64,000 bases of DNA from Apostichopus japonicus (taxonomy: Eukaryota > Echinodermata > Holothuroidea > Aspidochirotida > Stichopodidae), in the NCBI RefSeq assembly GCF_037975245.1, contig NC_092562.1:29215554-29279553 (forward strand), read 5' to 3'. Under the pieces are notes generated by a model, which searched no databases, was not told the origin of the DNA, and saw only the letters and a program-made list of their open reading frames with translations. Position numbers and translations under genes: made by a program. Every line of letters starts with the position of its first letter. The first letter of the stretch is position 1. Of this stretch, positions 1-64,000 are shown in pieces.

Positions 1-1017
1 ACAGTGAACAACTATTCAACTATTATGACATAGAATTACATATCATTAGACTATTGTTAGCAGCCATAAAATGTTACTCAATTCCATTCTTTACATGACA
101 ACTCCGAAAGCTGCTGACAGTGCTCTTGAAGGCCGACTTTAAGATTATGCAGTGAGTCATCTGCTGGGAACACAGTATGTTACAACAGTGTTGTGTGGGG
201 AGTTTGATGCTGTACATTGCCAATCTGGAAAACTTTTTTGAAGTTGCCACCGCCTATATCACCTCCGATCTTTAGCCAAACCTCATCATGCGGAATAGCA
301 GCATTCCACTCCAGAAGTTTAAGGCTGCAAAAGATAAACAGCAAGATTTTTTTTATTAAAGTTGTCCATTCAATTGTTAAACAAACGACATTACCACTTA
401 GCTAAAAGCTATTATTTTTTTTTCATTATTTGACTAAACTCTGTACCTTCCAAGTCCTTTCAGCTGTTGGAAGACTTTTGCTTGAAGTGACTTCACAATA
501 ACCCAGGGAGTCTTCTTGATTATGGTACCACCATCTTCGTCTTTGTGTACTAATGGCAACCAGCGAGCACTGATGTTATCATCGATGATATCCGCCTGTT
601 GTGCACGGACAGAAGACTCACACTCGGTAGAGATCCCGAACTGCTTTAACCACCTATAAGAAAGATACTTGTAGTTTATCTGTGAAATTCTTCACCTCTG
701 GAGAATTTAAATGGATAGCAGCTATTATATGGTTTACCTTTTATGTTCCCTTGCTTTCTTCCATGAAGTACAGATATCTGCTTGAACAGTGAGGAACTGG
801 CCCTTTGGTATTGTTACTCTTGTCAGGTGCATTCCATCAAGGCTGTCTTCAAGTTGCTTCACTTCATGTCTGAACTGGACATCGGTGCAATCCTTGCTCA
901 AAGCTCCCTCGTCCTTGCCAAGATCTGAGACCCGTTTTTTTTTTTTCACTGTGGGGGGAAGCACCTCGCTGCTACTGTTCCTTGGTTTGAAAAGATACAT
1001 AACTTGTATTGGCTACA
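1..1017 (-). pseudogene. Decayed multi-exon transposon-type gene, truncated by window edge
   Basis: Three exons can be joined on the minus strand: about 1017-738, 653-447 and 324 downward. Donors and acceptors agree in phase: AAAAG/GTAAAC joins CTTATAG/GTGG, and GGAAG/GTACAG joins TTTGCAG/CCTT. The joined protein is lysine-rich at the start, then reads REHKRWLKQF, and in the last exon EVWLKIGGDIGGG followed by FKKVFQIGNV. That K-GGD-GGG-FK-FQI-N pattern recalls large multicopy gene families of likely transposon origin in cnidarians and echinoderms (recollection only). Near position 180 the open frame ends, while the matching downstream pieces NSPHNTVV and FPADDSLHNLKVGL lie in other frames, so at least two frame breaks are present. 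I read it as a relic. The family name is not known to me. Confidence 0.5.
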
Positions 1018-1258
1018 CTTAGGAAAAAGAAAATTAGTTTTGAATATAACCTATTTGTTCAATGTCTCATCATTCACATTTTATTAATTAATTTGTCATT
1101 CATTCATTGTATACAGAAAATTATCTGACAAATGCAATACACGGCACCTTTAATGTAGTATCTCAAACTTAAATATGAAACACATAAACATCGGTGGAGG
1201 AATCGGGTGTGCCAGGGGGACACTGCCCCCACTTTTGGCACTGCGAAAGCACTGTGTA

Positions 1259-1320
1259 TCCCAGTAAACATTTTGACGTCGGATCGACGTCGGGCTTAGG
1301 TCCAGATGGTCGGTTAAACG
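1259..1320 (+). repeat. Left terminal inverted repeat of element 1
   Basis: It begins TCCCAGTAAACATTTTGACG directly after TA at 1257-1258. The first 33 or so bases match the reverse complement of the right end almost perfectly; the next 25 or so match with substitutions (ATGGTCGG is shared). Confidence 0.8.
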
Positions 1321-1389
1321 TCGGTGTCCAACATAAGTAGTAGTTTAGACGTCGGATTGACGTCACAAATTAATCCTTTCAATTTTCGA

Positions 1390-4230
1390 CGTCCTAACGA
1401 CGGCGGATGGACGTTTGTTAATATCGTAGTTATATAAAGGTAGTCTTTCCGACGTCGGATGACAGCCCTTTAATATACGTCGCGTTTCAATGGTCCATCC
1501 GACGCCGAAATGACCTATTATAATAGACCTATAATAAAAGGTTCGTTGGATCGACGTCGGATGAACTACGTACAGGCGACGTCGCAATGAGAACGTCCCT
1601 CCGACGCTCAAACGACCAGCCAGAATAGACTAATCATAAACGGTTCGTTGGATCGACGTCGGTTTAACTACGGACAGGAGACGTCGCACTGAAAACGTCC
1701 CTCCGACGCTCAAACGACCAGTCAGAATAGACTAATCATAAACGGTTCGTTGGATCGACGTCGGTTTAACTACGGACAGGAGACGTCGCACTGAAAACGT
1801 CCCTCCGACGCTCAAACGACCAGTAAGAATAGACTAATCATGAACGGTTCGTTGGATCGACGTCGGTTTAACTACGGACAGGAGACGTCGCACTGAAAAC
1901 GTCCCTCCGACGCTCAAACGATCAGTCAGAATAGACTAATCATGAACGGTTCGTTGGAACGACGTCGGTTTAACTACGGACAGGCGACGTCGCACTGAAA
2001 ACGTCCCTCCGACGCTCAAACGACCAGCCAGAAAAGACTAATCATAAACGGTTCGTTGGATCGACGTCGGTTCAACTACGGACAGGAGACGTCGCACTGA
2101 AAACGTCCCTCCGACTCTCAAACGACCAGTCAGAATATACTAATCATAAACGGTTCGTTGGATCGACGTCGGTTCAACTGCGGACAGGAGACGTCTCACT
2201 GAGAACGTCCATCCGACGCTCAAACGACCAGTAAGAATAGACTAATCATGAACGGTACGTTGGATCGACGTCGGTTTAACTACGGACAGGAGACGTCGCA
2301 CTGAAAACGTCCCTCCGACGCTCAAACGACCAGTCAGAATAGACTAATCATAAACGGTTCGTTGGATCGACGTCGGTTGAACTACGGACAGGCGACGTCG
2401 CACTGAAATCGTCCCTCCGACGCTCAAACGACCAGTCAGAGTAGTCTCATCATGAACGGTTCGTTAGATCTACGTCCGCTCAACTACGGACTGGCGACGT
2501 CGCACTGAAAACGTCCCACCGACGCTCAAACGACCAGACAGAATAGACTAATCATAAACGGTTCGTTGGATCGACGTCCGTTCATCTACGGACAGGCGAC
2601 GTCGCACTGAAAACGTCCTTCCGACGCTCAAACGACCAGTCAGAAAAGATTAGTCATAAACGGTTCGTTGGATCAACGTCCGCTCAACTACGGACAGGCG
2701 ACGTCGCACTGAGAACGTCCCATCGACGCTCAAACGACCAGAAAGAATAGACTAGTCATAAACGGTTCGGTGGATCTACGTCCGCTCAACTACGGACAGG
2801 CGACGTCGCACTGAGAACGTCCCATCGACGCTCAAACGACCAGTCAGAATAGACTAATCATAAACGGTTCGTTGTATCGACGTCGGTTCAACTACGGACA
2901 GGCGACGTCGCACTGAAAACGTCCCTCCGACGCTCATACGACCAGTCAGAATAGATTAATCATAAACGGTTCGTTGGATCCACGTCCGCTTAACTACGGA
3001 CAGGCGACGTCACACTGAGAACGTCCCATCGACGCTCAAACGACCAGAAAGAATAGACTAATTATAAACGGTTCGTTAGATCGACGTCCGTTCAACTACG
3101 GACAGGAGAAGTCGCATTGAAAACGTCCCTCCGACGCTCAAACGACCATTCAGAATAGACTAATCATAAACGGTTCGTTGGATCGACGTCGGTTCAACTA
3201 CGGACAGGAGACGTCGCACTGAAAACGTCCCTCCGACGCTCAAACGACCAGTCAGAATAGGTTAATCATAAACGGTTCGTTGGATCCACGTCCGCTCAAC
3301 TACGGACAGGCGACGTCGCATTGAGAACGTCCCATCGACGCTCAAACGACCAGAAAGAATAGACTAATCATAAACGGTTCGTTGGATCTACGTCCGCTCA
3401 ACTACGGACAGGCGACGTCGCATTGAGAACGTCCCATCGACGCTCAAACGACCAGAAAGAATAGACTAATCATAAACGGTTCGTTGGATCGACGTCCGTT
3501 CAACTACGGACAGGAGACGTCGCATTGAAAACGTCCCATCGACGCTCAAACGACCAGTCAGAATAGACTAATCATAAACGGTTCGTTGGATCGACGTCGG
3601 TTCAACTACGGACAGGAGACGTCGCACTGAAAACGTCCCTCCGACGCTCAAACGACCAGTCAGAATAGGTTAATCATAAACGGTTCGTTGGATCCACGTC
3701 CGCTCAACTACGGACAGGCGACGTCGCATTGAGAACGTCCCATCGACGCTCAAACGACCAGAAAGAATAGACTAATCATAAACGGTTCGTTGGATCTACG
3801 TCCGCTCAACTACGGACAGGCGACGTCGCATTGAGAACGTCCCATCGACGCTCAAACGACCAGAAAGAATAGACTAATCATAAACGGTTCGTTAGATCGA
3901 CGTCCGTTCAACTACGGACAGGCGACGTCGCACGGTAAATGTCTCTCCGACTTGATCATTGATATAGTTGGTTGGATCGACGTCGAATGAAGTGTCGACA
4001 AGAGACGCCATATTAAACGACGTTAAAACAACAATTCAAAATAGACTAATCATAAACGATTCGTTGGATCGACGTCGGCTGAACTAGTTCGGTGTTGGAA
4101 CGGCATTGGCGGTAGAAGTATATAAGCTTCCCTCTTTATACGCTCCAATGACTATCTAGAAATATACTATATCATAAACAGTTCGTTGGATCGGTGTCGA
4201 ATCAATTTTGAACAGCGGGCGCTTACGTGA
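1390..4230 (+). repeat. Left subterminal tandem array, 102-bp unit
   Basis: The landmark CGGTTCGTTGGATC recurs at 1641, 1743, 1845 and so on, a period of 102 bp, for about 24 regular copies to about 3915, with diverged copies at both edges (near 1420-1540 and 3965-4230). Each unit contains the ACGTCG/CGACGT core several times. A higher-order pattern is visible: variants with GGATCCACGTCC, GGATCTACGTCC, GGATCGACGTCC and GGATCGACGTCGG follow in order from 3255 and repeat from 3663, a 408-bp (four-unit) period. Confidence 0.9.
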
Positions 4231-7200
4231 ATACGTATACCTTCGACGTTTAATACAGTTTATTAATATAACGTAAAATAAACATTTCGAAATACGTGTA
4301 TCCGTGACATCCAACTTAACACTGGCAATCATATGCGACTCAGACGAAAGCTGTGAAAGTACCGTCAGTATATACAACAACTTCTCGCTTATCATGCCGT
4401 TATTAAGGTAAGTAAAACTTAAATGAATCCAATAAAAGGAGACATATTTTCAGTAAAATGAAACTATAGAGCAATGTTAAACATGTTAACAAGTATATTG
4501 CAAATCTACACTCGTTTTCTTCCATAACACTTGCACTGCGAGTGAAAGAAAGAACCATATCTGGTGCAGTAATATTGAGGTAACGTTTAACTTAAATAAT
4601 TGATTCGGTCATGGCAGCTCCATATAACAATTATGAATCAAGTAATTGTTTGACGCACTAGAGCATACCTCGTTATACCCCATCCCATATCCTCACAAAC
4701 ACATCCCCGACTACGCTTTTATAACACTTCCGTAGACAAATGTGCGTCGGCAGCGCTTTCATCTTCTGCTGAGCGAACGTGAAAGAGGAATGTCAGTTTT
4801 CCTAATATGCACTGTCCAAGACTATGGTAGCGCAGAAGGGACATTGCATTGAACAGTTACCGACTTTTCTAAACCACAAACAACGGTAAATTGTCGAGTT
4901 GACGAGACGATAACGTCATAAAATTCACAAACTTGGTATTGAATGTTGTTAATTTATTATTAATTTTCTGTAATTTGCTGAGTCGCACACTGAGTTGCTA
5001 CTATCTCAAAAATGACAGAAATCGGAAAATGTTGACGAGATAAAGTATCTCCTTCAAGTTTCTGCAAATTGGCAGGTTACCAACTTTAACAAAACTACAA
5101 ATATCTGAAAAATGTTGAGATGGTAACGTGATTCTAGAAATTGCCGTTTTGACCGTACAACCGACGGATCTCGTCAACGGATTAATTTTCTGTAATTTGA
5201 AGAGTGCCAAACTTTTTCAAAGAAAGTCGGGAAATTAAAAAGAAAATTACTCTTCAATGATTTGACGAATTGCACTATACTAATCTCGCGAACATAGCAT
5301 TATATAATTGCGTTGAATTTTGGTTGCTCCATAGTGGAATTCAGTGTTGTTGCTTGTTCATTTTTTTAATAATATTTACGAGTTGTAATTGTGCAACACG
5401 ACACTTTAACGGTGGTCATAAGGGGACATGTCTCACACATTATAGAATAACTCAACTTCTTGCCATAAACTCGTGGTTCTGTCGGGTACCGACGCTTTCT
5501 TGACATGTCTGTCAAAAAGCTTATACCTGTACCATTGGTTTAATTCTAGGTAGACTGGCCACTGTTTAGCCATGTAGTGCCCCCCCCCCCCCCACACACA
5601 CACACAGAAACACTCATTTATAGGGAGTTTCATCCGCCATTTCCGGTCACAATCTGTTTGTTAATTTGGTGTGGGCGCTAGGGCTGTTGCCACGGCAACT
5701 CAATTTTAAATTGGAATTAATGTAAACAACATAAAAACAGTACGACTCTTTCATACCGTTTTATATTTTCACAGCACAGCAGACTACCCCAACCTCCGCA
5801 TTAAATCTCATGTATAGGCTGGGTCATGTAATGTATGATTAGCCATGACCCATGATAATTGGTCATATAGGCCCAATAATCACGTGCAAATAAACAAAGG
5901 GTCAAGTTTTTAATGCTTTAGTATAGGTCAGGCCCATCTTTTAAGTGTTGCCGAGGCTGAAACTTCTAGAGTGTGGGACCTCCTTTATAGCTACTGGTTA
6001 TCTGCTAACTTAGGTAGATCAAACATAGCTCCTGCGCCAGAATGCGATCTATTTTCGCGGTTATAAAACACTACCGTATTTTATTCTTAAATACGATCGT
6101 GCAAATGCCGAACCTGGCTTAAGAAATAGAAACAAAATTGACTTCTCGTTCAAAACGGTCTTTTAATGAGTCAACCATTCGGACAATTGAAAATACAAAA
6201 GATTACATTTTCTTAGCACAAAGTACGTCAGTACAAAACTGTAAACATGCAAAATAAAGCCTACATATAACGTTCGGACATTCGGTGAATTAAAGGCTGT
6301 TGACAAAAGGATCCAAACTAAATTAGAATAAATTACTTCCAAATATTTCTTGTGCAAATAGTGTGAGCTATATCACACTAAAATTTGATAAAGATCTAAG
6401 CCTTAATAGCACGATTCTGTAGAGCTGTTACTGTTGAGTACTTGAAGCAAATTAAATTTTCCTTGACGGGGGGGGGGGGGGGGGTAGTATAGCGATTACA
6501 TGGGGGGAGTGCCTCTACGACTTGCAAAATGTGTGCAAGCAAAAAGTCAAACAAAAGGTTTCATTCGACAATATTTCACACCTGCAACTTTCCATATTAC
6601 ACTACTTGTATAATATTTGGATCAGTATCAGATCTTTAGTTAATTCTAATTTATTCAGTTTCCGGAAACGGGGACCAAATATGCTACGTGTATCATCCCT
6701 TGCTCGTATAACTGATATGAATCCCACACGTTAGATAAGTCATATATTCCCTTTAGTGCAAACACACGCCCTCACATATTCAACATTGAAGGTTTCCCGC
6801 GTAAATATTAACATAAATAATCACTCTCCTACACAATGACCGGCTGGTCGAATCGTACGTACGTACAAGTATGATAAGTTGCTGTAATCATACACGTTTT
6901 ACATGCACGTGTTTGATCTCGCAGCTTGCGAGGCATGGATTATACATTGTATATATGACAAACATTCCACGTCTAACATACATTAACCGGCCGTTATAGC
7001 TATAACAAATTGATCAGCATCAAACAGGGATTTGCGGTTACGAGATTTTTCGGAGTACAAGGTTTTTATATAATAAATGCAAAACTAGTGGCAGCGGTCT
7101 CAAAAAAACAAAACTGCCAAGAATTCGATATAATTTGTGGAAAATAAGGACCTTGCTCTGTATACTTATGTTGTTATACTATGTATAGCCTATAGGCTCA

Positions 7201-7844
7201 GATTTATTTACCAACCTAGTGTATGCTGTTGTATATACTGCACAGGCGGTAGGATGTTATAGCCTAGGCCTTGTCTGTTTTTTGTTGATTCCTCGAATTA
7301 AGTTATAACCTATACTGGAGTATAGCAGAAACTGAAATGATAACGTCCTCATTGTGTTCCTCTTTATGAAGTCGGACAAGGCCTAGACGTAGGAGGTCAA
7401 TTTTATTTTTTCAAACATTAAAAGGCTAGGGCCTAGGTCTATTCTTCGAACGGTATAACAATAAAGGTAAATAATTGAGCTTAGGCCCAGGGGTTGCTAC
7501 AATTTTCGTCCCACTCCCAGTTTCAAACTGCCCCAAGCTAGGATCACCCCCCCCCTCCTATATCGTATTCTTAAACATTACCAAAAAAGGCACCAAAAGT
7601 GGTTTTTACCATATTCGATACTATCCTAGACTAGGGCCTAGAGGCTAGTTCACAATCCCAAAGAAGAGAATGCCCAGGGACACTGGGATATTAATTTAAC
7701 AATAACAGTTTAGGAAAGACAAAATCCCCACACCTGTCTTGAATACTCAATATAGTTCCCTCTGAGACTAAGAGGATATTTTAGGCCAGTTGAGCACAAC
7801 TGCCCGTAGCTTAAGTCTCGAATTTTCAACATTTCTTCTTTGCT
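4231..7844. other. Non-coding interior of element 1
   Basis: No convincing coding exon was seen in these 3.6 kb. The phrase TTAATTTTCTGTAATTTG occurs at about 4962 and 5183 in similar surroundings, suggesting an old local duplication of about 220 bp. There is a C-run near 5580 followed by CA repeats, and a G-run at 6469-6484. The stretch upstream of 7845 would hold the promoter and any 5' exon of the transposase, but no clear signal could be picked. Confidence 0.5.
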
Positions 7845-9914
7845 ATGGCTTATGTAAAACCAATATCGTATTGGAAAATAAGACGTAATGTACAATTTCA
7901 ACTAAAGCACCACCCCTATCTCAAAATAGATAAGAGTAAAGTTCCTAAACAGATTCAAGAGCCCAGCAACTTAGACATTCCAGTCACAAATACTGCACTA
8001 AATTTTACTTCTAGCCCCACAGTATCACAAACAGGCCATGACAATGTTAGGCTTAGCACTAGGCCTTCTGAAAGCAAACACCTCTTCAACAATACATTAA
8101 ACAATCCTGGAGTTACCCACAGGCCGAGTAGTAATTCTGAAAGTGAATTTGAAGAGCTTTCACAATGTTCTAGTAGCCAGTCAGATGTTGATGAAATGAG
8201 CCTCTCTGATCAGTTGGGGGAATGGGCTACATCAAACAACATATCACAAACAGCAGTATCTAGTTTGTTAAACATTTTAAAACCATACCACATTGATTTG
8301 CCAAAGGATCCAAGATCACTTCTAAAGCCCATTAAAGACATTTCTTTTGAAAACATAGCAGGGGGCAAGTACTATCACTTTGGCATTGCTAACTACATTA
8401 AATCAAAAATGCAGTTATCACAGCCATGTAAAGAATCTATCTCAATTAAAATTAACATTGATGGTCTACCCCTGTTTCGCAGTTCAAATATGCAGTTCTG
8501 GCCAATTTTGGGGATCACTGATCAAATTTTTGACAGTACACCATTTCCAATTGGAATATTTTCTGGAATGTCGAAACCATCTCCAGTTAATGAATTCTTA
8601 AAACCATTAATTGACGAGGTTACAAGTCTCGAAGAACATGGTATTGAGCATTGTGGGGCAAAATACCAATTTTCAATATCTGCTGTTATTTGTGATGCCC
8701 CGGCTCGTGCCTTAATAAAGCGTGTAAAAGGGCATTCCTCCTACAAAGGCTGTGATCGGTGCATACAAACTGGAACTTGGATGGGAAAAATGGTGTACAA
8801 AGAAAGTGCAGATAGTTTAAGAACTGACGAAAGTTTCCAACAAATGCTTGACGAAGATCACCACCTTGAACAATCTCCATTTTCATCTACTTCTATAGGA
8901 TTAGTTTCCCAATTTCCATTAGATTATATGCATCTGGTGTGTCTGGGTGTTACTCGTAAACTGCTGGGTTTGTGGATGAAAGGTCCGCTCAAAACTAGAA
9001 TGCCAACCAGAGTGATCAATGCAATTTCTGAGAAGATGATTTCACTTAGAGAGTTCATGCCAAGAGAGTTTTCAAGAAAACCTAGATCACTCCGAGAAGT
9101 TGATAGATGGAAGGCTACGGAGTTCCGTCAATTCTTAGTCTACACTGGTCCATTAGTCCTTTCTAGCCAAATACCAGTGAACCTTTACCACAACTTCATG
9201 CTGCTTTCCGTTGCAGTTCAAATTCTGTTGTCACCAAGGCTTTGTAACCAATCATCATTGATTGATTATTCTGAAGAATTATTAAAACTGTTTGTTGCAC
9301 ATTTCTCCAAATTGTATGGCAAGGAAATGGTAGTGTACAATGTACATTGTTTGCTTCATCTTGCTGATGATGCACGTAAATATGGTCCACTAGATAATGT
9401 TTCTGCATTTCCATTTGAAAGTTATTTGGGCACATTGAAGAAAATGGTGAAAAAGCCATCACTGCCACTGTGGCAAGTAGTTGGGCATCTGTTGAGAAAG
9501 GGGGAAATTCAGAAAAGCATGAAGAACAATGAGTACACTATCCTCAAACAAGAACATTCAAATGGGCCAGTGCCAGAAGGACATTTAGCTATGTCACAGT
9601 ATGCCTACTTTTATCACAAAGATTTGAATGTCCATATAACTCTTTGCACTGGGGACAATTGTGTTCAAATAGGGAATGATGTGTGCCTAGTGCAAAACTT
9701 TTTTGTTACCAATGATGATTTGTATGTGGTTTATCGATCATTCACTCACAAGGAAAATTATTTTAGCTATCCTTGTGAATCAAAGTGTATAGGAATTTTA
9801 CAAGTTGACAGTATAAGTGAAAATCTACAGGTATCACATTCGAGGGAAATTTTCAAAAAATATGTACTTTTACCGCATAGAAATTGGTTCATTGCTATGC
9901 CTATCCTTCATTAA
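7845..9914 (+). CDS. CACTA/EnSpm-like transposase, intact 689 aa
   Basis: A single uninterrupted ORF encodes 689 residues. After a low-complexity N-terminal third (residues 1-120, Ser/Asn-rich) comes the catalytic region. Candidate acidic residues are D206 in KINIDGLP, D284 in ICDAPARAL and E525 in FPFESYLGTLK; D360 in the conserved DYMHLVCLGV box is also notable. A CxxC at 303-306 (GCDRC) may bind zinc. The segment RKPRSLREVDRWKATEFRQF and the later YNVHCLLHLADD are typical of the CACTA-like transposases multicopy in cnidarian, molluscan and echinoderm genomes (recollection of the family). It would bind and cut the termini at 1259 and 19311 in the nucleus. The ATG at 7845 is the first Met of the frame; a spliced upstream start cannot be excluded. 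The companion gene begins 143 bp downstream on the same strand. Confidence 0.85.
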   Translation: MAYVKPISYWKIRRNVQFQLKHHPYLKIDKSKVPKQIQEPSNLDIPVTNTALNFTSSPTVSQTGHDNVRLSTRPSESKHLFNNTLNNPGVTHRPSSNSESEFEELSQCSSSQSDVDEMSLSDQLGEWATSNNISQTAVSSLLNILKPYHIDLPKDPRSLLKPIKDISFENIAGGKYYHFGIANYIKSKMQLSQPCKESISIKINIDGLPLFRSSNMQFWPILGITDQIFDSTPFPIGIFSGMSKPSPVNEFLKPLIDEVTSLEEHGIEHCGAKYQFSISAVICDAPARALIKRVKGHSSYKGCDRCIQTGTWMGKMVYKESADSLRTDESFQQMLDEDHHLEQSPFSSTSIGLVSQFPLDYMHLVCLGVTRKLLGLWMKGPLKTRMPTRVINAISEKMISLREFMPREFSRKPRSLREVDRWKATEFRQFLVYTGPLVLSSQIPVNLYHNFMLLSVAVQILLSPRLCNQSSLIDYSEELLKLFVAHFSKLYGKEMVVYNVHCLLHLADDARKYGPLDNVSAFPFESYLGTLKKMVKKPSLPLWQVVGHLLRKGEIQKSMKNNEYTILKQEHSNGPVPEGHLAMSQYAYFYHKDLNVHITLCTGDNCVQIGNDVCLVQNFFVTNDDLYVVYRSFTHKENYFSYPCESKCIGILQVDSISENLQVSHSREIFKKYVLLPHRNWFIAMPILH

Positions 9915-10057
9915 AGAGCAAGTTTATATTAAGGAGACTTCAGGCCAGTTACTGTTAGTTTAAGTTTAATGTTAAATACATTTTAACACTTCATTTACTT
10001 ACATATATGATCATCACTTTAACATAAATTAGAAAAGTTATATTACTCAATCTTAGC

Positions 10058-13000
10058 ATGGACCCATTGTATCACATTGTGGAGTTTACGGACTCTAAGG
10101 AGATAGCCATCATCAATGAGAAATGGATGGTTTCTGAGGGTACTTGTTTGTGGCCCCCCTTCAAATCTTCAGCAAGTTTGGCAAAGGCTCTGAAGACTAC
10201 CACAGAGCCCGAGACAAGTTGGAAGGCTTTTAAAATAAGAAAACTATATGCAACAAGTAAGTAAAAATTATGTTAAATATAATTGAAGGGTGTGTCTTCA
10301 TACTCTCTATTTGCCCCCATTTCTAAGTACTGGTTTTAATACTTGTTGCTAATATGCTACACAGCCCAGAAGTTTGAGATGAAATGTTGGAGAACAGTAA
10401 TAAATTAATGCAGTAACTACCATTGAACGCACTGTTTCACCACGATGGGCTATGAACTCACAAGTGCTCTGTCCAGTGGTTACCTAATCTATAAGGACCC
10501 CCTCCCCCCCACCCTGTCTCATGCCCTTCGTTTATCCTTCTCATTTTGGCTGGGTTATCCAACTGTTTCCTGATATTTTTCAATTTACCAAGGAATAAAA
10601 TAAAAATGTAACTTCACAAATTCAAAGTAAAGGTATTCAAATACATGGGGCATATTTTATATTATTCCATACAGATTCATATGACAAGGCAGTTTCCAAA
10701 CTAAGGCAGGCTGAAGATGATTCAGACCTGCAGACAGGAGATGAGGAAGTAACCATAGGAAGAAAACGAAAGTAAGTCCCAACACAGCAAAAAGACTGAT
10801 AGAGTCACACATGTATACAAAGCAGTGAAGCACCAAAGTATAATTATCACCAAGTTTCTCTTTTCAACTGGGGTGGGAGGGTGATTTGTTAGCGTAAAAG
10901 TGGTCAAAGTAAGATAGATTTTAGGTTATCATTATTGTATTATGGTAATTTAATTTTTATTTAATTTTTTTATTTTATTGCAGACCTAATCAACGTTATA
11001 TGGTTGAAAGCTCGAGTGATGAGGAGTTTCCTGCCTCACCAAAGCGACCCAGACCACCATCATTGCCATCAACTTCAACACCTGTAACTCCGCTTGCTCT
11101 ATCTCCTGCCCCACCGCGCTCTCCAACCCCACCTTGCTTCCCCAACCAAACTTTGGACAATAGTGCAGCCTCTTCTTTCCATTGCCCTGGTAATTTTCTT
11201 TTAACTCTTTTCAATTATTTGCAAGCATTGTACATTAGCTCTATTGATTTACAGAATTTTCAGCTTCATTAAATTAAAGCAATTGACACATGTTTGAATT
11301 GTTTCAATTAAAACCAGAATGCAAAATGCATTGAGGTTTCGATGACTTCAATGCACTAGACTTCTGCTTGTTAGTATATAACCAGAACTAGCTGTCACAA
11401 TAACACTATGGCATGCTAACACAGGTCAGTCTGTACGTGGTTATACACACCTCCATCAAAAACAGTAGGGTTCTTGTACTCAATGTTATGAATCCGCACA
11501 CCAAGTATTACAAACCAAACCAAATCGCTAATAACTTTGCACATTAAGGTTGCAGAGGAGTCCACTTATGGACAATTTAGATTGGAATATGCCCACGAAA
11601 CTTGAAAGAATCAACTTGAAAGAAGCTAACACAGGTCACTGGAGGTCAACCTGAGGTCAAAGGTCACCCAAATGCAGGTCGACTATTGTATTACAATAGC
11701 GTAACTCCCAACCTTGATGGACATTTGGTTCTCAAGTTATTGCAAAAATACTAGTTTTTGACCCCTGATTGACCTTTGTTGACATTGGATCACATGACTG
11801 TTATGTTTTGAAACAATCCCTTACCCCATTCACAACTAGTCCCAAAATATCAACCTTGTTGGAACCTGTCAATGGTAGTTTCACAAGTTGAGAAAAACTA
11901 GGCCAACATTACAGCCAACTCCATGAAGTGAAAACAAATCTCAAGTTCACAGGTGCTTGACCTAGTTTCTCCTTGGCAGCTGGCCAAGAAATGTTTTGAA
12001 ATTCGTGGTACCTGTGCAACTTACATCTAACCAGAACTACCAATGATCTACAAATATTTTCTAGAGAAGGCATGCTTCGCCATTCAAATGCACTATTCCA
12101 TCAAAATCACATCAACTTTTTAGCAAAATATCCATACGGATGAGTGACAAGTGTTGCAGTAGCTCTAGCACTTTTATATATCTATGGTCTGCAAGCAAGC
12201 CTTGGAAGACACTGTTTTACACACACACACACATGTATGTAGCTATGTACATAGTAATTCAGGACTTCTAGCGACACACTTAAGTCAATGGGGATATTGT
12301 CGCGAGTTCGGATTCAAATCTACGGATGACCGTAAGATCATTTTCAATTGTCAATAGGCTCTCCTATTCTTATGAGGCGAATCGCCCATGTCATCTACTT
12401 ATAGGCTGGACGATGGGAGATACCTATATTATGAAAAGGTATGAAAAAAGTTGACCCCTGGTGACCCTAAATGAACTTCGACATCCACCAAAAACGATAG
12501 GCTTTTTGTACTTAATGTGGTCAACCTACATACCAAATATGAAATCAATCCAAGCTTTGCTTCTTGAGATATCATGTTTACAAGCTTCTCACTATTTGAC
12601 CCCTGGTGACCTTAAATGACCTCTGACCTACACCAAAAACAATAGGCTTCTTGTACTCAATAAGGTACTCCTATGTACCAAATATGAGAACTGTCCAAGC
12701 TTCCCTTCTTGAGATATCGTGTTTACAAGCTGGGCGTCACAAACGCACACACACACACACACGCATGATTGCAAATGTTACGATTATCATCGAAACCAAA
12801 AATGCTAAGGTATGAAGACAAAGTAATATTTGTTACTATTTAATATTATTTATTTATATTCTTGTGAATTGTTATTTATTATTAAATTGATGCTAAATAT
12901 GCAACAACAAAAAATGAAAGACCTAATGTACAGTATAATTTTTAAGGGAACACAGTTTTACTATGACACATGGAGTTTATAGGAATGTAACTAAGTTTAT

Positions 13001-14707
13001 TTTGTTGTTGTCAACTTTCATTAGATTTTGAAAAAAGGGTAATCTCGATGCTGACGGAGATTAAGGCGGAGGTTCAGCACAACAAGTTGCTGCTAAAAAC
13101 ACTGACTGAGGCAAACGTCCTACCAGAGAGTGAAGAAGACGATTGGCTAAATGAATTTCCTCTAAAGTCCCTTGAAGGTATAACTTCTTTGGAGGAAAAA
13201 CTTAAAAATGACACAGGATCAAGGAAAAAACTGGTAAGAAATGTTTTTTGTGTGTTTTTGATTGCACGTTTTTAAAGAAACCAGTAGTGTAAGCGTTCTA
13301 TGATTGAGTTTTAGACTAAATGTAACTTGCTGTAATTTCGTGCTCCATCAATTTGTAATATAAAGTTAATGAAAACCTTTTCACAGCCATATTAAATAGA
13401 CATATGATGCTATGTGGTCTATAAGTCTCATATTTCAACCCAAGTTATAAGTGTAGATGGCACAGTTTAAAATTTGCTCTATGAGCCTTATAATTGCATA
13501 TTGCTTTAAAAATTGCACTACTTTTTTTTCAACTGGGAGTGGTAGGAGTCTTACAGTTTTAAACAATCTTGCCAAACTCTTAGATACTTATGCACCCAGT
13601 GACCCCACTCCTGTCATACGTGGTATGTCATAAGTCATACCTCTATCTGAGATATATTTGCATTATTTTTTTGAAAAAATTGTATCTCTGTTAACTACAT
13701 ACATTTTGAAATATATTACTTTTTAATTATACTTCTTGTAGTAATGTTTACCAAATACATATTTTTAGAAAATAAATTAATTACAACTAATGTAATACTA
13801 ATAGTAGTATGGTGGTAAATAACAAGTAAACAATTCATAACTTATTACAACTGGATAACATAAACTTTGTTCCTTAATAAATTTCATTTTTTTTTCGCAA
13901 TCACCTCCTTATATAGGTCCAGAAGCTGTCTATGATAGGTGGGACCAACTTGGATAGTAGTGTGAGAAGGATTTTATCATTCCTAATGAGCAGTGCCTTG
14001 GCCACAAAATTCAACTGGTTAGGCAGGGGGAGTGCCGAAAAGAAAGCCTTTTCTACCCTTCTTCTGAAAGATTTGATTTTTAGTAAGTATACAAATGCCT
14101 ATCATAAAAAAAATAAAATCGTCCCAGTTGTTCAAATGGTATATATACTGTGACAAACTAACTGTGCTTCAATGATGCATCATGTAACATGTAGAAAAGC
14201 TTCACACTGAACTACACACAAACATTATGCATTGTATACATCTTTCCCAAAAGGCCAAGGCCCATATTTTAACCATCAAGCAACTTTGTGTAGATTGAAT
14301 GGTTTTGTCAGACTGCAATGTGTGACTGTAATTCATATAAGATAATGTACTCATCTTTGCAAAGCGCTGAGCAGAGCAGTAAAATTGGACCAAGTTGATA
14401 AGTATCATCAATGCCCTCCAATCATTTGGGATGAGACTTGCCTGAAATAAACAACATAATATCAATTAAGCCATGCGGTCAGTCATTAGATTACATTTTC
14501 TCTTGGTTTATTCATGTGATTATACTTATAATTGCTCTTCGTTTTTTCATATTGTCCCTAGGGGCCATCTCAAGAAACCCCTTGACAAAAACAGCAACCC
14601 AGTCACAGGTGGAAGCAGTCATTAAATTATGGCTAAAACATGCTGCAGACCGGACTGGTGCCCGCAAGGACAGGCAGGCACAACAGCCAGATTGTCAGCT
14701 TGATTAA
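10058..14707 (+). CDS. DUF4806-domain companion protein of element 1, six exons, 340 aa
   Basis: Exons: 10058-10256, 10675-10771, 10984-11189, 13025-13233, 13917-14082 and 14562-14707, every one with GT/AG borders, and all phases agree, giving 1023 nt. Residues 1-66 form a small N-terminal module (HIVEFTDSKEIAIINEKW, then CLWPPFKS) typical of DUF4806 proteins. Residues 67-167 are acidic then Pro/Ser-rich, with the basic run GRKRK as a likely nuclear signal. Residues 168-195 could form a short coiled coil. Residues 206-292 match the DUF4806 pattern: FPLKSLEGITSLEEKL, then LSMIGG, then VRRILSFLMSSALATKFNW. The last exon is basic and hydrophilic. The function of DUF4806 is not established. Its place directly behind an intact transposase, inside the same termini, suggests a DNA-binding or regulatory partner of transposition. 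Splicing is predicted, not shown. Confidence 0.8.
11440..12735. repeat. Dispersed ~130-bp repeat copies in intron 3 of the DUF4806 gene
   Basis: Two adjacent copies (about 12450-12590 and 12592-12735) share TGACCCCTGGTGACC, CACCAAAAACRATAGGCTT, TACCAAATATGA and TTGAGATATC. A weaker copy lies near 11440-11560, and another in the second element at about 24470-24660. Short CA runs follow at 12217-12230 and 12744-12761. Confidence 0.6.
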
Positions 14708-16269
14708 AGTCAAATACTTTAAATTCAACATAAGCCTAGATCATCTTTCCATTATCAATATCAAGACTGCTTTCCCATTGTTTAACTTTAGTGTGACACT
14801 TTTGAACTGTCATTAAACTGTTCCTTTCACTTAACATGCCTTGTAAATAGTAATGGCTATATTATAGTCTTCTAACACATTTTGAAGACTATAGCAGTAA
14901 AAGTAATCAGTAAAAAAATCTTGCAGGGTCTACATCCTTGCATCAAATGCAATTCCATTCTCCTAGTGAAAGATATTTTATTACAATTCAAAGTAGTCCT
15001 TAGCCTCATATCAGCCCAAAGTGCCTGCATGACATATAAACTACATGCTGGAGCCTGGTGGTATTCTGTTTGCTTCCTGGTTCCTCCAGTGCCTTTCCCA
15101 GAGGATGGTGCTACTTTTTTTCTTACAAATTAAGAGTGCTTAAATACAAAATGGTGAGTTATTATATAAGATTGGTAGTGACCAGAAGCCATTCTGGCAA
15201 TTTTCTTATCCCACCATACTTTTGGTGACTATTATCAAGTTACCACCCCCAGTTTAAAAGTAGTCTGCATAGGCCCCAAATTATAGCACTTTATAATTGC
15301 TAGACATTTTCAAAAAGTATTTTCCTGGAGGTCGTTATTCTCCAAATTGTTCTCGGACATTTTCTTAATGAACACCCAAGACGAAAGAATTTCTCTGTGG
15401 GGTAAATTTCTTCGAAGGCGGTAATAAAAACAATTTAAGAATTATGACCAAAGGTGACCATATTTAAATTTCTGGCATAATTCGCGGAAATACTGCATAC
15501 CTTTAAAATTAGCACTGCTACATGCTGGTCGATACGCAGACCGACTTTACAAAAAAAAAAAAAATTCTTACAAAGGAAATCCCGGCCTGAACTTTAATCT
15601 AAGTTAGAGGGTGTTGGGATTCAGGCATTAGCCAAATATGCTACAAATAAAAATAGTATATACAAATATTGTACTGCAACTATATACCAACTGCTATTGA
15701 AAACATCGGTTGATACTTGATAGGTCCACGGCATATGCCCTTCCTGTACAGACTGTAGTGTTATCCAGGGCATGATCAATTCGGTATCTTATTTCTACTC
15801 TGCAGTAATTGACTAAGCAACTGAGAACGAGTAACATGATAATTAAACAACTGATGGGATAAATATGTACTTACCTATCAACTCTATCGATACTGCTCAT
15901 TCCGTGTTTTTGGTAGCACGATATCTGTATTATTGCGTTTATTCTCGTATTAATTGGAAAACAAATTATTAGGCTGGAATGGCGATCCGTAACAAGTGTT
16001 ATGAGGCGGTTTACTGCTACGAGTGTGACGACGCCTTGTGAGCTCGGTAAAACTGGTATCTCGATTTCTCGCCCTTGCTCAAGTAAATGAGTCAAATATT
16101 CCGTTGATTATAAGATTACCTCTCTCGTCTCTAAATTAAAGTCCAATTAGCGTTGTTAAGTTACTTCAAGATACTGATAAGAAACCATGTTTACTTAAAT
16201 AGCCTGTACGTCCGCAAACAACGATCACTAGCTTAGAGCGATTGTTTCGACTAACTTTTCACTACTGAC
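14708..16269. other. Non-coding interior of element 1, 3' of the companion gene
   Basis: Nothing coding or RNA-like was recognised. The only notable item is an A-run near 15550. It presumably holds the 3' UTR of the DUF4806 gene, but no AATAAA was picked close to the stop. Confidence 0.4.
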
Positions 16270-16713
16270 CAGCGTTACCAGCGACAGTTGACGAAAAAAC
16301 GCTAGATTTGCGAAAATAAAACCCTAGAAAACGCTAAATGGTAGTTTCCCTAACATTCGTGTTGTTTGGAGTCAATTTAGCACAGATTCGTAGGATGAAT
16401 GGTCACCGATCACAAAATAGATTTTGAATAGTTGATTTGAGTGATAGTCTGACCCAGAAAATTTGAAAAAAATATGGAAATTTTCGGTAGGAAGTTCCGA
16501 AGATTGGGCAAAAATACTCAAAATAAATTTGGATGGGTCTCCAAGTAAGAATTTTGTCTAAATAATCTGAAAAGTGTTCAATTTTTGGTAAATTGAACTA
16601 GTTTTAGGCAAAAAACGGTAGAATTACCAAAATTAGAAAAAACGTGCGCTAGAACCCCACAAATGACTAAAAACGCTAGATCTAGTGTAAAAACGCTAAC
16701 TCTGGTAACACTG
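16270..16713. mobile_element. Non-autonomous hAT-type element (444 bp) with 8-bp target duplication
   Basis: The left end CAGCGTTACCAG and right end CTGGTAACACTG are inverted copies differing at one base. The 8-bp sequence CTACTGAC lies immediately outside on both sides (16262-16269 and 16714-16721), as expected for hAT insertion. The interior is AT-rich, repeats AAAACGCTAGA, and has no ORF. It sits inside element 1 and so inserted later. Confidence 0.88.
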
Positions 16714-16721
16714 CTACTGAC

Positions 16722-17925
16722 ATGCCTCTGAAATAAGAACTCTTGGGCTCACTCATGTTCGGGCATCTGGTCACTGATTGGTTCAATGTTACCTAATTCA
16801 TCAAATCTGTCATTGAAAGGACCAACCAAGAGTGAGAAAGAAACGTCACGTGCTGTTTATCTTTTTATTGTTTTTTTCTGAATTGACTAGACGTCTGAAA
16901 TAGCGGGTCAAGCAATTTCTTATGTTTTTCTTTTTAAGGGATTGTGGGAACCAAGGGAATGTCAAAATTGCAACGAGGTTAATGACCTTACATCTTGTAG
17001 ATAGACAGAATGTGGTATATGCACAAAGGCACCGACATTTCCAATCTACGTGTGTCTAGTAACGACTACAGAACAGATGTGAAAAATATTTATATTTCGA
17101 AATTTCAGTTGTATTACAGACTAGGCAATCACTACTTGTTTTGGATTGCTGTTATGGGAAAATGCTCGTGGCTTTCAATATTTATTTTTTACATTGTTTT
17201 ATTTTGTTGGTAATTTTCCTTTTTGTACTTCTCGAGTGTTTTCGGGATTTTCCCTACCTCTAGTGTAGTGAATGCGAGAAGGCATATTTTGGTGGGAGAT
17301 TAGTACCGTGACCTAGCGGTGTCAAACCTATTCTACTTGTAAAATGCGATACCAATAGGACTGCATGGACTATTTTCTTTACATTTGTGTAATGAACCGT
17401 AGGCGGTTGCAGTGATATTACGGTAAATCGTTACCGCCATAAGGGCGACAGAAATTTTTTTTCTTTCTTTCGATTGCGACAACTTTTCTCCATAAAACCC
17501 ACCTGGTCAGAGTGTATTTAGGTTAAGAAACGTTGGAATCTAATTCGGAAGTTTGTTTTCTGAAATTCATGAGGAAACTATGAATGGGACTTTAACATAT
17601 GGCATTTCATCGGCGGTAGGGTGTAACTCGTACGACAATGTACGTGTAGAGCGCTCCTTTTTACCACAACGGTTTATGTTGACAAGTTTGGAACAACAGT
17701 CAACAACTTCCATTGCCTTTTAATAAACATGCAGCTGTAGTAACATATAGTCTGTGCTATGTAGCGCATTTTACCTCTATTAACTTTATAGTAGACTTTT
17801 CTTGTGACTTTATCATATTATTGTAATCAAATATAAAAGGGCCGTTTTCTTTTAAAACGAAATATTTCAATCAACTCATGTTTTTCATTTTTCGATTTAA
17901 AACAAACTTACCATACATTGTTAGT
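16722..17925. other. Non-coding stretch between hAT element and right array
   Basis: No gene, RNA or repeat was recognised. Confidence 0.4.
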
Positions 17926-17929
17926 AAAC

Positions 17930-19240
17930 TATAAACCAAGCCAGAGTCAATCCGACGTTAAAATGATGTGTTACAAAGACGTCCACTTAACGTCGTTTGG
18001 TATATCGAAGAGACGGCCAAACGTCGGACCAACGATAATGGACGGTTTCATCGACGTCAAATCAACGTCGACATTAAATGTTGGAAAAACGTCCAATGAA
18101 CGTCGTTTGAACGGTATACCGAAGAGTCGGCCAAACGTCGGACCAACGAATATTGGACGGTTTCATCGACGTCGATTCGATGTCGACATTAAATGTTGGA
18201 AAGACGTCAAATGAACGTCGTTTGAAAGGTATACCAAAGAGTCGGCCAAAGGTCGGACCAACGAATTGTGGACGGTTTCATCGACGTCGATTCGACGTCG
18301 ACATTAAATGTTGGAAAGACGTGAAATGAACGTCGATTGAACGGTATAACGTAGAGTCGGCCAAACGCCGGACCGACGATTATTGGACGGTTTTATCGAC
18401 GTCGTTTCGACGTCGACATTGAATGTTGGGAAGACGTCCAGTTAACGACGTTTCAACGTATACCGAAGAGTCGACCAAACGTCGGACCTACGATTATTGG
18501 ACGGTTTCATCGACGTCGAATCGACGTCGACATTAATTGTTGGAAAGACGTCCAATGTACGTCGTCTTAACTGTATACCGAAGAGTCGGCCAAACGTCGG
18601 ACCAACGATTAATGGACGGTTTCATCGACGTCAAATCAACGTCGACATTAAATGTTGGCAAAACTTCCAATGAACGTCGTTTGAACGGTATACCGAAGAG
18701 TCGGCCAAACGTCGGACCAACGAATATTGGACGGTTTCATCGATCGATTCGACGTCGACATTAAATGTTGGAAAGACGTCAAATGAACGTCGTTTGAAAG
18801 GTATACCAAAGAGTCGGCCAAAGGTCGGACCAACGAATTTTGGACGGTTTCATCGACGTCGATTCGACGTCGACATTAAATGTTGGAAAGACGTGCAGTG
18901 AACGTCGTTTGAACGGTATAACGTAGAGTCGGCCAAACGTCGGACCGACGATTATTGGACGGTTTTATCGACGTCGTTTCGACGTCGACATTGAATGTTT
19001 GGAAGACGTCCAGTTAACGTCGTTTCAACGTATACCGAAGAGTCGGCCAAACGACGGATCAACGAATATTGGACGGTTTCATCGACGTCGAATTGACGTC
19101 GACATTAATTGTTGGAAAGACGTCCAATGAACGTCGTTTGAACGGTATACCGAAGAGTCGGCCAAACGTCGGACCAACGAATATTGGACGTCTGAATCGA
19201 CGTCGAATCGACGTTGCCCCACTTTGCAAACGGAAACGTG
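17930..19240 (+). repeat. Right subterminal tandem array, ~115-bp unit
   Basis: The landmark ACATTAAATGTTGG recurs at 18071, 18186, 18301 and onward with 114-115-bp spacing, about 11 copies. Each unit has CATCGACGTCG, GACGTCGACATT, GTCGGCCAAACGTCGG and ACGAATATTGGAC. The unit differs from the left array apart from the shared ACGTCG core. ORFs across the array are repeat artefacts. Confidence 0.9.
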
Positions 19241-19249
19241 GGAGACGTC

Positions 19250-19311
19250 GGTCCGACCATTTCACGCGACCCAAACCCAACGTCGATCCGACGTCAAAAT
19301 GTTTACTGGGA
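19250..19311 (-). repeat. Right terminal inverted repeat of element 1
   Basis: It ends CGTCAAAATGTTTACTGGGA at 19311, the reverse complement of the left terminus, followed by TA at 19312-19313. Confidence 0.8.
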
Positions 19312-19426
19312 TATATGGTAAGAAAATATATTCACAGGGCAATTTACCCTCAACTGGTTGACCCCCCCCCCCCCCCCGCCTTCCAAAATTGTTCTGCTGC
19401 CCATAAATGCATTTAAAATGTTTTAC

Positions 19427-20281
19427 CTGTCCACGAGTTTGAAACGATGCTGTGACACCATCGGCTGACTGGGCCAACTTTGATTTGATGATACGGGATC
19501 CTATGGCTTCCATCATTGGGGTCAAAGGCTCTTCTAAAGGATGCGTCAGAATCTTGGATGCTTCATCAGCTATGCATATGTGATTTTCCATATCCCGTAT
19601 GGGCATGGTTGTGTTGCATTGCATACATTTTACAGGCAGCAAAGATTTCACAAGGCATTGTAAGTACTCTTTTGGTGATGTTACCTTCCTTATCCAAAAC
19701 TTTTTGTCACACAGCTTGCAGATACAGGTGTTTTTCTGTTCGCTTTCACTTTTCAAACAGCTGAAGCAAAACTAATGACCACAAGGTGACTCAAGTGCTT
19801 CTTCAGTAATAGCACTACAGAAACCGCACTTCAGTTCATCTGGTATTTCAAGTTGAAAATGTGGCTTAAGAGGTGGCACTCTGGGTCCAGGGTGTAGGGA
19901 AGAGATGGAGACGGTAGTATTGAAATCCGCAGAATTTTAAAACTTTCTCTTCTTTGGGTGGCCTCCTTTAACTTGCAATTCCCACTTCTGACATACGTCG
20001 CAACTACCATTACGAGGGTGGCTCATCCATTGAATAGCGTGGCATTTTTTTTTCATGATACAATTTACAGTGGCACTTGTGGCAGATATATCTGGGATGT
20101 TGATCTTTCTCATCATTTTCCACACTGACTCCAAATATTTGATTTATTTTATTAGAGCATGCAGCACAACATTTGGACTGATAACCTTAACCATGCTCTG
20201 CTCTATTTTGAACCCTTTTACCACATATTCTGCACATTCGCTCCAAATATGTGATATGTTCCTCCAAAGTTGAAATTTGTT
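19427..20281 (-). pseudogene. Relic of a RAG1 N-terminal-region-like exon (RING finger included)
   Basis: Reading the minus strand from acceptor TATATACAG/AA at 20281 to donor CGTGGACAG/GTAAAA at 19427, the order matches the N-terminal third of RAG1: a RMCRICG motif; NKINQIFGVSVENDE followed by HPRYICHKCHCKL; W-SHPRN-SCDVC then GGHPKKRK; a RING finger CGFC...CGH-x-FCFSCL...CICKLC; then LVKSLLPVKCMQCN with a trailing HIC. It is broken: an in-frame stop soon after RICG, a frame change at an A-run near 20050, a stop at 19937-19939 after KKRKF, and a TAG at 19772-19774 inside the RING. No RAG1 catalytic core was seen nearby. Transposons carrying only a RAG1 N-terminal-like protein (N-RAG-TP) have been described in invertebrates, and this may be a remnant of one. 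It lies between the two large elements, outside both. Confidence 0.72.
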
Positions 20282-21774
20282 CTGTATATAGAAATTGTAA
20301 ATCAATCAAAATGTTACTCTATATAATCCCTCTCTTAGATGCCATATTATCACAATATTTTCAATTTTCCTTGGTTCTACTTTGACCGAAATACCATATA
20401 TGAGAGGGGGCAGTTTCCACAAAAGCTGTGTCATGTTTTTGTTGGCCGAGAAAAACAAGGCAAGGCAGAAAGTTATATGCCAGGTTACCGTGTAAATAGC
20501 CAGATGTCCATCATAACATAATTGGATGCCTATTGAGAGTATAATAGCACATAGGTTTTCCTCTAAATCTAGTAATACATATTTCTATTTTAAATTTATC
20601 ATTAACACCAGATTTCAACTAGAAACAAACTCTTATCTCTAATCCTAAGCTGTTTTAAAGCAACTTTCTAATAAATAGTGTGCATTTCAATATTACACAC
20701 AAATGAATATATAAGCTACTGCTGGTGTGTGACACTACCCCCTTGGTTAAGATAATTAACCCATTTAACTCAACTACTGGTACTTAGGCCTACCAACACC
20801 TCCCTATATACCAATTGCATACCTCCCTAGACCTACTAACGCGCACTCACCTCCTAAAACCCCATCCTTTCCCCACCCTCATCTTAATTGTGCCCCAGCT
20901 TATGCTTACAAATTTTAATCCCTAATCCCCTCACCCCTCTTAACCCCCCCTTACCAACCGCCAACTTGCTGACCCCTCCCCTTACCATCACCCTTCTTGT
21001 TACCCTTCCTTACAATCCCCATCCTTACCATCCCACTCCAAACCAACCCTCCCCTTGGGGAGGGGGATAAATTAGTTCAGATGGATATATAACCCCTTCC
21101 CCAATCCCTCATAATGCCAGTTTCACCACTACATTCCGCCCACCGCTGCCCCAAACCAGAGATTTGACCCCAAGAGACCCATTGTGTACTGGTAGCAGTA
21201 TGACATCCTATACTTTATGAATCTCGGGTTCCTCTTTCAATTTGGCCTATAATTTGATCTTAAATCCTACAAGCCTTTGTTTACATACTATAATATGCAT
21301 GGATATATATACTGTGTAACGTCCTTGACCACAAATTATCGGCCAATGGAGTAGTTATAAAAATACCACCGAGTTCTTAAAAATAAGTTGTTCTTCCAGA
21401 ATATAAAAATCTTTCACACTAACTAAGTGTACTCTTTTTTAATTGAAGTAAAAGGGGAAGTTAAATACCTCTTTTGTATAGTTGTTTTCTTGGGGTATGT
21501 AGTGTTGAATGGCCAAAATTCATTTGGTTTACGAGTCTTCAAACTTTTATAATGTTCACCGTTGTAACTAAATGTTCAGTTAAAAATGTGAACCAATATT
21601 TGTAAGAAGACTGAATATATATTATTGCTCATGCGTACAACGGCGTAAACAACTAAATGTGTATAACGTATGCGGTGGGCGAACATATTAGGCTACGCTA
21701 CGCGCAAAGAGATGGTGGCGTTCCGCTTAGATAGTAATGATGACAAGTCCGTTCCTCAAAGTGTAGTAGTAGTA
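20282..21774. other. Spacer between the RAG1-like relic and element 2
   Basis: No gene was recognised. A pyrimidine-rich, C-heavy stretch runs from about 20800 to 21060. At 21680-21745 is a copy of the module ACGCTACGCGC...GGTGGCG-TCCGCTTAGATAGT, also found (inverted) in the hAT-type element at 57561 and (same strand) in the one at 61400. It lies just outside the left end of element 2. Confidence 0.5.
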
Positions 21775-22100
21775 CACTCTAAAAAAGTTGGTCATTTTTT
21801 TTGCCCAACTTTTAACAAACGCTGGGGAAGTATGTATCCAACCAACTGTTGAGCATTTTTTGCCCAATTGCCGCTGGGTAATGTTTTTACTCATAGTTGG
21901 GCATATTATTTTACCCATAAATAGTAATTAAGAAATTACCCAACTGGCCTGTTGGGCAATGTTTATCATTTGTTGGCGAAATATTGAATACGAATATCAA
22001 ATGGTTGGGTATCCTTTACTACTAATTGGGCAACATAGGGCTATTTATTGGTCGATATTTCGACATTATTTAAGCAGTTTTTCTCCCTTTATTGGGTAAT
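21775..22100 (+). repeat. Left terminus of element 2 with TTGGGCAA motif cluster
   Basis: After CACTCTAAAAAAGTTGG come repeated short motifs in both orientations: TTGCCCAA, TTGGGCAT, TTACCCA, TTGGGCAATG, GTTGGGTAT, TTGGGCAACA and TTGGGTAATGG, spaced by tens of bases. The same motifs recur at the right terminus (36925-37070). Such motif clusters are typical subterminal protein-binding sites of CACTA elements; binding here is inferred. Confidence 0.65.
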
Positions 22101-22399
22101 GGATAGTTAATCAATATATTCATAATGATGAATACAGGTATTTCACTATATCACGGTTTTTTACTGACTATACACAAAAATGTTGAATGATATAAATTAA
22201 AATAGGTGGGATGAACATGGAAGGTTGGATGATTGTGAACAAGTATAGCATACACCAAACCAAAAAGACAGATCTAACAACACAGTGTATTGTAGAATGA
22301 TTTATTGAACATCTACTTTCTTGAAGCAGCATATCAAAACAATTTTAAAGCAGATAAAACAGATGAAAATCATAAAGAAAAAATACACTTATCACATCC

Positions 22400-23215
22400 C
22401 ACTTTGCTATTGTAGCATGCAACTATTGTCAATCAATTGTCATAGTAACATGTAACTGTCATCCACCCATTGCTATTATAGCATGCTACTCACGTCAACC
22501 CATTGCTATTGTAACATGCTACTCTCATCCACCCATTGCTACTGTAGCATGCTATTTTTGTCTACCCATTGCTGTTGTAACATGCTACTCTCTTCCACCC
22601 ATTGCTACTGTAACATGCTACTCTCATCCACCCACTGCGATATTGTAACATGATACTCTATCCACCCATTGCTATTGTAGCATGCTATCCTCATCCACAC
22701 ATTGCTACGGTAGCATGTTACTCTCATCCACCCATTGCTACTGTAACATGCTACTCTCATCCACCCACTGCGATATTGTAACATGCTACTCTCATCCACC
22801 CATTGCTATTGTAGCATGCTATCCTCATCCACCCATTGCTACTGTAGCATGCTACTCTCATCCACCCATTGCTACTGTAACATGCTACTCTCATCCACCC
22901 ACTGCGATATTGTAACATGCTACTCTCTTCCACCCACTGCTATTTTGTAGCATGCTACTCTCATCCACTCATTGCTATTGTAACATGCTACTCTCTTCCA
23001 CCCACTGCGATATTGTAACATGCTACTCTCTTCCACCCACTGCGATATTGTAACATGCTACTCTCATCCACCCACTGCTATTTTGTAGCATGCTACTCTC
23101 ATCCACTCATTGCTATTGTAACATGCTACTCTCATCCACCCATTGCTATTGTAGCATGCTACTCTCATCCACCCATTGCTATTGTAGCACACTTCTCATG
23201 TTCACCCATTGCTTC
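22400..23215 (+). repeat. Left subterminal tandem array of element 2, 33-35-bp unit
   Basis: About two dozen copies of CATGCTACTCTCATCCACCC + ATTGCTATTGTAG, with variants CACTGCGATATTGTAA (two bases longer) and CTTCC for CATCC. The 33-bp unit is 11 codons, which explains the in-frame repeat ORFs on both strands; these are not genes. Confidence 0.9.
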
Positions 23216-23934
23216 TCCTGTCATTGTTTATCAAAATGTGTTTATTTTTACACTGTGCCTGGTTAGTTCTCAAATTCAAGAAATATATGAGCAGGGAAGC
23301 ATTACCAACCCATGTAATCAACAGTTTAAGGATCATGAATCAGAAACTGCTATGGGGGCAGGATCATAAATCAGAAACTGTTTTGGCGCAAGTCTAGATA
23401 AGCTTTAAAAGATGACCAAAGGCTGATTCCCATATTAAATCTTCTATCAGTAATAGAAAACTAATCCAAATGAGACAGCACAGGTGGAAACACATATCTT
23501 ATGTTTCAACATTTAATTACATTTTAGTTTTGTTGAACGAGACTGGTTAGCTAACACCAGATCATTGTGATGCTAAACCAAAGCTAGGGGTACCATCATG
23601 TCATGTTAGTACTCTATGCACAGGTTTTCCGATATATTAACTGATTTTGTAAGACATTACTGTGATGGTGTTAATGAATATAATCTATTAAAACAAATTA
23701 TTTTTGGCTGATTCAGTATGAAACAAAATGGCAAACACTTAAACATGAATGATGAAACCAAGTTAACTGATACTGTAATTCACCAAATTCCCCAAAAGCC
23801 ATGAAAGCTAAGTAATAGAACAATGGAACTTAAGAAAAATCATCTGTAATTTTACACAGTATTTACACTTTAAATTTGTTCTATCAAGATGTAATGCATG
23901 ATATAAATACAATGAATAGTTAGGAATAAAAGAA

Positions 23935-24347
23935 CTACTTTGAATCTGATGCGATGAATGCACGCAGATTTCGAATGGAACTTGTGATGCTTGCCTCAGT
24001 GAAGTCATAGATCACAACCTGCAAAAACTGCCATGCAATCTTACACATTGGTTGATATTCAATGTCAAATATGTACATGGCCTTAAAGCATACGTCAATA
24101 GCTTTCATGAGTGACTGCTGAGGGAGTGCATTCCGTTCTATGATGACATAAGTTTGTGATGGAGTTATCCGACTTCCCCTGCACACAACAAATGGCTGTG
24201 GGGTGTCTGTTGCTTTGAGGGTCTTTACATATTGGTCTATGTCAAACACTTCCTATGGAAAGAAAGAAAAATGCAATATTTTAAGAAGTGTAGTTATCTA
24301 CAATTTCATGAAATGACACAAATATAAAAAACCATGTAGCTATGATA

Positions 24348-24408
<61 letters not shown>

Positions 24409-27400
24409 AATGTAAATATAAATGAGCAGTCTTCAACAATTTTGAGATCCCTCTAAGCTCCCCATTTTACTGGAGCTGTCAAGAAAACTTTCAAAAATTT
24501 TACCCAGTGACCTCAAATAACATTTGACCCCCCCCTCCCAGAAAAAAGGAAGACTTCTTTTACTGAATATGGTTGATATACACATCAAATATGAGATCTG
24601 TCTGAGCTTCCCAATCTGAGTTATTTGAGTCACTATTTCAAACCTGCTGTTTGAGCCCTGCATTCAAATGGAGTTGTAGAAAAACTTACTGGTTGCACAT
24701 CAATGAAGCAGTTTACTGAATCATTTGCTGAGTTGTGACCCTTTCTACCCTTTCCACTCCTTCCACTTCTGAATATGATAGCTAACAGGGAAAAGGCCAG
24801 ATTCTTTGTTTCTTCTGTGAAGATAAAAACAGTTAAACTGTTAATTATTCACCCCTTAAAACTGGCTAGTTAAATTTCTGCAGAATACAAAATATAATAT
24901 TTAGGCACCCTTTAAAATTTCTGTTTATGAGAATCACTTCCATTGTTAAACTTTCATTGTAGTAATGAGAGAAGCAGTATACATTCTAACCTTTGGTAAC
25001 GTTAAACAACCAAGTTTCCAAATATTCATTACGTGAAAATTTTTGTATAGTCTCTAGAAGAGGCACTTTGCAGATTTTGACCTCTGGCTGGTGACCTATT
25101 TCTATTAACAAGAATAAATTAAGGATAACAACCTCACAAGATATGATCATATATCAATACACAATGGTGCATGTGCATGGACAGATTCACAGAGTCAGTC
25201 TGATAAAGGGTTGTCACTGACATGCATGTGCCATTTACATTGCCTGATTGATGTGGAAATATTGCCTTGATGTGAGAGTACCACATACTTGGAGTCCCCC
25301 TTAAACTTAAAGCAATGTTAGACTTCATTATTAACCATTTAAAAGGTTTCTTTCAATTGTCCAACAATTAAAAGGCTCTATTCCTTGATTTTTTGAACAG
25401 CAATCACTAATGAGAGGCAGCATACTTTTAATTGCAGGAACCGTATTTTAAGTACAAAGCAGTGAGCATACTTTACTGTCAATATCACCATTCATGTATC
25501 TACAGCTCATGAGAATCTAATTTGATGGACCAACAAGTCAACATATGTCTGTTTGTTTTGTATATTAAGGCTTACCCTTTGTGAGGTCATCAATGTTTGT
25601 ATTCTGTATACCTAGGACCTCCCTCCAATTTAGCTGTTGGCTGTATAAAATAACTTTTCTTGCCACCTTCTCCCATCTTTGATAGAGTTTGTTTGATCTT
25701 GATGGATACAGCAATGCAAAGTCTTGCTCAATCTAAAATGAAAATGAAATAGTTTTTTTAAGTCACCAGTGGAACATGACTCTTTTTGGGAACAGCTGCA
25801 TGCTAGACATGGAAAGACTCACACATTAAAAAGCTTAGAAAATAGTTACTGTGGAACCCAATTATTTGTGGATTAAATGATAATTAATGATAATTATTTC
25901 AGACCTTTAACAGCCAAACAACATACATAAAGTAACCCAGGGTAACGATGGTTTCATGAGAACAAACTATCAGTGAACACTGTTTGGCATTCTGCTTTAC
26001 TATTCCCCCTCAATGTGTAAGAACATAGATAACCTGCAGATTTTACATACACAACTTTCATTTAAGCCTTACAAAAACAAATCAAATATGTCTATAGCCA
26101 GCTGTCTTTAAAGATAAAAAAAATATATATGAAAATGCCTAACTTGGCTGTAATGAGTGTCAGGTGCAATCATATTAATCATTAAAAAAGAAAGCAAAGT
26201 ATTTAATAGAATTTTACCATTCCTGGGTCCAACAATCGTGGAAACTCAGCAATGGTGGTGTTAACACTCCCCAGACTTTCTTTTATTCTCTTTTGGCGGT
26301 AGAAAGCTGTTTTCCCCATGAAAACAGTAACTTGGTCTTCAGGTTCCTTGTTGTATTTAAGCCATTGATTCATCATAACAAGTTCTTCTTCATTTTCAGG
26401 TGCTACTGGTGCTGAGAAATGAATTGTAAAGTAACTTCTATGTAATTGGTTTTGCTTTGTGCGGGCATATTGCACTTACTCTTGGATGCTGACTGCAAAA
26501 TGAACTGGACAGGCTTGTTAATGCTGTAATATACAACTTTAGGTGTTCATCTGGATGATGTTACTCAATATGTAATATGTACCTACAGTACTACTATCAT
26601 CATTTTCCTGCAAAAGATGATAGAAATCTATCCTACTATAACTGAGAAAGGATAATTTAAGTCATGCCTCATTGTTACTATTCTTGTTATAGCTACCCCA
26701 AGAAACAGGCAGACTTCACTCACCACGAGGCATCTGTTGTAATCTATCCATTATAATTGTTATAGAGATATTGTCTTTACAAGCTTTTTTTGTTTTACAA
26801 TTCCTTTGGTTCGCACATTACCATATAAAACTTGCCTAACATCTATCGTCACCCTTGTCCCAAAAATGTAGTAAATGACTTGACATTGCAAATTGCAACA
26901 AAAATGAAGATAACTGAAGGTTAAAGTCACACTTCTCAATAACATGAATGTCAATAGTCCCAAAATCACAGGGATCTGCTACTCACCATGGCACATTAAT
27001 ATGAAAGTACAGTAGTCTGCATCAGTTCATTACACACCTCTGGAAATCTTATGATTACAAGCCTAAAGTCACACACACTACACACACTGCCAGTGTAGAC
27101 TGCATATAAGCTACATACATATGCCAGCCTTCAGCAGGTAACCAAGCACTCATTTTAACCTTATGTATTCATGCCAGTATCCTCAGTAAAATAACATATA
27201 AATATTGCTTATTTCATCTAGATTTAATCAAGCTGAACATGCTCTGTAGGATGAATTTACAGAAGTAGGACACTATCGAATAGAGGTGATGGATCTGTAA
27301 AATAAACTAAAATACAAACCTAGCATGGGTCCTTCTTTAGGGAGTTCGTCTTTCTTCTTCCCCTTCTCTGGTTCATTCATAGCAATTACTCTTTTTCTTC

Positions 27401-30400
27401 TGTATCTGAGGTGTTCCTCCAGGTATCCTGTTGCTGGTCTTCCTTTAGCACCTTTACAATACCATGCTTCCTGACAATAATAATGATTCCAAAATGTGAA
27501 ACATGCTTGAATAAAAGAGAGTAATAGGTTTCAAGCACTCAGCCAAAGTATGTCTCTTCTTCCAACAATATTCCTTTGATATCAGATCAACTGGTCAGGG
27601 TATTTTTGGCCAAATGACCCTTTGCTCTCAACTACAGATACAACAATGCATACCTTTATGGAACCCACACTTAACCAAATTGTCTTAACCATATAATGCT
27701 CATCTGTCAGAATGCAATGAATTCCTCTTTTATCTTCAACCTTTAAGCACACTGTATAACCCAAGAGAAGATGTGTTGAGCCCTTGGGTTTTTTCATAAG
27801 GCACATTTACAGTAACTAGTTCAATTAAAGACAATTTACTTACATAACCAAGTGGTGCATCTGAGTCATTTAAACATGGAAATGCAATGACGATGGCCTG
27901 GGCTAGTGCACCTTTGATGAAAGAACTTGGCCTGTGAAAAGCCTAAAAGGTGAATTATTTCAATGAGATTTTCAAGAACCTCAGTTTACTAATTTATGTA
28001 ACAAATTGACCAAGCTTGTGTGTTCTTCTCAAACGTCGCACCATACCAGAGGATGGCGCTGATTGACAGACTGATGCATTGTCATGGCATCATCGGCACT
28101 ACAAATCCCATGTCTTTCTTGCTTTAAATGAATATGATCTGAGCAATGGATGATTACAGGATAGCTGTGAATTCCAAGAGCTATTGCATGAGGAACTGTT
28201 GCAGAGAAATGAAATTTGCCCAAAATACTCACTTATCACCATGACATTCCATCATGTGACTAATGCAAAGCTCTACAATGCTGTGTCTATCAGCTTTGTT
28301 GCAAAATTTGTTTTCATCTGTATTCTTCATTGCCCTTCTTCCATTTGCATTTTCAATCAGAATATTTCTCACATCCTACAAGTAAACAAACAAGAGAATA
28401 GTGAGAATAATTATTACCAAGTCATTTAAGACTTAACTTCAGCTTAACAGCTAAAATTATCATGTATTGTGTGATATAAGTTATTTCCAGACCTTTACAG
28501 GAAATATTTTCTTAAATGGGGGCAGAAGGACATGGTTCCCCACACCCCATAACAATTGCTAGGGGATCGGGACATTACAGTAACGTCCTCTGGCTTTGTA
28601 CAGTAGGCTGTGTAATTGGCATGCTTTATATGAAAGAGACACCACTGGGCCCTGCCATATTTTAAATGTATATACCTTTATAAATATATGGATTACATGC
28701 ACTTACAAAATGAACCCGTTTTTCTCGCTTCAGTGGAGGTGGTTGGAATGAGGTGTCAGTGTCACACAAAGATTCATCTTGGCTTATGCTAGTGCCTTCA
28801 TCTTCAATATCCACACAACTAGAACTGCTACTGGCACTGGTACTAACATCCAAAGGTAGAAACTGCAATTGTTGACTGGGAAGCTGAAACTATAAAGAAG
28901 GACCATCAAGGACATAAATATAAGGATTGTTAGCTAACATGTTTTTCATAATTTCATTTGAATCAATCCCAATATAAGAATAGCTATTGTAGCTTCCTAA
29001 TCTTTGTGTAAAATGTTTTAGAAATAAACCAATACCCCTCTGTTAATATACACATACCAGTTCTTTTTTCTTCTGCATGGTGCACAGCTGATATTACACA
29101 CAGGAGAAACGTGTTGCAATGTACAAAATACTGCAATCATATCCATGAGTTTGAACAGCAGTTAATGGTCTGTAGTCAAACAAGTCACAAGGTTGCATAA
29201 TTTCTACATCTGTGCCCACTCCATGTTGAACAGCATATGCCTGTAAATGCCTCTCATAATACAATGTCTTGAGGGGTTTCAAAACCAGGAAAACAGATGT
29301 CTGTCTTACTAAAACACACACCACTTCACCAAATGTAGGTCCTTCTTCTGTCCAAATCATAACTACAGTGGCACTTTCTCTGAACTCATAGCCATGAAGT
29401 TCAGCTACTCCAGCAACAACAATTTCATCTTCCATTCCACAACTTAGCCTTGCTGCAACTTTTTCACTGTATTCAAGATTTCCAATGGTAGTTATAACTT
29501 CCTTGCTTAGAATAACATCTTCACTGTCAATTGGTTTCTCAATCAAACAGTCATAACACTGGGCTAGCTGATACTTTGTTGCCAATGTTTTGGAAATTGT
29601 TACAAATGTTTGCAAACTGCTTAAAAAGTTTGTGTTTCCCTTCAAAATGAATTGATGAATATTGTCGCAATGGACCAAGTTTGCGGATGATTCTAGGGTA
29701 GTGGATAATAATGTGCTGCTTTGGAGTCAGGTTACGTTGTGGAAACAACTGAAGGAAAAGTTCATGATGATCCTTGATTAAAGATTTAAGCATGTATGTT
29801 GCAGGCATGCTTATTGATTGGCTCATAACAATCTTAAGGATTTCAACCAATAACAAATAAAGATCCCACTCTTCACAGCTACTATTAATTTTGTCCCCAA
29901 TCATCAATGGCAAGTGAATTGTTAAGCATACCATTTGGGCAGCTGTTTGCCCACTTGCCCCACTAGGATTTAAAATTTGTGACTGTCTGAAAGGGTTCGG
30001 CTTATTTTTTTGTCCACAAATCCATAATTATAAGAGAGAATCCTGCTGTTAAGTTCTTCTAAAGTGAATACTCTTGTCTCAATAAGTCTTTGTATTATCA
30101 GATGCATCTCAAGTGGGACGATTCCTTCTGCAAAATCATGCATGATGTCTACAGCCAGGTTTTCCACAACATGATAACCTTCAATTTCACTCAAAACTGA
30201 AGTTGCCCTTATTCCAGTCTGAGAAATGTTATTAACATCATAATCTACTCTATAATTTTCTTGAGCGCGTAGAAGGTCTTGTTGTTCAACCATCTGCTTT
30301 TGAAGAACACTGCGGTGACCCTTACAGAACCTACAATAATAGTTGGCACTAAAACTCATCACATATCCCAGGAGGGAATGAACACCTAGATTATCTCCTA

Positions 30401-33400
30401 CAACCTGTAAAAGTTGAGGTCTCACTTTGCCAGCAAAGTCTTTCCCATCTATTAGAAGCCCATCTTTTGACAATACCTGCAAATCGTCCTTAACATATTT
30501 GACCACCTCATTAACACCATACTTGGAGATAAATTTAGATTTCACAAGTGTAGAAAGCAGGATATTATCTAGCCTAGCTTGGTATTTTACAGGGAGTGAA
30601 AGGACACTTATGTAAAATCCTCCCAACTTATGAATGCCTCTCTTTGCACCAAGGGGATTTGCTGTTTCAAAATCATCATAATATAACAGTAATGGAATCA
30701 CTATCATTTCTTCCCTGTGGTCATTATTATACCTTTTGAAAAAGGAACCATCCCTGTAAGTTTTTAAAAGATTTGGATCACCTGAGCTTTGAACAGTCAT
30801 AATTGAATTCATAACACCAGGTCCTTCCAAGTACTGTTTAAGGGAACTTTTCACAGGTACATATTTCAAAGTTTCTTTTTCAATGACTTGGACTGGTCTT
30901 CCTGTATTCCTGTCTATTTTAAATTTAAAACGGTTCCCCATCAACTTTTCTTCACTGTTTATTAATGCACCCCTGTCATGAAAGTATGATCGCTGCAAGC
31001 TTTCACAGCTCAAATCTTTAAATGGATCATGAACACTTCTAAATATAACATGCAAGTTTTCTTTAGCAACCTTGTCAAGTGATTTATCACAATGAGTATC
31101 AAAGAATCCTGATACCTTTCTCTCTGTATCTGCTACAATACTGTTAATAAATTCCTGGGTATCATCAATTATTCTCTGTATATGTGAATAAGCTATGCCT
31201 GATGACTTCAGTCTGGCAATAAATATAGCAGCTGATTCAGTAATATTTTCATATTCTGCGACTTCTTCATCTGCATCACTGCTGGGTGCAGTTTCATTTT
31301 CATTGCTATAGTCTATGTCAGGCCTATTGTTTGCCTCATGTTGACATTGAGGAACTCCTACGAATGGCTCCTGCTGAGAAGAATGCTTTGTCAAGAGATG
31401 TTTCTTGTAGCCACATAATGTATTAAACGTTAGCACACATCTACCTTGACTGCAAACAATTTTCACCCTGCTTTTATTGGCAATGCCATGTACATGCTTG
31501 AGGTGGAAAAAAAGTTTCTTGTTGCCTCCTTCTACAGTCCTAAGGCATTTGAAACAGGTGCATGACTTCTTTAGAGCTTACCTCTTCTCGCCAACCCTTT
31601 AAAAATTTCAGTCTCAGTCCCACTTTGGGAATCAATTCTTTTATACTTAATTCATCCAACAAGGCGAATGCAGTCACATCAATTCCATTTTCTGTTGAGA
31701 AAAAAAAAAAAGAAGAAAAACAATGAACCACAAATTATCATGAGCAGCAGAGTTTGAAAGCTTCGGGAGTCATATCATATGACTGTAATAGGACTGGATT
31801 TTGATGGATGCTGCCCTATTGGAAGCTTTTGCTTTCAAATTTTAACTTTGAAGTCAGTTTTGAAGGAAGTTCCATATATACTATTAGCACATGTAGTTAA
31901 TTTGTTTGTGGTATTGGGCAAGTTATTTTTCTGGTCTAACCTGCAAAGCATCCTCAGTGATAACACTTGTCACAGTTTGCAGCTTTAATTTATTTGCAGG
32001 AGCCCAAACATCCCTTAAAATTAATTTATATTGTATATATTCATTATTACGACTGACTGAACAGTGCCCTACCCCCCCCCCCCTTTATGACAGTGGTTGC
32101 AACATTAATAAATACAACCATGCACAATTGTGACAACAATTAAATTCATTGCCATCAAGGTATAGCTGATGCATGGCTTGACATTACCCACAGCTGAAAG
32201 AAGCTGTGCCATCATGGCCTTTATATTTTGCTGTTAATGCCCCATCTTACAGTGTTGTACATTGTAAACTTGTATTACACTTAGTTGCACTATACAGTAC
32301 AGTGCCTAAGTCTGTTGGCTCTGCCCAGCACTGAACATTTTCACCCAGCACTATATCAAAAATCGCCAATTACGCTGTTCACTATATCCATCTGGTGCAA
32401 GGAAAACTTCAAATATCTAACCTTACTCAATTACTGATAGAAATTTTGAAATTCTACACTTAAAATTTTGTGTATAGTATTAAATCAATCTTACGTTCTA
32501 AATTATTGTGATAGTTTGCATCGTTAAAGCATCAGTTCATATATAGTTAACCTACATAGGCTTAGCTTATATTGTTGGCGAGCTTTGCATGTGACTTACT
32601 GTACGTACCGTTAGTTACTGACATAGTAAAGTATGTGTTACTACTTGCTACAAAGCTTCATGACAATGTAACAGGGCAACCTTAGTATAATTTGATTATG
32701 AATATGAGGATCTGAATACTGCATTTGTCATTATATGCAAGCAATTTGCCTCATTGAAGCTAGCAGCCACCAAGTTCAAGCGCAGACAGTACTCTGATGT
32801 ATATATAGCTCAATATCAATGATGAAATGATGAATGCTGTTAGTGGCTGCTCTTACAAGTCTTAGTCTTAATGGCTGCTAGCTTCAAGCAAGTAAGCTGT
32901 TAACTGGTGCACATATAGTGATCACTAAACTAACTTGGCCCTATTCATATGCCCTAGCCTAAGCCTACAGGATTTGCTCTCAATCTTACCATTTTTTTTT
33001 TTTCAAGTTACAATGTATTGGCTAGGGTAATACAAGCTTAAACTACGTTAAGTGGTTATGTTTGAAGTAAATATTCAAAGACATCGTCAGTTTCAAGGGC
33101 TCCAAAAGTAGTATTATCTGGTATCTAATACTGAGCAAATTTAATTTGACTTCCATCCCCCTAGGCCTACTCTCACTTTGAGTTTGACTGGACGTTGGTA
33201 AAACGCGGAACGATTACGGAACGACGGAACGCTTAAATATACGATGTAGCAAATTATATTGCACGTAGTGTCTCATTATCATGCCACGAACGACTGACAA
33301 ATTTGCTCCACAGATTCGAGTGCCTAACAGTAATTGAAAATGATCCTTTTACTTACCAGTGCGTTATATTGCTTGAAGCACTTGCCCTTCCAGGATCTTT

Positions 33401-36400
33401 TTTGTTAATTAACTGTTAAAATGGGCATCGTTCAACGAACGGTTCTAGCATTACATGAGCACTGCTGAGTGAGTGCTCTACTGTGTAAGTTGTATGGATT
33501 ATGTAATGTGGATCACGTACTCTACCCTACAAAGGCCCGTGTTCATACTGAACGGTATGTGACGTGTTGTGCGAAAAAATAAAAATTAAGCAAAAAACTA
33601 TCAAGGACGGGTTGCTCCACCAATTCCTATATAGCAAATTGTTCCTTAAGGAGTCTTCTACCATATTAGCTACCCAGTATAGTGGAGCAACCCGTCAATG
33701 GGGTCGTATGACGGGTTAGGTCGAGCGTATTTTTCCACCATTTAATAGCACAATGCATTGCGCGAAAAAGAAACACAATCAAGGTGACACATGGACAAGC
33801 TCCACCACTATCAAGGACGGAATGCTCCACCAATTCCTATATAGCAAATTGTTCCTTAAGGAGTCTTCTACCATATTAGCTACCCAGTATAGTGGAGCAA
33901 CCCGTCAATGGGGTCGTAAAACGGGTTTTGTCGAGTGTATTTTTCCACCATTTAATAGCACAATGCATTGCGCGAAAAAGAAACACAATCATGGTGACAC
34001 ACGGACAAGCAAAAAAACTATCAACGACGGGTTGCTCCACCAATTCCTATATAGCAAATTGTTCCTTAAGGAGTCTTCTACCATATTAGCTACCCAGTAT
34101 AGTGGAGCAACCCATCAATGGGGTCGTATGACGGGTTTGGTCGAGCGTATTTTTCCACCATTCAATAGCACAATGCATTGCGCGAAAAAGAAACACAATC
34201 AAGGTGACACATGGACAAGCGCAACCACTATCAAGGACGGGTTGCTCCACCAATTCCTATATAGCAAATTGTTCCTTAAGGAGTCTACTACCATATTAGC
34301 TACCCAGTATAGTGGAGCAACCCGTCAATGGGGTCGTATGACGGGTTTGGTCGAGCGTATTTTTCCACCATTTAATAGCACAATGCATTGCGCGAAAAAG
34401 AAACACAATCAAGGTGACACATGGACAAGCGCAACCACTATCAAGGACGGTTTGCTCCACTGTTCTGGGTAGCATATAGGGTATAAGGGTCCTTAAACAT
34501 CAATCGAGTGTATAGGAATTGAGGGGGGGGGGGGACCCGTCCTTGATAGTTTCTTGGTTTGTCCGCCTACCCCTCGATTTTGTTTCATTTGGAGCATTTT
34601 GCTTATAAATGTGGAATATCGACACTCATCTAAACCCGGTTTTCCGACCACATTGACGGGTTGCTCCACTATTCTGGGTAGCATATAGGGTAGAAGAGTC
34701 CTTAAACATTAATTGAGTGTATTGGAATTGAGGGGGGGGGGGCGACCCGTCCTTGATAGTTTCTTGGTTTGTCCGCCTACCCCTCGATTTTGTTTCATCT
34801 GAGCATTTTGCTTATAAATGTTGAATATAGACACTCAACAAAACCAGGTTTTCCGCCCACATTGACGGGTTGCTCCATAAATCTGGATAGCTGGTAGATA
34901 GAGGAGTCCTCAAATAACAATTTGGTATATTGGAATAGGTGGAGCAACCCGTCCTTGATAGTTTTTTGGCTTGTCCATATACCCCATTCATTTTGTTTTA
35001 TTACGCGCTATGCATTGTGATTATTGAATGTTGAATAAGCGCTTAGCATCAACAGTTTTTCCGAACCCCTCTGACGGCTTGCTCCACTATTTTGTATGGC
35101 TAGTAACTTAAAGACAGAAGAGTCCCTAAGGAACTATTTGGAATATTGGAATTAGTGGAGCAACCCGTCCTTGATAGTAGTTTGCTTGTCCATGTACCAC
35201 CTCAATTGTGTGTCATTTCGCGCAATAGGTATGCACATATAGTAGCTTAAATATGAAGGGGAAAAAAACCATGTAAAACACGTTTTTCGAACCCATTCAC
35301 AGATTCTTCCACAATTTTGCAAAACTAGTATGATAAAAGAGTCTCTAAGGAACAATTTGATACATTGGAAGTGGTGGAGCAATCCGTCCTTGATAGTGGT
35401 TTTGCTTGTCCATGTAGGCCTACCCCTTTGATTGGTTTCATTTTGCACATTATTGCGCTTATTAAATGTCGAAAAAAAGACAATCAGCGAAAACAGTTTT
35501 GTCTGACCCAATAAACGGATTGCTGCTCCATTTTGGTTCCTTTAGGAAACAATTTGGTATAGGCCTATTGAAATTGTTGGAGCAACCCGGCCGTCCTTAA
35601 AATTTTTCCTTTCCGATACTTTTGTTTTAAGCGTTTTTATTTCATTTCGCACATTAACACTTTAGTATTAAATGACCAGTTTGCATATATATACCCACCG
35701 TACATCTGTCATAACCTTTCATGAAATGTCACGTAACATGAACAGTGAGTATGGTATGTACACGAAAGCGCGTAAGTAGCTTTGCACGTACAGATAAATC
35801 GTACAACTTACAGTACAGCGCTACTCACTATTAATATGCTGTAACTTTTCGTTGGACGTTCACTAACAAAACAGAAGGCACGTTCTTCAAGCAATCAAGG
35901 GTACGGAGAAGTAAAGAGGATCCCCTTCAATACACACAAACTAGTGGAGCGAATCCGTCAGTCGTTAGAATTCTTCACGGTGTCTATTTCGTGGCACGGT
36001 AATGAGACACTCTGTGAAGTGTCATTTGTTAATTCTATGCTTACGCGTTCCGTTCCGTTAGTGTTCCCCGTTTTACCAACGTCCAGTTTGACTCGAGTTG
36101 ACCCTTCCCCAATCTGTCACTAGAATAACAACCAGTTCGCTAATTCTAAATTTAAAAATTCCTGGGCACAACCCTAGGTTACTAGACCTAACGTCAGACG
36201 GTAGGGTTTGCTTGGTAGCTTAATTTGTACAAATTCGATCGAGCAAATTAGGCATAGCCTAACGTTAAGCCTAGGCTAAGTAAGTGGGCTAGAAAAGTAC
36301 TACGTACACTACTCCTAGTATCTACGTACCCTTGGAACTTGTACATTAATGAATTTCATGCACGGTTATCTGGTGTCAAGTTAGGTCCCAATGTCTTACG

Positions 36401-36737
36401 TTAATATTAACATAAATTCAATTCCAATTCGATCGTTGCAGCTACTACTAGTAGTAGTATAACAATATAGCCAAAAGCTAGGCCTAATCTGGACCTAGGC
36501 TATACTATTACTAGTTAAGTTACGTTTGACCTATCGAGTAACGTTACTCGTTATGCTTTTCGACCTTACCTGACGCTATCTCTTTGTATACCAATATTTA
36601 CATCATTTTCATATCAACATAATATAGGTTTTTAATTTTTTCAGCCTACTCTTTAATAGTACATCCTTACCTTGAAACTTGTCTATCAGCTCTTCAACCC
36701 CCCATTTTTGTAGGATTTCTTCGATAGGCCTGCCCAT
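23935..36737 (-). CDS. SAM-domain (SAMD3-like) companion protein of element 2, 12 exons, 553 aa
   Basis: Exons (high to low): 36737-36671, 31691-31582, 29072-29058, 28889-28707, 28375-28233, 27931-27844, 27470-27320, 26411-26218, 25732-25576, 25101-24991, 24814-24690 and 24252-23935. All borders are GT/AG and all phases agree, giving 1662 nt. Residues 1-59 form a SAM domain (KWGVEELIDKFQENGIDVTA, then LLDELSIKELIPKVGLRLKF). Residues 65-125 are Ser/acidic-rich with PPPLKREKR, a possible nuclear signal. Residues 126-553 resemble the C-terminal half of vertebrate SAMD3 and the many 'SAMD3-like' invertebrate predictions: SFIKGALAQAIVIAFPCL, GYLEEHLRYRRKR, IAEFPRLLDPGM, QRWEKVARKVILY, and a last exon with FVVCRG and LMKAIDVCFKAMY. 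Function of that region is unknown to me. Possible small alternative exons lie at 26478-26490 and near 26720-26750, but direct joining keeps the frame. Intron 2 contains the transposase ORF; intron 1 contains the right array. Confidence 0.78.
24351..24403. repeat. (AT)n microsatellite in last intron of the SAM gene
   Basis: Uninterrupted AT dinucleotides for about 52 bp, just upstream (plus-strand order) of a diverged dispersed repeat at 24470-24660. Confidence 0.95.
24470..24660 (-). repeat. Dispersed repeat copy related to that at 12450-12735
   Basis: CAGTGACCTCAAATAACATTTGACCC, split by a C-run, then GGAAGACTTCTTTTACTGAATATGG, CATCAAATATGAGATCTGTC and GAGCTTCCCAATCTGAG parallel the units in intron 3 of the element-1 gene. 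It lies within the last SAM intron. Confidence 0.5.
29094..31578 (-). pseudogene. C2H2-zinc-finger CACTA-like transposase, frameshifted, nested in SAM intron 2
   Basis: The open frame runs from just after the donor of SAM exon 2. It has two zinc-finger-like segments (CFKC...HLKHVH, and C-x4-C-x12-H-x4-H ending KKHLLTKH), an acidic linker, then a transposase core. Candidate catalytic landmarks are LLYYDDFETANPLGAKRG, VVGDNLGVHSLLGY with NYYCRFC, VDIMHDFAEGIVP and IHFEGKHKLFK. The frame breaks at a 7-base A-run (30005-30011): the next segment NKPNPF...QILNPSG is in the -1 frame. It breaks again near 29600, where GKHKLFKQFANICNNF passes to TLATKYQLAQCYDCL in another frame, ending at 29094. No in-frame ATG precedes the zinc fingers, so a start exon may be missing or lie upstream. 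One-base loss in the A-run is the simplest reading; programmed slippage or an assembly error would also fit the first break but not both. Confidence 0.75.
33590..35620. repeat. Right subterminal array of element 2, ~210-bp units, head-to-head
   Basis: CTATCAAGGACGG recurs at 33598, 33808, 34018, 34228 and 34438, an exact 210-bp period. Its reverse complement CCTTGATAG then recurs at 34541, 34751, 34953, 35169 and 35388, with units of 202-219 bp that are more diverged. The array therefore flips orientation at about 34490. The core shared by all copies is CTATCAAGGACGGGTTGCTC. As 210 bp is 70 codons, a 239-residue repeat ORF results on the plus strand; it is not a gene. The array lies in intron 1 of the SAM gene. 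Confidence 0.9.
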
Positions 36738-36924
36738 CTTCTATATTTTCATCTACACTCGTCAATACACTGTATGTATGAGCTATGCGATGATACGTAA
36801 CGTACGGTGTTTGTCCATGCAAACACACACAAATGTATAGGCAAAACGTTCATTTTTTCGTCGCAGATGTGCGCGTCGCACAAGTACCAGTGACTTTCGA
36901 TTTGGCGGGACGCTTACCAAATGT

Positions 36925-37077
36925 TGGGTATATTTCATTCACTTTGCACAGCGGTTTACTAAATTCTGTTTTACTATAAGTTGGTCAACACATAGAGCAG
37001 GGATTTTGCCCAATATTGTTAAAGAATTCCCCAACCGAGCATTTGCCCAGAAAATATTACCCATCTTTTTTAGAGTG
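36925..37077 (-). repeat. Right terminus of element 2 with motif cluster
   Basis: It ends CTTTTTTAGAGTG at 37077 followed by TA. Inside are GTTGGGTATA, TTTGCCCAATATTG, TTTGCCCAG and TTACCCATC, the same motif set as the left terminus. Confidence 0.75.
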
Positions 37078-39170
37078 TAGCCTGTATAGCGGCCGGTGCA
37101 GTTTAAAAGTAAACAAAATGATGGCTGTTTCAATTTGTTACAAGAGTTCCAAGTCCGCTAGGCCGGAGGTTTCAGTGGTGATGATGATGACGAATATTTT
37201 CCCATGTACATGCGCGTTTAACTGCTGTGTGGTGTCTGACAGTTGCACACGATTTGGTTGGTCGGGCTCAGATCCTCATCGATTTAGATTCCAGAACCTT
37301 TCAGCTGGATCTGTAGAATTAATCACTCATTTTGTAGGTTACACACTTGACTTTTATTGCTCGGGGATTTTGTTGGGCGGGGGTGTGTTATGTCTGGGTT
37401 TTTGGGGTGATATGCTGAGATTTATCAAGATGACTGAGTTGCAGATTGACTTTTTCAATGGCTGATTGTACCAGTAGTTCGTTTGATATCAATCACTATC
37501 TGTCTCATTTATTCCATGTAGTACTAAACAGTGTCTTCTGAATACTGCTCCCTGGTCATTCAACATAACATTTATTGAGTTCATTTAATATATCACTGAG
37601 TTCAGGTCTCCAACGGCATTATTCAGGGATGAGCCTGGGGTACAAAAAAATCAAGTAACTTTGTAGGTGAAACTATATTAACGCCGAAGGCGTCAGTCAG
37701 CACGCAGCGCGACGCAGTTACAGGTTGGGTCCATGGGCCTGCCCTAGAGCCCGTGGTGGGGTCAATGGGCAATGCCCTGGTCGGAGTCTAGAGGTCGAAG
37801 CCCCCGGAAGCTCTGAGAAATTTGAGGTTTAAAGACAACATTTTGGTGCCTATTTTATAAAGAATTTTGAGTTTATTAAAACATTCCCAAAAAGTTTTCA
37901 CATTCAAAATGAGCACACTGAAGCCGCATGCCTACTCTGTCGTTTTCACCCTACTTGATTCTTTAAATCATGGCGACCCATAATTAAAAAGTCACTGCTC
38001 ATAAAATGAACACAATGGTCAGTTTTAATCTGGATAATATTCAACAGCTACAGCACTACACTTCTCCTCAGTTGACCCTACTCTAATGATACTAGGCTAT
38101 TGCATATCATGGGAAACTTAAGAAAATATCGTTGCAATCATATTGGGAACGTTATGTAAATCCAGAGAAAAAATTGCGGTATAGGCTCCAGTTTGCGTAT
38201 GCTATAGTGTATTAGGATAATATTATTTGTCCCCGTGCGGGTTGCATGCATCGGTAAAGAAAAACATGCGAAAGATGGATCAAATCATACAGTAACGCTG
38301 TTGTTAGAAATTCTCGGAAATTGAGAGATGTAAATCTCGGAGGTAGAAAAGCAATCACGGAAATCAGCAAATTCGCGGAAAAAGCCTGATTATTAATCTG
38401 TTCCTGAGTCGTTTCCAGGTCTGTTTTCAATAATTCCTCAAATTTATGGAAATGTTAAACTTTTATTGCAGTGGTTATGGCTGGGATTAGGCTAAATTTG
38501 ATTCTCTCACAGAATTCCTGAGTTAACAGCAGTAACGAGTTTGCTACGTATAATGTATGCCAGTGCCTTAGTATCAGACGCCTAGCGTTTGGCCTATTAT
38601 GCTTAGGCCTGACGGAAGGTGGAGAGGCCTCCACCGCCTGACATCTTATGGTCTCATATCGTTTGTTTTTTGTGCTTCAAAACTTCTCAAAAGAAATTAT
38701 GTTTTAGGAAATGATTCTACATAATCAGTTGAAAGTTCCGGTATAACACTATACTGGAAAAGCTCCGCAAACAGAAATAATTTGATGACATTTCGCGAGA
38801 TTTAATGTGTGACTTTGCTCAACATTGTCACGCTCTTTACCTCAATACTAGTAATTATGTAATGGAACAGTTTAGCCAATCTCAATAGGCTGCGATGCTT
38901 GGACCGGGATGATGTGTATTCTGGTAGACCAGACACCACAGTTTCCTACAAATAGTTAAGTAACCGATTCTTGTTTTTATGTTCAGCACACAGCCACGGT
39001 CCGTACATTTCGGTTATTCATTAACTGTACTAAATTTATTATCATATTGAATACATTTATTAGGCGCCTTTATACGTATAGAACGAAAGTGGTCTAAGCT
39101 TGAACTGTAATATTGGCGACAATGAGATGTGGTGTTTGTTTCGTCCGCCTTGACATGAACCATATACCTA
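37078..39170. other. Intergenic; fragments of dispersed repeats
   Basis: No coding exon was accepted. At about 37680-37850 a GC-rich segment (GCCGAAGGCGTCAGTCAGCA, later GAAGCCCCCGGAAGCTC) contrasts with its AT-rich surroundings and looks like a dispersed repeat; no clear termini were found. Confidence 0.4.
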
Positions 39171-40106
39171 TCATGACACGTTATATTGGCTCAAACATGT
39201 TTGAGTGTATGACTCGTCATAAACTAACTCTGTATTTGAGAATGATAGATTTATCATCTCACTTGGGAATTGTGGAAACTCAGATTGAAGTATTTCTTTC
39301 AATTCTTCTTTCGTTCCGATTTCCTTTTTCAATAACTCTTGTTCTTGCTTCTCGTTCCAACTTAGTGTGCTTCCTCTCACCCAGAAAAAACAGTTTCCTT
39401 TATAGTGCGAAGCCCAGACAGACCTATTAAGTTCAATTTCCAGGTTAGTTTGATCTGCTTCTTGTTTTTCGAAGAAATACGATATATCAACTAGCTTGGT
39501 TGTATTCAGAACAGCAAACTTGAACCATTCGTTTTTCTTAGTTTGAAACTTTAGTAACCAATCCAACATACCGTCTGGCCTTCTGACGTATTTATAGCTT
39601 GCATACGAAACCGAGTATATCTCTGATTCAACCTCAAAGTCTAACGGTATAGCTGTAAACGTCGGATGTTTACATCCAACTTCCACGATGTGTCTACTGC
39701 CCTTATACTTCAAATCATGGACAATAATTCCAACGTGTCCTTCGAAACTCCCCAAAACAGATGCAGGGAAAAAGCTGGTTTGATATCCAAGTGCGTCCAA
39801 CAGACACTTGAAGAACGGTTGAATTGTTTCACACGTCCCTCCGTATTTCTGAAACATGTTATGTTTAATAACAGCAAAGGAAGGCCTATGTCGATCTTTG
39901 AACGGTATGCTACACCTGTAAATAGTTTGAAAGGGGATTTTCTGATGCATGGCATATATCAATGAGTCTAAAAGAGCCAGTCTACCATCGAGTGTGTCGC
40001 GTTCCAGGAATGGCACAAGCAAAACACCTTCGACAAATGAGACAGCTTCTTCCTTTGCCAAACGAAATGATGCTGCTTCTTCTTGCGTGTTTCTTTCGTC
40101 AGACAT
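39171..40106 (-). CDS. Arylamine N-acetyltransferase-like protein, copy A, 311 aa
   Basis: One coding exon. The ATG at 40106 was chosen because a pyrimidine-rich acceptor (TTCTTCCTCCAG) lies just upstream, implying a non-coding 5' exon, as is usual for NAT genes. NAT features (acetyl-CoA-dependent, cytosolic family) include KIPFQTIYRC near residues 56-65 in the place of the family's PFENL motif, the active-site cysteine C92 in YGGTCETIQPFF, H124 in EGHVGI, and the DVGFG-like box seen here as VEVGCK. The catalytic Asp of the Cys-His-Asp triad is thus Glu (E142). The C-terminal part (WFKFAVLNTTKLVDISYFF, then FFWVRGST) matches copy B at 51400 throughout. Family assignment is by motif only; substrate unknown, and activity uncertain with Glu. 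Confidence 0.7.
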   Translation of the reverse strand: MSDERNTQEEAASFRLAKEEAVSFVEGVLLVPFLERDTLDGRLALLDSLIYAMHQKIPFQTIYRCSIPFKDRHRPSFAVIKHNMFQKYGGTCETIQPFFKCLLDALGYQTSFFPASVLGSFEGHVGIIVHDLKYKGSRHIVEVGCKHPTFTAIPLDFEVESEIYSVSYASYKYVRRPDGMLDWLLKFQTKKNEWFKFAVLNTTKLVDISYFFEKQEADQTNLEIELNRSVWASHYKGNCFFWVRGSTLSWNEKQEQELLKKEIGTKEELKEILQSEFPQFPSEMINLSFSNTELVYDESYTQTCLSQYNVS

Positions 40107-40535
40107 CTTGTTTGAGATGGTCAGTCTGGAGGAAGAAATTATCCATTTATAATCAATTTTTAATGCTATCGAAATACACAACAACGTGGTTGTAGCCTGT
40201 ATGCATATGCACTAATAGTAATACTTAGGCCTATACCTTTATGACAGCAATTATTAGTCTCTCAACCAATACCTACACAGCATACGGTATTGCCTTACAT
40301 AGGAAGTAGCACACATGCTGGTAGAAAGCAAAGAACGGGGAAAACACGAACAACGGTGGCATTATTGACTCTGTATTGCCCGCATCACACAACTGCAGTA
40401 GCGGCATGCGATACTTGTACAGCGTTAATGACAGTATATGAATATGTTTATACAATATTAATGTTATAACTATAGTTATAACCTTAATATTGTATATATA
40501 CGTAATGTGTAGCGATACTGTAATGGTAAACAGGT

Positions 40536-40752
<217 letters not shown>

Positions 40753-41499
40753 TATATTCAAATACAAATATTGGTTGTTGTCCTGATTATGTTATTATAA
40801 TTTATTCAGATGAGCAGAAAAAATGGAACTTTTTACGATCAAATTGACGCTATATATATCCTAATATCCCAGTTAATCATAGTCAGGTTTAATCATACAT
40901 GGAGGGTAGTATAAGATCACATATTATAATTTAACAGCATTCTAGGCTATAACAGCTTATCGAAATTTTAAATTATGGGAAAATACCATATCGTAAATAA
41001 TTATGTGACTGATCTAAGTGTTAGAACGACAAATGGTGTGAATTTAAAGGTTAAACTTACGGCATTAAGAATCTCAAGTGCGACTCTGAAACGACGATAT
41101 GGTAACGTGTAACAGAAATCCGGAAGTAACGATAAGGTGGCTATAATGTGGAAGGCGCACCCTACTTTATGAAGTTGTGTATCTGTATTTCGACCGAACG
41201 GTAGACAACACCTTTTCCTACTTTGGATGAGATGTTAGAAATGAGTCTTCGTCCTTAGAAGCAAACAAGGAAAAATGAAACATTCCACTGAAACAGTCTT
41301 CTTTAGGCAAAAGAATTAATATAGATATGTATTATGTTGTTGACTATTAGGAATTACTTTTATCAGTCCATGTTATATTTGGATAAAACTTTCACTTTTG
41401 AGAAATGACCATTGGAACAACTTTAGTTCATGAGATAAAGTAACTGGACTACGTAGTTTAATACAGAGACATCTGTTTCTCAGATGCAACATAAACCTT
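40753..41499. other. Intergenic, nothing recognised
   Basis: AT-rich sequence without coding signal or repeat structure that I could see. Confidence 0.4.
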
Positions 41500-42085
41500 A
41501 AAGGAATAGTTCCGGTGTCACAAATGTTTATCTTATATGAAAGAGGACAATAAAAGAAACCCAATAGTGAAGAAATTATTCAAATATCTTTTTCCGTTTA
41601 GGAGATATTCAAGTTTAAAGTTCTATCTGATTGTGTAGAAACTGCTGAAATCAGACTAGCTGTGACATCTTATCCTCACATTCCTGAAAAATCTTTGTTA
41701 TTTTATTAAAATATTTTGTAAGATTTTATGACTTACAACCAAGAGATACGTCAGGAGATCTCATATGTGTCAAGGGAAGTATTTGAAATTTAACATCTGA
41801 AAAATGTTTGATTATATTTTTTTAGATTTGTGAAAAAAAAATGTAATTATTTTTTAATGAAATATATTGCAACATGTTAAGGAAGTGAGGATGTGACATC
41901 ACACCCTCACAGTTAGTCTTTCTACACCAGTCATTTTCAAAGAAATTTTGAAATCTTCAAAGTGTGATATCTCCTTAACAGAGAATGCTATCATGGTAGT
42001 TTCTTCACTATTCTGTTTGTCTTTTAAGCTCTTTCATACAAGATAGACATGTCAGACACCTACAGTAAACCAATCCTTTACTGGT
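41500..42085. mobile_element. Imperfect inverted-repeat (foldback/MITE-like) element
   Basis: The left arm (about 41500-41700) and the reverse complement of the right arm (about 41870-42085) share in order GTGTC, TTATATGAAAGAG / TTGTATGAAAGAG, AATAGTGAAGAAA, GGAGATAT, GTGTAGAAA, CTAGCTGTGA / CTAACTGTGA, TGACATC and CCTCAC. The arms are about 190 bp, separated by an AT-rich centre. No ORF. Exact ends and target duplication could not be fixed. Confidence 0.65.
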
Positions 42086-45000
42086 AAAATAAGATGGCCT
42101 CAAATGACCTGTTTATAATAAGTTTCAAGGCTCGTCATAAACACATGACTGTTATGCAAAGGTACTCTATTCTTCATATGAAGCCCTTTTCCGCATTGGG
42201 GGTGGGAAAACAATTAGGGTCTGGGGGGCACTTATCTTGTAAGGGCTGGCTATAAAGGTTAGGGACAACTTCTCTATTAGGAAGTTGATTTAGATCAATA
42301 GGGAACAATATTTGGAATTGATAATTTTATAAAAAATTCCAAATATATGCAAATTATAATATGCAAATTAGGTCGCAATTTAATTTTAATTGGAAAACAC
42401 CAAAATACAATAAAATCACTACGGACTTCAAAATTGACTTCAAATTGTATGATAAAGGTTCTTCTGGGGCTGCTCTTTCAGATGATACCTTATTTTCTGA
42501 AATCTGTTGAGGATTGACAGAGTTATGACTGATTTAATTTGTTGTTTACTTTGTTTACTTTCTACAAATACAGCCTAACGTTGGCATAACGTTAGGCCTA
42601 GCCTAGCCATTTTTGTAAAAAACGCTATTGAACTTACAATTTCTGGGTCCTCAAAGGACCGAACCTTGATAAACTGGTTAGACCAGAAGGTCCTGGACCT
42701 CATCAAGGTATCTGACCAATCGTCCCACATCTTTAGGGCCTATTGGGCCGTAATTTGGGACGCTGTGTGCAGCCACGACCTATTTGAAAATATCTTCTAC
42801 GTAGAAGTCCATTGAAATGTACACTTAACATTCAGTGACACAATATTGCACAAGAACGGCGGTTGCTATCGACTTACAAAGGAATGTTAGGGCGCTATGT
42901 CATAACTATCAATTACAAAGAAGTGAGCGGCCTAAATATCTAAAATAGGGTAAAAAAAACACGTTCGTAGGTTGAAGCGTTCGGGAACGACATCTTTAAC
43001 AAAAATGAACGGATTTGGACGATTTTGGTGTCAAATTACAGGAAATTTCAAGGTTATTTGCCTTTTTTTCAGAAGTCTCTATAGATATATTCCTGAAATG
43101 CTCAGAATATGTTCAAAACATGTTAGGGTTTATACCAAATATAATGGGGGGGGGGGTTTGTTCAACTTTTATTTTCTGTCACGATTTTAATGAAGCGAAC
43201 ATCGATTTTTAGCCAAATTACGTCATTTTCAGATTGACCTTTGACCTTTGAGCCCCACCCACTAAAAAAACACAGTGACCCCCCTTTTTATTTGTTTTAT
43301 ACACAAACGTATGGTCTTAGCTACATTTCAATACCTAAATGAATGTTGTAGGGTGTAAGATGGCTGAGTAATAATTTTTTTTAAATTCAAAGATTATTTT
43401 AGTCGATATCGACCAAAATCGCGGTAAAGTTAAAAGAACATCTTTTGGTGAGTCATTATAATTCATACAACAATGGATTGACATTAACATTCAGCCCTGC
43501 ACTGAGGAGCTTAGTCATCACTTAATTTATTTAGCATATACTTTAAAGGTGAATATCCTGAAACCAAAATATCTAGAAAAACATAACTAGCAGTCATTTG
43601 TATGTGTTGTGGATAACGTCGTGTGCTTTTGAAGTTGATTATCAACTATCCTTTTGTGTTGCAAGTTGATTAACACTGCTTATACTGTAGCCTATGGTTG
43701 GATGGTTCCATAACTGTCAACGGTGCCTCGTGGAAACTGTATAGTGAACCTCCACTGTCATATATAAGCTACATGTACTACTTGGTGAGTGTAAGTTTGT
43801 GAAACTCTGAGGTGATGGGTATATATCGTTAATCTTCCTCTTTGAGGTATAGCTGAGAAGTTTCTACATGTACCTAATCATCCCATTCTTTATCACAGAG
43901 TTTAGATTTGATTTCTTCTTGAATGTGAAACTGACATCTAACTTTTTCTTTTAAAGTTGGTAATTAGTCAACCTCAAAACTTTGTTCCTGTTCTTAAAAG
44001 TGATGTGATAGATAGCCATTGTGATGAGTTCACCGATACTGACTGAGTTCAGGACATTAACTTCTATTTCGCACTTTGTTCTAAAACTCAAAGTAAATTA
44101 TTTTACTGACGCCATTCATATAGTAAATCCTTATTGCATGTCTGCCTTTTAACAAACAATTAGTTACGTATAGCTTTTCTTTGCTGCACTTCTCTAGTGC
44201 AAAAATAAAGTATGAGCTATCGTGGACAGATGGTCTTGCATTATTATTATTGTGTGACAATCCTGGTTGTTGTAGTCAAATACTTCACCAATTAACTGGC
44301 TGGTCGAGTTACTTACCAATAGACACATCTTAATCATTTCCTATATATATAGTTCTTCACCGTACATTCTTAGTGCTAGATACATGTCTGGATTTACAAT
44401 TTCACCACACACCTTCTTAAAGCATCAGCAATATTGCATTGATAGCAATTAAGAACAACGTGAGAATAAATGACGAATATGTGTCCATATGCAATCATTA
44501 TACAATTGTTGAAATATTTCATATCAACTCTCTGTTAATGTTAAATTAACACTCTGCGTGCGTTTCTCACAGCGCTCCTAAAGGGACATGAACAGTTGTA
44601 AACTTACTATGTTAGTATACACACGACAACGGTTTTTGAAGTGTTGTCAAGCATTACGCCCAACCCTGCAACTTGACTACCAACAGATTTGTCCGACCTG
44701 CTTTATTGTTGCATTAATAATAGGTTCAAGCCGAAAGAATAATTTTGTTATTTAAGTACTACTTTGCGCACTTAATCAAAACGTTGCGGATGAGCCCAAC
44801 TTTCCCCAAGGTCTACGGAGAATCAATCTATCATGCTCCATTGCACACTAAAGGACACATCACACGTATAAGGTAAACCAGTTATTCTTAGCCCTTTACT
44901 TCTAACACATGCAGTATTAGTTTACTTCATATCACTACGACACCTTTGTAAATGAACCATTCTTATTCAACCTAACTTCATTAATTTGACGACAATTGTA

Positions 45001-45249
45001 GCAGTTTTACCTTTATATTCCGTCCCATTATTAGTAGAGTATAGGTTGCACTGCTTGCAGCATTATAACCATATATACAAACAAAGGGAATTATTCGTAC
45101 TAGTTTAGGCTGCATGACGAGAGATAAATAGCAGTATATTGTGAACTCCTTGTGTGGACTAACTATGCTTGATTGCATGCGTTCTTATACAACATTAATT
45201 AATACACTGGAATTTCTGTCTGTTAAGCTATTTAAATTTTTCACTCATA
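42086..45249. other. Intergenic upstream of the NXPE gene
   Basis: No coding exon was accepted. Short G/C-rich dispersed fragments occur near 42190-42240 and 43144-43290 (GACCTTTGACCTTTGAG). The 5' UTR and promoter of the NXPE gene should lie at the right end. Confidence 0.4.
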
Positions 45250-48200
45250 ATGAGGTTTCGACGCTGTTTATTCCGTTCACCACATCCTATTCATTCAACA
45301 GCGACTCTTAGGATATCTTTAATCGCCGTGGCTATATTGGTTGCATTCTTCTTGGGGACTCACTCGGGCTACTCGGTAAGTAGATTTTCTCTGACAGAAC
45401 ATTCAATTATTCAAATTTAATATCATCATCTGATCCATCTGATGGCATTTTACATAATGTATATCATTGGTTGCCATATCGTATACACTTAATACAGGGT
45501 GTTTGATACATAGATTCCTGGGCTGGTAAATTGTCGCAGCTAAGGACTTTATTGGGAAAAACATATTATCTCTCTATCTGCATAATATCATGGATATTTT
45601 AGATCTATACTCCTATATTTTCAATACGGTTACGATCAAACTAAACATTCGTTTTTTCAAATTTTCCTTCGATAAACACTCACCCATTTTTTCTGTTTCA
45701 AATCAGTAAATGCAATCAGATTCGAACATAACTCTTCGTCTCCATCTATTTGGTAATGTAACATTTACTTGATTAAAACAGCACAGTGTTATGCTTCTCC
45801 GTTTAATCTATCAGGCTGTATACTTTCACTCATTTTAGCAAAATATATCCGAATTGTATTAAACTGTTTAAGAGTCGCACAATAGCATCCCCTTTAAAAG
45901 TAATATTTCTGTCACCATCACAACTGAAATCCCTGCTATATTTAGCAAATGAATGATAAAACGTGAATGCTGATTTATTTGGGCAATACTGTATTATGCT
46001 AAGGCCTACATGGAACAAGAATGATATTAATATGCATTTTGTAATTTGTAAAACCATCTTCAGTTTCGTCACAAAATCATTCAATGAATATTATCTACAA
46101 CTATGGCATTTCTCAATGTTCTTCTTGTTTGACACTCATATTAGCTAGATAAACATAATGGTGATATATTTGTGTTAAAATGCCAGCCTATCTTTACGAG
46201 TTAAAGCAACGGTTTTAATATGACTGCAACAAACCTGGATCCATATATTTTTTATTATTTACAGAGTAATTATGACAGCAAGATAGCTATTTAAGTATAA
46301 ATAATATTTGTGTAAATGATGGTTCTGCTTTAGGTTTATTGTAAACCATGCAAATCACTGTGACAACATTTTGCCATATGAAATATTTTCTTCCATTCTT
46401 AGTCTACGGTTCTGGTTGTAACTAGAGCGGAAAATGTGATTCCAGATAAACGCTCTCTTCTAGATTCACGACTTGATTTGGATAACGTAAAAACTCGTCA
46501 CCTGTACAATACTGATACCTCCAGTTTACCATCGAAGTTAGTTAAAGTGAATGGCTTAGGATACACGTACAAAGGTTCAACTTCTCTAGGTATTACAGAC
46601 GCCACGAGAAGTTCATATTCTATATCTTATCCATATGACGGTGTAATACCGCATGGAATCGTGTTCACAATACACATAGTAGCACGAGATTCGTCCGGTA
46701 GGCATCGGACTACTGGTGGAGACTTGTGGTCAGTGCAGATGAGAAGTGCCACAACGGAACGTACAGCTACTGTTGGTAAAACGATCGACCATAGTAACGG
46801 TACATACACAACGTACATGTATTCAGGATGGCGTGGTAACTCAACTCTCCATGTGACTTTACTTTACCCTGCCGAAGCCGTTTCCTTGTTGAAAAGAAAA
46901 TTATTCCACTCGTCAGGAAACTCCATTTACCGAGGAATCTATCGAAAAGATAACAAAACTGAAAAAATGATATGCAGTATTCAATATGGCGGAACATGGC
47001 ATGATAAATGCGAATATTTCTATCCCAACGTGATGTATGGTGCCAGGCTACTGTGTGATAAGCCAGTGTCTTTCCCATGTAGCGCCCTCACAAATATCCT
47101 AAGAGGGCAACCTCCAACTGGAGATTCCAAACTTACAGGTTTGTTTCAAAGGTGAGAAAACATATACAGTCCAATATGTTGCATATACGTTTGTAATACT
47201 GAGTTATCAACATCTAAGATGAACTATTGTTTCCAAATATCCGAAGTCATTTGAAACCAATCTGTTTGGTTGGATCCAGGATTTTAGAAAAGAGGGGTGT
47301 GGCGGGCGTCTCTATGTGTAGAGCATTGGGAATGGAGGGGAGGGGAAGTTAAACTACTTTAACCTGAAGGGGATAGTATACCCCGCAACCCCTGGATGCA
47401 CACCTGAATAGAATAAAATCGTTCTTCACCGTTTGATAGAAACTACAAATGAAAATATTGAAGAACAAATATACAATTTCTCTTAATACATGGGTGTGTG
47501 ACGAGCACTATTGAACAACCCCCAACCCAAATCAATTTCACAACTGTTTTGGGGGCTCTTAAATAAAAACGAGCCGATTTCAATAAAAACAGAAGGCACT
47601 CGGTCGGTACAACCACGCTTGTTCATTCAAAGTAAACTATTGAATGATGTAATATTTACCTATGGTTTTATCGTGATAAAGATTACAGTAGATATTCAGT
47701 TGTTATAAACATATAGAAAGATCAGAATTTGTTATCATTAATTCAACCATGGATAATTTGTAATAATATCTAATATATCGAAAGAATTTATGTTAACACA
47801 TTTTTGAAAATTTTCTTTTATTACAATGTTTCTTTCTTGCAGGAAACTTACTCACCAAGTTGTCTCACAAGGACCACCATCAATAACCGTGATTGGTGAG
47901 TGCTCTCTTACCAAGATCATTAACTGAACCTTAGATAAATCATAGTGTAACTTCATCTTTGCCGTCCAAGGCCTCATGAAGTTGTAGATCATAGGCCCCA
48001 TCCAAGTTTAAATTTTACAATAGCTAACTCAACACTTATAAATGTTGTTAAACTTGAATTTTTGAACGTTTAAATAGGATCTTCCCCGTGATGTGTTACA
48101 CATCCTTAGTTTAATTGTGACTTTAACGTTTCAATATGCCGTTATCTTTACACGATATGTAAAATCCACTTTATGAACATATACGTGATTTCGCTCTGGA

Positions 48201-49049
48201 AGAAAAAAGAGAACCTAAAGACAATAACTTCGTGCCTTTCTATGTTTTCCTTCTCTCACCTGACTACCCTAATTACATTCATTTGCAGGTCATCCTTTTG
48301 CCTGGCGTCCAATCAAAGTACCGGAATGTGAACCCAATATACCTCAAGGTCTTTCAGACGGTTATTGGTATGAAGGCGTTTGGAACTCATTTGTATGTCA
48401 CAGTACAATCAGCAGTACATCCGGATTCCTAAGATGTCTTCATAATACTTCAATGTACTTCCTGGGAGACAATCATCTCCAACAGAGAGCGCTAACATTG
48501 TTGAACGTACTCAATGTCACACAAAATGACACTATCAACGGTTTTAATACATTTCAGAATGTATCATTTCAGGAGAGTGGGTATAACATTTCTCTATTTT
48601 ATAAACCGCATCCTTTCACAGGAGAGACAAAATCAACCGATATGTTTCAGGCGAGTAGTAGTTACGAAGCTGAATTGATGAATTCATTGTCTAACAATGC
48701 AAGCAAGTCGGTGTTACTTGTTGGCCCCTCTTACCATCTCCAATATTGGCAGGTCGATGCTTATCGAGAATATCTTGAGCATCTAAGAGAGGCAACGGTC
48801 CAATTTCTAAAGAGGATGCCTTTTGGCAAAATTGTTCTTATGAGCCCTCCATTCTTCACAGATGATTACAAAATGCAAGGAATATATCAGCATATGGATA
48901 ATGTACAGAGGGAAGTCTTCGAAGGATCTGGTGTATATTTCATGGACGTTTACGACTTGGAGCAAGCAGCTTCATGGGGAAAACTGAAAGACGTAACACC
49001 AGAGGTGCTAAAGGAAGAGATGCATTTATTTCTCTCTTTGGTTTGTTGA
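45250..49049 (+). CDS. NXPE-family (neurexophilin/PC-esterase-like) protein, four exons, 562 aa
   Basis: Exons: 45250-45375, 46403-47151, 47843-47895 and 48289-49049, with GT/AG borders and consistent phases (1689 nt). The start has basic residues then a hydrophobic stretch (SLIAVAILVAFFLG, residues 24-37), a type II signal anchor, so the protein should sit in the Golgi or at the cell surface with the rest lumenal. Exon 2 holds the Ig-like neurexophilin region (VNGLGYTYKGST, SYPYDGVIPHG, WRGNSTLHVTLLYPAEAV) with several N-glycosylation sites and paired cysteines. Exon 4 holds the C-terminal domain: WRPIKVPEC, GYWYEGVWNSFVC, FLGDNHLQQRALTLL, VLLVGPSYHL and KIVLMSPPFF. In the family the GDS-type box is usually GDST; here it reads GDNH, so the esterase-type serine is absent. 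It ends shortly after EEMHLFLSLVC. Two NAT-like genes flank it on the other strand. Confidence 0.82.
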
Positions 49050-49217
49050 ATAACCAAAACAACATATATATCTGATGCCGTAGACCATTTATTCCTTTCC
49101 TTTCAATATATTCCAGGTTAGATTCTAGAGCAATTTTTGAAAAAAGGAAATTAAGGATTACCGACGTAAAATATTCCTCAACAGAAATTATACAAAGCAT
49201 TGTAAGAGGGAGTGAAT

Positions 49218-49231
49218 AATAAATGAATAAA
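49218..49231 (+). promoter_or_regulatory. Candidate polyadenylation signals of the NXPE gene
   Basis: AATAAA occurs at 49218-49223 and 49226-49231, about 170 nt after the stop codon. Other AATAAA-like hexamers are nearby, so the used site is uncertain. Confidence 0.4.
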
Positions 49232-50854
49232 AATGAATAATGAAAAAAGGGGGAAATAAAATCGACAACAAGGAACCCAAGATCCTTTCCGAATCACATG
49301 GCATCCGTTTTATGAAAGTGTGAGTGTTTTCTTGTTTAAGAGCGATATTTAAATTTGTTGCTATAGCAGATTATCTTAAAAGTGCAGTTTTCATTATCAT
49401 GCGAAGGGTAGTAAGAGTTGGTTTAGAATCGAGAAAATTCTTTTTAAAACTAAAACGCAGCTTGTAAATCTATTCGCTTACATCGAGCAAAGAGAGACAA
49501 ATTTGATATAATATTTATTTTAACTTTTATGTCTTTACTTTTATGAATTTTCTTTAACAAAATAGTAGGAAAAAGGGGGACAAGCGAGCCACCCCTCATC
49601 GTCACTTTGATAGTTAGGGGGGCGGAAGGGGCAGTTTTTTCTGCTCCAGACACTTTTACAACCCAGGATGCAATCCATGTACGGAAATGCTAAATCATGC
49701 AGCAGCTGGTTCGTTTACATTAATTAGCAAAAACATGCCTTGCAGTCAAATAATAAATTTTCAGATTTCATTTTTCTCATAATACGTTCATTCTTCACAC
49801 AAGTGAAGAAAAACTGAAATACTGGGATTAACAAACACTTCTTTTGATAAAGACCTAAAAGTCAACCTGTTTTCTGTCCCTTACTTTTATAATGGTTCTT
49901 ACGCTACTGCTTGAACCTTTCAGTCGGGGTTCCAACAAATAAACTCCTGAAAGACAATTTTCCCTTTGTCTCATAATTTATTTATAGATCGCGTGACGGC
50001 AAGTTCAGCTGACCAGCCTGGCTTTATTTCCCTTTATGTACGCAACCACCTTGTGCCGATGAATCTAGATACCATCCTCCACACCCCCCCCCCCCCCCCG
50101 CCCATTGGCTAACCTAGTGGAACTAAGGTCATGGATAAGATGCTCGTTGCTCGGTTTCACCTGACAACGGCTATGTGGAGCATTACACGCTATATGCCCA
50201 CATCGGTCACCATATTGAAACAAGTGACCCAACCCCCACCCCCCACCCATTTCAGACCTACGAACTCTTCTCCACGTCCCATCTTCTTCATGGTCAGAAA
50301 TTTTCATATTTTGTCCATGTATACTTATTCATTTAATCTCACCTCTTTAGGGTCTCTTCCTTTTCCGGTCAAAACGATACAGTTCAGCGAATATCTATTC
50401 GTTTATAATTTCCCTACGTCGAAGAACCGCAAGACATAGCGACTTCTACACGCGCATATACTGGAGTTGTTTCCTGTTTACATGTTTTGTTAAATGGTCA
50501 CTGAAAAAGAGATGAAATTGGAAGAAGTTCGTTGTTGCACGCGTTAGTTTCAATATTCAGCGTACGCGGTCCTGTTGAGTGTTGACCCAATTATACACAC
50601 CCTCGCTACTCCAAGGTGTATCAAACCTATTTCTGATACGGGGACCGTTTTCTTTACTACTTTAGTTAGTTTGTTAGTCACTGCTACCTATTGCTGAATG
50701 TGAATATGTTTAAGATCAAAAGTAAAGTACAATCCAAGCGGGAATGGACTCATACCTTATTGAATTATTGTTTTAGTTTGAAGAGAGATTATTAAGCAGT
50801 ATCCCTGGTCATCACACTAAACAGATAGTTTAAAACTTTACGCCCAAGAACTAA

Positions 50855-50908
<54 letters not shown>

Positions 50909-51399
50909 CAACAGATAGTAACAGAGTAATACATTTATTTGTCTTCATGTCTTTAGGATTTTATAAATAAGGTAATTAATTTGAACTGTAATACTGTAGT
51001 TCCTTCATCAAAATGATATTGCACAAAATAAATATATATCTATATATATAATAATATATATAAAATAATATATCAAGAAATGAACACATATTTTTTAATT
51101 GGGGAATTATTAATATATCAGAGACACAGGTTTGCTTGCAGTATAGCAGTAAACTATAATACAGGATTCCAAACAGTGAGTTCCTGAACTTCAAGGTTCG
51201 GGGATAACTTGAAAATTTAGAAAGGATTTAATTAATACCCAATTATAACGACATGATATCGCAAACAGCCCTTACAAGAACCTTCACATTGTTTTAGCTG
51301 ATACCAAACATACAAGTCGGTGGAAATAAGGTAAAATGACACCAAATGGATGTTTTACAAATATATTGTTCAGATATAAAAATTTAATATTGACTGAAT
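49232..51399. other. Intergenic between NXPE and NAT-like copy B
   Basis: No coding exon was accepted. Contains a G-rich dispersed fragment at 49565-49640, a C-run at 50085-50099, and an (AT)n microsatellite at 50857-50907. Confidence 0.5.
50857..50907. repeat. (AT)n microsatellite
   Basis: Uninterrupted AT dinucleotides for 50 bp. Confidence 0.95.
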
Positions 51400-52287
51400 T
51401 TATGAAGGAGAAATGCTTTGCCTGGTATTTGAAAGAGCTTGTTCAATCATTCTAAGAGGAAATTGTGGGAAGTTCTTATGAAGTATTGCTTTCAACTCCT
51501 CCTTTGATCCAATATTCTGGCTTAGTAATTGTTGGTCCTGTTCCTCACTCCATTTGATGGTGCTTCCTTTCACAGCAAAGAATCGGTTTCCATTCATTCG
51601 AACTGCCCACACACCACAGTTGAATTTATTAGAAGGGTCAGTATAATCAGCTTCGTTTTTCACGAAAAAGTACGATATGTCAACAAGTCTGGATATATTC
51701 AATTCGGCAAATTTAAACCAACCACTGTCCCCGTCTTTGGATCGGTGGAGCCATTCCAAAATGCCGTCTGCTCTTCGAAGGTACTTGTGTGTTAAAAACG
51801 AGTGTGAATACATCTGGGATTCCTTCTCAAAGTTTAACGGTATGGCTGTTAACACGGGACATGCACATCCCACTTCTACCATGTGCTTACTTCCATGAAA
51901 TTCCAAGTTGTGCACCACAATTCCTGTATGTCCATCAACATTTCCCAAAATAGATCCCGGGAACAGGTCAGTTTTAAAACCAAGTGCATCCAATAAACAC
52001 TTGAAAAATGGTTGTATGGTTTCACATGTGCCTCCATACTTCTTCATCATATTTTGTTTTATAATAGAGAATGGCGGTCTGTGTCTTTCCTTCGCAGGGA
52101 TACTACATCTATAAAGCGATTGGAACGGTATAGTTTGATACATCGAATGTATCAGAGAGTCTAGGAAAGCCAGTCGATCACATTCAAGTTTTTGACGAGC
52201 ATTTCGAACGGCCAGAACATCTTCAATAAATGAAAATGCTTCTTCTTCACTCAGACAAAATGTGGCTGCTTCATCGGTGTATTCCAT
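51400..52287 (-). CDS. Arylamine N-acetyltransferase-like protein, copy B, 295 aa
   Basis: One coding exon. The ATG at 52287 (MEYTDEAATFCL) aligns with the copy-A start, and a T-rich acceptor (TTTTTTTGGTTAACAG) lies 40-50 bases upstream, so the hydrophobic extension of the open frame beyond it is probably intron and 5' UTR. Same landmarks as copy A at the same spacing: C88 in YGGTCETIQPFF, H120 in DGHTGI, E138 in VEVGCA, followed by LTAIPLNFEKESQMY, KYLRRADGILEWL and WFKFAELN-S-LVDISYFF. Again Glu replaces the triad Asp. The two copies share whole stretches such as GGTCETIQPFFKCLLDALG, so they are paralogues from one duplication. Neither shows a frameshift, which argues both are under selection. 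Confidence 0.72.
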   Translation of the reverse strand: MEYTDEAATFCLSEEEAFSFIEDVLAVRNARQKLECDRLAFLDSLIHSMYQTIPFQSLYRCSIPAKERHRPPFSIIKQNMMKKYGGTCETIQPFFKCLLDALGFKTDLFPGSILGNVDGHTGIVVHNLEFHGSKHMVEVGCACPVLTAIPLNFEKESQMYSHSFLTHKYLRRADGILEWLHRSKDGDSGWFKFAELNISRLVDISYFFVKNEADYTDPSNKFNCGVWAVRMNGNRFFAVKGSTIKWSEEQDQQLLSQNIGSKEELKAILHKNFPQFPLRMIEQALSNTRQSISPS

Positions 52288-52735
52288 ATTTGGTACCACT
52301 GCATTGGTCCAAAGAACAAGACTGTTAACCAAAAAAATAATAATCATAATTAATACAATTTATTGGCAAACCATACAGTAGACAACAAGCAGTACCAGGA
52401 AAGGCCAAATGGGTTAGCGATTTTTGTCACATTGCATGTATGAGAATATAGACTGTAATACTGCAGAAAATATAAAAGTATTTAACTTAACCTCAAGTTA
52501 TTGACTTGCGTAATCCTGAAATCAGTATAAAGCCTGGGGACCTCAGATTAATTTGGCTATGTTTCCAGTACAGTACAAAATATTTGGATTTTTGTTCTTA
52601 ATAAAATATAAAACTAGTCTTGTACATGTTTACCAAAGGAACACAAACATACATACTGAAATGTGACTTTAAAGACTCCATTTCTCAAGGTTTTTTATAC
52701 TTATCACTCTGATTTGACAAGCATACATTGTTACA

Positions 52736-52933
52736 TTAAATGACATACTGTACATCAGAAAGGCGACCAACCATGATTTCACCATGAATGGCCTTCACAT
52801 ATTTTGTCAAAAGTCTGAATAAATGATACAAACACAGAAACTGCGGTAACACTACAATGAATGGGTCCCGAAGACAAATTTCGTTGGAAGGTTGTAGGAT
52901 TAGGAGAGCTCTAGTTAGCAAAAGTTGGAGATA
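52736..52933 (-). other. Possible terminal coding exon of unknown gene
   Basis: After a TTTCAG acceptor near 52940 the minus strand reads ELYLQLLLTRALLILQPSNE and continues open for about 67 codons to a stop at 52736, with balanced, protein-like composition (FIVVLPQFLCLYHLFRLL). No partner exon was found upstream, and no family was recognised. It could equally be chance, or part of a 5' exon region of NAT-like copy B. Confidence 0.22.
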
Positions 52934-52940
52934 TAGTTCC

Positions 52941-55689
52941 CTGAAATGTTAGTTTCCATCAAAATAATTACGGATGTTGCAAAATTGTCACCATGGTGAG
53001 CTTGTAGCAAACCATGTTTCTAAGGCAAATTTTAAACTTTTGCTATGCATATTTACAGAAATTAACAGGAAATAGTTTAGAGTTCAAATCTGAAGGCTCT
53101 AAACTAGTCTCATATAAAATATGATGGTGCATGTGTGAAACTCCACTAGGTTATACATTGTTGCACTTTGCCCATTTTGCATATACTGTGAGTGTGAGCC
53201 TAGCATTTAGCTATACATACTATATGAAATTATTCATTGATTTATCAATGAAATTATATCCAGCCTAACCTTGTCTGAGAATTTGAACACAATCAAGCAA
53301 TCAAAATGTATGCAGTCACAAATAAATGTACAGTAGGCCTACAATGAGTTCAACAGTACATAGCTGTTGAGTTATAACATGTAAATTTGCTTTGATAATA
53401 GATGCAATGACAGTTGTTAACTTGTTCATCATGAAAACGTTGTTGCTTAAACCTCACACTGCATTTGTTTAGTCGGACTACAGTAACACTGGTACCGTGA
53501 TCATAACAATGATAAAAATGCGGGCGGACATTCGAAACGTAGGCTAGGCTATGTTACGCAAGACAGGCTATGTATGTAATGTGTTTCACAGGCGAACACC
53601 ATATAGTACAGAAGGTACAATAAACAACTTATGTAATCCGAAAGATTACCAATTAATCAATGTCCGTTTGCCCTGAATAATAAACCTCTCGAATATACCT
53701 CTATGTAGTCCCAAGCGGCACACAGAAATATAGTGTGATGTAGTTGTGTGTAAGCGAGCAGTATCGGATATTTCAGTAATCATGCCCAGTTTGAAATTGA
53801 TCGCACACTCAGCCACATTTTCGAGCTGCTCGAACCATTTACCACGCTTTTGAAGTTAGCTGTGCATTCAACCACACATTCGGTGTGCATAGAGCAATCG
53901 GTTCAACTTAACCATTAGTCTTGGTCAAAGCGTTCGCACTGTACGGTACGTGTTAGCCGGTTGAGTCTAGCTGTTCCTTCAGGACAAGAATTGTGTGGGG
54001 GAGGGGTGGGTGGGGGGGGGGGGTGCGGGAGTAGCTGTACGGTACTTGCTATCGTCGCTATATATATATACTGGCAACAGTAGGCGCGCTTTCATTTGGC
54101 TTTTACTCGATAGTTTTCTGTGCACGAGTTTAATCTAGTAGTAGTATAAATTAAAATTCTAGGATGTGAGGGCGCGAAAAAGAACTATTTTCACAGCAGT
54201 ATAGCGAAAGCTGCGATACCCACAGGTTTTATTTAGGCTTTCTATTACTAGGTAAGGTCTTGACCAATACCATTTGGCCATTTATCACATACAAATTCCA
54301 GCCGTGCATTTAGCCGCCGCCGTACATTTTGGACACACTGAATGTGCGGATGCAAAAACATCGGGCAAGCCACCAAAACACCGTCAATGGCCGTAACATT
54401 ATTGACCCTCTATGCATTCTGTACCACAAGATTCAGGATCTGTCTAGGAACTTTTTCACTAAAAGTTTGCAGACCTTTTCTGTATGATTTTTCATCAAAA
54501 GAGCACTATTTTTCAACAGTTAACAAAAAACGGGCACTAAGATGTTTGTATCCCTCATCACTGGCTACAATATACCATACCCGACCAATCTTAAGATTTT
54601 CACAAAACAGTGTACGATACGTAAGTGAATAGGCATTGACTTGTGGGGAATGTGGTGGGGATGGGTGACATGCCCATCCCTAGCCAACTTTTGAAATGGG
54701 GCACTTATTGCATTGCGTCCCCCCCCCCCCTCCCCCTCACACACACGTTTACTTTAAGTAAAGGAGACTAGCTATAAAGAAGTTTTCTCACTCCTTTGGT
54801 CGTTTATATGTTTTAGTAATAACCTGCATCGACACACAGAAATTTAAAGGAGTGCGGGGCGATCAATGATCTTTTCATATTTCTCATTTCCTTCATTTTT
54901 TTTCAAAAAATCGAAGAATATTCAACAAATTAAGCAAAGCTTTCTTCATAAATATTGGCACTTACTACCAAAAAAAAAAATACGAAATAAAAAGTTACTA
55001 TTAAAACTTAATATTCCACTTACATAATAAAACATCAAAATTTCCAAATTATAAAGAAAATCAAAATAAGTATAGTTGACAAGAAATATATAATTTACGA
55101 AATGAAGCCTAATACTAATAATAGGTTGGATTTTCCAATCTCCAAATTAACACTGTAGAGGGAAGATCCTAAGATCGGCCAGGATTTGACTCCCACCCTC
55201 CGCACCCCTGCGCCACCCTTCTGCTGCCCCGACCCCCAAAACAAAATTAATAAATATGTTTATAATTGAAAGCAGATAATTACAAATCAAGAACAGTCCA
55301 ACGACTTAATGCCTGTCCTTGAATTCAGGCAAGGTAACCTACCGATCCACTGGAGCCCTATAACATATGGACAAATGGCTTAGCCATGGGGGGGGGGGTG
55401 GGCGAAAGAATATGACCGCAAAACTATAAGTCAGCCCTCACCCGCTGGAAAAGCATACATTCCCCTCCACACCCCATCCCCTCAAAAACGGAAGTGTAAA
55501 CACATGCAGAGCTTTTGTTTTGTGCTTCGAAATCATCAACTCGGGAAAATCACTGTAGGCTATCTTTCAGCATTGTAATAACACTAGTTTGATTGGTGAC
55601 GTCATTTTTGCGGCACTCACATGACCAATAATGGCACATTCCAGCATGATTTGGCATTCCACGGTCGAATCGATGACGAGACAAGACTT
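52941..55689. other. Intergenic, nothing coding recognised
   Basis: AT-rich with scattered G-runs and C-runs (near 54014 and 54721) and pieces resembling dispersed repeats (55130-55250, 55380-55470). No splice-consistent gene model could be built. Confidence 0.4.
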
Positions 55690-56105
55690 GTAGTATCTAT
55701 CTATCTATGTCCCATAGCTTGAGGGCCGTTGGGGCGACATGATGACACGACACAAGCTTTCCACAATTCACGATCGTCAACTGTTCTTATGAGCTGGTTG
55801 AAGTTCATCCCAGTCCAGGTTTTCATGTTGTCAATCCGAATTTTAACCGACCTGCCTCTCCTTCGTACCCCATCTGTCCCTCCTTCCAATATAGTGTTTG
55901 CCAGGCTGTTCTTCTGTCTAATCACATGACCAAACCACTGAAGTTTCCTTCTTTTCACCACTGATAGGAGGGGTTCATGCTCCCCTCTGAAACTCTCCAT
56001 TATTTGCCATACTTGCTTGTTCGTGGGGTGTGCGAAGTGCAATGGATCTGGAGAAGTCTCCTGATAAAGTTCATTTCAAAAGCATTTATTCGCTTTTCCA
56101 TCCCC
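55690..56105 (-). mobile_element. 3' end relic of a LINE-type retrotransposon
   Basis: The minus strand encodes the C-terminal tail common to LINE reverse transcriptases: RRKLQWFGHVIRQKNSLANT, then RRRGRSVKIRIDNMKTWTGM and DDRELWKACV. Upstream, MNFIRRLLQIHC is in another frame, so there is at least one frameshift. The element is strongly 5'-truncated and ends in a short (TAGA)n tail (plus-strand CTATCTATCTAT at 55696-55707), as several LINE clades do. Confidence 0.7.
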
Positions 56106-56450
56106 GCACTTAAAGTTCACGAGACATGTACACTGAAATATAAATATTAAATCGCTGCAGATTTGGGGAAATGGTTATACATTTTTGAAAGGCAAAGAAT
56201 GAAAACTTAACTAAAAAAACAATTCAACAATAAGTTGATTAATGATGTCCTTTCAAACCTGCCGTAATAGCTCGAATGATAACGCAGGTCGTAGAGATAC
56301 ATATGTTTGAACCGAATGGAAATTATCTTATAATTGGTATGCCGCCCTCTATTTCCATCATAGGCAGATTTGCAGGTCTATAATAGATTGTCTTCGTAAT
56401 ACTATTCTTTTCAGAGGAAACTGCGTTGTCAAGGCAACCGCTGTTAATGA

Positions 56451-56678
56451 ATGCATTTCATGCATTTTGTGTCGTCGAGGAGTTTCAAAGAACATCTGTG
56501 TGTGTGTATTGTGACGACGCGGACATCTAAAAACAAGCTGTGTCGAATCCAGTACAACTGTATAGCTGCGGGTTTGATCATTCTCGGCATGATCGTCTTC
56601 AATCTATCAAAACATCAGCTATGCTACAGATTCACACATCTACGTATTAACGTTGAGTATCGTTTGAGGAAACAGTGA
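56451..56678 (+). other. Possible small membrane-protein exon
   Basis: A 75-codon ORF with a hydrophobic segment (CIAAGLIILGMIVFNLS) after a basic stretch, the look of a type II anchor exon such as the first exon of the NXPE gene. No further exons or family were recognised, and it may be chance. Confidence 0.2.
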
Positions 56679-57552
56679 ACTTCTAGGATTTGGTCTCTCC
56701 ACTTGGAAAGTTGTACTGTAATTCCATTCTGCCTCCTTGTTGATTTTACACGGGGGGAATCAGTGGCGGGAACTTTCTGCTGTTGTAACGGTGGTAAGTT
56801 GCATATAACTATATACGTCAGCAGCTAACTTTAATTAATATTCCGGTAAAAGTTGTTTTACGTTTTGCTTATCAAACAGTTTCGGTAGCGACGTTTCGAT
56901 CAGTATGTTGTTGCAGTAGTTACTACATATTGCCTATATCGTATACTCACCAATATTGTTATCTGTATCGATTCAATCTGTGTATTATGATACAATGGCT
57001 ATGCTTGAAAAATTCACGTATAGGACACGTATCGGAGTATTGCAATTATGGATATAGTTTATAGATTTGAGAATTTGAACCTGACGAATGAAGAGAGGGG
57101 CCCATATCTGCAGATGAATAATGATGAATAAATATGTTCGATTTGTAAGCAATGAATGATGTTTAATTCCCTTTATCTTTATCTTTTTATGTCTGCCTGT
57201 CAAAGATAGGGCCTATGTGGTCTCATGATCAGTAATATGGCACATGACTGTGTAACTTATTAGCCTATAGTATAATCATAGAGCTAGGTTTATAGCTCCA
57301 TGGTATAATATATATGCTGTGTATACATACCATTGGCAGCCTGGGTTGCGTTTAGTAACTTATAACTAACTACTAGCTACAAAGCTTCCCTTGCAGAATT
57401 CCTATCCACAATTCAATACAGTTAATTGAAAGTGTTAATGAATCAAGGGAAAATTAGCTTTATGTAACCTAACCACTTATAGATAATTAGTCCACTATTG
57501 TTTCACTGCGTTAAATTGATGAATGGGCTAGGCTGTTAAACTCTTACATATA
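56679..57552. other. Intergenic, nothing recognised
   Basis: AT-rich sequence with no coding or repeat signal noted. Confidence 0.4.
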
Positions 57553-57560
57553 CATCTAGC

Positions 57561-59055
57561 CAGGGGCGGGATTTGAGTTGTGAAAGTGGGGGGGCAAACC
57601 TGCCAGCAAGACTATCTAAGCGGAGCGCCACCATCGGTTGGCGCGGAGCGTACAAGAAATTTTTGGGCTTTACAAACCCTCCAGATGGCCGGAAATGGCA
57701 CTTCCCGAGTGCTCTAAGCTGCATGTACCCATCCTTGAAATATGGATCTCATGTCTGCAATTGTATCTAGATAGTTAATTATCGTTTAAAAATTTGAAGA
57801 GGATTGATAGTAGAACATATGGTCAGATGGTGATGTACAACTTTTGTTATACGTCACTATCTAAGCGGAGCGCCATCATCAGTTGGCAAGGATCGTCGAA
57901 ATTTTTGATGAAAGGAACCCTTAGATCGGTAAAATTAACACCCATATAGGCTTTAAATTGCATCTAAACAATTAATGAACGTGTGTAAAGTTAGGGAGGA
58001 CAGATAGAAGAACTTATATGGTGATGCACAACTGAGGCTTATACGTCACTATTTAGACGGTGCACCACCATCAGTTGGCGCGGCGTGTCGAAATTTAAGC
58101 AAAAAGGAAATCCTAGATCAGCAAATATGACACCTCTGGTAACAATAAATCGCATCTCGACAGTTCTTTCCCCCTAAAATTATTTATTATATTGTGCATT
58201 GGACCGATCAAGAATATGTTCAGCACCCACTTCGAAATTCTCCCCGCGGTCCCCACTTCTTGGAGAACTTGGCAAATATTAGGGGCTGAACATACCTTTA
58301 CCCCCCACACTTTTTTATGGGGGATAAGCCCCTCAAGTCTACCGGTTCCGTCGCCACTGAAGTCGAGGCGGGGTGACTGTTTGGATTTTACAATGTGACT
58401 AGGTGTATCATGGAGCAATATATTTACGGGTCATTTCATAGTACTGGCTGAGATTTGAAAATGAAATTATTACCTGGCAGTACTGTACCAGCATTATTTT
58501 TGAACTATTGCCATATTATCAGGCAACATAGAAATTCATAATAAATACTTGAATGTTACTTACTGTTCATGAAGGGCTAGACCACTGGGGGTGGGGTGGG
58601 GTGTGTGTCATGTGTCAGTGTATTGAACTTAATTATTGATATACCCAATATGCAATTCTGGCTTTTGTAAATCGTTTCTCTGGATTTAGTTATTCAACGC
58701 ATTCAGTAGAGCAGCAACGTTGAAAATCAATTCCTGAAGCTAGCACTGTAGCACATGCCGCGGATTCATCACATGCAGAATTGAATCGCTAGTGTGTTAG
58801 CTCCAGGATTCGTGCAGGAACCTGTGCTGCGAACCATGTGCTAGCTCCAGCTCCAGTTATTCATGCTACATGTTACGATGTTAAACACAAATTCGGCTAA
58901 GATTCGAAACAAATAGGCCTATTTGATAGGGAATAATTTCGATTAGGGTTGTGCACATTTGTCTACAAAAACGACAAAAAAAGTAAATTAAGGTTTGGGA
59001 AAAAGTGGGGGGGGGGGGCAAATGCCCCCTCTTGCCCCCCGTAATCCCGCCCATG
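57561..59055. mobile_element. Non-autonomous hAT-type element (1495 bp) with 8-bp target duplication
   Basis: The left end CAGGGGCGGGATT and right end AATCCCGCCCATG are inverted copies with one mismatch. CATCTAGC flanks both sides (57553-57560 and 59056-59063). Inside, the module CTATCTAAGCGGAGCGCCA and its surroundings recur at about 57612, 57857 and 58040, each followed by a run of similar sequence, so 57.6-58.15 kb is a diverged triplication of about 190-245 bp. No transposase ORF. Confidence 0.88.
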
Positions 59056-59135
59056 CATCTAGCTTGAAAACAAATGTTGTGTGGTTTACCTATGTGTGAT
59101 AGTATTGTTTTATTTCTTTTTATTTCTTCCCTTTG

Positions 59136-59299
59136 TTCTTCTTCTTCTTCTTCTTCTTCTTCTTCTTCTTCTTCTTCTTCTTCTTCTTCTTCTTCTTCTT
59201 CTTCTTCTTCTTCTTCTTCTTCTTCTTCTTCTTCTTCTTCTTCTTCTTCTTCTTCTTCTTCTTCTTCTTCTTCTTCTTCTTCTTCTTCTTCTTCTTCTT
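59136..59299. repeat. (CTT)n trinucleotide microsatellite
   Basis: About 54 uninterrupted CTT units. Poly-Ser, poly-Leu and poly-Arg ORFs here are artefacts. Confidence 0.97.
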
Positions 59300-59719
59300 T
59301 GAAAATTGAAGTTCTTGATTTGTGAACTACTTCTTTTTACAAAACACTGGCAATAATGTGACATGGTATTTGCTAATTATTACTAATGACTATTGTATTA
59401 CGGGAGACGCTTCCTGATTGCAGATAGATAACGCAACAGCCTTAATTAAGAATAATTATTTCTTCATAATGCCTGTAAAGTCGCCTCAACAGAGTAGAAG
59501 TGAACATACTATTACGTTTATCATTACGATAGTAATTAAGTGTGAAGTTTTCGAGAATGTCATGTGTATTACATACAAGTATGCTGAGACTGATCGTTTC
59601 AATAGAATCGAAACAAAGAGAAGAAGATTAAACAAAGCATATTGAGTGCCATGATCAAATACTGACAAAGTAACCCTAAATATGTACAGAATAATTGGGA
59701 GGGGGTGTGAGGGGGTAGG

Positions 59720-60180
59720 GGTTGTTAGTGCATGAATTTGATGAAGTAGCGTTTGTTTTAGTGTCTACTCCAAACGCTAAATGTCCCAATTCACAAGGGG
59801 ACTATAGGGTTGTTAGTATATATCAATTCGGAGAAATAGCGTTTTAGTGCCCAATCCCAACACTAGCAGTACCCATGCAGATGGGGATGACGGTTGTTAG
59901 TTCATCACATCGGTGAGGTAGCGTTAGGGTGCCCAATCCCAACACTAGCAGTACCCATGCAGATGGGGATAACGGTTGTTAGTTCATCACATCGGTGAGG
60001 TAGCGTTAGGGTGCGCAATCCCAACACTAGCAGTACCCATGCAGATGGGGATAACGGTTGTTAGTTCATCACATCGGTGAGGTAGCGTTAGGGTGCCCAA
60101 TCTCAACACTAGCATCAATTATGCACACCGGGGCTATGGTATTTAGATCATCAATTCGGCGATGAAGCGTTTGTTTTGGG
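59720..60180. repeat. 82-bp tandem array
   Basis: ACCCATGCAG recurs at 59871, 59953 and 60035, an 82-bp period. Near-identical central units (GTGCCCAATCCCAACACTAG, GGTTGTTAGTTCATCACATC, GGTGAGGTAGCG) are flanked by diverged ones on both sides, five to six copies in all. Confidence 0.88.
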
Positions 60181-61391
60181 GTCCAATCCCAACAATCCCT
60201 ATACAAATATTACTTCTCCAACGCACCCCCCCCTCCCCACTTCGGCTCCCTCCCACCTTACATCACACACCACCCTCAAGGTATATTCAGTTGAACCGGA
60301 AATACATGTAACTTTAATTTCTGATGTAGTCCGACAGCTAATAATTGATAATAATATCTCTTTACTATCGTTAATCTATAATATTCCTATCTCGTAATGT
60401 AAACATAAAGCCAATATACCATGATAACACTGTTACTATTACAGTTAACATTAACTTGACACTACTAAACAGAGATGTACAGAAAGACTTAACATGAAAA
60501 CAGGTTTTATAGGGTTATTGCAATCTGCTAAACGTTCACTGAATGCCCAACAACTACACTCTGTGACATATTCGTCCATTAGTGCTGACTACCTCAGCAA
60601 GTTATTTATGACCTTCTAACAATCAAATTTTCAAAATTTTCCATTTCTTCCATTTCGCGTATGAAGTCATTAGTTGATGGCATTTACATGAGCTACTGCT
60701 TAAAATGGGCGGGGAATCTAACCAAATGATCAAAGTCGAGTGATTTTAAGCAGGAACTATGCTTTTGATATGTCGATGTGGTTTAAGGCAGAAAGGAAAT
60801 GCGAGCACTTAGGATCTCTAGAAAACGAATGATATAATGAAGTAGGCGTCACGAGGTAAGCTTAATTCTTTAGTCGACGGATGAATAAAAGATTGGGCAT
60901 TAAATGGTGTTCCATTTGCTCACGATATGAGCGGTATCAAATTCGAAGAAAGACTTTCCGCTTGATAGGCGGCTTTTGACACTTGTGTATCCAATAATTC
61001 TATAACAATAAACGACGTCAAGCAATATCGGTAGATAAATGTAAAAAAGGTTTCATAATTTTATAACAGTAATTGCTATTTGCATTTTCAACAATATTAA
61101 ATTTGTAAGAGATTAAAATAAATGATAGTTTAATACTCGTATATATGTTGACATATAGTATACTTTAAAGAATGACTTTACGCAGATTTTGAATTTGATG
61201 TGTTGGAGTCCGGGGTGGGGGGGGTATAGAGGGCACGAGGAGTGCTAGTTATCAATGTTTCTCAAGATATTCCAACTATAAACGTTGCATACTCAGCTTA
61301 AAAGCAATTAACCAACGATTGACTCTTAGTGTTTAAAACAATACATCCAATGGATATCATGCAGAATATGTTCCCCATATTCGTGATGGCG
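60181..61391. other. Intergenic, nothing recognised
   Basis: No coding signal. A C-rich patch at 60220-60280 and a G-run at 61215-61224. Confidence 0.4.
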
Positions 61392-61399
61392 TTCAGAGG

Positions 61400-61784
61400 C
61401 AGTGGCGGAGCGTCCATACAGTCAGGGGCGGAAGCCCCCCCCCGCAGGGGGGACTCAAATAGACTGCTGGCGCCCTTTTCAGCTCTTTACCACTTTTTAC
61501 TTATTCTAGATTATTGACTTTTTTATTGCGCTCTCATCTACTTATTGACATTTGTCACATTTTGTTGGTGTAATTTGGCGATGACACCTATTATTTCTTC
61601 GTTTATCTGCAAATTAGCCAGGCCAGGAAAGGGTCATTTCCGGCGATCTAGGGAGTATCTTTACTCAAAAATTTTCTGTACGCTACGCGCCAACCAGTGG
61701 TGGCGCTCCGCTTAGATAGTGTCGAAAGCGCCCCATACAGACCATTCTCGCCCCTCCTGACCAATACCCCTAGCTCCGCCACTG
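61400..61784. mobile_element. Non-autonomous hAT-type element (385 bp) with 8-bp target duplication
   Basis: The left end CAGTGGCGGAGC and right end GCTCCGCCACTG are perfect inverted copies. TTCAGAGG flanks both sides (61392-61399 and 61785-61792). The interior carries the GTACGCTACGCGCCAACCAG / GGCGCTCCGCTTAGATAGT module shared in inverted form with the element at 57561. No ORF. Confidence 0.9.
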
Positions 61785-61792
61785 TTCAGAGG

Positions 61793-63539
61793 CAAGCTGA
61801 CTTAAAAGTCTTCGGCGGTTTAAATCTATACGTCATGGCAAGTGCTCATTATTTTAATAAAGAAGTTTGAGGGCATCGCGTAATTATATGAACCTAATGT
61901 CTTATCTCCTTTTGGAAACAAAAATAGTTTTCGAACAAAACTTCCAAATGACAAAGAAAACAAATAAACAATGAACACGTTTATCGTTAAAACCGTTTAT
62001 ATTAAAGGCACTAAATTGCTTTTTTTATATTAATATTACCACGCATGCGTATTTAGTGTAAATCAGAAATATCAGTTACATGTCATTGATTTGCATTAAA
62101 AAATGTGTACATTAATGTTCGTCCTTATGTTAATGTAAATTCCAAATTCAACCAGATCTCTTTTTTAAATTTTTTATCATATTGTTGGAAACCTGCTATT
62201 CCTTCAAAGAAAATTCATCAGTCTCATTGGATTACACACAACATAAGAATGAGGTATTGTCTAAACGAGCTCGCAAATTTACGTGAAATGAATAATATAC
62301 GCATGCCCAATAGGATGATAGTTTTATAACGAAGTGACCGACTTATGACGTCACAGCACTATACATAATTTAAAATTCAGGTATATTACCGATATGATTA
62401 TTATTTTTTATATTTAAATCAACGTTATACACAATGCATTTGCGTCTGTGTTATACAACTTCAGATTATGATCTGGCCACAGTTTATTAAAAGTGAGATA
62501 GTAATATTTAGCTGCTAACGGCACTATTAATTCATTTCAAGTATTGGAGCTGTACTTTGTCTTAACGTAATAGTTTACCACGTTAAGGGCGTGGTTATAT
62601 AGTGTGCTGATGATAACGCAATGAGTCATTCATGATGCGTTTATACAGAGAGGATATTACAAAAAATGTTATATCTTGAGGTATTAGCCTTGTGTTTCAG
62701 CCGTTTTGCATAATATGCCGGATAAACATTGCACTGTAGTTGGTGGATTTTCTTAATATTATTATAAAAGCATACAATTATGTAATGGCCATTGGTGTCA
62801 TCAGTGCCTTTACTAAGTGTCCGACGATAAGTGGAGATGGGATATGGAGAGATTTGCTGTAATTCATATCCGAGAAAATCGATAATTTACCAACAAACGG
62901 GCAGATAAGAATTTGTACCTCAAGTTAAGTCTCAGACAACATTTCATGGTCGCGGCACCTGGAAGAATTGATAAATACATTTCTTTCCATTTGTTTTTTA
63001 TTCAAGTTGTATGATGAAAGTTGATCATTTTCATAATTTATTTTCCCCTGGTTTTACTTATTACTTCAGTTTATAGTTACATGATAAGTGTAATGTATTC
63101 ATGAAGTACACAGATTCCATTGTAGACTTCTTTTTTTTGTACTCTGTGTGTTAAAGATGCAACGCTTCATTTAAATGTTAATATCGCTTGGTTGACCATT
63201 AAAAGCTCGGCAAATGCCTCTTATGAATTACATCCCTATAAACGTTTTATTTACATAGTCCCCAATCGTATCGATTTATCAAACCCTAGGAATATATTTG
63301 GCCTCTTACCGGGTGGAAAGGTAAAAGCAAAGGCATAATTTTTTTGACCTGCGGGCTTGTAGTTTCTTTCACTGCTAAATGTCAGGACACGTATTAAAAC
63401 TATAATATCTCTGAGAAGGCATGCATGCCACCACGCTATGCTGGTGATGTCATTGAACTACGATAAGCCGTTATATGTTATTATTAAGGCAGGCAACGAG
63501 GTATGTGTGTTATAATGATGACGTAAATTACAGGATTTA
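61793..63539. other. Intergenic, nothing recognised
   Basis: AT-rich; no gene, RNA or repeat structure was recognised. Confidence 0.4.
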
Positions 63540-63542
63540 TTG

Positions 63543-63576
<34 letters not shown>

Positions 63577-63588
63577 TGATATATATAT

Positions 63589-63638
<50 letters not shown>

Positions 63639-63724
63639 ATATTGATATATATATATATATTGATATATATATATATATTGATATATATATATATATTGAT
63701 ATATATATATATATATATATATAT
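63540..63724. repeat. Compound (AT)n microsatellite with TTGATA interruptions
   Basis: AT dinucleotides broken at irregular intervals by TTGATA. ORFs of alternating Ile and Tyr are artefacts. Confidence 0.95.
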
Positions 63725-64000
63725 AAATTTACATGCTGTGCTTGTACGAATGCAAACACTTGTTTGGTTTCTAACTTATCTTGAACTATAGTCCGCCTAG
63801 TGTGGGTTATTTCTAGCTAGTTTATAAATTGTATATTATACTAAACGAACAGAAAATAGGGATCACATTTTCTGATGATTCAAACTAAACAGCTCTACGG
63901 ATAAACTGACTTCATAACCGCTTCTTATGCGGGACAAACTAATATAATTATAATATATTCAACCTGTATAATTTATGCAGCATTCCGTGAGGTTCATTAA

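Follow-up and report, generated by a model that had tools for sequence, protein, structure and literature searches.

This locus raises two questions: does an 18-kb stretch of the Apostichopus japonicus genome (NC_092562.1) form a single complete transposon, and if so, what does the second of its two genes contribute? We examined both within a window of 64,000 nt, the whole stretch of DNA analysed, to whose first base all positions refer, and in the genome around it.

Boundaries and contents of the element

Inverted ends of 46 nt, 93% complementary and beginning CCCAGTAAACA, delimit a transposon of 18,051 bp from position 1260, where it opens with CCCAG, to position 19310, where it closes with CTGGG. 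This was the longest of the 27 inverted pairs detected in positions 1-20500, and a 24-nt end pattern occurred twice in the window (≤3 mismatches) and in 0 of 100 shuffles. A sequence-only reading of this DNA had placed one unit between inverted termini at 1259 and 19311; the unit stands, with each end shifted by one base. It had also set the termini next to TA, which the flanks rule out as the target duplication: the duplicated dinucleotide is AT here, its sequence varies among copies, and the base adjoining CCC differs between them. The features are as follows (strand in brackets; a dot where none applies).

1258..1259 (.) left target-site duplication AT; flank reading
1260..1302 (+) left terminal inverted repeat, CCCAGTAAACATTTTGACGTCGG...; inverted-pair and end-pattern searches, copy reading
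1493..3951 (+) left subterminal array, 102-bp unit x 24.1, CpG-rich; tandem-repeat analysis
7845..9914 (+) transposase, one exon, 689 aa, DUF4218; open frame, Pfam profile, motif positions
10058..10256 (+) companion exon 1; predicted gene model
10675..10771 (+) companion exon 2; predicted gene model
10984..11189 (+) companion exon 3; predicted gene model
13025..13233 (+) companion exon 4, DUF4806 begins; predicted gene model, profile
13917..14082 (+) companion exon 5, DUF4806 core, reported BEN-type domain; predicted gene model, profile
14562..14707 (+) companion exon 6, stop TAA at 14705-14707; predicted gene model
16270..16713 (.) nested insertion, 444 bp, CAG...CTG ends, 8-bp duplication CTACTGAC; alignment of copies
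17975..19214 (+) right subterminal array, 115-bp unit x 10.9, CpG-rich; tandem-repeat analysis
19268..19310 (-) right terminal inverted repeat, ...TGTTTACTGGG; inverted-pair and end-pattern searches, copy reading
19311..19312 (.) right target-site duplication AT; flank reading

The two subterminal arrays are indeed different, as had been claimed, and they share a motif: GACGTC occurs 47 times in 1260-4110 and 27 times in 17941-19310, and all 43 window occurrences of CGACGTCG lie within the element's two end regions. The outermost 400 bp have CpG observed/expected ratios of 2.03 and 2.23, compared with 0.45 in the middle of the element. CpG-rich ends with different motifs were found in each of three families read end to end (that of the window element and two related ones). 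The nested 444-bp insertion was absent from six other long copies that align across its site, and copies C14 and C17b have a longer unaligned stretch there.

Copies and empty sites across the genome

The sequence-only reading had proposed searching the genome with both ends as a pair and looking for empty sites. In the same 671.6-Mb genome, with copies picked by end match (up to 3-4 mismatches), both ends could be paired for 18 copies, comprising 12 long ones, the window's included, and six derivatives of 1.8 kb. All nine long copies that were read carry the same two genes in the same order. The short copies have lost both genes and kept both ends, with 5-8 and 6-7 GACGTC motifs retained there. 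CCC termini were present in 18/18 copies with both ends read, as expected for copies selected by these ends, and B1 and B2 likewise have CCC at each end. Flanking repeats of 2 bp, differing in sequence from copy to copy, were present at 15/18 copies (13/15 when copies sharing flanks are counted once); among the 18, no target duplication was seen at C8 or for the C17n2/C16n pair.

Queries made of joined flanks showed that four insertions, one of them a short copy and the others long copies elsewhere in the genome, each have a paralogous site that is empty; with the joined flanks of 15 insertions, all 40 listed matches crossed the junction of one of these four at 98-100% identity. These sites fix the duplication at 2 bp. 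The same queries in the same genome did not find an empty site for the window's own copy. For a copy lying within an 18-bp minisatellite, omitting the element and one TA restores the repeat register. Taken together, the copies, shared ends and open frames support the earlier claim that this CACTA-type transposon is complete, looks autonomous and has both of its genes intact. The element is young, probably recently active and probably autonomous.

The transposase and the class of the element

The frame at 7845-9914 is unbroken, in agreement with the earlier claim, and the transposase is intact in 9/12 long copies. Its DUF4218 match is barely above threshold (28.8 bits, cut-off 27); Transposase_21 (12.1 bits, cut-off 28.6) and DUF1258 fell below their cut-offs. 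Candidate DDE and zinc motifs, assigned by position with the D/D/E chosen by eye, are D206, D284, C303xxC306, H501xxxH505 and E525. This layout, read in that way, agrees with the broad CMC(T) definition of CACTA/EnSpm given in PMC12730594: a DDE transposase with C2C and H3-4H motifs between the second D and the E. PDB searches gave no informative match, and seven pattern-matching stretches in viral contigs encoded no relative of the transposase. Selection cannot be read from near-identical copy pairs because they differ by very few changes (e.g. three between the window and C22 transposases, dS 0).

Based on its ends, 2-bp duplication, borderline DUF4218 match and motifs, the element would be a DNA transposon that moves by cut and paste and belongs to the TRC branch of CACTA/EnSpm (CMC) known from animals. 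The CCCAG ends and the lack of a 3-bp flank match in all 18 copies set it apart from classical plant CACTA elements. The sequence-only reading had suggested that termini not starting with CACTA may require the superfamily to be widened. Such a need is not supported, since CCC termini with 2-bp duplications were reported for animal TRC elements in 2006 (PMC1636069) and again in 2015 (PMC4298943). What appears to be new is the second gene, and not the class of the element.

A DUF4806 companion linked to the transposase

The companion had been read as an unbroken six-exon gene on the transposase strand, and the predicted model bears this out, with GT-AG introns and a product of 340 aa. The earlier reading left out what this gene encodes and how it is conserved, and these are the points of greater interest. 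A profile search identified DUF4806 (6.8e-11, 42.8 bits, cut-off 25), described as a subtype of the BEN domain (Pan 2023, as cited in PMC11075544); the XamI restriction enzyme family remained below threshold (19.2 bits, cut-off 25). No TNPA-type family was among the companion's profile-search matches, and no homology of TNPA to DUF4806 was found. Nor was a BEN structure among its listed PDB sequence matches; the top PDB matches were sums of many tiny repeat-protein matches, which we rejected as chance because each had an independent E-value of at least 79 among the matches listed. A whole-genome search with the DUF4806 profile returned nothing in this genome or in 14 controls, a likely reason being that three exons divide the domain between them; an exon-wise protein search did find it.

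We considered it likely that this is a young, probably autonomous TRC-branch transposon whose companion most likely binds the arrays in the manner of TNPA, aiding transposition and the control of silencing. The companion's DNA binding, its DNA target and both roles are inferred from linkage, conservation and motif distribution. The first gene, a DDE transposase, would cleave at the CCC ends and insert with a 2-bp duplication. The second, a BEN-type protein, would most likely bind the CpG-containing GACGTC repeats of both arrays. It would thereby hold the two ends in proximity for the transposase, and it could also govern whether the element is methylated or silenced; TNPA acts in this way for En/Spm of maize. 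The 1.8-kb internally deleted copies, having kept both ends, could be mobilised in trans.

It is also conceivable, albeit unlikely, that the companion is a regulator borne by the transposon, a repressor or anti-silencing factor that acts on the element's promoter or chromatin and takes no part in the transposition reaction. BEN proteins have been described as frequently repressing transcription and are predicted to recruit chromatin factors (PMC11732705, PMC11075544), and two copies, C8 and C17a, pair an intact transposase with a frameshifted companion. However, the companion stays beside the transposase in families that are mostly 41-50% identical, following it on the same strand at 19/22 related-family loci (an exon-1 match was missing at the other three) as at 14/14 loci of the window element's own family, and the motif-rich repeats run on into the terminal inverted repeats, which are the working sites of transposition proteins. 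Plant TNPA has itself been reported in both roles (PMC2613891).

Linkage also bears on whether the companion is a passenger, descended from a single capture of a host gene and retained by chance. DUF4806 genes exist in other settings, such as four on zebrafish chromosome 4 (PMC11075544), and later companion exons occur at four places in the genome (C12 21.04, C19 1.32, C3 8.86 and C17 19.20 Mb) where neither exon 1 nor a transposase is listed close by. In contrast, every one of 37 exon-1 matches had a transposase no more than 3 kb upstream in the same orientation, leaving no orphan, with order and strand constant and a spacing of 55-402 bp in 35 of them. At a further seven loci below 38% identity an exon-1 match was missing, and none of these seven matches extends to the transposase C-terminus. 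Moreover, the reading frame and splice sites are kept in 7/9 copies read, and dN is lower than dS between diverged copies (0.0089 and 0.040 for window versus C17b). On the strength of the linkage, we judged a passenger very improbable. Finally, the idea that the ends belong to two separate insertions and pair in appearance only is refuted by the 12 long copies with shared ends, the gene order of the nine read and the empty sites, even though 6/24 left and 5/23 right ends among those listed lack a partner; such ends and the gene-less short copies are what one expects from decay and internal deletion. The sequence-only reading had named two grounds against one unit, termini occurring independently of the transposase and an empty site assigning the two ends to separate insertions; on both counts the outcome favoured one unit.

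Returning to the array-binding companion, we tentatively extend it to a deep animal CACTA branch. Such a branch could use an obligatory, sequence-specific BEN/DUF4806 binder of CpG arrays, probably methylation-sensitive, as a convergent TNPA counterpart that co-diverges with the array motif; many animal DUF4806 expansions (Hydra, zebrafish) might then be transposon genes or domesticated descendants. Should the CpG-rich arrays be bound by the companion, CACTA elements of plants and of animals would have acquired unrelated subterminal-binding partners, and this would account for one origin of the DUF4806/BEN proteins that animal genomes contain. With its intact near-identical copies, small natural derivatives, empty sites and well-defined unit and duplication, the family provides a ready test bed for animal CACTA transposition.

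Comparison with known systems

In the literature covered, no pairing of a BEN domain with CACTA was described; a second protein may be noted in Repbase. DUF4806-subtype BEN proteins share their domain with the companion and are presented in PMC11075544 as chromatin and transcription factors, not as partners of a transposon. SmTRC1 and other animal TRC elements (PMC1636069) resemble the window element in their CACTA-related transposase, CCC termini (that of Aedes TRC is CCCAGTCAAC), 2-bp duplication, internal tandem repeats and truncated copies, but at ~4.5, 5.2 and 9.2 kb are shorter than its 18,051 bp, and no DUF4806 companion was noted in their description there. Hydra Spongebob / EnSpm-4N1_HM (PMC4298943), filed under TRC of CACTA, has a 2-bp duplication and a close terminal inverted repeat (CCCAGCCAACATTGAC); unlike the window element, it is described as a 5.8-kb consensus whose transposase has stops or frameshifts, and no companion was noted for it there. 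Plant En/Spm, Tam1 and soybean Tgmt* (20.5 kb) are likewise large with asymmetric subterminal repeats, and plant CACTA/EnSpm elements also combine a transposase with another product that binds DNA and is not the same in every family (binding is putative here), and have deletion derivatives moved in trans (as we infer here), whereas they differ in their CACTA ends, a 3-bp duplication (Tgmt*) and a TNPA made by alternative splicing (PMC2613891). The DUF4806 companion is most likely the animal counterpart of plant TNPA.

Structure of the element

A complete two-gene transposon is confirmed in the window, its ends shifted by one base from the sequence-only reading, which had placed them beside TA; the duplication reads instead as AT around 1260-19310.

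Features of the element
1260-19310: element, 18,051 bp, with an AT 2-bp duplication on both sides
Both ends: terminal inverted repeat of 46 nt, 93% complementary, outermost 30 nt perfect
Inside the left end: left array, 24 copies of a 102-bp unit
7845-9914, plus strand: transposase, single exon, 689 aa
10058-14707, plus strand, as the transposase: companion gene, six exons, 340 aa
16270-16713: nested insertion, 444 bp, CAG...CTG ends, 8-bp duplication
Right array: 11 copies of a 115-bp unit that differs from that of the left array

The nested element is hAT-like in its ends and duplication, and among nine long copies read it occurs in the window's copy only. Six other long copies align through the site without it, and two further copies (C14 and C17b) have a longer unaligned stretch at this position. 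A cysteine-rich open frame (19262-19771, minus strand; no Pfam match above cut-off) overlaps the element's right end.

Copies, target-site duplication and empty sites

In the genome searched (671.6 Mb, 35 contigs), the left end (68 nt) had at least 24 matches of 65 nt or longer (best 40 of 46 candidates scored), and the right end (128 nt) at least 23 of 112 nt or longer (best 40 of 48). Both ends were read in 18 copies, comprising 12 long ones (16.0-22.7 kb, window included) and six short derivatives (1.77-1.88 kb). Nine long copies were read throughout, save gaps of 205 and 46 bases in two, and three at their ends only. These 18 end pairs bear out the earlier proposal that the two ends belong to one unit. 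Among the matches listed, six left and five right ends were without a full partner; for one such left end, on contig C14 at 3.46 Mb, part of the right end is matched 14 kb further on.

The two bases outside both ends were identical in 15 of the 18 copies (chance expectation 1 in 16), and three identical bases were found in none of the 18. Because some short copies have common flanks, this amounts to 13 of 15 independent cases; a fitting duplication was lacking in the C8 copy and in the pair of short copies C17n2/C16n. The flanking DNA common to short derivatives, within L025/L049/L050 and within L026/L027, is mostly 94-99% identical over up to 800 bp (over 24 bp only in the right flank of L050), and such insertions were therefore duplicated along with a larger repeat or segment.

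For 15 insertions, 90 bp per side were joined, one duplication copy being left where present, and the genome was searched with the result. All 40 matches listed (best 40 of 2,098 candidates) cross the full junction at 98-100% identity: 25 for C14, of which two fall one base short of the query's length, eight for the C4 copy at 21.3 Mb, four for the short copy C7n and three for C22. The matched places are paralogous repeats that lack the element. The suggested empty-site check thus succeeded, among the matches listed, for at least four of 15 insertions, all of them other than the window's copy. A second C4 copy, at 17.8 Mb, lies inside a minisatellite of 18-bp units, and omitting the element and one TA puts the units back in register.

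Placement of the element in a known animal family

In Pfam, the transposase matched DUF4218 barely above its cut-off, and DUF1258 and Transposase_21 below theirs. Its motifs, D206 (NIDG), D284 (CDAP), C303xxC306, H501xxxH505 and E525 (FPFE), agree with the arrangement of DDE, C2C and H3-4H described for EnSpm, Mirage, Chapaev and Transib (PMC12730594); the D and E residues, chosen by reading, are candidate catalytic residues. A CCC core and 2-bp duplication are described for SmTRC1, Tribolium and Aedes (CCCAGTCAAC) (PMC1636069), and a Hydra terminus reads CCCAGCCAACATTGAC (PMC4298943). By its termini and duplication the element belongs to animal TRC/CACTA, a family known before, so the superfamily limits need no widening as had been suggested.

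Loci of TRC transposases from several families crowd contig C17 between ~15 and 26 Mb. Within the window, a second, diverged transposase-like gene lies at 29094-31577 (minus strand). Its three overlapping frames are 535, 158 and 210 aa long; in BLASTP it is weakly similar to the transposase of the element (E 0.004), and it matches DUF4218 below threshold. It may be a TRC-type element from a different family that has decayed or contains introns.

A companion gene linked to the transposase

The companion matched DUF4806 at 42.8 bits (cut-off 25) and the XamI family below cut-off. DUF4806 has been reported as a BEN-type DNA-binding domain (Pan et al., as cited in PMC11075544), and by this match the companion is a candidate BEN-type protein. 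The PDB sequence matches listed for it included no BEN structure.

We built 54 transposase loci from 70 of 75 match rows, leaving out five small fragments, and scored linkage where companion exon 1 followed the transposase on the same strand at a distance of up to 3 kb. Among loci reaching the transposase C-terminus, linkage was found in 14/14 of the element's own family (60% identity or more) and in 19/22 of related families (38-60%), whose members are 41-50% identical save the C17 locus at 23.83 Mb. That locus was placed with the related families since its upper bin rested on one 61% fragment; by identity bins alone the counts are 15/15 and 18/21. With truncated loci added they become 16/18 and 21/29. 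Below 38% identity exon 1 matched at 0/7 loci; at none of these did the transposase match extend to the C-terminus, and a distantly related companion might be missed by this query. Conversely, a transposase preceded each of the 37 exon-1 matches, at 55-402 bp in 35 of them; two additional fragment rows from these loci were not counted. Against the linkage, later companion exons occur at C12 21.04, C19 1.32, C3 8.86 and C17 19.20 Mb with neither exon 1 nor a listed transposase nearby; they may belong to truncated copies, to other families or to host genes.

Two elements of related families
B1: 13,407 bp; ends CCCAGTAAGC / CCCAGTCAGG; duplication TA; inverted repeat 16/30
B2: 13,541 bp; ends CCCAGCCAGC / CCCAGCAAGC; duplication AT; inverted repeat 26/30

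The ends of B1 are less certain because its inverted repeat is poor, that of B2 being good. Both carry the companion downstream of the transposase on the same strand, with 32-52% identity in the matched parts of exons 1, 2 and 5 (B1) or 1, 4 and 5 (B2), and exon 5 boundaries and phases are alike, by eye, in all three elements. For a more distant element, on C17 at 25.0 Mb, no companion match was found in the 8.5 kb read downstream.

CpG-rich ends and gene-less derivatives

Counts of GACGTC are 47 in 1260-4110, 27 in 17941-19310 and one in the stretch between, and all 43 of the window's occurrences of CGACGTCG fall within these two intervals. CpG observed/expected is 2.03 and 2.23 in the element's outer 400 bp and 0.45 in its middle; the corresponding values are 1.17, 0.92 and 0.40 in B1, and 1.25, 1.38 and 0.46 in B2. 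In place of GACGTC, B2 has a CCGCCGGCGG-type motif and B1 a weaker CCGG-type pattern. All three elements have CpG-rich ends and a CpG-poor remainder, each with its own motif.

Neither gene is present in the six short derivatives, whose internal break points are nearly identical. They retain five to eight exact GACGTC within their first 500 bp, six or seven in the last 320 and none between. Being gene-less and occupying at least three unrelated places, they must have been supplied with the proteins from elsewhere.

Age and constraint

As first read, both genes of the window's element are unbroken and lie on the same strand. Transposase frames were unbroken in 7/7 copies fully translated, a set excluding C5 (gap) and C14 (broken), and a protein search gave essentially full-length matches without stops in 9/12 long copies. 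In 7/9 copies the companion is unbroken and keeps all its splice sites; in C8 and C17a it is frameshifted. The window and C22 transposases differ at 3 of 2,070 nt, and by such sequence comparisons the element is young. Between window and C17b, dN is below dS for the transposase (0.0068, 0.021) and companion (0.0089, 0.040), so both genes look constrained, with few substitutions underlying; closer pairs are uninformative on selection (window and C22 transposases, dS 0).

Elsewhere in the window, two minus-strand open frames (39171-40211 and 51400-52359) are similar by eye, the first matching arylamine N-acetyltransferase (Acetyltransf_2, 2.1e-10). Neurexophilin and NXPE C-terminal domain matches at 46403-49049 (plus strand) are perhaps parts of an NXPE-like gene.

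Discussion

We propose as the most probable mechanism that the transposase would cut at CCC and insert with a 2-bp stagger, the duplication being observed and the catalysis taken from the family. The companion would bind the repeated CpG motifs of both arrays and, so bound, would assemble or regulate the element ends. That it is purely a regulator strikes us as rather unlikely, and that it is a passenger as highly improbable given its linkage to the transposase. As a conserved partner of the transposase gene, the BEN/DUF4806 gene is new as far as the literature searched goes, Repbase lying outside it. For Hydra genomes, a published table lists both DUF4806 and DUF4218 as enriched (PMC7642931), which we regard as a lead.

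In its termini and duplication the element resembles SmTRC1 and the animal TRC elements of Tribolium, Aedes and Hydra. In plants, the En/Spm protein TNPA binds subterminal repeats, transposition requires TNPA with TNPD, these proteins work in trans on deletion derivatives, and TNPA regulates its own activity; TNPA-like proteins have little common sequence between CACTA families (PMC2613891). For soybean TgmR*, a stabilised element was more methylated and a mutable one had hypomethylated subterminal repeats (PMC4219821). The anatomy of the window's element parallels that of En/Spm, with a companion unrelated to TNPA.
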